This document shows, in pieces, positions 1-64,000 of a stretch of 64,000 nucleotides of DNA. Source of the stretch: Pocillopora verrucosa. Taxonomy: Eukaryota > Cnidaria > Anthozoa > Scleractinia > Pocilloporidae. The translations under genes and the position numbers were made by a program. Below the pieces are notes generated by a model. It saw only the letters and a program-made list of their open reading frames with translations. It did no database searches and was not told the DNA's origin. The stretch covers positions 22,171,793 to 22,235,792 of the forward strand of contig NC_089325.1 in NCBI RefSeq assembly GCF_036669915.1. Direction: 5' to 3'. Position 1 is the first letter of the stretch. Every line of letters begins with the position of its first letter.

Positions 1-3000
1 CTGGAAAAGTCTTGTTGAACTACAAATAGTAGTTCCAAACGTATTTCCAGTATTATAAGAGGGGCGCTGTTTTGTACCAATATCATAAAGGCCTTTCACC
101 TGAGGTAATTTTACGTCGATCAATTGTGAGAAAACGTTTACTTTTTCAAAGAATACAGAGGGGAAGACAAAACTCCTAATAAATTGACGAGGATAAATTC
201 GAAATGAAAGCCAACAGAGGAATACAATCAGTACCTATTTGAATCTTAATTTGTTCAGTCAAAATGTTATAAATCCTGCACCAGTTTGTCTTATAGGTTC
301 ACCAATATCATGCAATATCATAGCTCGAACTCATATTTTTTTAAACCTTATTCGAATGACAACTGCCCTTTCCAGTTCACCTAAAACCTTTAGGATTTAA
401 AGCTTTCATTCGATGCAAATCAAGGGCGAACGTGAATAAGACCAATTTACAAAGAAAGGACTTATGATATTTGCACACAGGACAGAAAAACATCGGAACT
501 AGTTAATTCTATCCTCTGACCGAGAATATTTCGTTGCAATTTTCTAACGGCACAAATCTCTGACAATACCAAAGTCGTTCATATTTTCTTGCTAGAAGAA
601 AATCAGTTTGCACATACTGTTAGTTCTGCGAGCGTCGAGTCAAGACGTTTCTCAAAACGAAGTTCGACAAAAGGAAAGTCTTGTCGCGCTACACACGAGG
701 AGCATTAAGTGGGTAAATTTCGCGCAACGATGGCGACGTTTGAGCAATTTTTAGCCTACAAGATATGTAGTTAAGCGGAGGCGTATTAATGGTTGCCCCT
801 TCCTTCTGCCTTGGCAAATATACGAAAAACTCTTCAAAAGCGAAATGTCTAGCTACAGAAATTTGGATTAGGTCACAAAAATGAGGAAGGTACTCACTTC
901 AGGTAATTCGAATGACTGGGTCAAATGGTGAGGTTCTGAACACGAACAAAAGCGCAGTTTGCAATCGAGGAGAGGCAAGTATTACTGTTCTGAGCCCACG
1001 CTCACTTTTTCACAGTCGCCCTGAGGGTCCCTCCCTTCGTAAATCTTACAACTAGAAGACTAATCCTGTGTAAATGCGGCATCCTCCAATGATAAATGGA
1101 TTGGACCGTCGCGCAAAACCGAGGCGCAGTGGAGGATCGGTGTATCTTCCCATCTTTTGAGGGTGGCACGACACTATATAAATGACAGTCGCCATTTTAA
1201 ATTCAGCAGAATGCAATCAAAGTGCTTTGTGTTCTAAGAAAACGGCCACGAATTCGAAGGTATGAAGTTAATGATTCCTATCAAACTTTTGAAAAGCAGG
1301 CTTTTATTATTTATATATTATATATTTTATTATTATTTTGGACTAATTTGTCCACCACATTTTCTCTTACCTTGCTTCCTATTACTACATAGTTAGATAA
1401 TATTCTACTCTTTATATATTCTATGCGCCATATTTCGCATTGTTGTTTAGTTCCCACCATTAGCTCGCATGGCGCGACGCATTGTGCACGCTGTCGTTTA
1501 GTCTGCTTCATTGTTCCGCCTCGTTTGCACGCTGTTGTTTAGTTAGCCTCGTTGTCACACGGTTGGCACATAATTAGCGCGGCACCTTTGTTCCCTTTTT
1601 TTTGCCTGCTCGTTCGTTTTATTCATGCTTCTTGTCTTCGGTCAATAAACGTCTTCTCTTGCTCGGAGTTTCTGAGTGTAACGGAACAGATTCTGTCACG
1701 ATTTAATTGCTCTTCAACAAAATCCTCCAAGGACTGCAAATAATAATTTTCTTAAATGCATAACAATTGAGTAAGTGGACAGTAAACTTTGAATGCGTCA
1801 ACCATCGTTAACCCTGACCAAAAGAAAATTTTTCGTTACAAGAGGGTCTCAATTGAGTTAATCAGATTGATTCGACCATCACATTCGACTACGTACGCTT
1901 TCTTAACGGAAACAAAAAGAACAACACACTCGACAACACACTTAACACATTTGATTCCATCACAGACAGATTGAAATGAACCCAAGAAGGAACCGAAAGG
2001 ATGGTTCGGCATGGAGGAAAACAAACGTAGAATGAAAACTACGGTACTGTAAATGTTTTATTTAAGTCTCCTTATCTTCTCATCCGATGCTTTGTCGCAC
2101 TCAGTAAATTCAGATAATTTTAGTGTCTTAATGAGCCGACTGCAGATAAATTAGGCGGAACAATTCGCCCATTGTCTAGCTTGTTTGTGCCATCAGAAAA
2201 AGGCTTGATATATTCCATAACACAAACAAGGAGTTAGGCAAGGTGAAATTCGTTCGGCGACAGCACGACAATACAAGTGCGAAGCGTTGTAAGAAAGGAA
2301 CAGCGTCAAGAAATAAAACAATTATTCGCATACGCAGGCGCATTTACCGTTCCAGTTTCTCAATGCTCTTCATTCCCAGGCTCCGACTGATGGTAAAAAG
2401 TGTGCACAATTTTCATAGAATGAAGTAAGGGTCTTAGTGTTGAGCATCAAAAATGATACCTTTACTCGCCTCGGAGGTTCCAGTTACTCCACTACGAAGA
2501 ACGGCTACAAATCGAAGGCATCTGCTCTGCGACGCATAGATTTGAAATAAGTAATCAAGCAGAGAAGTGTTTTCGTTACGAATTTCGATGCCTGTAGGTC
2601 GAATGGAATCACGTTTCTCGATTGAGTTGATCTCTTCAGAATCTAAGGTTGACCCATTCTAGGACGGACGAAATGTTCGCCTCACATCTTAATTTATCAG
2701 CGCCAAAATTTCTCACAATTTGTAAATTGAGGAAAATACAAAGACAGGACCTCTCACATTTTCAGACATCTACACAATTCTCTGCAATGTCGCACTCTTT
2801 GTTCTGATGAATGTTTTAACACCCTAGATCACGCTTCCACAACTTTCTAGCTTAAAATCAAAGAAGCTATCCACATTCAATGGGAGAAACCTACTCTTAA
2901 TCACCAACTTTACCATGTTAATTTAAAACTTTCCTTATAAATGAATACATCGTTTTGTTACTATTGTTTGTTTTGTCCAATCAACATTTTGTTACACTCT

Positions 3001-3096
3001 TTAAATTCAACTTTTGTACTTTGTCTTATTCAGAACTGAAGATGACAGAAGAACTGTAGAAACATTTTTTTTAAGTTTAAAAGTGTCGTTCGTTTT

Positions 3097-3233
3097 GGTA
3101 AAGTTTCCGCACAGCCCCATACTACATTATGCATTCAGTTCTTGGATAAAGAAAACAATGACAAAAGTAATATATTGCCATTGGGAAAACAGATTTGTTT
3201 TACAATAGTATGGGGCTGTGCGGAAATTTTACC
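3097..3233. repeat. Foldback (inverted-repeat) element
   Basis: The arm at 3097-3125 (contains TTTCCGCACAGCCCCATAC) is matched by its reverse complement at 3206-3233 (contains GTATGGGGCTGTGCGGAAA), with about 80 bp between them. The arms are nearly perfect over about 26 bp. This is the form of a small foldback or MITE-type element. No clear target-site duplication was seen. Confidence 0.6.
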
Positions 3234-3314
3234 TTAGTTTTCTTAAATTCGCTACCTATCTGCTTCTATCTTGTTGTTTAGTTTGATGAATGACAGAATT
3301 GTTTTTGAATTTGA

Positions 3315-3628
3315 ATTGTGTTATGCCTCGATCTTCAAAGCCTCCCGACACATGTAAATGAGGTGGACCAAAGTGGCAGGGTATTCTGCAGTTGATCCAG
3401 CATTTCTTTTCGAGGCTTTGTTTCTTTATTTCAGTAACTGACAAGTTCATTGAATTTTTTTTAAATTGGAAATGGAAAACTCGGCTAAGCTGCAGAATAC
3501 CTTGCCATTCATTTACATGTCATTGAATAAGAATAACGTTTACTGTGTTAGACCCCGATCTTCAAAGCCTCTCGACACATGTAAATGAGCTCGAGGTGGA
3601 CCAAAGTGGCAAGGAATTCTGCAGTTGC
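3315..3628. repeat. Direct repeat pair with an inverted fragment
   Basis: A segment of about 75 bp at 3315-3395 (contains CGATCTTCAAAGCCTC and GGTGGACCAAAGTGGCA) recurs at 3541-3628 with a few substitutions and a 6-bp insertion. Between them, at about 3490-3530, lies a shorter piece of the same unit in opposite orientation (CTGCAGAATACCTTGCCA). This suggests a degenerate repeat cluster. Confidence 0.55.
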
Positions 3629-5668
3629 TCCGAAAACTCTTAAAGTCAGTTGCAAATTGAACTGGCTAATATCAAAAAGAAAATAGAAACTTAGAACTAC
3701 TGTCGATTTTAATTTCACTTCAAATACTTTTCTTTTTGTTATGTAGAAACAAAAGGAAGAAAAAGCCCTGAGCTCTGCAGTGGACAAAGCATTTATCCTT
3801 CGACATAATCCCTTAGTGTCTTCTTAGTCTCCTGTCTCGGCGAAGCGTATGCATTATGCAAGAAGAATTTACACCGAAATCTGCTGATAGAGAAATATTC
3901 GGTTGGCAAATTTGCTAGTGGAGAGGAAAACTAACGATTAACACACAGCATCAAGATTTGGCCAGGCCGGAAAGCAAGAGTCGATGTTACTTTCTTTAAT
4001 GAATGAAAATAAGGGGAAACACAGGAAGGAGGAGGTAAACGCTTCACGAACTTCAAACGATGACGAACTAGAAAGATTTCGGCAAAATATTTTGAAAATT
4101 CACCAGATATGTACAATAACTTACAAGTGTAAAAACTCCACATCGAAACACGCACACAGATGCACCACAAGAAGTGCACGGGGCGATTTGGGAAAGACAA
4201 TAGCTGGCGGTTAATATTTATTTTCGGTTGTCCTTTTTTTTTCGGCTTGACATCTCAAACTATTACTGATATAAAACGTTTACAACAATAATAGCCAAAA
4301 GATGAATAGTGGTACTCACGGCTGACCTCTACGAAATAAGTCTTGCAACTCACCTCAAATGGCAATAATTCTGTTTCAAAACACACCCCTTCGATTGGAA
4401 AATTAATTGCGATACTAGAATCAAGCTTAAGAATATTTATAGCTTCAAGCGTGAAAAGAAAGAAACTGCAGAATTAATTAAGACACACCCTTAGTCCGTT
4501 CCAGTCTCTCGCGTCAAGTTCAAATATTGGAAAAAAGATCGCCAAGCCTTCCTTGGTGGCAACCTATTGCTAGACTGCACTTCTCAATATTATTAAATTC
4601 TTCACCCGAAAATTACTACTTTTAAACTGATAGATGGAATCTCGAAGACAAAGGCGATAGTCACTACAGCGCCATTGGTTGAAAATTTTCTTGATATCTT
4701 CTGTTTGAGTATATTATTCTTTTCTGTAAATTTGGAATTTCTTCCAAGATATCTCTTTTAGTACAACTCTAATCGAATTGCATAATTAGATTATTAATCT
4801 TCTGAAATCAATGTTTCGAAAATGAATGGTAGAGTTGTATAAATTTTTTCTCTAGCATCTGATCCTCGATCATATTCTATTTATTTGGAAATCATAGTTG
4901 CTGAAACTCTTCGTGATAAAAAAAATTATCACCTAAAAACTGTTACATAACCAAATTAAGAACAGAAAAGAGTGTGTGTAAGGAGAGAGCAAAGGGGCGT
5001 GGCTCCTCCCATGAATTAGCAAGTACTCTTAGGAGCGAATATAATAGTTATGAATTCAGTGTGAAAGATTATTAGCAATAGATATTCGCCAGTAAATGGT
5101 ACTGTAATTCTCAGTCTTTAGAAATATATGACCTGAAGTGGGTTACAAGCGTAGAGAAATAACCTAGAATGGATCTAAAAATATCAAGGAGGTTTATTTT
5201 TATAAATTCTCTGTCACGCAATAAATGGTAAACGTTTTGTCATAGAAAAAATTCTATGATCAGGACTTGAGTTTAAAAACTTGTATAAAAATAGAACTAT
5301 TCATCAAGGCAGGCAAAATAAAAAAAAATTAAAAAAATGTTGTGTAATTGTTATCCGTGTAAATATTGCAATAAATATATTCACTTTCAAAGAAAAATTC
5401 GACATTATTCTCTGAAAGGAAGGTAAACATAGCATGGATCCCACACTGAGACCAGGATAAGTGTAATTACGCATAGTTGAAAATTATAAACAGCTACATA
5501 ACAAACCTCGAGAACTGTTGTAACTAGAGGCCAAAACCAGATGTCAACAGCAACAAAAACGAAACAAAAAAAAGATGCGATAATGTCTTTGACGTCAATG
5601 CCAAATGCAATATACACCGCACAACAAACTTATGGGCTTAAAAGCGCCGTATTTCTTCTGCAAAATTG

Positions 5669-5674
5669 TTTATT
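5669..5674 (-). terminator. Polyadenylation signal of AOS-LOX
   Basis: AATAAA on the minus strand, 22 bases past the TGA stop of the lipoxygenase gene, implying a very short 3' UTR. Confidence 0.55.
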
Positions 5675-5695
5675 GTTCAATTTTGTCTATTAACC

Positions 5696-8600
5696 TCAGA
5701 CACCAATGCTATTGGGAATTCTCTCGGGTAAGAGGAAGATGTACGGCAATTCCAATGATTCATTGCGGGCTTTGATCGAATCGGAGATCTTTTGAAGAGC
5801 GACTTGGAAACGAGTCATGGCGGCATCTTCCTCGTCACCAGTCAAGAGGCTGTGTGTAATGTCACCGATATAACGCTATGAGAGGAATAGAACGGAGGTT
5901 GTGTTAAAGAACTGTGAGCAAATTCACCACACCTATGGATGGTGTAAAATCTGACATTGGAGAGTTGCGTTGTAAAATATGATATCTTTAACTGAATAAC
6001 ATGATTATATTTAGGGGCTCTTTTTTGTCAGGCTGTCCCTATTGAGGAAGAAGTTCAATTTAAATTGAAAAGGAGATGTACTAGTAAGTTGCCGGGAATA
6101 TTTCTCAAGAGAAAGGAACGGGGAAGCCTAAAACTAAGTTCCTTAAAATTGGGGCAATCTGGTGAAGGTCGGGGTGAATTCCTTTTACGTTAGGGGAAGA
6201 ATCCGCAAAGAGGGTTGAGCGCGAAATCACTGGTTACTCGTGGATTCAAAGCCTAGCTTGACAGAAGCTTACCTCATCCTCTGCAAATTGTGTAAAGACG
6301 TAACCCAACGCTACTTGTTGAGCAGCCTGGGACTTGCTCGGCAGTGTGTCCATAATGGACTTGAGAGTTGTCTCGTTTTTCTTCGTAGGAGGCGGTTGGC
6401 GCATCACCGAGGGAGCATTGGGAACAAAACCTGCCACATCTAACAGACCAAAGTTTACTGCAGCATGCTGACATGAGCACGTGAACACCAAGCATGTTAG
6501 CACATGAATGAGTTGATTACGTGTTTCAAGGCCGTTTGGACATCCGTGGTCGTCGCCGACCTCCCCCGCTAAAAAGCCGTTGTCATGAGCATCTTTAATC
6601 CAAGCTTGGAGCTCGTTATCGTTGGTGACGTCATCATCTGACTTGTAATAAAGGATGATGACCTCTTTTATGAAAGATGTAATGGCTGACCAAAGACAGA
6701 GGGCATCATCCCTAAGAAACAGAAAATTGGTAATTTTATCCAGGCAACTAGGGTTTTGGAAATAAGAAAAACAGTGATAGTGATGATTACACTTTTCAGC
6801 TCGTCACACATACTAATTTTCCTTTATAACGAAATTGGGGAAACAAAAGGTCTGTGAAAGGTAGTATATATTCACGGCATTGACCAAAAATTAAGAAGCA
6901 GCTTGTAATGATCTAATTCAAAGATGATTCTGAGGTACATTTCTTAGCAATCACCTGAAATAAAACTTGGGTAATTTCTCCGGATCATCAACACCTCTGT
7001 CTTTTAAGGCGTCGGGAAGTGAAAGCATACCAAACTTGAAAGTCTTGAAACCTTTCTTAAGGATCTCTTGGGCTCTTTTGTTCTCAGCTACAAAGCCAGT
7101 TCTAAGGAAGTTATTGATTGCCATCACACTGCGAAGGTGTGGAAAAAGGAGCTGAAAGACAGGGTGAATCGAGGGCAGCTGTCGCCATACCGCCACAGCA
7201 AATGGTTCCATTACAAGGTGGGTTTCGAGTAGATGGGTATTTACCTGCAGAAAGTTGAAGAAAGGTGTCCTTCTCTATCAATAAGAGTTAATAGATTACA
7301 ACTCAGAAAGGAGCGCAAAATCAGCGTGTCAACATGTTCAGTTGTTTTTATGATCTAAGTCTGAAGGAAATTTATTTTATCGCAAAGAGGTCTTAATAAT
7401 TTACGTATACTAAAGAAGCAATTCCAGAACTGCTTAACTGAAGGGGAACAAACCTAGTCAAGGATAGAGATGAAAATAAAATGTACCGCAAATATCAACC
7501 TTGAAACACGAGGCATTTTCTTGTTACAAGCCACCCTTTCATGGGCTGTTTTTGATCTCTTTGTAAGATGTGGTTCTAATCTATGAGAAATATGCCTAAT
7601 GGACAACAAGTTCCATTTCTAATGATCGCCTGTTGAGCAGTCTCTCTTTCATCAGCCTATGGTCCGGCTACAAGTTGACGACTCATGACGTTTAAATTAA
7701 AGGGGTCCACTAATAAAATAGCATGATCTAGAGAAATACCTGCTGTACTAGAGAGTCAGCACTACGCAGCCACATCTTTGCCAGCAGCCAATCATACTGA
7801 GAATCACTTGGAGTCCATATTGGATTGGTGTCGCTTGGTTGCTGGAAAAACTGAATGGCAATGGGAACCAGGTCGCCTGAAGCGTTGACATAAAACAGAC
7901 CCAGAGGTTGTGTAGAGTAAGTGCCCTCTCTATCTGGAATTCCTTCAAGCATCTTGTAATCAACAATGTACACGTGACCTGCCTATTGAAAAACAGTTGA
8001 ATTGACATTATGATGTGCAAGAAATAGTTGTAAAAAGAACTTTGCAAAATTTATTTCATAATAATTAATATTTCTGCACTAGACCCCTGTTTCTCATTTG
8101 CAAGACAGGAATCCTTCGGCATTGCCAATATCAAATCTAGTATACGAGCCATCTCGTCTTTCAGAGAGTCGGATATTTTCTTTATCTTCCACTTCAACAT
8201 CGTTTTGTCTAGGACGTTTTATTTTTTATAATAGTATCCTATGAAGCAGGTTGTTTTGACGCGCACTTTGCACGATGCGTTTTATAGTAAAACATACCTG
8301 CATTTCCTCTTGCAGAGTCGTTCCTCGATTCATACAGCTTTTCACCATTTCTTCAGTGACAGGGAAATTTTTTGGCAACTTCTCACAGCGCTGGATGATG
8401 TTCGGATTTACGCCGTTCAAGAACATTGACCCGAATACCTCGTCGGTCATCCATCGGTCATCTTCGACTATCTTCAGCCGACCACGATTAAGGCTCTGAA
8501 GGATCTTTTCAAAATCATCGAAATTGTCCCAGCTGTCGAAAAGTGTCATCAAATAACCGAGACCGAGTTTTAAAATCGCTTTTTTAATGTCTTCCTTTAT

Positions 8601-11600
8601 GGTGCTCCTAGCTTCATCAGAGAACTGCGAATCCCTTGGAATATCTGCATGTGTCGCTGCTTGAAGATAACCAGGAAGTTCCTGGTACACCTCCTGATTT
8701 CCCCATTTGTAATACTCCTGGCGATTTTTTACTTCAAAAATTCGTTGGTTTTTAACGGCATCTGGCTGCTCTTGGAATGGAAGAGTAGCTGTAAATAGAG
8801 TATGGAAAACATGCTGAAATTTATCTATTTGCCATACTATAATCTAAGTATTCGATTGACGCTATTCGTATTTATAAAAAAAAAATAAGATAAAGGGGAA
8901 GATACTTCCACAAAAAGTGTGTTACTACTTTTTTTCTACAAGTAAGATATTGATTTTGCACCATATTGAAATAAACTTGATTTGGGCCTAAGACTTTTTG
9001 TCCGACCAAAAATATTATCCATTTGCTGAGTTGGCTAAACTTCTACAGGTCCCGTATGGGTCATCCATGTCGCACAGGAATAGGGTTAAAGGTGTGACAA
9101 CGGAATGTGCTTTGGTCATTTTGCTTAGGAATTTTCATTTAGGTGAAAAACGTTGTCATGTTAGAGAACCCGTATAGAGGGAAAGGAAGTGTTACTCGAT
9201 TCGACCGTCTTCGAGGGAAAGCGAAGTATAGATCTATATCTGCCTGCTTGGAAAAACAGATGGGGTAACAAATAGAGACAACCTGGAGAAGCACTCGAGT
9301 CGTGATAAGGGATAGTAAAAAGTTGATGTTTTCGCCGCCTACCCTGGATGAAGAGCAGAAGTAAAGATGGTGAGTGAGGGTGACATAGAACTGAATACGA
9401 TAAATTGTGGAGAGCTCTGAAGAGCTACAAATCGAATTCACTCATAGTTGTAACGAAAGCCATGCAAAACCTTTAGTAAGATTTCTCCCGCAGATGGAAA
9501 GATATTATAAATATAGGAACATACCTCTCCCTTCAAATACCACCAAATCAGATAGCACCCAGCGATAACATGGAAACTCAAATGGCTCATCCTGAGAGGA
9601 ACTTATCACCGCGATCTTGTTCACGAACCAATCAGGATTCTTGTACCACCAACCACCTTGGTCATTATGAAGATGCACCATAAGAATTTCGCCAACATCC
9701 ATTGCTTCAACGGAATATTCATCAACGTCTCCTCTCTCAAAGTCATTTCCCCATTTATCCAGTTTAATCATATCTGTCTTTCCTTTGGTGCCTGAATAAC
9801 GATAAAATATCAGTATAATGATATCTTGACTCCATATATGGCTTACCGATCAGACCAAAAATCATTTAATGTGATTCTTCAGTATTGCGCATCCTGTACT
9901 ACGCATAAAAATTACGTAATCAGGCGAATAAGCGCGCATTCCGAAAACACGGCATTGTTTTCAATAAATGGACCAGGTAGAGAGGTACGATGGTCTTTAG
10001 CTAGTGAACGAGCACAGTGATCTATATTTTTTATTGCATAATCTTGGTGTGCAAATTATCCCCTTCAAATTGGACAAATTAAAAAAAATACATCGAAGGG
10101 AAAAAAATAGCTAAATGCATACACAAATCCCGCTACTCGATGATGCAAATTATGACCTTGAAAGCAACGATTCGAGGAAGGTTTTGAGTCGATGTCGTAT
10201 AAAATTGCGTGATTTTTTCACAAATTTAAGGAAAGTTAAAAAAAATTGATGGATAACTTCTTTTTCTGAGGAATCACCTTAAGAGTTTAGGTACGTCACC
10301 TGTTAATGTAATAGAAATGGAAGCGTCCGTTCCTGCTCCAGACTGGCCTCCAGTTTCCACGCGGATAAGATAGGATGTCAGGTGCTCTGGGACAAGCTTG
10401 TTTGATCTGTTTTTACGTAGCTTCTGAGACCAAACGTACACGTCATTACGAATTTGGACAACGACATTGGGATCGTCAACAGATACGGCTGGTAAAACAC
10501 CAATTGAGGCAGGAAGATTTTTATGAATAAATTTCAGGCGTTCCGTTGCCGTCGGGGACAATAGTGACGTCATTTTGATGTCAGCCACATCAAGCCATGG
10601 ATGTGTTTTCTCGTCCCATTCCCTCCCAACTTGAAGGATCGTTGGAGGATCATTTTCCTTCGGTTCATGGAGTTGCAGCTGTAGTTTATAGTCGAGTGGT
10701 CCCTTGGAAACTCTCTCTTTGTACTCACGCTTGAGGTAGTCCATTGGTAAAGTCTCATCGGGTGACCTTTCATTTATCCTGTAAGGAAATAAAATATCCA
10801 GTGGAAATTTTTGTACTAGCTTTTGTTTATTCCGGAGTTGGAAAATTTGCATCCCGTATTTGCAGGAAATATACTGTATGAAATCTTTTTGCTCGAAGTA
10901 AAATTCAACTTTACGAAGGTTCGATTTCTCTAACTCGTGGTATTTACATTTACCACTATATCGGTTAGACTTGACGTTCCCAACTCACCATGGCTGCCAC
11001 TGGACTTCCTCAGACAACAAGCCTGTTTCTGGTCGCCCATCAGTGGGCAGCAGCCGGAATCTGACGTAACGCTTCACTTCATCGAATGCTTTGAAGTCGA
11101 AAATCACTTCTGAGTAATATCGCTGGTCGTAAAAGGATTCAGGCTTTTGGCGTAGACCTCCAATGTTGGCTTTGAGACTGTAAACGTAAGAAAGGAAAAC
11201 TTAAGAATTCCATCGTCGACTTTGTTGATGAATAAAAAAAATTCCAAAGTGGAGTCTTCAAGTCACAATTCTACAATTGGGGTACATACTTTTCTTCAAG
11301 TTCTTAAAAAACAGGAATCCGTACACGTAAAAAACACCTTGCAAAAACCCTTCGGAAAAGGGGTGAATTGAAAATTTCAGAATTCTTCCACTTACTGATC
11401 AGGCCCGAGAAGCAAATAAGTTTTCAAATCCTTTGTGATATTGGCTCTTACTGCATCAAATATGGCCTGAGAACTCCATAATGGTGTTGTCGGTCCAGTC
11501 CCCATAATGAGATCGCACGGACTATCCATTTCATCACTTCCGGCAAACCTTAACGCCCCGCCGCAAAAGTCAGTCAGTACGTCATCCACGGACTTGATAG

Positions 11601-12897
11601 TAGAGTGACGGAGGCAGACTGGGTACGTAGTTCCAGGAGTAAAAAACTCACACGCTGGAAATTGTGGATTAGAGACAATTGTCGCAATCCCCTCAGATCC
11701 AACTCCAACTGGGTGAGTTGCTCGTTGTCCCTTAACTAAAACGATCGCGCCAAAGACTAACTTGAGTTTGGTAGTATCATATGCAATTCTGCTTTGAGCG
11801 AAAAGTCCAGGTGGAGGAAGAGGCTAGGTGAAACGAAGGAAAACCCGTAAGACTAAGTTTTCGGTTGTGCGAGGTACCAGTGTTGTAGGACTGTTTTCAA
11901 TAAGGGAAATAAATATAACAGGAGCATAGCAGAATATATGGGTTGGTGTAGAAGTTTTTTTGGCATTAGACATTTTTCAGTGAATACGAAATTAAGGGTT
12001 TATGGGATGGACTGATATCTCTTCCAAAAAGAATAACACAATTTCACCTTTTCGAATTCCTCAACTTTCTCTCTGAATAATTCTTCCCCCATAAGTCCTT
12101 TGTAGACTTCATAACCAAGGTTACGCCCTGAAATGAAGGAAGCAAATTCAGACAAATTAATTAACGCTACTAATAAAAGTGGACGATTTTCCGGTAAATT
12201 AGAATCTAGAATTGAAGATATGTAATAGAGAAAAACAAACAAGGCAAACTTACAAGGTGTGTTGGCTTTGATAACGACCCTGAAAAAAGAAGATAGAATC
12301 GATAAACTTGAGGTGGTTAAAAGTGGGTGTAGGATAGGTGATAAAAGCCGAAGTGGTTAGGAAGGTAGATGTGTAGGAGTGTGGGGTTAAGTTAACGACA
12401 CCGCACAAAATTACGAAGAAAAGGTCATTTGATAACTTTAAAAAGAATACATTAATTCGTGGATAACATCAAGATGGTAAAGAAGGAGGGGAGAGATCCC
12501 TTCAGAAGCAAGGAAGTCACCTTGGCAACTGAACCACAGCCACGTCCAGTCACCTGTCAACACAGCACCGTCAAACCGGTCTGGTAACCAATACTTTCCC
12601 ATAAGTGGCGAGGGGAGGGGGGGAGGGAGCACATGGTAAGGCTCCTAAAAACATCCCCTGGGCTCCTCAAATCCTCTTGAGTAAACTGCTGGATTGACTT
12701 AAATTTAACCATGCCTATATTTTAGCCTAAATTGATTTGAATATTAGATGTTTAAAATCACTACTAATGTATGCAACTAAAGTACGTACATACCCATCGT
12801 CCTGTTTGTCATTTTTGCCAGACTTTTCTGACTTGTCCGGCTGTATCGTCTCGTTAGAGATGACGACAGCCTCTTGTGAGCTGACGCAACTTCCCAT
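5696..12897 (-). CDS. Allene oxide synthase-lipoxygenase fusion protein (12 exons)
   Basis: Exons (-): 12794-12897, 12254-12279, 12048-12127, 11396-11823, 10989-11177, 10300-10778, 9525-9791, 8298-8788, 7740-7982, 6955-7244, 6273-6711, 5696-5875. They sum to 3216 nt, giving 1071 residues. An N-terminal catalase-related haem domain (about 55-400) is followed by PLAT (about 405-490) and a lipoxygenase domain to the end. Haem motifs seen: distal His107 in RATHPV, and Arg386/Tyr390 in RNDVY as proximal ligand. Iron ligands seen: His773, His778 (HLLETH), His948 and Asn952 (HAAVN), and the C-terminal residue, here Val1071. Coral fusions make arachidonate hydroperoxide and convert it to allene oxide. 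Length matches the Plexaura enzyme (about 1066). Oddities: the MGSCVSS start predicts myristoylation plus S-acylation; Gly178 stands where the family has a distal Asn; the lipoxygenase domain lacks about 11 residues including the Gly-rich GGGGH segment. The start is the only in-frame ATG of exon 1. Family call very sure; activity uncertain. Confidence 0.93.
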
Positions 12898-15859
12898 TGT
12901 GCTATACGCGAGGTTACAGTTTCTATTCCACAAAGGCTATAATGAATTATGGACGGAATCTAAAACAGGACAAGAAAATAGTTATAACTGTCTTGTTTAT
13001 AAAATCCTTAGTGGGTTGGGGAAAGCGCAAATGCTTTCAATTAAACGTATTCACAGTAAAGAAGCAAAGAAAATGAATTAGTTAGGGTGGTTATCTTGCT
13101 TGTTAAAAAACTCTCAGCATCCACCCGGAAAAATTTGGTTCAAAAATGCGAGTACACGATTCACTTAAAACACCTGGGATTTCTTACCACCAGGTCTTTT
13201 TAGAGACGTTATTTGAAACACACATTTGCGATTATCTCCCGAATTTAGATGCGAGTAATGTCAAAATTAATTTATATGATTAGCTGAATTGTTCACGCAC
13301 TGTACGTGGTCCTTAAGTTTTGATCCATTGGAGGAAACACGCATAGCTGACGTCACAATTTTTGTTTTTAGTCACATAAAACAAATAAATTTCATCAAGC
13401 CGTCTGCCACTTTTTTTGTTCCTACCACATTTTGACGTCATCGGTTATCTACTACTATACAAACGACAATATTTCATCCCTTTTTTGTTTTAATATAATT
13501 TAGGTCACGTAACTGTGGAACTAAAACCAACCCTAGTATCAGTCAATTCGAGTTTGTGTTCATTCCTTTTTAGCTTAATTCAAGCGTTGACAACTCTCGA
13601 GGGAAAATTCACTACGTTATCCGTTGGATGACATGTTCATTAGGAAAATTCCTTTGACAAGATGTGGGTCGGTTTTCTAAAAGGCTAATTTATCATTGTT
13701 TTTATTTTCTTATCACAGGTTGCTGCTTCCCACGTCCCACAACAAAGCAGTTTGCTATGGTGACGGAAAAGTCACCAAGTACAATGTGCTCTTTCAACCA
13801 TAACAGCATGACAACATTACTGAACAACAAGTTTAACAAACAAAAGCCTCTGAAACCCTAATCTTAACAAATCCTCTAAGATAAAAGCAGACATGGTGGA
13901 TTAGATAGGTCGATTTCGTACGTTTGCGTGACTGTACGGGTGACTAGATAAAATGTCTTTGAACGCCTTTGTAAACAAATGAACGAAGTCGACTTATGTA
14001 AATTGCCTCAAGTGTTATCTAGCTCTGTCAATGAGGGTTCATCATGTTCATTTACCTAACCTACTGGCAGCTAATGTCACGTTCATTTGAAACCTTCCGT
14101 TTGCATTTCAATGCCCACTTTTGCAATGTTTGCTTTACGTTGTGAATGTTTCACGGTCATCGAATACAGTGAGAAAACAAAATAACCCCACTGAACTAGT
14201 TTATTCACGTATGACCTAATCTAACGGCAAAAGGCCTTTATCCTTTGGTTTGTTTGAAGTTTGACTTAATAAAATCAATGATCAAGGCTAAGGACTCCAT
14301 ATTAGACGCAATTCTTGAGAGTTCACTGTTTCACCGATTCTTCAACAGGCGTTAACAGCTGGTCTGGAGGCAAAGCGTTTAGTAGTAGTTTGATTTTAAT
14401 GATATTAGTCTCCCAAATTGATTTTGAAAAGTATTAACGTATGCACAGGTCTCTATCGAATCCTAATATGCCAATTTTATCCAGGATGCATCGATAACGT
14501 AACAATGCAGTTTTCGTTTTGCAGGTAATTAAGAAAATAGCATAGAATATTTGTATCATGAGCTCATGTCAAATATGCAAATCTAAAACCTGACACTGTT
14601 TGGCTCAAATTACTTCCAATGTCTTAGGTTAAAGAAACAGGCAAACTTACATCACTGGTACTTACTTTGATTAACCTTAACGACAGCTCCAGATGATAAA
14701 GGCGGCAGACTACCACTATACTGACTCGTTTTTATTGACCAACCAACTAAATAAATATATATTACGTCATGCAATGTTTCACAGCGAATAAACATAACGG
14801 TTAGCCTTGTACCCAAGCCTCCATTCATTCACCAGCGGTCTTACACAACAAGGTGAAACCCGTAAATGACTGTAAATATATGAAAATCATATATGTGAAC
14901 TGCGGTTGAAGAAACGAATATGGAAGCAATCCTCACAGTTAAGAACACTACATAAAGAGTAGTGAGAACAAGGCCTAAAAAAAAACTCAGGCTTATACAA
15001 GATTTTAACCCATGACCTCTGTGATACTGGTGCAGCGCTCTACAGGAGGCGCTAATAAGCCAACTGGGAAGTTGGCCATTATGTTAATTCCAAATAAACC
15101 CTTGAAGTGGTGAATACATGACTGTGAATCTATGAAAATCATATCTATAAACTGCGGTTGAAGAAACGAATAAGGAAACGATCCTCGCAGTTATGAACAC
15201 TACTTTAAGTAATAGTGAAAATAAGGCCTAAAATATGTTTTTTTCTTTGATACCTCGCAAGAGAAAATTAACTAATTTTTGGACACGTCAGCGATAAAGT
15301 CGCAAGAAGTTGCGGAAGACAGTCAAAACAAAGAAAACATAAAGGACTTTCGTGGGGTAATTCTGCTACATAGAACAGTTGGCTTTGTTTCCTGTCTCTC
15401 GAAATAAGCAAAGCGATGATCCTTTTGCTACGTGATAAATCCTTTACTAACCGAGCTTGTTCTGTTAAGATGATTAGTCCCGTTCTTTTCTGGCGTTCGT
15501 CGAAGTCCATGGAAAAAAAAAAAAAGAACTAAGCTAATATCCATCCATTTTGACCTCACGCTTAGCCAATGACGCACATATATTTTTGGGTGCTTTTGCA
15601 GGTTCACCATCCTTCGAGTCGTTTACTGAACATTTCAACGAAATACAGTTTGGATGGCGAACTTTCCAGATCAGAACGTTTTGACCAGACCCAAAACCTT
15701 AAATTGTTCGGCAATATTAGTCAGTAATGGGTAACCTTTAGAGAAATGGCAGTTTAAAATTAGCGATATTTGAGTTTGTACGTCTGGTGGTATAGATGGA
15801 AAGAAAAAGACCAACATTTCTTTTTCTCGACCAAAACATTTTAAAGCCTTTAAGAACGT
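12898..15859. other. Intergenic region upstream of AOS-LOX
   Basis: About 3 kb between the AOS-LOX start and the end of the sulfatase gene. It should hold the AOS-LOX promoter on its left side, but no clear TATA box was seen close to the ATG. No coding exon is supported. A direct repeat pair at 14.86-15.23 kb is listed separately. Confidence 0.5.
14859..15233. repeat. Direct repeat pair flanking a tRNA-like segment
   Basis: Two copies of about 120 bp, 14859-14978 and 15109-15233, share AACTGCGGTTGAAGAAACGA and end in AAGGCCTAAAA. Between them lies CCATGACCTCTGTGATACTGG followed by GCAGCGCTCT, which resembles a degenerate tRNA-type box and suggests a SINE-like remnant. No intact tRNA fold was found. 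Confidence 0.5.
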
Positions 15860-15865
15860 TTTATT
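15860..15865 (-). terminator. Polyadenylation signal of the sulfatase gene
   Basis: AATAAA on the minus strand about 85 bases after the TAA stop of the arylsulfatase gene. Confidence 0.5.
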
Positions 15866-15949
15866 TTGGGATTGATGGGAAATCTTTGCGCCGACAAAAA
15901 TTGACCGATTTCTATTAGAGGTGGGCATTTTGAAGAAATATCTATACCC

Positions 15950-18900
15950 TTATTTGGCATTGCAAGTGTCTCTCCATGATACCCATGCTTTATTTTTTAT
16001 GGCTACAGCTAAAGCCATTATATCGTCCGGAACGATCCCCGGTGGGACAGCGGTCTTCCAGTGTTCATGTATTCGATCTTTCAGGTGTCGCACAATGTTA
16101 GGATACTTATGGCTTACGTCGTAACGTTCTGTAGGATCAGCGGTTATGTTATATAGGGCCAGTTCTACGATGTTTGTTTTTTGATCCTAAAATTAAAAAA
16201 AAAAAAAGTTATCGTTCGTCTAAAATATTTTCTCGCATTCTGCTGCTTCTCAGATTCAAAACTTTTGTTTGAAAAGGGGTACCGTGCGGGTAGAGTATTT
16301 ACCAAAATAACCGAACACCCTCCCTGGTGTGTGAAAACATAAATCGTAACAGAAGATCAAGGGTCTGGTTTGCTGGGAGCGCGCATGGGGAATTTTGATC
16401 ACTTCCAAGAAAACTCAGTCAAACAAACAAGGAAAAGTCAACGACTACGACATGGAATGCGTTTGAGCAAGAAGATAAGAACAAGGAAAACCCATTACCC
16501 AGATTTCTTCCATGTCTGGAGCGATTCCACCTTCTTCTGGAACCTGGTACCAAGTGGCATTGGGTACATGCATCAATAACTTCATGTCACCAACACGAAT
16601 TGCTGCTCCGCTGTACCATGTGTCATATGTCAATAAAAGCCCTGGTCTTTTCTCAGGAAAGTCAATATTATGGAGAAGCTCTGTCCTGGGTGAAGGTGTT
16701 CCACTAGAAATGGTTTCCCATACATCAAAGCCATCCACTGGCATAGGGTTTGAATCCAATGTGGCACCTACAAAACAACACTAGCAAGTTACCATGACTG
16801 TGCTTAGGCATTCAAACCGTCTCCAAACGTAGGATTAGCAAAGACAGTAGGAACTGTATATGTGTTTGTGAGTTAAATTTCGGCCAAGTTCTGGCCGTCC
16901 TTTACCCGACAAAAAAGAAAACAAAAAAAACAACAAATAGAACAACAACATTACTACTGAGTATCTGAAAAATATCCCAACATGTAACCCACTCAAAAGA
17001 CAGAAACCAGTGCATTTTAAAACGTATCTTCAATGGTATTGAAGTGAGTACATTTATATGCCAGTTACGTTCAATTTGATCAAGTTAACTATTCCATCGC
17101 TGCAAAACCTAACGTTAGCGTGGAAATTAACACCTCACCAAAATAACCAAGTAAAACCTTCTGAAATGTCTAAAAATGTCTTCTTCTAGAAATGTCCATC
17201 GAATGTGATTGGACAACTCTTCAGTCTCGCGATTTTTTGAAAGACCTAACATGTATCCTCTGTAATCGTCCCCAATTACGTTCATCGGTGTTCCCTTGCG
17301 GGTTCTAGGATTTCAAGAAACACCCACTCAGAAAAAAAAAGGTCCCCCTAAGGAACAGCTTTGCGTGACAATCCTTGGCAGTGATTTTGAACTTCACTCA
17401 CATCGTAAGTAAGCGCTAGCCTTCAAGGACGCCCTTTTCAGTTCAAGAAAACGGAAATAACTATGTCTGTAGTACCTGCTAGGTTAACAAGAGTCGGATA
17501 CCAATCAGTTACGTGAATGAGATCACGTGAGATCACCCCCTTCCGTTTTAGCATCTGACCATGAACAAAACCGCACGCTTTCACGCCACCCTCCCACAAC
17601 GTCTTCTTGTATCCACGCAGGGGGTAGTTGAAGCCGCGGTAGAAAGGGTCTCCACCGTTGTCCGAGCTAAAGATCACAAGAGTATCATTCCACAACCTAG
17701 AGGAGTCAATAAAAAGAGCAGTAACTAACAGTAATTAGGATCAATATGAGGATGATGGCGCCTATTTAACAAAGATATCCCTTCCAGACCATCCCAAACC
17801 AAATGACCTTCTGAAAAAAAGATGTAACTTCTCAGTGGCATTAAATTTCCCCATCTCACCCAGTTTTAATACCTTGCATTTGTTCTTTGGGTTTTCACGC
17901 AAAGCCTCTTCCCAAATGGGAGCGTCTTTCTGACACAACGTGTTGTGGGGGGGGGGGGGGAGTGAAATCACAAAAGAGGCCATGTCCTCAAAGACCCAGG
18001 GGAGCACACAATGACGGTTTTAATTCAATGCGAAAGTTTATCTGATGGATGTCTGCACTGAACAGAGACCGCTGTTGAGGTTTTCTCTCTCCCAAGTATT
18101 TTCCTAGGGATCTCCAAAGATGAAGAGAAACATGAAAAATTTCATATGAACCTATGATTTTTAGTTTTAGTCTCTGGGTGCCGACATTAGTCCACATTGA
18201 AAAATCACAATGAAGATGATGTAAACAACAACAACAAGGAAAACAGACAAAGTAGAGTAATAAAACATGTAAATACTCCTTTATCTCCCAGTTGATTGTG
18301 CATGATTAAATATTTGCATCTATTTTCTTGATATTTATCAACATAATATTAACCCTTTCCACCCAAACATCAGTATATATATTCTCCATACTGTTTTCCA
18401 TACATTTCCTAAGGTGGGTCAAGGTGCTAACAGGGAGAATTTGTTTGACAATCAAGAACTTCTTTAGTTGGTGTTCATTTCCTTTATTCTCTTTAATACA
18501 AGGGATATAGAGAAATTAGATGCTAATCATTCTTAGAGGTCAAATAGTTACTCAGGACGATCTCATTATACAGCAATGTTCAATATTTCCCAAACCAAAC
18601 CACAAAAGTTGTCAGTAGGTAGCGATAAAAAAAAAGCCCTCACCCTTTCTCTCTAAAAGCCTTTGTTATATTTCCAATGGCTTCATCCACCACATCCATC
18701 ATGGCCGCATAAGTTCGCCTATCCCTGTCTTTGATGAAGCTGTATTTGTTCAGGTATTTTTCAGGCGCCTGAATTGGGTCGTGGACATTCTCAAATGCCA
18801 TATATAAGAACAACGGCTTAGAAGAATTATGCTCTTCAACAATTCTCTCGACTTCCTACACAAAATGTTGAGATTTGATTCAGGGAGAAAAAACTTAAAC

Positions 18901-21900
18901 TCTAGACCAAAAAGCCATTCAGCTTTCTTTCATATGGTTTTAAATTCCAGAAATAGTTAGAACATAATGGGATTATGTGAGCTTAAGGGCTACTGGTGAA
19001 AAGAAGACAAACTATGTGCCAGCATTAATTTACTAAGAGAGAACTCTTATTCCAAATCACCTGCACATAAAGGTGGGAAGTGTATTGTCCTTTGTACCCT
19101 CTGGCAACTTTTTCACCCTCAAAGAGGTCTAAAAAGCCATCATGGGTGTGGTTGAAGTGGTCGTGTCCATAGTTGTAGAATCCAAAGAAGGAATCAAAGC
19201 CTCTGTGTGTTGGAGTACTCACAGATGTATAGTGACCTAAATGCCATTTTCCAACAAGATGTGTTTTGTAACCTGAAAATGGCAACATAATAAAATGAAA
19301 TGAATTCATGAAAATAATTAGTATAGAATTAAGGTGGAAAGTAATTTGTTAAAATGGAGAAAATGATGGCAACATAATATGTTAAAATGAATTAATAAAA
19401 TGAAGAATTGAGTAATCAGGGGTCAACTGAGGTATAGCCAGAGCCATAATGGGGTATTTTCTTACTTGTCGCTTTTACCTTTAACTCCCACGATCTCATT
19501 AGTAATTCTCCTCACTTTCTGCCATATAGTTGTTGTAGTGTTAGTTTGGAGAATTTGGTACTGGATCAACTATTAATCCCCTAAATAATATTTTTCTTTC
19601 CTATGATTCTCATCACTTGTCTACTTGATATTGTATTGATATCGTAAGGAGAAATTCTGTCTTGGTGACTCATGGGAATTAAAGTATTTAAAGTTTTTTT
19701 TTTTTAAAACCAACAATCAACCTTTCCTTTAGGTCAGCCTTCCAGACCTTTAAATTAAGTGAAAATTAACCCAGGTATGTTGCATGCAGCATCTTTAAAA
19801 TATATATTTTTTTTCCTTTTGGAGCCAGGAGCTTGCACTATACTAAGCATTTTATTTGCTTTTGCCTTCTGAAATTGTCAGATTGAAACACTTCCCTGAC
19901 CAAAAGTTACTTAATTATCCAACCTCAATCCAATTAGCTTTTTGAAGCAGAGATCAATATGAACTGATTGATACTTTTATTACATAATAAAGAAGCTTGT
20001 AAGGGCACTACTGAGGGATTTTGATGGAATCTTGGAAATACTTGAGTACTACATAATTCAGTGATTTAAGTGAAAGCACGGAGACAAAATTTCAATACTT
20101 CCTGCTCAGGTAAAAAATATTTGTGCATGTACATAAATGTGTTCAATGCTTGTGATGATTTAGCCTTGCAACTTGAATATGCTTGAACTAGAGAATTTCT
20201 CTGGCAAATTTGTCAGTGCTATTCTTGTATACCACAATTAAAATACTCTGTGCAATTAAAATACTTTGTGCAAAGAACTCTCTAAGTGACATGCTGCAGA
20301 CTTAGAATCTGCATAATTTTAGTTTACTAATACATGGTTGTTTATTAATAAATAGTTATTTTTATTCATTTATATAGCTCTTTAATTTTACTTTTATATA
20401 TCAATCTTGGTTTTATAATTAGGAATCAGGTTACCAAAACCTTGAGCTCTTAATGGTAAAATAATGTTTCTATTTTACAACAGCTATAGTAATTATAATA
20501 AGTAAGCATACAAATTCCTTGAAATGGGGGGCATTAATATTTTCTGGTTTTGTGTTTTGGACCATTTTTTAGTGTTTTGGTCATAGTGGAGAAAAATATA
20601 GTTACTGTAGTCTTTGTTACAGTTTTTTTCTTTGTAATAATTCTAGCTTCCACTTGAACTCAAATACAAATTCACATCCACCTATGTATTCTAAGTTGTG
20701 TACATTTTGAGTTTTGATGACTTTGTGAGTGGTTTTGGGTTTTTATGTACATTAAAGTTGGTTCATACTACAAGCCAATTTGGAAGCCTTTGCCTATTAA
20801 CTCTGAGAAGTGATAACATGTAATTTCTCCCTATAATATCTATACATTATCTTGTAAACAGGTAATGATAATATTAAAAGTTTTCAGGCAGATGTTGCTA
20901 TCTTGATCTACAAGTACAGTTACACCAAATTCTTGTAACTAATTTCAAAGGAAATGTGCAGCAGCTGGAGGGGGAATTAGAAATCAGATCTTGGGAGTTA
21001 AAGGATTAAAAGTAACATAATTTAGATACTCAACCTACCTACTTCTTTTAACTTCTCTGGTAGAATGGAGAATTCTAGAGGAAGTCCAAAAGGGGTTAAA
21101 CTAAGAATTGCTCGATGTTGTAGGCCTGAAAATGTAAAGAAACAGCTGTCAGTAATTCTTCATTTGAATTTTTTTGGTTAAACTTTGCTTCAATACTGTT
21201 TGAAGAAACTAGCTTATAAGGAATATGTCCTGGATTTAAAATGGAAGGTTAAAGATTTCAAGTTAACTTTGTTTTTCAAACTGTAAAATTTTGCCACAAA
21301 CATGGGAACAGGAAAAAAAGGGATCTCCAGGGTAAATCAAAATGGAGAAGTCTATAAACAGATAATGCAGGAATTGCAAATGACTGGGCTGTAATCACTT
21401 TAAGGAAATTCTGAAACCAGTCTTCCACTCATCACATTAAACTTTGCCAAAAAATCCTTTTCTTCAACATGCCCCCCCTGAAAAGTTGAGATGGGAAAGA
21501 TGGGTGGAGGGGGAGTGGCATGGACCTCTAAGTCTCCTTTGTCCCCACATGATCCAGTTGACAGCAATCTTCATCCCACATGTATACAAACTGAGCTTGG
21601 TCTTCTACAATCCATTTCTCTGACACTGATATGATTAGCTTGTTCACTTGATTCAATAATGTTGATTAAGTTTCAGTAAAGTTTAATTTACTTGTCCCCA
21701 CTTTAAAGTTACCCTTACCCTCCCCACTAGAAATTGAATGAACATAGCATCTCGGGTTCCTAGCAGTGGCTGCAGGACAACTTGGTACAGAAGTTCCTCT
21801 AAGGTCACAAAAGTTGGATCAATGAAAGTTTCTCAGCAACTACGCACCTACCCCTCCCCTAACCCAAAATTAACCCTAGCATGATATCAGCTGTTGAGAT

Positions 21901-22261
21901 ACTGAAAAGTTACCCCCTAAAGGCCGGCCAAAACATGTTTTTCGTGAGTCTTAAGGAAGAAAACTAGTAAAACATGCGCACCGGTGTGTATTGGATACCG
22001 GCCTGTCATGAGAGATCCTCTAGTTGGTGTACAGTATTGTTGGACATAGTAATTCTCAAGGATAACTCCTTCACGAGCAAGTCTGTCTACATTAGGAGTC
22101 TTTATTTGCGAACCGTGATATCCAACATCGCTCCATCCCAAATCATCGACCAATAGTAGCAATATGTGAGGCTGTGAAGCTAGAGCTTGTGTCCAGAAAA
22201 TACAACAAGAGATGATGGAGACGACCGTCGCAGTAAATGCAACGTTATTGAACAAAAACAT
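15950..22261 (-). CDS. Arylsulfatase B-like sulfatase (7 exons)
   Basis: Exons (-): 21982-22261, 21039-21125, 19061-19272, 18644-18855, 17476-17696, 16499-16767, 15950-16186; 1518 nt, 505 residues, frame closed at every junction. Residues 1-29 form a signal peptide (hydrophobic, ending near ALA), so the enzyme is lysosomal or secreted. The sulfatase fold follows. Asp39-Asp40 of VDDLGWSD bind calcium. Cys77 in CTPTR is the CxPxR site converted to formylglycine. VGKWHLG, SSDNGG and the Lys of the [10 protein letters not shown] stretch complete the active site. It should hydrolyse sulfate esters, in ARSB the N-acetylgalactosamine 4-sulfate of dermatan and chondroitin sulfate. The order of motifs and the LLHNID block fit the ARSB/ARSI/ARSJ group; the exact substrate is not readable. 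The start is ATG 22261; a GTG one codon earlier was not used. Introns hold several MITE copies. Confidence 0.93.
18349..18530. mobile_element. MITE copy (TTAACCCTTT family, subfamily 3)
   Basis: Starts TTAACCCTTTCCACCCAAACATC and continues with the TTCTCCATACTGTTTTCCATACATTTCCTAAG core also seen at 23991-24160 and 54811-55027. It ends in ATTCTTAGAGGTCAAA. Lies in a sulfatase intron. Confidence 0.6.
19469..19690. mobile_element. MITE copy (TTAACCCTTT family, subfamily 2)
   Basis: Begins ACCTTTAACTCCCACGATCT and ends CATGGGAATTAAAGT. The interior matches the copy at 26326-26536 (for example TTGGATCAACTA-type and TTGATATTGTATTGATAT strings). Lies in the sulfatase intron between exons 2 and 3. 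Confidence 0.65.
20790..21008. mobile_element. MITE copy (TTAACCCTTT family, subfamily 1, reverse orientation)
   Basis: Reverse-oriented relative to the copy at 24160: it ends CAGATCTTGGGAGTTAAAGG and contains the complement of the CTTGATCTA...AACTTATCAGG core. Lies just upstream of sulfatase exon 2. Confidence 0.6.
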
Positions 22262-22620
22262 CACCGTAGTCTAACACCTTCTTCGATCCTCTTGAGAGAG
22301 GAGCGCGGGCTCATTTTCCTGGAGGCTGGTGATGCGACAAGGGGGCAAAAATTTTACAACTTGAGTTTGATTGAAGCATGCCTATTATTGTTAAAAAATA
22401 TTAATTACAGTTAAAATCATACGATAAATAGAAGTTAGGATTAAAAAAAAAAAAAAAAAAAAAAAACAGAAGAAGAAGATGTACATATCTCAGGGTTTAG
22501 CGATTGTGTGACTGACTACCTGACCCTGCGTGACCGTGACTGTATGACAAATGTGTGGAGGCAAACCCCACGCGAGCAAAATATGAGCCTGCGATAAAAA
22601 TATCGGGAAAAAAATCCAAA
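22262..22620. promoter_or_regulatory. Shared divergent promoter region, sulfatase / PPME1
   Basis: The start codons of the sulfatase (22261, -) and PPME1 (22621, +) lie 359 bp apart, head to head. The interval contains an uninterrupted A-tract of about 23 bases near 22443-22466 and no TATA box that could be assigned to either gene. A bidirectional promoter is inferred from spacing only. Confidence 0.55.
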
Positions 22621-25600
22621 ATGTCGGAACTGAGGAAAGAGGCTTTAAAGAGCAAATACGTTGGTTTACCTCCTGCCCCGAAACGACCTGGGAAATCTTA
22701 CGGGTAAGAATTAAGACACTGAATTGATATGTAGGTGGTTTGTAAAGAACTTTATGTAGGTGGTTTGTAAAAAACTTTATGTAGCTGTTGTTATGGACTG
22801 AGATCTTTTGATCGCACAAACAGATCCACGGGAGGACTGCGACGAAAGCGTGATTACACACCGTTGTCTTGGGAAGATTACTTCGATAGTTCGAGAGATG
22901 TTTGTGTCAATGATAAAAACGTATCTTTTGTTCCACTGAGTGCTTCTGTAATGAGAGAAGGGGAGATCCCTCTAAATTCCATACCCACGTTAATTACGAG
23001 TGCTGTGATTGTTTAAAAGTTATTTTAGTACAAAAGTCATGTTAATTCATTTGACCTTACTTCTTGTGCATACTACAGTTGTATTTTTCGAAACATTTTA
23101 TGCAATTGTAATTACTTCATGCAACGGCCAGCATGTTGACGTTGAATGTCATAAGCTGTGGTCGTTACTACTGGAAAATGCATTCCCTTTTGTTGTTTAA
23201 CTCGTTAACCCCTATCAGTGAATGACTTCAACATTTGTATAATTTCTCCTTTCCTTTTCAGTACCCTTGAATCAAATGTAAAAAGGTCATGAGAATAATA
23301 GAAATGATAACCAATTCAAGAAGCCCCTAATTTTAAAAGTCTCCTTGTTGTCCTTAGGAAATGTTAAGAGGAAAGTGCAAAGAATACAGATATTAATGTT
23401 AGGTATGGGCGGCTGTCACCGCCAACAATATAGGCATAATAAATCATTTGTAATAAATAGAAATGGTCTACTTGTCTTTTGGAGAACAGTTTATCTTATC
23501 TCAAGAGACTTATTTAAAATACAAATGGACAAGTCACCTATGGTGAATTGAAATATTCAAGCAAAAAATGGTTTATACAATTAGAACATTTCTGTTTATT
23601 ACAAACCATTCATTTTGCCTGTATTTTTGGCAGTGACAACCGCTCATAGTTAGGGCATGAGGGGTTCTGTTTCAGCGAAGTAAGCTTGTTATTCTTGGTA
23701 CAATTATAGAGGGTGAAAAACTTTTGCTATCTTCATGTGACAAAGAAATTATTTAATTGATTTATTTTAGAAAGGTATTTATATTTCAGATAAAGTTTGA
23801 CGAAGACCACCAAAATAGCATGCTTAACCATGAAAAAAAAAACCAACTAAAAAAAACTAAAAAAAAAAACTAAAAAAATAGACAGGAACATTCTCCTTAC
23901 AGTTACAATGCCCTGTTCGGCTTGACTTTTGAAGCTCAATGCCAGTGCCATGGCAATAGGATATGTACATGTCTCTTTTATCTTTTTTCTCCCTTAATCA
24001 TTAGACTGTCCATACTGTTCTTCATACATTTCCTAAGTTACTGACAAGGAGAAGAACTTCTTTACTTAGTTAGATAATTTCATGGATTCATATGACCTTA
24101 ATATTTGATTCTATGGAGATACTTTAAGGAGAAATTGGATGTTAGTCACTCTTAGAGGTTGACCCTTTAACTCCCAAGATCTGATTGTTAATTCTCCCCT
24201 CTAGCTGTAACACATTTCCTAAATTAGTTATGAGAACTTGGTGCTAGATCAAGATAGCAGCTTCTACCTGATAAGTTTGAATATTCTCATTACCTGTTTG
24301 CTGAATAATGTATGGATATTATTGGGAGAAGTTTCATGTTAATCACTACTGGGAGTTAAAGGGTTAAGTTAAAGTGGCCATGATGAGGAATGGAAAGATT
24401 AGGAGAATTTCCTTGACTTATTGCCTGGCAACTTGTGCAATAGAGATTTCGAGTTTACCAGGCTGGTAATTCTGGTCCAGTTCTATTGTTACTTCATGGC
24501 GGAGGGCATTCTGCTTTGTCATGGGCTGTCTTCACTGTAAGTATTTGTCATAACACTTTATAACATAGCTAGCACATTCAGGTACCCAAATCCAATAGCG
24601 TGAGCGTGTTTTATAATTCTATTGTGCACTCAAATGATTTAAGCAAACCAGTGCCTCAGTATTGAAAATTGTCCTCTGTGATTGACTGCAAACTTCCTGA
24701 CCAGTCTGGCTGTTTTGTTTTGAGATTTTGAAGATGATTTCTCCAGTCCATGCCAACTGAGATAGACTTTTGGAAGCTCTTTATGAAAAGTTAATCTAGA
24801 GAAGGATGCTGGATTTGAAAAGTGACTGTCTTTTACACCTTTAAAACAATTAAAAGAGCTATCAAGTGATAATACTAAGAGAGTTTTCATCTTTTTTTAG
24901 AAATCAATCATAAGAATATGTCACTGTCAAGTTTTAGCATTAGATCTCAGAGGACATGGTAAGTGTATTATTCTTAACAAACCTATAATTGTTTGATCCC
25001 TTAAAATGACTAACATCTAATTTCTTCTTACAATATCACCCCTGAATCACACATTAAGGTTAAGAGAACACAGGAAATGATCACCATTTAAAGAAGCTTC
25101 CGATTTTTAACTAATTCTCCTTGTCAGCATATTGGGAAATGTAAAGGGTAGAGTGTGGAGAATATGCATACTGATGTTTGGGTGAAAAGGGCCAAATGCA
25201 CAAGATTTGCATGAAGATATCACAGGAAAAACAGAGTTGACAGTTCTATTGAATGATCATATCCTGGTGGAAAGAAATTCCATACAAATACCCTTACTGC
25301 CTACCACCTAAATAACCTATAAATTTAGACACTCGTTTCATAAGTGTTTAGTCATATAGGGTCTATACTTGTGTACTTAGCACTACTGGACGTGTGTTGA
25401 GTGACAATGTTTGTGCTGTAATTTTGAAATATATGAAAATTGCTTCTTTTAAAGGTGACACATCCACAGAAGATGACTCTGATTTGTCAGCGGATACCTT
25501 ATCAAAGTAAGTTTTACCTGATAATCCTAATGATCTCTGATACCAGATGTATTTGCTAGATTACATGAGGTATGAGTAAGGGAATAATGACTCAGTCAGA

Positions 25601-28600
25601 TGTTTCCCTGTGAGTGCTTTACTGGATGTCTGCATGAGAGTGATTATGAAAAATTGGTTGAATGCATGATCAATGTATAGGAGATGAAAAATTTTGTGTC
25701 AGTTTCCCCAAACTTGTAGTCAGGGCCCAATATTAGTAATAAAAATAAGTAATTAGATGTATATTAAAGACAACATGAAATTTAGTTACAGGTGTTCAAA
25801 AGTGACTAAAAAAAATTATTTTTTGTTACTGTTACATCAACATCCTTTAACATAATTGGTTCCTTGAAGCTCACAGGCTTCCTTCAGCATTGCCCTTGGA
25901 AAATAGGTGGCCTTTTGGAACATGGATTGTCTGCTGACTAATATTTGAACATATTTTTGCACAAAGTTTCGGCTACTGTGTATATATTGTAGCATGGCCA
26001 ATAGCATACATGTCCTACTACTGAACATATTTTATAATGTACATACTTCAATAAGAACCGTTTGTTTCTCACTCACAGAGATGTTGGAAATGTTGTACAG
26101 GCTCTCTACGGAGATTCCCCTCCACCCATACTTCTGGTTGGACACAGGTAAAATGCACTTATTATGAAATGTCTGGAGCAAATCCTTTTATTTTGATTTG
26201 TCCTTAATGCTTAATAAGAGTGTGTATAGCAATATTTACAAAGGAAAGTGCTGTTTATCAAAGCCAATGTTTTAAAAATGTGTGGGGTAATAGTAACAAG
26301 ATGTGTTTGTGTTGATCACAAGGGCTTAACCCTTGAACTCCCAGATCAAATTTGTTATTCTTCTTACTGTCGATCATACAATTCTTATAATGTTAGTTCA
26401 GAGAATTTAGTATTGGATCAACTAATCATCCCCAAATTGATATTTTTCTTTATTCCCATTACTTATCTGGTTGATATTGTATTGATATTGTGAGGAGAAA
26501 TTCTGTCTCGGGTACTCATGGGAGTTTAAGGGTTAATGATAGTAATTTCTTGTTTTCAGCATGGGTGGGGCCATTGCTGTTCATGTTGGAGTTCAAAAAC
26601 TGTTGAGTACCTCTTTAGCTGGACTAGCTGTTATTGATGTAGTGGAAGGTGAGTGAGAGAGACTAATAAAAAAGTACATGGAGTGCATTTAAAATGAATG
26701 TAGTAATTAAAAGTAACACCAGAGTGATCACAATAATATTGCTGATCAGATTGAAGGAAAATATCAGAAGTAGCCAATGACAACCAGAGCTAAAACAGGA
26801 AAACTACCTCACAATGGCACAATGTAATTTACATCTGTTTGGTCAAGTGGATGACATGAGTTTTCTAGACCAATTAAAGACTGTGGTGAAAGAAGACCAA
26901 TTTAATCCTAGTATAATTTCCAATTTATATCTGCTTACACCAGTTTGGTATGAACAAGTGGGGTGGAAGAAGTCACTAGTCAGTTGTGTTAAGATGAAGT
27001 AAGGTTAACAATTTTCAATGAGAGCTAAATACTTTCAGCAAGAAACTGTGTCCAGGCAGTAACTTAATAGGCATATGGGTATTATTTAGAAAAAGCTCTG
27101 GATTTATGGAGAAATTTGTTTGTTTATATACATATAGGGACGGCGATGGAAGCATTGTCTGCTATGCAGTCTTTTTTGAAAAGCAGACCATCTTCGTTTC
27201 AATCACTGGAAGAAGGAATAGAATGGAGGTATTCTGAAATGGGATGAAGGACCAGTCTAAAACAAGATTTCCTTCATTTTCCTTCAGTTTTCATAATCCA
27301 AATGACAGAGGCCAATCTACCATTTTTGATATCTTAAAATTCTAACATGACTCAGAGGCTAGGGAGAATAAAACAGAATAAATTTATTTATCATCCCTCA
27401 ACCTCAATGTGATTTCTTTTGTTTTATTCTTCCAGGGCTAAATTTGAAGCAAAAATTACTTGAGTTTACATTTTCAAGGGGTATAGCCAATGGTGACTAA
27501 ATGTTATATGATGTGACCTTTCTTCATGTTTTTACAATTGCAGTATACGAAGTGGCCAGGTCCACAATGTGGAATCAGCGCGTATATCCATGGCTGGACA
27601 GTTAGTCAGGTGAATTTAATATCTTCTCGTCTGAGTCAGTGGTGGAAAGCTTTTGACAAAGACATTAATGCTTGTAATCTCTGTTGTTTTGGTTGATTAA
27701 GTCTGTAGTTATATTTACATTCAAGTACGATTAAAATTGTGTTTAAAACCAACAGATGTAGTGGTGACAGTGAAGATAAAGTAAATAGCGAGTGTCCAAC
27801 TTCTCCCCCACTGTCACATGCCTGTGATACAATTAGTGAAGAATGTGAAGAAACAGTCAATATAAAAACTTCGACTGTGGTGCATGCAGGGAATAGTCAG
27901 GTGGATACAGGGCAGAAGGTAAGCAGCAGCAGTGCCCTGTTTCTATTGAAGTTATCTTTAATTCTAAATTTTCTGGACATCCAATTACAACTTTCTTGTT
28001 CCCTTTTACCTCTCTCCAGTTCCCTCTTACCCCTTCCCCCTTCCCTCTTACCCCTTCCCCCTTCCCTCTTACCCCTTTCCCATTCCTTTTTACCCCTCCC
28101 CTCTTCCCTTTTACCCCTCCCCTGTTTCGTTTTACCCCTCCCCTGTTCCCTTTTACCCCTCCCCCATTCACTTTTACCCCTACCCCTTCCCTCTCATCCC
28201 TCCCCTATTCCCCTTTTACCACTCCCCCTTCCCTGTTACCTCTTCCTCGTTCCCCTTCACCCCATCTCCCTTCCCACTTACCCCTCCCCAGTTCCCTTTA
28301 ATCCCTTCCCCTTCCCTCTTACCCCTCCCCAGTTCCCTTTAATCCCTTCCCCCTTCCCTTTTACCCCTCCTCCTTCCCTCTCATCCCTCCCCTATTCCCC
28401 TTTTACCACTCCCCCTTCTCTCTTCCCTTCCCTCTTACCACTCCCTCGTTCCCCTTTACCCCATCTCCCTTCCCACTCACCCCTCCCCAGTTCCCTTTAA
28501 TCCCTTCCCCCTTCTCTCTTACCCCTCCCCCGTTCCCTTTTTCCCCTACTTTCTTCCTTTTTACCTCTTCCTATTAGATTTAGGGGGGTTACGTATGTTG

Positions 28601-31332
28601 TTAACAAATATCTTATTTCAGTGTGCTAGCTCTTATAATCACCCACAGGCCTAATTGCATTCAAATATTCCGACCCTCATACACCCAAAAAGTATTCTTT
28701 TATAAATATTCACGCTTACAATTTGTAAGTTCGTAATCTTTTTATTTCTTGCACCTTATCTATATCACATTCATCAGTTAATCAAACAGAAAAATGATTC
28801 AAATACTGTAAAAGAGGATAAATCGAGTTACAGAATTGTTGGTAAAAAAGTCTGACTGGAGAAAACTATCTAAAAAGCATCGCATCTTGCTTCACATTGG
28901 GCAGAACCAACGGAGCTACAAGGAGAACTGCTTTGCGTGTGTAAATGTTGAAAGCACTTTTATGCTGCCGTTAGTGAGACGTTTTACAGAAATGATAGAC
29001 TAGAGCAGTCCCTGCTTCTCGATGAAGTCTGTAGCGCGAGTCAAAATGATCAGCGCCCACCATACTTCCAGAGTTCCACGCAAGGCACTAACTTCAAATC
29101 TTTTTCCATTGTTTGGGTATTTGTCGTTTAGAGGGCTGATGAGAGATTAACTTGGAGGATTGACTTGTCTAAGACTGATCAGTTTTGGGAAGGTGAGTCT
29201 AAGATTACTCAGACGTGCACTTCTCGCCATGTGAACACTGATGGAAATGTGACGTGTACTTTGATAGGGCTACAAAATCCTGCGAGTGTGCATCTCCTTA
29301 GAAACCTTTGTCATTCATGGTAACTTTTTTTCACGCTTCTATAGCCCTGGAATTGTGGATTTTAAAAGTTGGGATCATGTCTCGTTTCCCCTTGTTCTAC
29401 ATCTCTGAAGGAATGAAGTCTCTAACAAATAACAAGAGTCTCCACCTTGTGGGTGAACTGAGGAACTAAGTATGCCCCCCCTCCCGTTTCGTGAGTAATG
29501 CAGGTGTATATATTTCCCTTTTGTCTATCAGTTTTATTTGTTTTTATTTTCTATCTTTTTAATTTTGAAGGCTGGTTTAAAGGCATGTCCAATTTGTTCT
29601 TATCGTGTCCTGTTCCAAAGCTTCTCATCTTGGCAGGTAATCAAATGTAATTTTCTGGATTTCAATTTTTTTGTGCCTGTTTGTTTGTTTGTTTGTTTAT
29701 TTTACTTTGATATTGAAGGTGAGGATGATGATAATGATAATGATGATGATGAGGCTTTCATTGTTTTTGTTGTTCTGGTTGAATGTTAGATGATTTACGT
29801 GATTAAAAAGCTCCATGCCTTTGACGAATATAGTCGCGGACAATTTAATTTTTTAACCATTTCCCTTGCGCTCTTCAGAAACTATATCTTTGATCTGCGC
29901 AAGTAGTTTTGACACTTAACAATATAAAGATCGAATTTTCGACACAGGTGTGGATCGTCTTGACAAAGATCTGACGATTGGTCAAATGCAAGGTATGATG
30001 TCTCAGATTAGTTGAGACCTAGTTTATGTGATATAATATTTTCTTGTTTGAATGACAATTTTTTCTAAGGATGGAAACTCTGAAATATTCGTTTGAAGGT
30101 AAATTTCAGATGCAAGTATTACCACGCTGCGGTCATTGCGTTCACGAGGATGCCCCGGACAAAGTAAGTGAAATAGCGAATTCATCCTCAGCTTAGAACG
30201 ATAAATGTAAAAAAGAGTAATAATTAAATTATAATAACAATAATGATAAATACAAAAATAATACTGAATGATAATGTTAACAATGGTAGTAAAAAATAAA
30301 AAAAAATTCTAATGAGCTTACCAGGGTTTTCCATGCCTTGTTGTGAACGGCTGCATCATCTCCTCAGAGCAATTTGAAATTTCTCACATTTAGTAACAAT
30401 CAAACCTTCACTTTTTCCTGACGTATTTTTGTGGTATGAATAGAATAAAGTTGGGAAATTGCGAATGTTCTGAAATTTTCAATTCTAAAAACGTGAAAAA
30501 CATGATTCACGGTAAAGAGACCGATTCTGAAAAAAAATTACAGTACCATCATAAGTATCCCTTAGCCCAAAGTTACATCTTATTTACACCTGCTACTTGA
30601 GGTGACTATTGCCGTGTTCCGACTGTGGTTTGTCCTTTATGTGTGCAGGTTGCAGAAGTCCTAGTGACATTTCTAATGCGGCTGAAACTCGCTGTGACAA
30701 AGGAGAACTTTCTGAGGTAGGCATTGATATAGAACTGACTCCCGCACTTGTTTTTTGTCATATTCGTCGCGCACTCTGTCCTTATTGGGCGATTTATTCC
30801 GAACCTTTTATTGTTTTATGAACTAAAGGATTCCCAATCCATCACCGAAACAAAGATGTCTTATATTTGTGACAACCGTAAGTGTCGCAGTATCTTTGCA
30901 TGGATCCAAATTTTAGAATCCTACTTCACGTTTGGATGATCTACCATCTGAGGGTTTTGTGGTGGCAAGCATCCTACTAGGATCACAAATGTCGATAGCT
31001 TTCTACACAGAAATAACACTTAACTTCTTTTGAGTTTGTATATTCTGGTCGTGATTGGGTTGTTGTTTCAGTGATGTTATGAAAAGGTGGGAACAATTTT
31101 TCTCATGCTGTTTTTTTCCTCTTTCTTAAACAATCAAAGTTTTGTGTGTCACTTTCGGTGTAAACTTAAAATTGTAGAAAGTAAAGAAAGTTAATGCTCA
31201 AGTTTTCAAGTTAGTTTTGCACACTTCTTTGACGTCAAATTTTAACCGAGGAGATTGAATCGATTCAAACACAAAGAATTTCTGATATATCTTGTTACCT
31301 TTTCCTTCTGCAGACCTATGCCGGCGTGCTAG
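22621..31332 (+). CDS. PPME1: Protein phosphatase methylesterase 1 (16 exons)
   Basis: Exons (+): 22621-22703, 22824-22920, 24444-24536, 24901-24958, 25455-25506, 26079-26147, 26560-26648, 27138-27228, 27544-27609, 27756-27918, 29132-29192, 29571-29636, 29948-29992, 30099-30163, 30649-30716, 31314-31332. They give 394 residues (human about 386). It removes the C-terminal methyl ester of the PP2A catalytic subunit. Alpha/beta hydrolase features are all present: oxyanion HGGG at 78-81, nucleophile Ser151 in GHSMGG, Asp177 in IDVVEG, His357 in CGHCVHED. Exon 10 (about 230-284) is a low-complexity acidic and Ser/Thr-rich insert at the place of the acidic loop in the human protein. The last exon codes only a short PMPAC tail. 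The AAC|gtatct end of exon 2 is the least certain border. The part from intron 10 onwards is tandemly duplicated downstream. Confidence 0.93.
23205..23425. mobile_element. MITE copy (TTAACCCTTT family, subfamily 3, reverse orientation)
   Basis: Begins TTAACCCCTATCAGTGAATGA. The centre, with TCTCCTTGTTGTCCTTAGGAA and AATACAGATATTAATGTT, is the complement of the subfamily-3 core seen at 18349 and 54811. Lies in PPME1 intron 2. Confidence 0.5.
23991..24160. mobile_element. MITE copy (TTAACCCTTT family, subfamily 3), truncated
   Basis: Contains GTCCATACTGTTCTTCATAC and ends GTCACTCTTAGAGGTT, directly abutting the copy that begins at 24160. The left terminus is degenerate. Confidence 0.5.
24160..24366. 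mobile_element. MITE copy (TTAACCCTTT family, subfamily 1), best preserved
   Basis: The terminal inverted repeats CCCTTTAACTCCCA (left) and TGGGAGTTAAAGGG (right) are perfect. The interior has CTAGATCAAGATAGCAGCTT and GGATATTATTGGGAGAAG. About 205 bp, non-coding, in PPME1 intron 2. No transposase is present in the window. Confidence 0.75.
25013..25200. mobile_element. MITE copy (TTAACCCTTT family, subfamily 3, reverse orientation)
   Basis: Contains TAACTAATTCTCCTTGTCAG and GAGAATATGCATACTGATGT, the complement of the core at 54811. Lies in PPME1 intron 4. Confidence 0.55.
26326..26536. mobile_element. MITE copy (TTAACCCTTT family, subfamily 2)
   Basis: Bounded by TTAACCCTTGAACTCCCAGA and CATGGGAGTTTAAGGGTTAA. 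The interior matches 19469-19690. It ends only about 23 bp before PPME1 exon 7, so the element sits close to a splice acceptor. Confidence 0.7.
28008..28575 (+). repeat. Polypyrimidine low-complexity tract (unit A)
   Basis: Nearly pure C/T on the plus strand, built from variants of CCCCTTCCCTTTTACCCCTC with a loose period of about 18-25 bases. Such strand-asymmetric tracts can form triplex (H-DNA), and the G-rich complement can stack. Lies in PPME1 intron 10. Open frames through it are composition artefacts. Confidence 0.85.
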
Positions 31333-33320
31333 TCGTGGATCGTATTTCTTCTTGTTGTCAAACGAGTACGAGCAGGAGAGAGTTTTGCCAAGTTCATTAA
31401 ATTTCTGTTAATAAGCCTTTACACGTTAGGTTCTCTTTCTGTACAGATTAAAAGACCAGCAAACGCCAATCGAGTGGGTATATAGTCTTTGTATGGCAGC
31501 TATCGAAACCAACTCTTCCCATTTTGTATACTATTCCCACTTAGCTATCGGAGCTTAGCATTACGTTACGAGGTGTATTGTCAGTCCTCCTCTTATGAGA
31601 TGAAAATATGCAATCCCCTTCTTTCATAGTCAGCATTCATTCAGTTTACACGACATTTTCTAGATGCATACAGCGGGTAAGAGAGTGGCACTTTTATACA
31701 ATCCTTCTTGTCCAAGATCGCTGCATAATAACCCGTGCAAGGTTTGAAACAGACTATTTTGACGCTAAAATACGAAAAAGTCTTGTAAAGCTTTTTTTCC
31801 CCTCTTTTTTCCGCTAAAACGTCCTCTAGTCGGAAGTGAAAGTTTGCACCAGTCAGGGCAAAGTAGGTCCGCAACGCGTGCGGATCCTAAAATTTGGGGA
31901 GCAATGTGGCATTAGATCTAATCGGAACGATGAAAAAATTGATTCATTAACAAGATAAACAAACTCACAATAAATGGTATCATATCTGGATATCATCTTA
32001 AGATTTTTTTTCTGAAAAAAAAAACAGAACATTTATTTCGTCATGTTCCTTCACATATAATCCTCTCCCACAAGCCAAGTTCCGTCTTAATAGCCCAACC
32101 CCCATACCCCTTAATTGTATTCTGCTATAATTATACACGCCTTTATTTCATTATTATCATTATCATTATATAAGTACAAATTACAGACATAGTTAAAATT
32201 ACTACACAGAAACGAGGATTGGCGCAATTGCTGTTGTAAGCATTTTCACCAAAATTAACATTACAACTGTTCTAAAAAATATTAATTATATTAACAATAA
32301 TAAGACTTTTAAATTACTGCACAGCCTCACTATTATAATGAAGTTAAATACAGTTACTATTGGGAAAACTAATACAATCATTGTAATTATTACTAATGCA
32401 AAAAAAAAAAAATTAAAATTCAACGGAGCTGCAAAGAAAACTACAGTGAGTTCAGTAATTTAAAACTTACAAGAGCTCTAAGCAGCTATGATTAGTGACA
32501 AGTTTCCTGAAAAAAAAGGCAAAACCAGCAAAAGTAAGGAGACTCTGTACGCAACAATATAAACAAATAAATGTGTCAGTCACTCTTCTCGAAAAGTTAA
32601 ACTGGATAAGAAAATCCTTTAAACCTTTGCACTTACGAAAATTCTCAGCAGTATTCAGAAATTTTCAAGCAGAAAGATGATTAGAAAAGGGAGTAATATT
32701 TCTGAATTTAGCTGTACAAAGCAGCAAATTGCAACTCCATCTTAATTATCGAGATAACGCACACCTTTGGAGATTACCAAGGTTAGGTTATGCTACTCGA
32801 AAACGTTTGCAAAGTTCATTGAATTTCTTTGCGTGGAAACTGAATTCAGTTCTTCACTTCATCTTCACAATTAAAATAATAAAACACTTTTAGAATAGAA
32901 TCGTCGGTCATGCGTGCAGAATTGTCCTGTACGAGTGTGGTCGAATTTTGTCAACAGCAGCCTACGTGTAAGTTGGCAAACAGGGCCATTTAATCAAGAA
33001 GTTCCTGAAAACTGTTCCTTATTTAGGCGCTCAAACAGAAACTTATTCCGACAAGTGTGCGTTAAAATAAATGATTCCATGGGTTTCATTTCTCAAAAAA
33101 AAAAAAAAAACTAAAAAAAAAAGAGTAATCACTCCACCCCTAGAAACAGAATAAAAAACACATTGAAACACATCAAACTAAGGCTACTCTTGCAAATCTG
33201 AATAGGGTGGAGAGGATGAGGGTTCACTAGGTGACTCATCCCTCCTCTAGGTCTCGTTTTATACATGATTAGCGATGTGACGTGCCAACCGCACCCAGCT
33301 CTCAACTTATTCAGTTAGAC
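31333..33320. other. Intergenic region between PPME1 and TRIM copy 1
   Basis: No coding exon recognised. The same sequence lies at about 43158-45921 in unit B, so conservation between the units reflects recent duplication, not function. A stop codon in the TRIM frame at 33270-33272 shows that the coding frame cannot extend far upstream without splicing. Confidence 0.5.
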
Positions 33321-35543
33321 ATGGATGTTCAACAGCTCTTTACAAGTCTCAAGAAGGAAGCCGAGTGTCCACTGTGTCTAGAAACAGTCAAAGATCCCAA
33401 GACATTGCCATGTCTACACTCATTCTGCCTGTGGTGTATCGACAAACACGCAGGATATGCAAAGAGAAAGTTAGAAACGACGATCAAATGTCCAGTTTGT
33501 CAGGCTTGCTTTCAGATCCCTGAGGGAGACACGTTTGGCGGCGGCCTTCCCACATCTTTTCATCTCAACCGATTGGTGGATCTCCTCGCTCTAAGAGATG
33601 ACAGCGAAGAGGCTCAGAGATGCAATAGTTGCGAAGAAAACAACACGGCAACTTGCTACTGCTTTGTTTGCCAGAACTTTCTTTGCAAGGATTGTTTTGA
33701 TGCCCATCAACGCCTGAAGGCCACAAGAGGTCATCGCAATGTTTTGATCGAAAATTTGCAGGCGCAAGATGTGGAGGAATTGATGCACAGACCCGCCATG
33801 TGTACAAAGAAATATCACGAGAATGAACCGCTTGATTATTATTGTCAAGACTGTAGCGTTTGTATTTGCCACAAGTGCAGTATAGTAAGTCATAATCGAC
33901 ATTCTTTAGTAGAATTACAAGAGGCTGCCGAAGAACAAAAGATGCAAATGACGCAAGTCTTTGCCAGAGTTCAGGAAAAACTTGTTATCGTGGAGTCAAA
34001 GATATCGGAGCAAACTGAACTTATGAAAAAAAGCGAAGATGAAATCTGCGCCGCTGAAAGGAAGGTTACGAAAACTGTGCAAGAAATTATTCGTACTGCG
34101 AAGGAACATGAAACGGCTGTAAAAACTAAGCTGGCAGAAATTAAAGTCAAGCAACAAAGGAATTACGCAGCAGAAATAGGAAATTTTCAGTTGCTCGCTG
34201 CTCAGCTAAAGAGTTCTGTCGAATGTGGCGAAGGTATCGTACAACGAAGTATCGGTCCTGAAATTCTGCAAGCAGGACATGCTGTGCTTGGTCGATGCGA
34301 GGAACTTTTAACCACACAGGATATTGAAGTATGTACACCTCAACATGTAGTCTATTGTGTAAATGTGGAAGCTATAAATAATCTTAGGGGCTTGGTTCCG
34401 GGTCAAGTATTCGAGACGAACACGGATCCTTCACAATCATCGGCAAAAGGAAGAGGTTTAACCAAGGCAGAAGCAGGCACTGAAACTAGCTTTACAGTAA
34501 CAACGCGAAATTCAAAGGGAAGTCAATGTTATGATGAACAAGACCAACTGACCGTAATAGTCCGCTCTCAAAAAGGAGAAGAGGAGGAAACCAAAATTAA
34601 TGACTGTAAGAATGGAACCTACGTAGTGCGTTACAAGCCAAAGAGTGTCGGCTTACGTGACATTTCTGTTGAGGTTAATGGCCAACCGCTGACTGGTAGT
34701 CCCTGGAGAGTTCAGGCGACTGGTCATCAATACAAAGCTATTCATTCATTTGGATCACATGGGATAGAACCGGGACAGTTTAAAAGACCAGGTAGTATTG
34801 CAGTGAATAAAAGAAATGGAAAGATTGCCATAGCAGATCCTGCTAGTGACAGAGTTCATTTGTTTGATCGTGAGTGGAAATATCTAAGAACAATAAGAGA
34901 CATGGGGCTTGATGCTGAGAAAATCTGGTTTCCTCGTTCGGTGGAATTTACAACATTTGATGAAGTCATTGTCATTCATGGAGATATTTTGGAACCGCGT
35001 AAGATGTTATTGTTTACTGAACATGGCGACTTCATTAAAGTCATTAGTCAGCATTTGATTGATCCTTGGTCCGTATCTGTCAGAGATGATGGTCACATGA
35101 TCGTGTGTGATAGGGGTGACAAGTCAGTCAAAGTCCTCTCCCCTGACGGTACAGGATTAGTACAGTCCTTCAAAGGATCACACGGTTTTAGTAAGCCGAC
35201 TTCTGCTGTTTATCATGAAGACAAGTTTTTTGTTTTATTTGACTCACTTAACTATGTTCACGTGTTCAACAACGAAGGACTTTATCTGTATGACATTGGC
35301 AAGGAGGAACTCTGTGCAGGAAAACTCTTTTTTACTAAAAAATTCACTATTGACGCGTTTAACAATCTGATCGTGTGTGATAACAACAATAATCGCAGAT
35401 TTCAAGTGTTTTCTTTAGATGGAAAATTTGTTAACTCGTTTAATATTGAAGAAATTAAATCTCCCTCGTTTGTCGCTGCTTTTGAAGATAATAAGTTGTT
35501 GGTTTGCGATTATGAAAATTACGTAGTCCATGTTTTGCAGTAG
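33321..35543 (+). CDS. TRIM-NHL-type E3 ubiquitin ligase, copy 1
   Basis: Single-exon gene of 740 residues from ATG 33321. The open frame continues 13 codons further up to a GTG, without an ATG, and an in-frame TAG at 33270 blocks extension. A C3HC4 RING is complete (Cys16, Cys19, Cys31, His33, Cys36, Cys39, Cys57, Cys60). B-box 1 (about 100-145) and B-box 2 (about 158-200) follow, then a coiled coil (about 205-300), a filamin-type Ig repeat (about 375-470, ending GSPWRVQ) and NHL propeller repeats (about 475-740). This order is that of the TRIM2/3/71 class: E3 ligases that bind RNA or protein through the NHL part. It is not an orthologue of a named TRIM as far as can be seen. It is near-identical in its N-terminal half to the copy at 45922, while the NHL part differs much more. 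Confidence 0.88.
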   Translation: MDVQQLFTSLKKEAECPLCLETVKDPKTLPCLHSFCLWCIDKHAGYAKRKLETTIKCPVCQACFQIPEGDTFGGGLPTSFHLNRLVDLLALRDDSEEAQRCNSCEENNTATCYCFVCQNFLCKDCFDAHQRLKATRGHRNVLIENLQAQDVEELMHRPAMCTKKYHENEPLDYYCQDCSVCICHKCSIVSHNRHSLVELQEAAEEQKMQMTQVFARVQEKLVIVESKISEQTELMKKSEDEICAAERKVTKTVQEIIRTAKEHETAVKTKLAEIKVKQQRNYAAEIGNFQLLAAQLKSSVECGEGIVQRSIGPEILQAGHAVLGRCEELLTTQDIEVCTPQHVVYCVNVEAINNLRGLVPGQVFETNTDPSQSSAKGRGLTKAEAGTETSFTVTTRNSKGSQCYDEQDQLTVIVRSQKGEEEETKINDCKNGTYVVRYKPKSVGLRDISVEVNGQPLTGSPWRVQATGHQYKAIHSFGSHGIEPGQFKRPGSIAVNKRNGKIAIADPASDRVHLFDREWKYLRTIRDMGLDAEKIWFPRSVEFTTFDEVIVIHGDILEPRKMLLFTEHGDFIKVISQHLIDPWSVSVRDDGHMIVCDRGDKSVKVLSPDGTGLVQSFKGSHGFSKPTSAVYHEDKFFVLFDSLNYVHVFNNEGLYLYDIGKEELCAGKLFFTKKFTIDAFNNLIVCDNNNNRRFQVFSLDGKFVNSFNIEEIKSPSFVAAFEDNKLLVCDYENYVVHVLQ

Positions 35544-35894
35544 AAAGTGAACATTGCTCAACAGTTATTCTGATGCGATTCTTTCAATGTGACCTTTGTT
35601 TCGTTGTAAGGTATGATCCTTTTTTAACAGCCGCTGAAATATTCCTCGCGGGCTCAAAAAGAAAAAGAAAGAATGGAAATTGGACTTTGTAAATATTTTA
35701 AAGATAACTTTGTTCTAATTTTGTTTTAGTTTATTCATTTTTGTGTCTGCTGCATTTATAATGCATGCAGACACTTAGATAAGCTGTAAAACGCGCGACC
35801 AGCTACTTCATATACGACAAGATCTCGGATTTACTCTTGACGTTTCACTGCGGATTCCATTTGGTGACACGATACATGAAGTATGCACGGAGGG

Positions 35895-35940
35895 GTAATA
35901 CTTTCGGCCTGTAATACTTTCGGCCTGTAATACTTTCGGG
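35895..35940. repeat. 16-bp tandem repeat
   Basis: GTAATACTTTCGGCCT is repeated almost three times (35895-35910, 35911-35926, 35927-35940), inside the Helitron-type insertion. Confidence 0.85.
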
Positions 35941-36378
35941 TGCAAACTTCGTTCCTCAGGGGAATAATCTATCCAATCGGATACGAGGAAAGGACAAACG
36001 AAAGAGGTCGTGGCGAGCTACCGATTTCCGGGAAGACTCGGAACCAATCAAATCTGAGAAAAGGACAAAGTCAAATCCGTCAAACCAGGTGCTTTCGAAA
36101 AACGTTGGGGTTGCGTCGTATCGTCCTGATTTCGTTCGTCAAGCCAGGGTGTATTATTGCTTGCAAGGTGAGTGATCTTTTCGCTTTTCATATTTGTAAT
36201 GGATTTCTTAAAAGGTGTTTTCTCATTTTGCCACAGCATTCGCACTGGGTGTCATTCCGGCCGAGTGAAAGGTTTTGAAAGATGCTTTGAATTTGTAAAT
36301 CGACTGAAGCTTTCTCGGCGCCAACACGATCACCGCCCGGCCATTTTGCAAGTGCTCAGGACGCAAAATAAGCTTTAT

Positions 36379-36504
36379 GAGCCCCATTTGGGGAATGCAA
36401 AGTCCCTTCGGGGAACAATTGAGCCCCATTTGGGGAATGAAAAGCCCGTTAAGGGAATTATTAAGTCTCACTTGGGGATTACAAAGCCCAATGCGGGATA
36501 TAAT
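36379..36504 (+). repeat. 42-bp tandem repeat, three units
   Basis: Units at 36379, 36421 and 36463 are each 42 bp, with decay from first to third. Each starts near a small palindrome, CCCCATTTGGGG in units 1 and 2. The period keeps frame, so the plus-strand frame reads 14-residue units (EPHLGNAKSLRGTI-like), but no gene is supported. Confidence 0.75.
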
Positions 36505-36657
36505 ATGCCCTGTTTACGAAATGGATTTGGCAGAAGATACATGTATTTCACTACACACGTGAAAACATCTATCACGAGACAAACATGTGCGAAAGCTGTG
36601 TCGATTTTATACAGAGGAGAGAAACCTAGAACTAGTATTCTTCATGATAATTACTAT

Positions 36658-37302
36658 CTAAGCATCGCTATGAACAGATCTTTGCATACAGTTGTAAGGT
36701 ATCAATGCTTTCAAAAATTGGAATCCTTCATCAAGATGAATCAAGCGCTCAATTGCTCCTTCACATTTCAACTGTCCAGCATTTGAAGATTTGCTATTTC
36801 CTTTGCACTTCCTAAGTGCAACTTGTGATTTTCTTAAGAGAATTTTCATTTGAAGCTTTTTTGTTTTGAAGAATATATTTTCAACACACATAGCAGCTCT
36901 CCTATCTGATCGTCTTAGTTCAGATTTACAAATGTCGCTATAATGAACATTAGCTAGTCTATCTTTATTTTCTGGTCGACTTTGACCAAGGAATATACCA
37001 GGATATGCTAACTCTTCAGAATATTGATCTCTGAATATACTTAAGGGTTTGTTTCCCTCTCCTGGTGCAACATTTAAAATACGTTGAGGCAGACTGTCTT
37101 CAAAATAATGTGTGTTGGTCAACATGGTGTCAGTAACACCAGCAGGTGTTTCTGCTTCATCTTCAGTCCACTGATCATCATTATCATTACTGTCATTTCC
37201 ATCTTGCTTATTGGAACCACTGCTCTTTTCTATTTCTTGTAATTGTTCACTTTGATTTTCAGTATTAGTATCATCTAATAAACAGTTTGCAGTATACTGC
37301 AC
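36658..37302 (-). pseudogene. Helitron helicase-like protein, N-terminal fragment
   Basis: 214-codon frame. An acidic, Asn/Asp-rich start is followed by residues about 70-200 of the Helitron_like_N type: LNVAPGEGNKPLSIFRDQ, then an EELAYPGIFLG block, VHYSDICKSELRRSDRRAA, and a C-terminal NAGQLKCEGAIERLI stretch. In Helitrons this region precedes the Rep nuclease and PIF1 helicase domains, neither of which is present here. The frame ends soon after, so this is a 3'-truncated gene. Family recognition rests on motif order; the call is fairly sure. Confidence 0.65.
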
Positions 37303-37529
37303 TCCCCAACCTTCATTTAGTGTTATTCCTTCCTGTCTGTAGAGGCTGCTGTTGTTGATTGATTTATAATGAATAAGTAAACAAATAAAAAATTATAATT
37401 CACCTAGGTAAGTTTTTTTTTTGGCATTTTGTTGTTATAGTTAAATTTGTAGTAGTTGTCGTAGTCGTCGTCGTCTTTTGATGCAGTGCTCCCTATGTTA
37501 TTAGAAATTTTGAAATACATTATATTGCT

Positions 37530-38436
37530 ATGAAACAAACTCAAAAGGTTCTTTTTCACTTGCAGGCAATGGAAGAACAAAAAGAAGAGATTGTTGGTTT
37601 CTTACACAATGTGTCTCCAACTAAAAAAAGTAGCAAGACATCTTACTTTGACATGTCCATACAAACCACCGATGGCTTAGTAAGAGGAGTCTGCTTCTCC
37701 GGAAGTAAACAGGAACACTTTGATCAAATGAGCAAAAAGAAATCTCCAATAAAACTTCGAAATTTTAGAATTGAAAGAGCAGGAGATGCAACCACAGTAC
37801 TGATGAATAACAATGTACTGTTAGAGCCTACAAAAGAAATACCTTTTTCAAGAATTGAGTTGCCAAGTGCCAACAATATCCAATCAATTTCAGCTGCAAA
37901 CACAAATCAAAGTATCACCATCAAAGCCAAACTTATTCAGATGTAATCAACAAAAAAAGTGAAGACAGAGGATGGTGAAAAAAAAAAGTTGTTTGCCTAT
38001 CTTGTGGACCCACATGGAGCCATTAAGGTGACACTTTGGGAACAATTCTGTGGATCTCATTAATCCTGCTGAGCTACCTCAGAACTTTACCAATACAACA
38101 GCAGCAGCAGAAATACTTGGAGTGCGAAGTGTCACTGCATATCAAGCCTGCTGCAACTGTAACAAAAAGCTGGTAATAGAGACGTCTCCCATACTAACCT
38201 GTTCAACTTGTGGGCTCAAGCAGAATATGAAGTCCACCATTCAACAATGTTATGGACAACTACTGGTACAAATTAAAGAATCGAAGATCACAGTGACCCT
38301 GTTCAACGACATTCTGCATGATATGCTAGCGTCACAAGGAAAGAGCACTCTTCCGATCACTGAAGAAACCATAACTGCCTTTCTTCTAGAGTTACCAACT
38401 ATAACCAGCATAACATTCAACAACAAACAAAAATAG
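37530..38436 (+). pseudogene. RPA70-like single-strand DNA-binding protein of the Helitron, broken
   Basis: Two frames belong together: 37530-37946, and 38050-38436 one frame over. Between them the first frame reads on after one TAA (37944-37946) through a segment with KKLFAYLVDPHGAIKVTLW. One stop and one frameshift near 38045 therefore break it. The first part (EIVGFLHNVSPTKKSSKTSY onwards) looks like an OB fold. The last part has CNCNKKL then LTCSTCGLKQ, a four-cysteine zinc site like that in the RPA1 C-terminal domain. RPA-like proteins are carried by many Helitrons and fit the adjacent helicase ORF. Confidence 0.6.
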
Positions 38437-39759
38437 TGGAGTCAGTGCAAATCTGAATAAAATGAACAATTTCCTGTCACTCATCAGTGGAAATTACTAC
38501 TGAATACCAAACGTTAATAATACCTGTTTTGTTACAGTTTGCAACAAACATTTTGTAGACACTGGTTTTAAGTGAAATTATTGTTTCTCTGACTGATAAA
38601 CATTATTTACAAGTACACTTGCTGCTTTTTTTGGGATAATATTTCTGTTGCGTTACATTTCTGATACATTTCATTTCAATTAAAAGACAAACACTTCAAA
38701 ATACTTTTAAAAGTATATTCACCTATTAGTTACTTGAACACAACAATGTAAATATACTAACTTTGTTTTACCTATGTTTTGTTCCAAATTGATTGCATAT
38801 TACCATTAAATGAAAAACATAATGATTTCCTAGGAATTATTACAACCAGAGACTTTTTCTTGCTTTGCAAAACTGCTACTGCGTTTGCATTACAGTTGTC
38901 TTGTGTTACAAAGACTTCAGATACTATTCAATTTTGTTAAAAACTATTGGCTGTTGTATTTCAATTCTTTGATTTAAATATTCTGCTACAAAATAAAAGA
39001 AACGTTCACTTTAATGTTAGATTCTTTGCAGTACCATAACACAATAAAAGTTATTTAAACAGTGATGAAGATGTAATCACAATCATGATATTGATGATTG
39101 ATATTGATGATCCCTTACCTCCAACTGGAGCATTGGACATTCACCACTTCAGTTCCCCATCTTTGTGATGCCTTGAGCATTCCATAGCACTGCCTTTCGG
39201 GAGATGTTTCTAGCCAGTTTAACAGTATTAAAAAATAGGCGCCTACAGCAGATTCCATTCCACTGCAGCAGACACAAGTACCCATTGGGTACCTATTTTT
39301 TCTTTCGTCGTCCTTGCGTTTGTCTCCATTTATTAGCTGTATGTGTTTATCTTTCAGAGTAGTAAATAAAATATTATTTGATTTGGTGTAAAAATTAGTG
39401 TAAAAATGTGCAATCTTGGAAGAAGAATCTTGAAGATTTTTTCTTCGTCGGTGTTGATAGATCTCATTCAAAGAGGCCCACCCAAGGCTGTGTCGGCTCT
39501 CCCTGTGACTAAACAGTGAGAGTACCTGCATTGTGTGTGAGTGATTAAAACTGTTTTTCTTCAAGAATTCACGGCCCTATTTTTTTAAGCTGTTCTCACG
39601 ACAACTTTAATCAACTTTTGTCACAAATAATCAAAAGGAGAATTTTCAACGGAGAGTGGAAAGCATTCCTGGGTAGCCTTCAAGAAGGCCCTAATATTTT
39701 GTTAACTGTTTCTATTGAAGTTATCTTTAATCCTTAATTTTCTGGAAATCCAATTACCC

Positions 39760-40300
39760 CTTTCTTTTTCCCTTTTACCCCGCTCCAAGTCTCTCTTACC
39801 TCCTCCCCCTTCCCTCTTACCCCTCCCTGTTCCCTTTTACCCCTCCCCTGCTCCTTTTTACCCCTCCCCCTTCCCTATTATCCCTCCCCTTTTCCCTTTT
39901 ACCATTCCCCCTTCCCTCTGACCCCTTCCCCTTTCCCTTTTACCCCTCCCATTTCCCTCTTTTCCCTCCTCATTCCCCTTTTCCACTCCCCTTTCCTCTT
40001 ACCCCTCCCTCGTTCTCCTTTACCCCATCTCCCTTCCCTCTTACCCCTCCCCAGTTCCCTTTAATCCCTTCCCCCTTCCCTTTTACCCTTCCCCAGTTCT
40101 CTTTAATCCCTTCCCCCTTCCCTCTTACCCCTTCCCAGTTGCCTTTAATCCCTTCCCCCTTCCCTCTTACCCCTTCCCAGTTGCCTTTAATCCCTTCCCC
40201 CTTCCCTCTTACCCCTTCCCAGTTGCCTTTAATCCCTTCCCCCTTCCCTCTTACCCCTTCCCCTTTCCTTTTACCCCTCCTTTCTTCTTTTATACCTCTT
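39760..40300 (+). repeat. Polypyrimidine low-complexity tract (unit B)
   Basis: Counterpart of 28008-28575. Within it a near-perfect higher-order repeat of about 60 bp (TTAATCCCTTCCCCCTTCCC...CCCTTCCCAGTTGCC) occurs at least three times at about 40135-40260. This suggests local expansion after the duplication. Confidence 0.85.
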
Positions 40301-40852
40301 CCTAATAGATTTAAGGGTGATACTTATATTGTTAAAAACCTCCTATTTCAGTGTGCTAGCCCCTATAATCACCCACAGGCCTATTTGCATTCAAATACCC
40401 CGACCCCTATTCCCCCAAAAAGTATTCTTTTGTAAATATCCATGCTTACAATGTGTAAGCTCTTAATGTTTTTCTCTTTTGTCACCTTATTTAGATCACA
40501 TTCACCAATTTATCAAACAGAAAAATTATTCAGATACTGTAAAAAGAGTGGTAAATCGAGTTACAGAATTGTTAATAAAAAATTGTCTGACTAGAGAAAA
40601 CTATAAAAAGTATCGCATTGGACAGAACCAACGGAGCTGTAAGGAGTACTGCTTTGCGTGTGTAAATGTTGCAAGCACTTTGAAGCTGCTGTTAATGAGA
40701 CGTTTTACTGAAATGATAGACTACAGCAGTCCCTGCTTTTCGGCGAAGTCTGTAGCGCGAGTCAAAAAGATCCGCGCCCACCACACATTCAGAGTTCAAC
40801 GCAAGGCACTAACTTCAAATCTTTTTCCATTGTTTGGGTATTTGTCGTTTAG

Positions 40853-43157
40853 AGGGCTGATGAGAGATTTACTTGGAGGATTGACTTGTCCAAGACTGAT
40901 CAGTTTTGGGAAGGTGAGTCTAAGATTATTTGGACGAATACTTTGATAGGGCTACAAAAGCCTGCGAGTATGCATCTCCTTAGAAACCTTGGTCATTCAT
41001 GGTAACTTTTTTCACGCTTCTATAGCCCTGGAATTGTGGATTTTAAAAGTTAGGATCATGTCTCGTTTCCCCTTGTTCTACATCTCTGAAGGTGTGAAGT
41101 CTCTAAAAGATAACAAGAGTCTCCACCCTTGTGGGTGAAATGAGGAACTAAGTATGCCCCCTCCCATTTAGTGAGTAAAGCAGGCAGCATTTCCCTTTTG
41201 TCTATCAGTTTTATTTGTTTTTATTTTATATCTTTTTTAATTTTGAAAGCTGGTCTAAAGGCATGTCCAATTTGTTCTTATCGTGTCCTGCTCCAAAGCT
41301 TCTCATATTGGCAGATAATCAAATGTAAATTTTTGGATTTCAATTTTTTTGTGCCTGTTTGTTTGTTTTTTTATTTTACTTTGATATTGAAGGTAAGAAT
41401 GATGATGATGATAAGGATGATGGTGATGAAGCTTTCATTGTTTTTGTTGTTCTGTTTGAATGTTAGATGATTTACGTGACTAAAAAGCTCCATACCTTTG
41501 ATGAATATAATCGCTGACAGTTTAATTTTTAACCATTTCCCTAGCACGCTTCAGAAACTATATCTTTGATCTACGCAAGTAGTTTTGACACTTAACAATA
41601 TAAAGATCGAATTTTCGACACAGGTGTGGATCGTCTTGATAAAGATCTGACGATTGGTCAAATGCAAGGTATGATGTCTCAGATTAGTTGAGACCTACTT
41701 ATGTGATATAATATTTTCTTGTTTGAATGAAAATTTTTTCTAATGATAGAAACTCTGCGATATTCGTTTAAAGGTAAATTTCAGATGCAAGTATTACCAC
41801 GCTGCGGTCATTGCGTTCACGAGGATGCCTCGGACAAAGTAAGTGAAGTAGCGAATTCATCCTCAGCTTAGAACGATAAATGAAAACAAAAAGTAATAAT
41901 AAAATAATAATAACAATAATGATAAATACAAAAATAATACTGAATGATAATGATAACAATGGTAGTAAAAAATAAAAAAAATTCTAATGAGCTTACCAGG
42001 GTTTTCCATGCGTTGTTGTGAACGGCTGCATCATCTCCTCAGAGCAATTTAAAATTTCTCACATTTAGTAACAATCAAACCTTCACTTTTTCCTGATGTA
42101 ATATATTGCTAGTGATATAAACCCACGAGGTCAAACAACATGGCCGCTTCAACACAACTTTATTCCAGCAATGTATTCTGGGTACATACACAGTAACCCT
42201 AGAGGGTACTTAATATATTACACCTGACGTATTTTTGTGGTATGAGTGGAATAAAGTTGGGAAATTGCGAATGTTCTGAAATTTTCAATTCTAAAAAACG
42301 TGAAAAACATGATTCACGGTAAAGAGACCGATTCTAAAAAAAAATTACAGTACCATCATAAGCATCCCTTAGCCCAAAGTTACATCTTATTTACACCTGC
42401 TACTTGAGGTGACTATTGCCGTGTTCCGACTGTGGTTTGTCCTTTATCTGTGCAGGTGGCAGAAGTCTTAGTGACATTTCTAATGCGGCTGAAACTCGCT
42501 GTGACAAAGGAGAACTTTCTGAGGTAGGCATTGATATAGAACCGACTCCTGCACTTGTTTTTTGTCATATTTGTCGCGCACTCTGTCTTTGTTGGGCGAT
42601 TTATTCGGAACCTTTTATTGTTTTATGAACTAAAGGATTCCCAATCCATCACCGAAACAAAGATGTCTTATATTTGTGACAACCGTAAGTGTCGCAGTAT
42701 CTTTGCATGGATCCAAATTTTAGAATCCTACTTCACGTTTGGATGATCTACCATCTGAGCATATAGGGTTTTGTTGTGGCAAGCATCCTACTAGGATCAC
42801 AAATGTCGATAGCTTTCTACACAGAAATAAGACTTAACTTCTTTTGAGTTTGTATATTCTGGTCGTGATTGGGTTGTTGTTTCAGTGACGTTATGAAAAG
42901 GTGGGAACAATTTTTCTCATGCTGTTTTTTTCCTCTTTCTTAAACAATCAAAGTTTTGTGTGTCACTTTCGGTGTAAACTTAAAATTGTAGAAAGTAAAG
43001 AAATTTAATGCTCAAGTTTTCAAGTTAGTTTTGCACACTTCTTTGACGTCAAGGCGAACACAAATTTTAACCGAGGAGATTGAATCGATTCAAACACAAA
43101 GAATTTCTGATATATCTTGTTACCTTTTCCTTCTGCAGACCTATGCCGGCGTGCTAG
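40853..43157 (+). pseudogene. Duplicated PPME1 exons 11-16, damaged
   Basis: Copies of the last six PPME1 exons: 40853-40913, 41250-41314, 41624-41668, 41774-41838, 42456-42523, 43139-43157. Exon 12 has lost one base at its start (65 rather than 66 nt, so frameshifted), and its donor GT is now AT. The other five keep frame and both splice signals, including the His of CGHCVHED and the PMPAC end. No copies of exons 1-10 are present here. Most likely this is a dead tail. Splicing from PPME1 exon 10 or 11 into these exons while skipping exon 12 cannot be excluded. Confidence 0.8.
42097..42222. mobile_element. Solo LTR (126 bp) in unit B
   Basis: Present in unit B and absent at the matching site in unit A (about 30420). 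It begins TGTAATATATT and ends AATATATTACA, an 11-bp perfect terminal inverted repeat with TG...CA ends. It is flanked by a 5-bp target duplication CCTGA (42092-42096 and 42223-42227). These are the marks of an LTR-retrotransposon LTR left after recombination; a TRIM-type miniature is the alternative. Confidence 0.8.
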
Positions 43158-44229
43158 TCGTGGATCGTATTTCTTCTTTTTGTCAAACCAGTACGAGCAG
43201 GAGAGAGTTTTGCCAAGTTCATTTAATCTCTGTTAAGAAGCCTTTACACGTAAGGTTCTCTTTCTGTACAGATTAAAAGACCAGCAAACGCCAATCGTGT
43301 GGGTATATAGTCTTTAATTTGTATGGCAGCTATCGAAACCAACTCTTCCCATTTTGTATACTATTCCCACTTAGCTATCGGAGCTTAGCATTACGTTACG
43401 AGGTGTATTGTCACTCCTCCTCTTATTGGATGAAAATATGCAATCCCCTTCTTTCATAGTCAGCATTCATTCAGTTTACACGACATTTTCTTGATGCATA
43501 CAGTGGGTTAGGGAGTGGCACTTTTGTACAATCCTTCTTGTCCAAGATCACTGCATAATAACCCGTGCGAGGTTTGAAACAGACTGTTTTGACGCTAAAA
43601 TACAAGAGTCTTGTAAAGCTTTTTTTCCCCTCTTTTTCCGCTGAAACCTCTTCTAGTCGGAAGTGAAAGTTTGCACCAGTCAGGGCAAAGTAGGTCCGCA
43701 ATGCGTGCGGATCCTAAAATTTGGGGAGCAATGTGGCATTAGATCTAATCGGAACGATGAAAAAATTGATTCATTAACAAGATAAACAAACTCACGATGC
43801 ATGGTATCATATCTGGATATCATCTTTAGATTTTTTTCTGAAAAAAAACACAGAACATTTATTTCGTCATGTTCCTTCACATATAATCCTCTCCCACAAG
43901 CCAAGTTCCGTCTTAATAGCCCAACCCCCATACCCCTTAATTGTATTCTGTTATAATTATACACGCCTCTATTTCATTATTATTCATTATCATTATTTAA
44001 GTACAAATTACAGACATAGCTAAAATTACTACACAGAAACGAGGATTGGCGCAATTGCTGCTGTAAGCATTTTCGCCAAAATTAACATTACAATTGTTCT
44101 AAAAAATATTAATTATATTAACAATAATAAGACTTTTAAATTACTGCACAGCCTCACTATTATAATGAAGTTAAATACAGTTACTATTGGGAAAACTAAT
44201 ACAATCATTGCAATTATTACTAATGTAAA

Positions 44230-44995
44230 AAAAAAAAAAAAAAGTGAAAGAGAGAAACACCCAAGATTAGAGTGGAAAGTTTTTAATCCAATTCTTATAG
44301 AAAGTTTCCAGGTCTTTATTTGTTGAAGCAATGTTTTTTTCTGTTTGATAATAAATTTTCACTTTTAGTTTGAAACTTTCTGTATTCGGATGCTCATGCG
44401 TCCTTCTGCAATCTCAGATATGTATTTTTCTGATTAGTATCAAGTAATTTAGTAAAAGGTTGTAATATCTATAATGATATTTTGAAGGCTGAGAGCCATA
44501 ACTTTGTTTGTTATTGCGAAATAATAATTTTCGACTTGTTTCCAAAAGATATTCGAGTAAGTGCAAAAGAAAAAAGGGTGGTGTAATGTTTCTGATTCTT
44601 TGTCACAGAAAGTGCATCCATCATGCTCACAATATCCAATTTGCAATAATTTCTTGTTTGTATTAAGTATCGAATTTAAAATTTTGTATTGTAAGGCTTT
44701 CAAAGGATACTTTATGGGGAAGGGTGAAAGCAAGTTTCGACTCTTCCTCAGTTAAGATAAAATTTTGCCTTCATTTCTTTGCGTTATTAGGTAACTGAGC
44801 TTTTTTGCTGATAATTATACACGCCTGCATTATATAGGCTCTATGTATATTTCTCCCTTGTCACCTTATCAAAGACACATTCAGAAAAATGCAGCAAAAT
44901 TTATTTAACACCCTAAATTTTTATAGAGAAAATAAATGAATAAAAAAATCAGCTTACAGGAGGAGAATATTTGAGTAGCATCACATCTTGCAGAA
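44230..44995 (-). mobile_element. Non-LTR retrotransposon fragment (reverse transcriptase C-terminal part)
   Basis: Unit A lacks this stretch. The minus-strand frame 44449-44733 reads a zf-RVT type domain: LQYKILNSILNTNKKL, a CTFCDKESETLHHPFFFC zinc site, then an FW. This is the cysteine/histidine region after the RT domain of LINE elements. RT, endonuclease and a full 3' end are missing. It lies next to a long A-tract (44228-44243). Its insertion into B, or deletion from A, postdates or accompanies the duplication. Confidence 0.65.
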
Positions 44996-45921
44996 TTCCC
45001 TGTTAAAATTCAACGGAGCTGCAAAGAAAACTACAGTGAGTTTAGTAATTCAAAACTTGCAAGAGCTTTTAGCAGCTATGATTAGTGACACGTTTCCTGA
45101 AAAAAAGGCAAAACCAGCAAAAGTAAGGAGACTCTGTACGCAACAATATAAACAAATTAATGTGTCAGTCACTCTTCTCGAAAAGTTAAACTGGATAAGA
45201 AAATCCTATAAACCTTTGCACTCTCGGGAATAATTAAAACGAAAATTTTCAGCAGCATCCAGAAATTTTCAAGCAGAAAGGTGATTAGATATAGGAGTAA
45301 TATTTCTTAATTTAGCTGTAAAAAGCAGCAAATTGCAACTCCATGTTAATTATCGAGATAACGCACACCTTCGGAGATTTACCGAGGTTAGGTAATGCCA
45401 CTCGAAAACGTTTGCAAAGTTCATTGAATTTCTTTGCGTGGAAACTGAATTCAATTCTTCACTTCATCTTCATAATTAAAGTAATAAAACACTTTTAGCA
45501 TGGAATCGTCGGTCATGCGTGCGAAATTGTCCTGTACGAGTGTGGTCGAATTTTGTCACCAGCAGCCTACGTATAAGTTGGCAAACGGGACCATTTAATC
45601 AAGAATTTACTGATGACCGTTCCTTATTTAGGCGCTGAAACAAACTTATTCCGACAATTTTGCGTTAAAAATAAATGATTCCATAGGTTTCATTTCTCAA
45701 GAAAAAAAATAAAAAAATAAAAAGAGTAATCACTCCGCCCCTAGAAACAGAATAATAAACACATTGAAACACATCAAACTAAGGCTACTGTTGCAAATCT
45801 GAATAGGGTGGAGAGGGTGAGGGCTCATTAGGTGACTCATCCCTCCCCTAGGTCTTGTTTTATATATGATTAGCGACGTGACGTGTCAACTGCTTCCAGC
45901 TCTCAACTTATTCAGTTAGAC

Positions 45922-48105
45922 ATGGATGTTCAACAGCTCTTTACAAGTCTCAAGAAGGAAGCCGAGTGTCCACTGTGTCTAGAAACAGTCAAAGATCCCA
46001 AGACATTGCCATGTCTACACTCGTTCTGCCTGTGGTGTATCGACAAACACGCAGGATATGCAAAAAGAAAGTTTGAAGCGACGATCAAATGTCCAGTCTG
46101 TCAGGCTTGCTTTCAGATCCCTGAGGGAGACACGTTTGGTAGCCTTCCCACATCTTTTCATCTCAACCGATTGGTGGATCTCCTCGCTCTGAGAGATGGC
46201 AGCCACGAGTCTCAGAGATGCAGCAGTTGTGAAGAAAACAACACGGCAACTTGCTACTGCTTTGTTTGCCAGAACTTTCTTTGCAAGGATTGTTTTGACG
46301 CTCATCAGCGCCTGAAGGCCACAAGAGGTCATCGCAATGTTTTGATCGAAAATTTGCAAGCGCAAGATGTGGAGGAGTTGATGCACAGACCCGCCATGTG
46401 TGCAAAGAAATATCACGAGAATGAACCGCTTGATTATTATTGTCAAGACTGTAGCGTTTGTATTTGCCACAAGTGCAGTATAGTGAGTCATAGTCGACAT
46501 TCTTTAGTAGACTTACAGGAGGCTGCCGAAGAACAAAAGATGCAAATGACGCAAGTTTTTGCCAGAGTTAAGGAAAAACTTGTTACCGTGCAGTCCAAGA
46601 TATCGGAGCAAACTGAACTAATGAAAAAAAGCGAAGAAGAAATCTGCACCGCTGAAGAGAAGGTTACGAAAACTGTGCAAGAACTTATTCGAATTGCGAA
46701 GGAACATGAAACGGCTGTAAAAACTAAGATGGCGAAAATTAGAGTCACGCAACAAAGGAGTTACGCAGCAAAAATAGGAAATGTTCAGTTACTCGCTGCT
46801 CAGCTTAAGAGCTCTATCGAATATGGCGAAGGTATCGTACAACGAAGCATCGGTTCTGAAATTCTGCAAGCAGGACATGCTGTGCTTGGACGATGCGAGG
46901 AACTTTTAACCACACAGGATATTGAGGTATGTAGACCTCAACATGTCGTCTATTGTGTAAATTTGGAAGCTATGAATACTGTTAGAGGCTTGGTTCCGGG
47001 TCAAGTATTCGAGACTAACACGGATCCTTCACAGTCATCGGCAGAAGGAAGAGGTTTAATCGAAGCACCAACAAAAAATGAAACTAACTTTACAGTCACC
47101 ACGCGAGATTCAAAGGGAAGTCAGTGGTATAATGAACAAGACCAACTGACTGTAATAGTCCGCTCTCAAAAAGGAGAAGAGGAGGAAACGAAAATTGATG
47201 ACTGTAAGAATGGAAGCTACGTAGTGCGTTACAAGCCAAAGAGTGGTGGCTTACGTGACATTTCTGTTGAGGTTAATGGCCAACCGCTAAGTGGTAGTCC
47301 TTGGAGAGTTCAGGCGACTGGTCATCAATACAAAGCTATTCATTCGTTTAGAGGACCGAAACAGTTGATAGGACCAGGCAGCATTGCAGTGAATGAAAGA
47401 ACAGGAAAGATTGCCCTAGCAGAATATTTTGATCGTAGTGTTAAGTTGTTTGATCGTGAATGTAAATATCTGAGAACAATAGGAAACAAGGGACTTGATT
47501 CTGAGAGAATTAAGCATCCTGTTTCGGTGGAATTTACAACATCTGATGAAGTCATTGTCATTCATGAAGGATATTTTGAACCGAGTAAGATGTTCTTGTT
47601 CACTGAACATGGCGACTTCATTAAAGTCATCAGTCAGCATTTGATAAGTCCTAGGTCCGTATCTGTCAGAGATGATGGTCACATGATCTTGTGTGACTCG
47701 GGCGACAAGTCGGTCAAGGTCCTCTCCCCTGACGGAACAGGATTAGTACAGTCCTTCAAAGGACCACACGGTCTTGATTACCCGAATTCTGCTGTTTATC
47801 ATGAGAACAGGTTTTTTGTCTTGTATGAATATGTTACAGTGTTCAACAACGAAGGACTTTATCTGTATGATATTAGCAAGGAGGAGTCTGTTGTTGGATC
47901 GCTTAGAAAAAGCTTGACCATTGACGCGTTTAACAATCTGATCGTGTGTGACGATAACAGAAGTTTTCATGTATTTTCTTTAGATGGAAAATATATTCAT
48001 TCGTTTAATGAAGGAAATATATCTCCCTTTTGCATCGCTGCTTTTGAAGATAATAAGTTGTTGGTTTACGATTATACAAATTGTGTAATCCATGTTTTGC
48101 AGTAG
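45922..48105 (+). CDS. TRIM-NHL-type E3 ubiquitin ligase, copy 2
   Basis: Single exon, 727 residues from ATG 45922, intact. It has the same domain order as copy 1, with all RING and B-box metal ligands kept. Against copy 1 it has one residue fewer after the RING (GDTFGS for GDTFGGG). The RING and B-boxes are near-identical and the coiled coil slightly changed. Differences are concentrated in the NHL propeller: the first blade reads SFRGPKQLIGPGSIAVNERT where copy 1 has a longer GSHGIEPGQFKRPGS form, and several loops are shorter. Both copies being open after duplication suggests both are used. It may bind a different partner through the propeller, by inference. Confidence 0.88.
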   Translation: MDVQQLFTSLKKEAECPLCLETVKDPKTLPCLHSFCLWCIDKHAGYAKRKFEATIKCPVCQACFQIPEGDTFGSLPTSFHLNRLVDLLALRDGSHESQRCSSCEENNTATCYCFVCQNFLCKDCFDAHQRLKATRGHRNVLIENLQAQDVEELMHRPAMCAKKYHENEPLDYYCQDCSVCICHKCSIVSHSRHSLVDLQEAAEEQKMQMTQVFARVKEKLVTVQSKISEQTELMKKSEEEICTAEEKVTKTVQELIRIAKEHETAVKTKMAKIRVTQQRSYAAKIGNVQLLAAQLKSSIEYGEGIVQRSIGSEILQAGHAVLGRCEELLTTQDIEVCRPQHVVYCVNLEAMNTVRGLVPGQVFETNTDPSQSSAEGRGLIEAPTKNETNFTVTTRDSKGSQWYNEQDQLTVIVRSQKGEEEETKIDDCKNGSYVVRYKPKSGGLRDISVEVNGQPLSGSPWRVQATGHQYKAIHSFRGPKQLIGPGSIAVNERTGKIALAEYFDRSVKLFDRECKYLRTIGNKGLDSERIKHPVSVEFTTSDEVIVIHEGYFEPSKMFLFTEHGDFIKVISQHLISPRSVSVRDDGHMILCDSGDKSVKVLSPDGTGLVQSFKGPHGLDYPNSAVYHENRFFVLYEYVTVFNNEGLYLYDISKEESVVGSLRKSLTIDAFNNLIVCDDNRSFHVFSLDGKYIHSFNEGNISPFCIAAFEDNKLLVYDYTNCVIHVLQ

Positions 48106-48815
48106 AATCTGAATATTGCGCAGCAATTATTCTGATGTGATTCTTTCAGCGTGATCATTGTTTCTTTTTTTTGTAGTAAGTTAGGACCTTTTTTTCTTCA
48201 CAGCCAATGAAATATTCCTCACGGGCTCAAAAAAAAAAAAGAAGAAATAAAGAATAGAAATTGGACTTGTAAATATTTTAAAGACAGCTTTGTTTTAGTT
48301 TTGTTTTGTTTTAGTTGATGCCTTTTTTTTGGCGTTTGTCTCCATTTATTGGTTATATTCGATTATCTTTCAGAGTAAAAATTATAGTGTTCTTTGATTT
48401 GGTGTGAAATTATAGTTAAAGGACTTAAAGAGTGTTATCTTGGAAGGGGGGGGGGGGAGTGAAAAGTTGTTCCACATCGGCGTTTCAAAAAGAAACAACA
48501 ACAACAACAACAACAACAGAAGAAGACTACTTTTCGGTCGAGAGGTCTCATTTGAAGAGGTCCACATATAGTAGGTTGCCTTTACTTGTATCCAGCAGGC
48601 TCGTGTTCTTCCTGTGACTAAACAGTTATAGTACCCGGATTGTGTGTGGATGATTGAAATTGTCTTACACAAGAATTCAGGGCCTATTTTTTTAGCTGCT
48701 CTCATGGCAACTTAATCTAATTAACTTCTCCCTGAAGAGTTTTGTCACAAATAATCAAAAGGATAAATTTTCAAAGGAGAATGAAAAGTATTCCTAGGAA
48801 GCGTGCGAGGAGGCC

Positions 48816-50100
48816 CTTGTATTAGCGTGTAGGCGCGCACGTTTTGAATCTTTCCCTTCCCCCCCTCCATTAGACCTCCTTGTGATATTTACATTAGTTA
48901 TACCGTTGAGATTAATTTATTTTAAGGTTTACAGTAATCAATCAAACTGACTCTGATAGGAATACTTATATTGTGTGGGTATTTTTCGTTTAGAGGGCTG
49001 ATCTCATTTTGCCATACTATTCCCACCCCCAAGAAAAGTTTTCCAAGGCTGACTCACTTTGCTATCAGAGCTTAGCATTACGTAACGAGGTGTATTAACA
49101 CTCCTCCACTTATGGGATGAATATATGTAGCTCTCTTCTCCCTTATTCAGCATTCGCCAAGTTTCAACAACAGTTCTCTAATACATATTCTGTGTTAAGG
49201 AGTGGCACCTTAATACAAAAGCCTCTTGCACAATAATTCAGCACAATAACCCGAACAAGGGTCGAATCAGTCCCCGTTTTTTCAATTTTTAGGATCTTTA
49301 CAGGCTACTTATTAACCACTCCTACCAAATTTGGGATCAAATTTGGGGGTGGGACTGTTCTTTTTCAGCCTTGTTTTTCCACGATTCAACTTCTGCTGTT
49401 ACCCGAACCAGAAAATGGCTACGCATAAATCTGTGAGGTCATATTATCATACAAAGTTTTCGCATAAGCTTTAAACCGGGCATTCGTAGCCAAGAAGAAA
49501 GATGTGTCCAGAAATGTATTCATTCAGACTTTTTGATCCGGAGTTCGGCGAGTTAGCCGTTTGGGCGTTGTACATGTCTCCCTTAAAACACAGGGAAATA
49601 AAATGGCCGACATAGGGAGTTTGCTGTTAGTGTATGTTCGTCTGTATTTCAGGAAGTCTTTTTTTTTTTTGTAGGAGGTTTGTTTCTTGTGGAACTTAAC
49701 GATGGAATAATATAACTGGAAGATCCCTATTGGTCAAACTCAAGAAAAAGGAGAGGCTAAAATGCAATGGACATACCTTGTAAGACTTCAAACGTCGTTC
49801 AGTTGATGGAGCGTCAAAACATGAGTTAGGATGTGAAATAATGAGTCCTAAAATAATTATTCCTCAGGATCATCCTGGAGTTGGACTAAAACGAGCACAA
49901 AGAAGGTCCGCAAAGCGTACGAATTTTAAACTGAAGGAACAACTTGCGCTTAAATCAAATCGATTCATTGATGAGATAAACAAATTCATGTCACGAACTA
50001 TATCCTATTTCTATATCATCTCAAAGATACTAACAATAAAACAAATCCACACTCCAGAACTTACTAATTAACAATGATTTTATTACAGTGTGAAGTGATT
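48816..50100. repeat. Tandem duplication unit C, decayed remnant
   Basis: Weaker matches follow the unit order: a shrunken pyrimidine run (about 48845-48890), the GTTTAGAGGGCTGAT start of PPME1 exon 11 (48988 onwards), then a jump to the stretch after PPME1 exon 16 (AGCTTAGCATTACGTAACGAGGTGTATT at about 49070), and lastly AAGGTCCGCAAAGCGTACG and CGATTCATTGATGAGATAAAC (about 49900-49985). The rest of the PPME1 exons and the TRIM gene are missing. Confidence 0.7.
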
Positions 50101-50309
50101 ACTAGTATTCGACACAAACATTGGGAGAGATGGGCGTTTAACCTTTAGTCTTAAATTTCGAATCTTCTTCCTCAAAATTGATTACATTCTAATGAGCCGA
50201 AGAATCATTCTTGAAACACAAGAATTGATGAATAACTTATATCAATAGCATTTAAATTAAGATTTTCTTTTAGATAGGTAACTCTCAAGCGAGTTACAAA
50301 TTGTCACCT

Positions 50310-50801
50310 TTAGCAGCGATTTTCGACCATGATGCCGTCGACATGTCCTCCGGTCGTATAAGAATTGTCATCTGTACCAGCGTTGCATCCCAAACGCTCA
50401 GTCTCTCCGTAGCATGATAATTCTTTTTCCTCCATTTCAGCAAAAGGCTCAACCTCTTCCAAGCTCATTCGCCGCCATCTTCTTCCTTCCCACAACTGGA
50501 TTATTTTGGCTTTCTTGTTCGTCAGAGCGTGGCGGGACTCGCGCTGTAAATCCTGAAAGAAACTCTTTATCTTGTTAGCCGAGCTTGGGCTCTTTTGAGG
50601 CGAAGCATCACTGCCATCTAGTGTTGAAACTTTAGGTTGTTCCTGTGCTGGACTTGTTCTGCCCGACGACGAAAAGTTGTGCTTTGTTCCGGTCGCATTT
50701 TTCGGAGTTTTCTGGTCGTTTCTCAAAGAAGTTTCCATTTTTGTGGTAGCTTCTTTAGTTGCCGAGTGCGTCCTCTTCTTTGACTGCTGGATGTTTTTCA
50801 A
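50310..50801 (-). CDS. Orphan basic protein with HMG-box-like C-terminal part
   Basis: 163-codon open frame with no ATG at its upstream end. The first internal ATG is at 50738, and the frame stays open to about 50888, with a possible acceptor at 50879-50880, so this may be a 3' exon. The N-terminal half is rich in Lys, Ser and Thr. At about 75-135 the pattern FFQDLQRESRHAL, then W, RRMSLEEVEPFAEMEEKE and a Tyr resembles an HMG-box (aromatic-x2-aromatic, Arg, Trp, MS-EE-PF, Tyr), which binds and bends DNA. The match is loose. It is not part of the duplicated units. If not an HMG protein, it is an unknown lysine-rich protein. Confidence 0.4.
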   Translation of the reverse strand: MKNIQQSKKRTHSATKEATTKMETSLRNDQKTPKNATGTKHNFSSSGRTSPAQEQPKVSTLDGSDASPQKSPSSANKIKSFFQDLQRESRHALTNKKAKIIQLWEGRRWRRMSLEEVEPFAEMEEKELSCYGETERLGCNAGTDDNSYTTGGHVDGIMVENRC

Positions 50802-50901
50802 CTTTCGAGGTAGTTCACAATTCCAAACCTCACTTGCAAACGCAACTGCACCATTGAAAAACGAGCCTCTTATCGCGTCTATGCCGTTTCAAAACCACAG
50901 A

Positions 50902-53644
50902 GGAGCTTTTTAAAATTTCAAACGAGTGCATTCCAATAAACCGACACCTCTTCCTTTTTGTACTCAATCAGTCCTTGCGCAAAATTCCGTTCTTTTGCCA
51001 CACGAATTTGATCTCATATCAACAGAGCTAATTAGTCATGGAACTTGAAGTTCGTGCATGCAACGTTGCCCCGCCTCCCAACTGAAAAGACAACTAACAG
51101 AGCACGTGTTTCCAGCCGCATGATCTGACAGTTAATTTTTCCCTCTAGCTGCGAGACATTTCCTCGTAATTAAGATATTAGAATTTGGTGTTCGATCAGG
51201 ATAACAACTTCTACCTGTTAAGTTTGAGTATTCTCATTATCTGTTTGCTGGATGATGTAGGGATATTATTATAGCGAGAAGTTACATGCTAATCACCTCT
51301 CAGAGTAACACGGTTATTGTGCTTTTCATTTTATATCTCCTCTCTCTTTCTTGCTACAATTTACTTGCGTCAGAATTAGGCACCTACAAGGAATCTTTTC
51401 ATTAATTTGACCAGTTGAGTTGTACCCTAATAATATTCCGCCTCTTAAGAGGAAAAAAAACAACAAGGAAAACAACAAGGACGAGACAATGACAAAAAAA
51501 AATAAAACAAATAAACAAACCAAAAATAGGAAGGAAAAAAAACGTACACGCATCGTTCCATGTGTGATTTTTTTAATCAAAATAATCTATGAACAGTATA
51601 AGTTACACCTAACTCTACAGTTTTCAAAGTTTAAATGATAATCCTACACAAGGATCCCACTATGTAAAAATGCGCCGCTGCAGAGATTGGTTTACAACCT
51701 TATTCATATTAACGTTTTCATGTAAAAAAAACAAAACAAAAAACGAAGCCACTCTAACTGATACAGGACAGGGCCCTATGCACTTCCGCAGGGCTCCCAG
51801 CTTTAGCTGCCCTTATAGGTATAGTCAGTGGCTTTGTTTCCTCATTCTTTTTTCCTTTTCTTTTCTATTTCTGGTGCGATGACTTTTTGAGATTGATTAT
51901 GCAAGCTGATTCCAGCATATTTTATATAGTATCAGGGTAAATCAAAAAGTATCCTATTGCACTCAGATAACATGAGTATGAAGGGGGGGGGGGGGGTGTA
52001 AGAGGAAGAAAGGGAGGGGTGGGAAAGGGAGGTAGGGAAAGGGGTGAGTGGTGCCCCAAAAGGGTATAGTTTAAGATTATGGTCTGACTATAAGTAGCAC
52101 CGTATGGATTTTAGTAACCAGGTTTGAAATGGGTACAGGAAATGACATGTTATGATTCCAAGGTGAACAGATGAGAAAGATGGCAAACCAACTCTAGTAG
52201 ATTTGCACAAGTACCCCCCACCCCTTCTAAGACCAGTCGTTATTTATCACCTGAGAGAGGAGGGGGATCAAGTAAATTTTACAGCAATACAACCAAAATC
52301 CTCTGGTCCCTGACATCCAGGCAAGCTCTGCAATAACCCTTAAAATCATAAAATGAGATTGATGACTTTCCCCTCCCCGCTGCCACACATGTCCTTGTAA
52401 ATAAGATAGGACCATATGATGTTCTCTAAGGATAACACTTTGTTTGTAAATCTGCTTACTTTGATCACCAATTTGAAGGATTTTTTTATTAAAATTCTTA
52501 GAAGCCACATGGAAGTTACTTTACCTCTGAGAGTTGATGGATAAAAAAAAGAATGCTTTTACAAGCAGGAAATTGTTTGATGTTTTTGAAAATCGGAATA
52601 CCTCTCTAAACTATCTTTGACAGCTTAAATCTTTTTTTCTTTGCTATTTTTGCTTTGAGTTTAATTAAGAAATACCTGTAAACATTTACCAAGAAAACAA
52701 CGTAGCATCACTCATTACTGAACACGGCATATCAATTCCCAGGTGTGACATGCTTAATCCTATGAAGTAATTTTCAGTGAAATACTCATAAAATATATTT
52801 CCATAACACACTGAGGCTTAAAGTTTACATCTTTTCCATCTTTTTTGGGCTGCGAGACACACTCCCCTTTCCCCTCCCCTCCACTTCTCTCCCTTGCTCA
52901 CCCCACCTCCTTCCCAACCTGCTTTGCAATTTGAACTTTTCATGAGTCATATTTTTACCACATGAAAAGTTCCAAAAGGTTTCCTTACCATGTTCAAAAT
53001 TTTATCCCATAAAATAAGAGCAGAATGCCTTTCAGGTTGGTGATGTACAATGAAGATCAAGTACATGTAATCAAATTAAAAAAGAACAAGATTGCTTTGA
53101 GGAATCAGAGCAAAAAGTTTAACAAATTTAAAGTGCAGGAAAATTCAGTGTAAGCAAGATATTTTTCCATTAAATATTGAATATGCTCAGTTGAAAAAGC
53201 AATGCAAGTTTCCTGTACCAAAAAGCAGAGTAGAGTAAAGCAAAACCAACCCATACCCTGCCTACAGGTATTTTGACAATCAATTAAGAATTACTCTCTG
53301 AATTAAATATCCAAAATTATGGTCACTTTGAATGCAAAATCTTGTTTACTAATTGACAAATTTTTGTTTTAGTCCAGCACCTACTCCTATCAGTTTCAAA
53401 TCTATTACTGTTCAGCAAAAATTCCATGGGACTAGTTTTCATTGCCCCTATGGGAGTGGCAAGAGGTGCAGCTGAGAGGCAGGAGGCTGTGGAGGCTCAA
53501 CCAAAGTTGTTCCCTGCTCCTTTTACTGTTTTTACTTATCTTTTTATGTAAGTTGCTCTGGAAATTACTTGTAATTACTGGTAGGCTCAATAATGGAAGG
53601 TTCAATTTCAATAAATATTTCATTCTCTACAACATCAGAAATTC
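50902..53644. other. Intergenic region downstream of LAMTOR1
   Basis: No coding exon recognised. It contains a MITE copy at 51120-51318, a G-run and purine-rich stretch at about 51984-52045, and a pyrimidine-rich stretch at about 52860-52925. The LAMTOR1 3' UTR should lie just left of 53645; no clear AATAAA on the minus strand was identified. Confidence 0.45.
51120..51318. mobile_element. MITE copy (TTAACCCTTT family, subfamily 1), degraded ends
   Basis: The interior (TTTTCCCTCTAGCTGCGAGAC, TACCTGTTAAGTTTGAGTAT, GGATATTATTATAGCGAGAAG) matches 24160-24366. The terminal repeats are eroded. Confidence 0.6.
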
Positions 53645-56600
53645 CTAAGATGATTCAAACTGTACCACAAGGGCATCTCTATGTTCAACATGGAACCCAG
53701 ACAATGATGCATCTGCTCCTTTGGCTGCTTGGATTGCCTGAAATAAAGCAACATTGTTTTTTTCATGTTTTGTTTCATTTCACAGATTCCAATGAGAAAC
53801 AAAAATGGTAACACTACCACTGAGAATAAGAACTCCCTGCTTTAGAGAAGAACTGATACCAAAACATGACTGTGAAAGTTCTCAAAATCTCAATGTAAGA
53901 TTTGGATAAAAAAACATTGGGGTTACAGTAAATTTTTACACATGTGGCTGCTGATAGTGTAATACAAATGTAGGTGGTTGTAAAGAGAAATGCAGCCTGC
54001 TTTGTACTAAGACAGTGGTGAGAAGTCTTACAAGTGGCGGTAGACTGTTAGTAACCCCCTTTCATTAAAACCTGTGTTTTTGCTCTTTAGATTTTAAAAC
54101 CATTCTTCAAGAGAAAAATAGGTTGTTGCAGTTCCATTCTACCTCCTTTCAAAGATAGTACATGTATACATGTATGTTTTAAACAACTTGAATTTTTCAG
54201 GAGGGAGAAGTATTTAAGTGGGTAAACAAATACAGTTCTGGTGTCCATTTCTTAATGTTCCTTATAATTTTGACAATCCCTTTTTTTTTTTCCCAGAACT
54301 GTTCCCACAAGCAGACTTAATCTTACCAGCTGATTCCTGGATTTGTAACATGCTAGCACTATGCCATGGAGAGTTTTTTGTAATGACAGGATGGTTTCAA
54401 TTAGTTTGGGACACAAAAACGTGATTTGGCCATTGGATTCTTCAACAGTAATCAAACACTTACAAATGCTACATCTCCTTGTGGTATTGGTTCACTAGCT
54501 AACACTGACGAAGGTGCCTTCACTCCACCAGGAAGATTGGAACTGTTATGTAGTGCTGAACCATTAACAGCAGATAATTTTGACCTGGAAGCCCAATAAC
54601 ATTTGTGAAAGGTTAACAAGAACTGTGGCTGCATGGTCAGATGGTCATGGAGACTCAGACTAAATCCAATGTGCTAATGTCACTAGGGCTTTTGCATAAT
54701 TAGCTCTTATCAAATGTAATTGTTATTTACTCATTCTACGGAGTTCACATTTCACCCTGCAAGATAATTTTCTTGGCCAACTAGAGTTTTCTTAGTGAAA
54801 GATCAATATTAACCCTTTACACCCTTACATCAGTATTCATATTCTCCACACTGTTCTCTGAACATTTACTAAGATGCTGATAAGGAGAATTAGTCAAACG
54901 ATCAAGAGTTAGTTTCTTTAATTGGTGATCATTTCCTTTATTTTCATGATATCAGTGTGTGATTTACTAGTGGTGATACTGAAACGAGAAATAAGATACT
55001 AGTCACTCTTAGGGGTTAAAGGGCTAAGTTTGGGTGCATAATTCTATCAATATAACCTAAGTGTTAAAATAACTGCAGAGGGAAGCACTAATGCTTGAAT
55101 GTCAGCTTGAGAAACTCTTTACAGAAGCCAATTTACAAAAAACAACAAAAGAATCATCTTATTATAGCCCAGTGACTGAGCACTAGGCAGAGTTTCCTTT
55201 ACATTTTTCGCAATTGCAGGTATTATCATGCTGTACACTTAATTCAATTGAGAAAATTTTAAGATCATCTAGAAGTATTTTGTACATTAAGCATTATGAA
55301 ATTCAGTCATATTTATATGAACTGATCCATGTATTTCAACACACCAAAATTGTTTCGGCCCCTTCATCATCAGAATATCCAATGATGCTGTTGTGTTTTC
55401 AGTGTCAATACACTTACATGTACTGTCTGGATCTTTCCATGTATTCCGTTCTTTCTATACTGTGAGGTTCCGTTGAGGAGACATCTATGACTTTGCTGCA
55501 ACATAAGTAATGTTATTAGTTTGCATGTGTCACATGATTATGTTCTGAGGATCACCTGACAAAAAAAAAATTCAAAATGTAGAAGTTCAAATCCTTAAGT
55601 TGTACAGGCTCTGTTTCCATTCAAAGCAAGAGGAGGCAAGACTCATACCATTCAAGTTCAAAACTTTTCTTCATTTCATCCTTGACTGTGAAAATTTCAA
55701 ACAATTTTATGTCACATCTAACCCTTAGACTCCCATGAGTGATTATGAGAGAATATCTCCTTAAAATATCAATACAATATCAAGCAGATAAGTGAGGAGA
55801 ATCACAAAAAATTTTTTTTTCAGGATTATTGGGTGAAAACCAAATTCTCCAAACTAACATCATAACAAATTCTATGGCAGAAAGTAGAGAGAATTAGTAA
55901 AGAGATCTTGGGAGTGAAAGGGTTAAGCTGTACAGTCAGGTAACGCGTGTCTTGTGACAATATTAATGGTAACCCATGGAGAACTGAAATCAAGTTTCTG
56001 GTTTTCACCAACTTTGAAACAGGATGATACAGTGGTTAAATATAAGATGGAGTTTGTACAGAAAGCTTTACATTCATAGAATTTATCAATTTGTACTCAT
56101 TAATCTTCCTCAGAGAGTCTTGGCTTAATGGCTGATATACCGTAATTTCCGGTCGATTACCCGCACGGCCGATTACCCACACCGGCCGATTATTGCATAC
56201 GGCGAAAAAAAAAGTCAACGGATTACCCGCACTGGTGGATATATTCAACTTTTTCGGTGGCGAAAACGTGACATTAAGGCGATACATTTCAGTCTTTCGA
56301 TTCAGACATGTGCACAATTCTGTGTCAATATTAGCTTATACTTTATTGATTGATTATTGCTGCTGCTCTATTACTGATTTCATCGGCAAGAGTTATTACT
56401 CTAAGCTTATAATCAAACGTAAAACTGTGGCGTTTCACAGCAGGCATTTTAACTTAATTGGTGACTCGTGGATACACTTATCGCGAATAATCGAGGTTTA
56501 TAATTCTTATTCAGTCAGTTACCTTTTTATAGCATGTAGGAGCGTAATGAGCAATATCCATTGTTCATTTGTCGTTAAAATACTTTTTCAGCGCGAAATT

Positions 56601-59600
56601 AGTTAAGTTTCGCACCTATTATTTTCAACATTCTGGTGATGCATTTGGGATTTAAAATTACTGTCGGCAATTTCTCAAAAAAATCGATATCTCCTGTTCT
56701 ACTGGGCCTAACAAGTCCCTTAAAACGGGAAAATTCTCTTTAGCTCAAGCTAGTGAAAACTGGAAATTTGTTACTGATGCGCCGGATATCCTTGGATTAT
56801 TTTTGTCACCATCAAGGTTTTGTTTTCACGCGTGCCAATAAAAATTTGTTTGTCACGCAACTAATTATGCATGAAATAAACTCGAGTTGGCATCATGTTT
56901 TCATGCCGCTTTGTGGCACTTTTGATACAATAAAATTCATTTGAGAGGTGGAAACGCAGGTAGGTGAGAAATTTTTTCAATTCAACTTCCAGAAGAATTT
57001 AAAATTGTCACATAACCCGCACCTCCCTATTACCCGCAGTGGCGCGGATTTAATGCAAAATCAACAGATTACCCGCGGGTAATCGACCGGAAATTACGGT
57101 AATAAGCAAAATTTTGAATGGTTAAATTATCCTTTTGACATAGTCTTGGCTTCAAGGCTGATTGAGTGACCAACAAAATCCTTTACAACAACTAGCCAGG
57201 CAAGTAAACCAGTTCCCAGCTCTTATAGCCATGTACAACCCTCCAATGTGCAAACACAAGATTCATACTCATTCAGTTTGATGACAGATGATTATAACAA
57301 GAAAAATTACATACTGTGCAGTTTGATGAAGTATTCTGCTTAATAATGATTGTTCATCTGTCTTGGATATTGGGCCAGAACTATGGTTGAGTACATCATC
57401 ACTGAAAATGAAACCAAGTCACAGACTAAGAATAACATGAATGTTTCAGTTGTTTATTGTTAACTAGTATAAGTGCTAACTGGTCCTCTCAATTGCAAGC
57501 ATTCTTAAAACAATTAAGTTACTTAATATATCATTGAATCTGTAATGTTCCATGCCTGTTGTATTAAGATGCAAGCCAGATAAACTGGGTTAAGTTCAGT
57601 GTACATAGAGTTTAGGTTACAAGTAAATTTCACCATACAACAAATAAAGTAACATAAATTTACTTGAATGGGTGGACATGTTTTATTTTTTTGTTTGGGT
57701 TTCACATGTCTTTTAATAAGTTCCCACCAGAGAAGTTTTGTGATTGTGTTTTGGAACTCTGCTCATTCAGCAATTCCGGAAAAAAAAAAGACGACAAGAT
57801 ATTTTAAATTCATAAAAATTAGTGTGAAAGTGAACAACAAAGTCTCCTCTTGATAAAGACCCAAATTTCTAGGCTCATATAACAAATGTAGCCATACCCT
57901 TCACCCCCCAGGTGAAATGGAGGCAAGGAAATGTCTATGCAAACCTAACACTTATTGTGTTCCATGATGTCCCTCTTTTGCGAAAAAAGAAAAATATAAT
58001 GACTGTTTATTGGTTAACCCCTTTTGCCAATTCTTTTTTAACTTGTGAATTGTGTGCATGCACAAGAGCGAGTTGTAAATATGTTGTAGAGAATAGCACT
58101 TGCTTGCTCGCTCGATCGATTCCTGAAAACTTTTTTTTGATTTTAGGCTTTTGAGTGCATTTGGTAGTTTTTGGCAAGTAATAAACAAACAAAATGGCAA
58201 CCTTTATTGCTAAGAATAATGGTGGGGTGAAAAAGAAGCCAATGATAATCTTAAAAGGATTTTTTTTTTCGTTTTAGTTTCAATAAGCAGTGCCAGTGAC
58301 TGGCAGGTGTGCGAGGATTCACACTGAAATGAGAACAACCTTCATTTTTCATAAAATTAAAATCCAAAATGACAGTGGCAGTCTGGGCTTAGTTATAGCA
58401 CTCAAAACTCATTCCTGTTTGTCTCATTTGATAAAGAGGGAATCATTAATGTTGTCATTAAGACAGTATTGACGTGATTTTCCAATATTTACAACGATAG
58501 ACAGTAAATTTCACTTTTCACCTATATTTACTTCCAACCTTTTCTTTTGAACCAGAAACAAAAATGATATAAGTTTAAAACACATGCCATCATCCACCCT
58601 TGTCAAATGTAATAGCATGATCATTTCAATTGTAATGCCTTCTTATCCCAATGTTACTTTGTTTCTTTGCTACATTAGTGAACACTGAACTACTGCTCAT
58701 ACTCTAAATATGACAATCAACTACAAATTCCCTAAACCAGATAACATTAAACATAATCCAAAAAATCATGTTAGTCACCTGTCAATTCACGAGTTTGCTC
58801 ACAGAGCACTTTGATTCAATTCTGATTGGCTAAAGTTGGTAATTTATTTTGACACTAGTTAGCAAACACAGTGTTCTCCCTTATTTTAAGCATGACAGGT
58901 AAAATAAATTTTCAAACCAGAAAAGCATTCCTTTTACCTGTTGAATTTCAAGAATTCTAAGCAATTTTAAACAGTAATAAGAGGTACTAAAGACGGTAAA
59001 TGTTACTGGTTACCACATGAAAAGGAGAACACTGCAAACAAGATGGTGAAAAAAATGCTTTCATAGACAACTTCTCAGACAACAGCCATCTACGATGAGG
59101 TTTTAAGGCAAGTTAGCATGACTTTTGGGCCAGAGACATTTCAAGAAGAACAGCAGAAAGCCATAGATATGTTTTTCAAAGGTAACAATGTTTCTGTTTT
59201 GTTACCAACTGGCTATAGAGAATTCTTTAATATATCAAGCAGTGCCAGTGATTGATCATCTCTCTTCTCAAGAAGAAAACCGGTCAACTGAACTCAATTA
59301 GTGCCAGGTTTGCGTAGACATTCCCTGGCCTTTGTTTCATCTTGGACGGGAGGGTACGGCTACACATAGGCTAATTACAAGTGTAGCTCATTCCCGTGCT
59401 GAACTGGATAGAAATATTCTTCAGAGAGATTGAGGGTGACAGCAAAGGTAAAACCTTAAACAGTCAACTCCCATTATTTTGGACTCCCTCAGAGAGGAGA
59501 TTGAGAGTCCGTAATAGTGGGGTACGAGAGAAAAACAATTGTTTTGTCTCTAAACATATGAAATAATAAGTAACTAAGCGAACATATATTTTTAAATGTC

Positions 59601-60777
59601 GCCTTATAAACTGGAAAAAGATCTGGCTGCTGCAAGCAGGAAATTCTCCTGTTTGCACCCATTTTAAAAAATGATTTCTTTTGTTATTTTAATGTTGCTT
59701 TATAATGTGTGAGTCAGGTTTTGGACAAGTTTCTCAAGTGTCCAGAACAGAGAAAGAAAATACAAATGAAATACTGTGCTGGAGGGCATAAAAGTGTCTT
59801 CCTTTTTGTGATAGCGAGAAACTGAAATAACAGGAGTTTATTTCAGTCAGTTCCTTATGCATTTTGCTGAGGAGTGGGAAGGGGGTTGGCTCTTGTCCAC
59901 AATGGCAGGGTGTCTGTAATAGCAAGGTGTCTGCAGGGCGAGAGTTGACTGTACTTTGAGCTAAAAGGTATGCCAATTAAATAAAAACACTGTGCTTTTG
60001 GAGGTTCTCTAACCTTGAAATATTGCAATGAGACAATACTTAGATGGTCACAAGACCTCCTATCTTTCCTCCCTGGCCTAAGCAGCTAAATGGCATCATA
60101 CAAAATAACAGCAAATGCGAAATAATCAACTCACACTGGTCTCTGTCCATTGGTAATTGGTGTTGATGTTCCTCCTAGTAATGGATCTCTCTCAGTTGCT
60201 TGCCTCTGCAGAAAATACACATCAATTTTGTAGATAAGTCAATCTCTTGAATAACTTTACAATCAGGTACATTTTAGCCTAGTAAGATTTATACGCTGCT
60301 ATTTTAATTACCTAATTCGAAGAGGCAGACCTGATCAGATCACTTATAAAGAGTATAATATTGTAATCACTGAGTGATTGTTGACCCAATGACGTAAACT
60401 ATTGAATTTTTTTCTAACAGTGTTTTCTATCATAATCACCTCACTATGATTAGAAAATACAGATCAGCTCAGTTAAGTTTCGGCTAAAGTTTATTAGGAT
60501 CTTTTGATCATTGCATTATTACAATGTACGTTACGATAATCAGACGACAGACAACAGAGGTTCCAAACTACACGAATAATCACACAGGCACAATACATAT
60601 ACCTGTAGAAAAGATATAAAGAAATCTACAAAGAAGGCGAAAAAAATAATATTCGATTCTCAGGCCCCGAAAAAGACTGACAGTCACATGACAAATTGAT
60701 CCTATACGAAAAAGAAACATGAAAACCTCACTTACAGAGCCATCAGTTCTTTCCTCGCCACTGAAACAGCACCCCAT
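53645..60777 (-). CDS. LAMTOR1: LAMTOR1 (p18), Ragulator membrane anchor (6 exons)
   Basis: Exons (-): 60736-60777, 60135-60205, 57315-57401, 55418-55495, 54464-54584, 53645-53737; 492 nt, 163 residues (human 161), frame closed. The start MGCCFSGEE carries the N-myristoyl Gly2 and palmitoylated Cys3/Cys4, which hold the protein on late endosomes and lysosomes. A DPLLGG segment, the KTDEQSLLSRILHQTA helix, a VIDVSS block, EYMERSRQY, the VLASEPIP motif and the end LVVQFESS match the family in order. LAMTOR1 wraps the other Ragulator subunits and tethers Rag GTPases for mTORC1 activation. Introns are long for so small a protein and hold MITEs, a 964-bp TIR element and a RecQ-like relic. It is divergent from the NuMA-like gene. 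Confidence 0.92.
54811..55027. mobile_element. MITE copy (TTAACCCTTT family, subfamily 3), well preserved
   Basis: Begins TTAACCCTTTACACCCTTAC and ends CTCTTAGGGGTTAAAGGGC. The interior has TTCTCCACACTGTTCTCTG. In LAMTOR1 intron 4. Confidence 0.7.
55720..55926. mobile_element. MITE copy (TTAACCCTTT family, subfamily 2, reverse orientation)
   Basis: Begins TAACCCTTAGACTCCCATGA and ends GATCTTGGGAGTGAAAGGGT. The interior is the complement of 26326-26536. In LAMTOR1 intron 3. Confidence 0.65.
56139..57102. mobile_element. Non-autonomous DNA transposon, 964 bp, with 27-bp perfect TIRs
   Basis: The left end TACCGTAATTTCCGGTCGAT... (56139-56165) is repeated in inverse, without mismatch, at 57076-57102. 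Subterminal copies of GATTACCCGCAC and variants (GATTACCCACAC, ATTACCCGCAGTG) stand next to both ends and look like transposase-binding repeats. A TA at each edge could be a TA target duplication. The 137-codon frame inside (56193-56606) has no recognisable domain. In LAMTOR1 intron 3. Confidence 0.8.
59079..59275 (+). pseudogene. RecQ-like helicase fragment
   Basis: A frame from about 59079 reads FGPETFQEEQQKAIDMFF, then VSVLLPTGYR. After a one-base shift near 59220 it continues SLIYQAVPVIDHLSS. This is the start of a RecQ-type helicase core (motif 0, then Walker A PTGxGKS, then SL.YQ.P). The Walker A lysine region is broken by the frameshift. No other helicase motifs follow. It is a short dead relic in LAMTOR1 intron 2, probably left by a retro- or transposon-mediated copy. 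Confidence 0.6.
59461..59951. mobile_element. MITE with CAGTCAACTC ends
   Basis: About 490 bp bounded by CAGTCAACTC and GAGTTGACTG, with diverged inner repeats (ACTCCCTCAGAGAGGAGATT on the left, complement-like CAGACACCTTGCTATTACAG on the right). The ends resemble pogo/Tigger-type elements. No clean target duplication. In LAMTOR1 intron 2. Confidence 0.5.
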
Positions 60778-61132
60778 TCCTGGAAGGCTAGTACAGACTG
60801 TTTAACGAAGAGTTAAGCTAGTTTCAGGGAACCAAATGTCTTCAAAACCTGAAAATAGTTCGAGGCACGATACTTCACATACGACGGATCTTGCAAAATC
60901 TTCTCACAGGAAATTTAATCGTAGCAGGCTTGGTTTCTCAGCCGCACATACACACACATTCACACCGCGCTAAGCTTTGTGGGATTAATCGTGTCAATTT
61001 CAAAATCAACCGCCAAATCTTCTAAGCAGTTTACATTCTATTTTGCGGTTCGATTTGTGCGTTTTCTCGATCTTGCTTCTGTTTGGACTATTTTAACGTA
61101 TTCTGCGGAGTAAGCTCCTTGGGAGTTCCAAA
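60778..61132. promoter_or_regulatory. Shared divergent promoter region, LAMTOR1 / NuMA-like
   Basis: Start codons of LAMTOR1 (60777, -) and the NuMA-like gene (61133, +) are 355 bp apart. No TATA box can be assigned. A bidirectional promoter is inferred from spacing only. Confidence 0.55.
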
Positions 61133-63374
61133 ATGAATGAGGCCAGCTCCAAGTTTTTGTTGAACTGGGTGAGTAATCCGTTATTTTTCGCATTTCCAAT
61201 TTACTAAAAGTGCTCGTAGCCAAATTAAAACTTCATTCGAGTTGTACATTCGTCTGCATACATTTCTCTTGATCTCTTCCCATTTGCAGAACTGACTGAA
61301 ATATAAAGAAATTTTTACCATTTACAGCAAAATTAACGCAAATTATTCTTGTTTCATTCCCGTCTTTGTTTGATAATTTACAGATCAATGCAAATGCTTC
61401 ACGCGAAGAAGAGAAAATCGAGAACATTACGGATCCGGGAAGTAAAAACCTGTTGCTCAAGATTATACATCTAATGTAAGTACTAAGTATAAAAAAAAAT
61501 CTTCTCTCTATTTACCATTGCATCCACCAGCTATAAAAGACGAGGATCGGCGAGAGTCGGTGAAGCTACATGCATGTACATGTACGTTCGTTGGGAGGCA
61601 ATTTGATCTTGTATTTTTCATGTTGCTTCCTCTATCTCCCCCAAATCCATGAATTGGCTTCGACAAATGAAACTCATTCGATACATTTGTTTATCCTTCA
61701 CATTACTCATCGGTACATAGTTTTGATTTATGTGCGCTGTAATTATAAGTGACGGAAACCTGAGTCTGAAATTTGTTTTGTACCACACGTACACGTAGCT
61801 ATTCACATTTTTCTGCATTCCCAAACGACACGGTTTGGTTACCAGTCTTTCCTCACAACAAGGCATTATTATGTTGCCTATATTAATTTTTTTATGTTTT
61901 ATTTCTTCTTCTATTTTAAACGCCACCCAATTCTTTGCTTTCAAAATTTTGTGTTTGTTACTCTTTTCAATACTTCTGAACACCACTTAAATATCCCTGT
62001 CATCCATATTGTAACTGTTAGTGACAAGGAAACAGTCAAAGATCTTCCAGGTGGCAGTGATGAATTCCAACTTGAGCAAGTATTGTCACTGATTATCTCC
62101 TACCTAAAGGGTATGTAAGAGTCATAATTTGATTAAGTTTAAATCAAATATACAACTGGCAATTATGTTAAGGCACCCTATTAATACTGTCACCAATGGG
62201 CCAAAACAAATTGCCATACAGGAGGCTGTATCACTGGGATAGGGTCAAATTTTATTTTTTATCACTTTGCAGTTTGCCCAAGAGAATGTTAAGGTCAAGA
62301 TTTACTTTCCTTTAACATTTTAATAAAGAAAGAAGGAGGGTTTCTTACTTGACTGCAAAGTAAAATCACTCTTTGATTAGGAAATGACAGAGAACAATGA
62401 CAATGACATGTCACAGGCATTTTATTTTAAGTGCTAGTGGCTGTATTAAAGGGGTGAAGTTTTGAAGGACTCTACTATTTAGGATTTTAGAATGTTAATG
62501 AGGGTTTTTTTTATAAGAAGGTGTATTCCTGTTTTGCCAGGACATAAAAAGTGGCTGTAATTTTTAGGTGACCAAATTACTGAGTTTGCAACAAAGCAGG
62601 GTTCTGCTGTATAAGCAGACCTGAAACTTGTGACCTGTATTATGTATTAACAAATTTTTTTTAAAGCTACTATCTGCAATGGGTGGGGAAAGGTACATGT
62701 AGTTTGCACCCTCCCCTCACTCGGTGGTCCACAACCCTTCAATCAACATGATGAACAGAAACCTTGTAATTCATAATCAGAAAGTTACTCAAAAATTCCT
62801 CTTTTCCCAAACAATATTGCAAGAGGCTATGTATATGTAAATGTTGAAACAGTTGAAAGTTGTAAAAAATTAATGGGTGGTAGAGTGTAGTAATGAGCTG
62901 AGATTTAACTTGGGTTGCTTTTGAAGACTGTTAATATTTGGAAAATATATTAAGGCTTGTGGAGAGAATGACCATGAGCAGAAAGCAGTGATGACCATAT
63001 TTTACAAATTTTTGATGGCAGCAAATTTTTGATTACGCATAGTTACTAACTTGTGCATAGACTGTCATTCTCACTTCAGCACCAGGGGCATAGTCATAGG
63101 GGGGTCAGGCTTCATGGCTGAAATGTGACATGGGCTTCTTCTCAGTGGGTCCCTGAGAAATTAATGATAAATATAATGAGATAATTTAGCACATTTTTGC
63201 CCATTCATATGAAATAAATGAACATTATTTAGTAAGCACATGAAAAAAATTTCTGTAGGTCCCCTCTGTAAACTGTGTTTAACTCTCTTCCTTTCAGGAT
63301 TTCACCGCCAGGACTTTTACTCTGTTATAAATGAAGATTATCTCAGGAACAGAAATGAACTAGAAATAGCAAAG
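61133..63374 (+). CDS. NuMA-like protein, N-terminal exons (partial, runs off the window)
   Basis: Exons (+): 61133-61168, 61384-61475, 62022-62110, 63298-63374 give 98 residues with frame closed at each junction. The first residues (FLLNWINANAS), then LLLKIIHLID, SLIISYLKG and NELEIAK follow the order of the NuMA N-terminal Hook-like (calponin-homology-like) domain, in which human NuMA has LLSWVNSL, FIKIIDRI, FLQKN and SELELAK. That domain helps dynein-dynactin activation at spindle poles. The last donor, AAAG|gttgct, is weak; reading on would meet a stop at 63381. The next exon is beyond 64000 or was not recognised. The neighbouring LAMTOR1 supports the call, since the two genes lie close together on human 11q13. 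A Hook-family protein is the alternative. Confidence 0.6.
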
Positions 63375-63740
63375 GTTGCTTGATTCCCTTTTTTTACTCT
63401 TATTATTTTTCATTCTTAGATGATCTTCTTAGATGAGTATGTGAAATTATATGTTTGCTTGATAAACAAGTTTGGCAAATGAAAAAAAATGTCTCACCTA
63501 TGATTGAACTGCTAAATTGTTTGTGTCCACCCAGGGGTTTCAATAAGAGTTGTTAACCAGTGGAATTTGCTGTCTACTGTATGTCAGCACAAATGACCAC
63601 CTATTTTCTCTGAAAATAACAATGTTAGAGTGAGGATCAAACTTCCGGTAGCTGTCAACTTTATAATTTTTTCTGCCTTAAAAATTTTTTGAACTTCTTT
63701 CCACCCAATATTTACCAGGCTTGGCATGAGCTGTGAGACA

Positions 63741-63953
63741 TTTTACCCTTTAACTCCCAGAAGTGATTAACTTGCAACTTCCCCCTATAATATCCGTACA
63801 TTATCCAGCCACCAGGCAATGAGAATACTCAAACTTATCAGGAAGAAGTTGTTACCTTGATCTAACACCAAATTCTCATAACTTATTTACAAGGAATTGT
63901 GTGCCAGTTAGAGGGGAGAATTAACAATCAGATCTTGGGAGTGAAAGGGTTAA
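63741..63953. mobile_element. MITE copy (TTAACCCTTT family, subfamily 1, reverse orientation)
   Basis: Begins ACCCTTTAACTCCCAGAAGTG and ends CAGATCTTGGGAGTGAAAGGG. The interior is the complement of 24160-24366 and nearly full length. Confidence 0.7.
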
Positions 63954-64000
63954 GACCTTGTGGATCACTAGAAGTTGTTTCAAACAGCATGTGTACTTGC

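Follow-up and report, generated by a model that had tools for sequence, protein, structure and literature searches.

The fusion gene on the minus strand of the window, that is, the entire stretch of 64,000 nucleotides analysed here, located inside contig C14, encodes a catalase-related allene oxide synthase (AOS) domain in which the distal asparagine of the haem pocket, Asn137 of the Plexaura enzyme, is replaced by glycine. This change of a distal haem residue is real, fixed and family-wide in this genome. Loss of the distal Asn most likely tunes the rate or binding, not the type of reaction, and the most probable product is a fusion enzyme that still works, albeit more slowly, and is possibly re-tuned. 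To the whole explanation, whereby a hydroperoxide made by the lipoxygenase (LOX) half would be opened to an allene oxide by the haem half, more slowly or with altered binding compared to the Plexaura enzyme, we assign a probability of slightly less than one half (about 0.48). Together with T2 and T3, the window gene forms a tandem array of three AOS-LOX fusions in an anthozoan genome, which the gene family and PMC5793058 mark as stony-coral-like.

Gene model and haem site

Splicing of 12 exons separated by 11 GT/AG introns (window 12897-5696; Table 1) yields a product of 1071 aa, in which the catalase-like haem domain is followed by a PLAT domain (PF01477, E 7.6e-24) and a LOX (PF00305, E 6.3e-70). 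The product length and exon 4 boundaries given in the first-pass annotation were thereby reproduced exactly, and the RATHPV, MGTG and RNDVY motifs occupy residues 104-109 (with His107), 177-180 (with Gly178) and 386-390, respectively. The monofunctional catalase profile PF00199 gave no match to the haem domain of the window gene at E 10; it matches three of the five alignment members, with the best E of 0.00019.

Table 1. Features of the AOS-LOX fusion gene, in window coordinates
Feature	Position	Strand	Basis
Exon 1; start ATG 12897-12895	12794..12897	-	GT donor, in frame
Exon 2	12254..12279	-	AG/GT ends
Exon 3; AOS domain begins	12048..12127	-	Splicing, alignment
Exon 4; AOS, distal side of the haem, with RATHPV and MGTG	11396..11823	-	Splicing, phmmer
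His107 codon (= distal His67 of Plexaura AOS)	11713..11715	-	Splicing, alignment
Gly178 codon GGG, replacing distal Asn137	11500..11502	-	Splicing, alignment, codon reading
Exon 5; AOS	10989..11177	-	Splicing
Exon 6; AOS end and PLAT start; proximal Arg386/Tyr390 at 10450-10436	10300..10778	-	Splicing, alignment, Pfam
Exon 7; PLAT	9525..9791	-	Splicing, Pfam
Exon 8; LOX	8298..8788	-	Splicing, alignment
Exon 9; LOX; Gln768 codon CAG 7745-7743 (= His752 of Plexaura, a conserved non-ligand His)	7740..7982	-	
Exon 10; LOX; iron ligands His773 and His778 kept; GGGGH loop absent	6955..7244	-	
Exon 11; LOX; iron ligands His948 and Asn952 in HAAVN, 6467-6453	6273..6711	-	
Exon 12 and stop; C-terminal Val1071 in place of Ile	5696..5875	-	

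The AOS domain (residues 43-407) aligns by phmmer with the Plexaura AOS (PDB 1U5U) at E 1.5e-77. Against both 1U5U and 3DY5, the Plexaura AOS-LOX, MGTG lies opposite MNTG and RATHPV opposite RATHTV, so that Gly178 corresponds to Asn137. The absence of the distal Asn, the retention of distal His107 and of proximal Arg386/Tyr390, and the residue numbering, all reported in the first-pass annotation, thus hold; Thr106, which pairs with the distal His, is retained too. Overall, the Plexaura homomalla cAOS-8R-LOX has the same order of haem domain, PLAT and LOX (38.8% identity in AOS and 50.7% in LOX), and its Thr66, His67, Arg349 and Tyr353, its haem arginines (Arg64, Arg102 and Arg360) and its four side-chain iron ligands are all unchanged in the window gene. 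By contrast, Gly stands for Asn137 and Gln for His752, there is no GGGGH loop, and the last residue is Val. In addition, residue 62, which adjoins the RxTH motif, is absent, and this counts against the explanation that we favour. The GGG codon of Gly178 is three changes away from AAC or AAT and is present in four copies, including that of the window; a base-call error, which is for these reasons very unlikely, was rejected.

What is published on Asn137 bears directly on its loss. In the portions of PMC5617202 used here and below, H67, T66 and N137 are the distal residues, with N137 at 5.0 Å from the hydroperoxide in docking; earlier mutants are described there as indicating that N137 is not important in catalysis per se but perhaps supports substrate binding, and the work of Gao, Boeglin and Brash (2008; ref. 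25 of PMC5617202) reports, by its title, that Asn137 mutations alter the rate and not the chemistry. The first-pass annotation anticipated a different opening of the hydroperoxide once this side chain is lost, which these results do not support, because the Asn137 mutants keep the chemistry.

Its other suggestion, that the domain may be a lyase, finds no support in the residues published for the hydroperoxide lyase (cHPL) of Capnella imbricata. The Capnella cHPL-LOX shares the fusion architecture; according to PMC5617202, none of the catalytic residues defined for cAOS has been lost in cHPL, so that loss of Asn is not a mark of a lyase. It carries Pro65, Phe150 and Tyr-Ser176-177, all of which are absent from the window gene, where we found Ala65 as in cAOS (Gly65 in T2 and T3), Ile150, which is neither the Leu of AOS nor the Phe of cHPL, and Ala-Asn where we place 176-177 (175-176 by the Plexaura count, one below PMC5617202). 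In that study, F150L and YS176-177NL shift cHPL towards AOS, one of the two yielding epoxyalcohol- and trihydroxy-type products, whereas the reverse change, L150F, leaves the cAOS products as before, making these positions imperfect markers. Among the substrate-channel residues listed in the same source, those at 56, 59 and 175-176 are unlike their Plexaura counterparts, and Ile occupies position 150, so that specificity could have moved. One of them, Asn217 (Plexaura column 176), is an Asn special to the array and to the related gene S; if the numbering is rightly matched, it falls at the site of the fatty-acid tail, not of the haem, in the published docking.

Column 137 across the genome and selection on the paralogues

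We searched the genome (353 Mb in 52 contigs) for exon 4 with the window gene and with the Plexaura enzyme, and both searches led to the same 10 loci. Among the matches listed, none of the ten copies has Asn at column 137, which is instead occupied by Gly (four copies), Tyr (three), His (two) or Ser (one). The loss is hence not special to the window gene, since the other paralogues among these matches share it. The Gly copy at C14:131,614 belongs to an inverted copy of the window region that shares 98% identity with it and may be the other haplotype, so that at most nine of the ten loci are independent. An intact paralogue overlooked by the first query was considered as well; the Plexaura query, which spanned exon 4 and some of exon 5, gave nothing with Asn among the best 11 candidates scored, a search that divergent copies may escape.

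Outside the fusions, both catalase loci found, on contig C1, read GNNTPIFF, the motif in which the distal Asn of catalase presumably sits. Three bacterial relatives (L037-L039), 33-34% identical to the AOS domain, differ from the window gene in having Asn at column 137 in all three cases (MNTG or MNSG). Because the catalase loci and the bacterial relatives keep Asn, it is likely the ancestral state, which would have been replaced by four different residues in the copies seen here. In the more distant catalase-like protein 3E4W, profile alignment places Gln in this column, and variation at column 137 is therefore not confined to corals. No paper on natural loss of Asn137 was found in a text search limited to the open-licence literature, Asn137 goes unmentioned in sections 6 and 7 of PMC5793058, and no relatives were confirmed in viral contigs. 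One of the bacterial relatives, L038 from Thiohalocapsa halophila (NZ_NRRV01000070.1), is a predicted counterpart of the coral fusion: a single 841-aa frame combines a cAOS-like domain, in which no Tyr aligns with Tyr353, and a LOX with SHLLRTH and HAAVN.

In the tree, the window gene groups with T2 and T3, then with S (C14:458 kb), and the cluster on contig C3 stands apart; T2 was read from exon 4 only and T3 from exon 3 only, their first exons being masked or not found. The RxTH motif is absent from C3b-C3e, where Arg349 and Tyr353 are replaced and the LOX ligands are kept. C3a retains RxTH, Arg349 and Tyr353, has His at column 137 and lacks Arg360. The C3 cluster in this respect resembles one stony-coral AOS-LOX group in the sections of PMC5793058 drawn upon here, with altered T66, R349 and Y353. 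Some members of the family thus seem, from these replacements, to have given up haem chemistry, though not through the residues that the window gene carries. The C3 gene at 23,806 kb (C3:23806000-23815900, L052) comprises LOX exons, the linker and PLAT, with no AOS exon in 9.9 kb.

Both halves of the fusion are under purifying selection. The dN/dS between the window gene and T2 is 0.165 in AOS (bootstrap 0.110-0.237) and 0.208 in LOX (0.161-0.264), and that between C3c and C3e is 0.204 (0.144-0.291) and 0.141 (0.108-0.186), respectively. The AOS domains at C3:23823500-23881400 (L014-L018), without the distal Thr-His and proximal Tyr, remain constrained; the value of 0.204 indicates that the fold is kept without the haem site, and constraint is consequently no proof of catalysis. 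Gly at column 137 has been kept by the window gene and T2 over an AOS dS of 0.556, and this array value is lower than 0.750, which hints at gene conversion. Furthermore, AOS identity exceeds LOX identity in the array (83.5% versus 75.6%), whereas LOX is the more alike half in 25 of 28 pairs, C3c-C3e being the third exception beside the array. Dividing the dN/dS of AOS by that of LOX gives 0.79-0.81 for the array and 1.45-1.76 for C3, and the contrast was at least 1 in 26/1000, 40/1000, 30/636 and 31/621 bootstraps of four non-independent comparisons (the smaller denominators reflect bootstraps dropped for saturated dS); it served as a test of an abandoned reading of the LOX half as dead and carries no weight here. 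According to PMC12960093, a pocilloporid allene oxide synthase-lipoxygenase-like protein (XP_027058640.1) is planula-enriched in Pocillopora acuta.

The lipoxygenase half

The iron ligands of these LOXs are H757, H762, H943 and N947 together with the C-terminal Ile, and all fusions covered by the cited sections of PMC5793058 keep them. Counting along the 3DY5 rows, we located the four side-chain ligands of the window gene on NTH, RTH and HAAVN (His773, His778, His948 and Asn952, in the same order), and T2 and T3 agree. The change at VQQVNTH was at one point read as loss of the first ligand, His757; the altered residue is His752, a conserved non-ligand His that is Gln768 here, and the reading was rejected. 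With it fell a dead LOX half and the idea that the C14 array and the C3 cluster had undergone complementary losses. Of the 12 exon-9 matches in the genome, those in the window gene, T2, T3 and the inverted copy have Gln, and seven have His; the twelfth match, on C10, stops short of the site. The GGGGH loop present in S, C3a, C3c and C3e is likewise absent from the array genes, which end in Val in place of the Ile (Thr in some) of animal iron LOXs, although the Val1071 carboxylate could still bind iron. Absence of the loop, Gln at column 752 and the C-terminal Val could harm the lipoxygenase.

At the column that we take to be the Coffa (chirality) site, the window gene has Leu, and T2 and T3 have Ile. 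In some fusions described in PMC5793058, Gly is likewise replaced by Leu or Ile at this site, and, within its sections cited here, sequence analysis is unable to predict the specificity of these LOXs.

Explanations for the lost Asn and genomic surroundings

In the explanation that we favour, the LOX half would still make a fatty-acid hydroperoxide, perhaps of other position or chirality, and pass it to the haem half, which would bind haem through Tyr390 and open the hydroperoxide to an allene oxide by means of Thr106/His107, the opening being slower, or substrate binding altered, compared with the Plexaura enzyme. This explanation is suggested by retention of the haem residues other than Asn137 and of the LOX ligands, by the low dN/dS, by the unaltered chemistry of the published Asn137 mutants, and by the cAOS-like Ala65 along with the absence of the cHPL residues. 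A new reaction of the AOS domain (hydroperoxide lyase, epoxyalcohol synthase or peroxidase-like), with Asn loss as a part of it, as the first-pass annotation proposed, appears somewhat unlikely. The departures from Plexaura in the substrate channel would suit it, as would the two substitutions that move cHPL towards AOS, one with epoxyalcohol and trihydroxy products (PMC5617202), but the mutants, the missing Pro65, Phe150 and Tyr-Ser pair, and the catalytic residues kept by cHPL itself all argue the other way. Joint remodelling of both pockets is a separate, unlikely and more speculative reading: the LOX, without the GGGGH loop and with Leu/Ile at the chirality column, would deliver a different hydroperoxide to a haem half altered by Asn-to-Gly and by the Asn at the tail end of the channel, giving possibly a product unknown from octocorals, and the distal Asn, which catalases, bacteria and the octocoral fusion keep, would have become dispensable in all the AOS-like copies of this coral among the matches listed.

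It is also conceivable, and in our estimate unlikely, that one or both halves of the protein (in the first case the haem half) have become pseudoenzymes retained for a different role, for instance binding of lipids or membranes via PLAT or partnering active paralogues. Loss of the distal Asn and the three changes in the LOX half point in that direction, and the constrained C3 domains illustrate that the fold can outlast haem chemistry; however, all three genes of the array preserve the seven other haem-site residues examined, some or most of which are changed in the C3 genes, and every side-chain iron ligand is in place. That the gene is a pseudogene or an assembly error is highly improbable: the inverted copy near the other contig end does have frameshifts in exons 6, 11 and 12, but the window copy consists of 12 clean exons, its GGG codon recurs in four copies at three steps from Asn, and dN/dS is well below 1. 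The natural Gly, Ser, His and Tyr variants at the Asn137 position, some with an otherwise intact haem site, would offer direct tests of the role of this residue, and the same enzymes could test whether coral haem-lipoxygenase fusions branched into new oxylipin products.

The inverted copy itself (C14:121079-137900, with L012) corresponds to window 5607-22300, is ~98% identical and includes both the fusion gene, with frameshifts, and its sulfatase-like neighbour; it represents either a retained haplotype or a terminal duplication. Open frames at window 15950-22270, on the minus strand, resemble by eye the exons of an arylsulfatase gene, and an interspersed repeat of ~200 bp at window ~19478-19684 has dozens of genome copies, mostly 86-89% identical. 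Short repeats rich in Pro, Leu, Ser and Phe, open in several frames, are found at 27709-28500 and 39731-40435 and are probably repeat DNA rather than genes. Finally, two similar open frames on the plus strand, at 33273-35543 (756 aa) and 45874-48105 (743 aa), appear by eye to encode RING/B-box/NHL proteins of the TRIM type.
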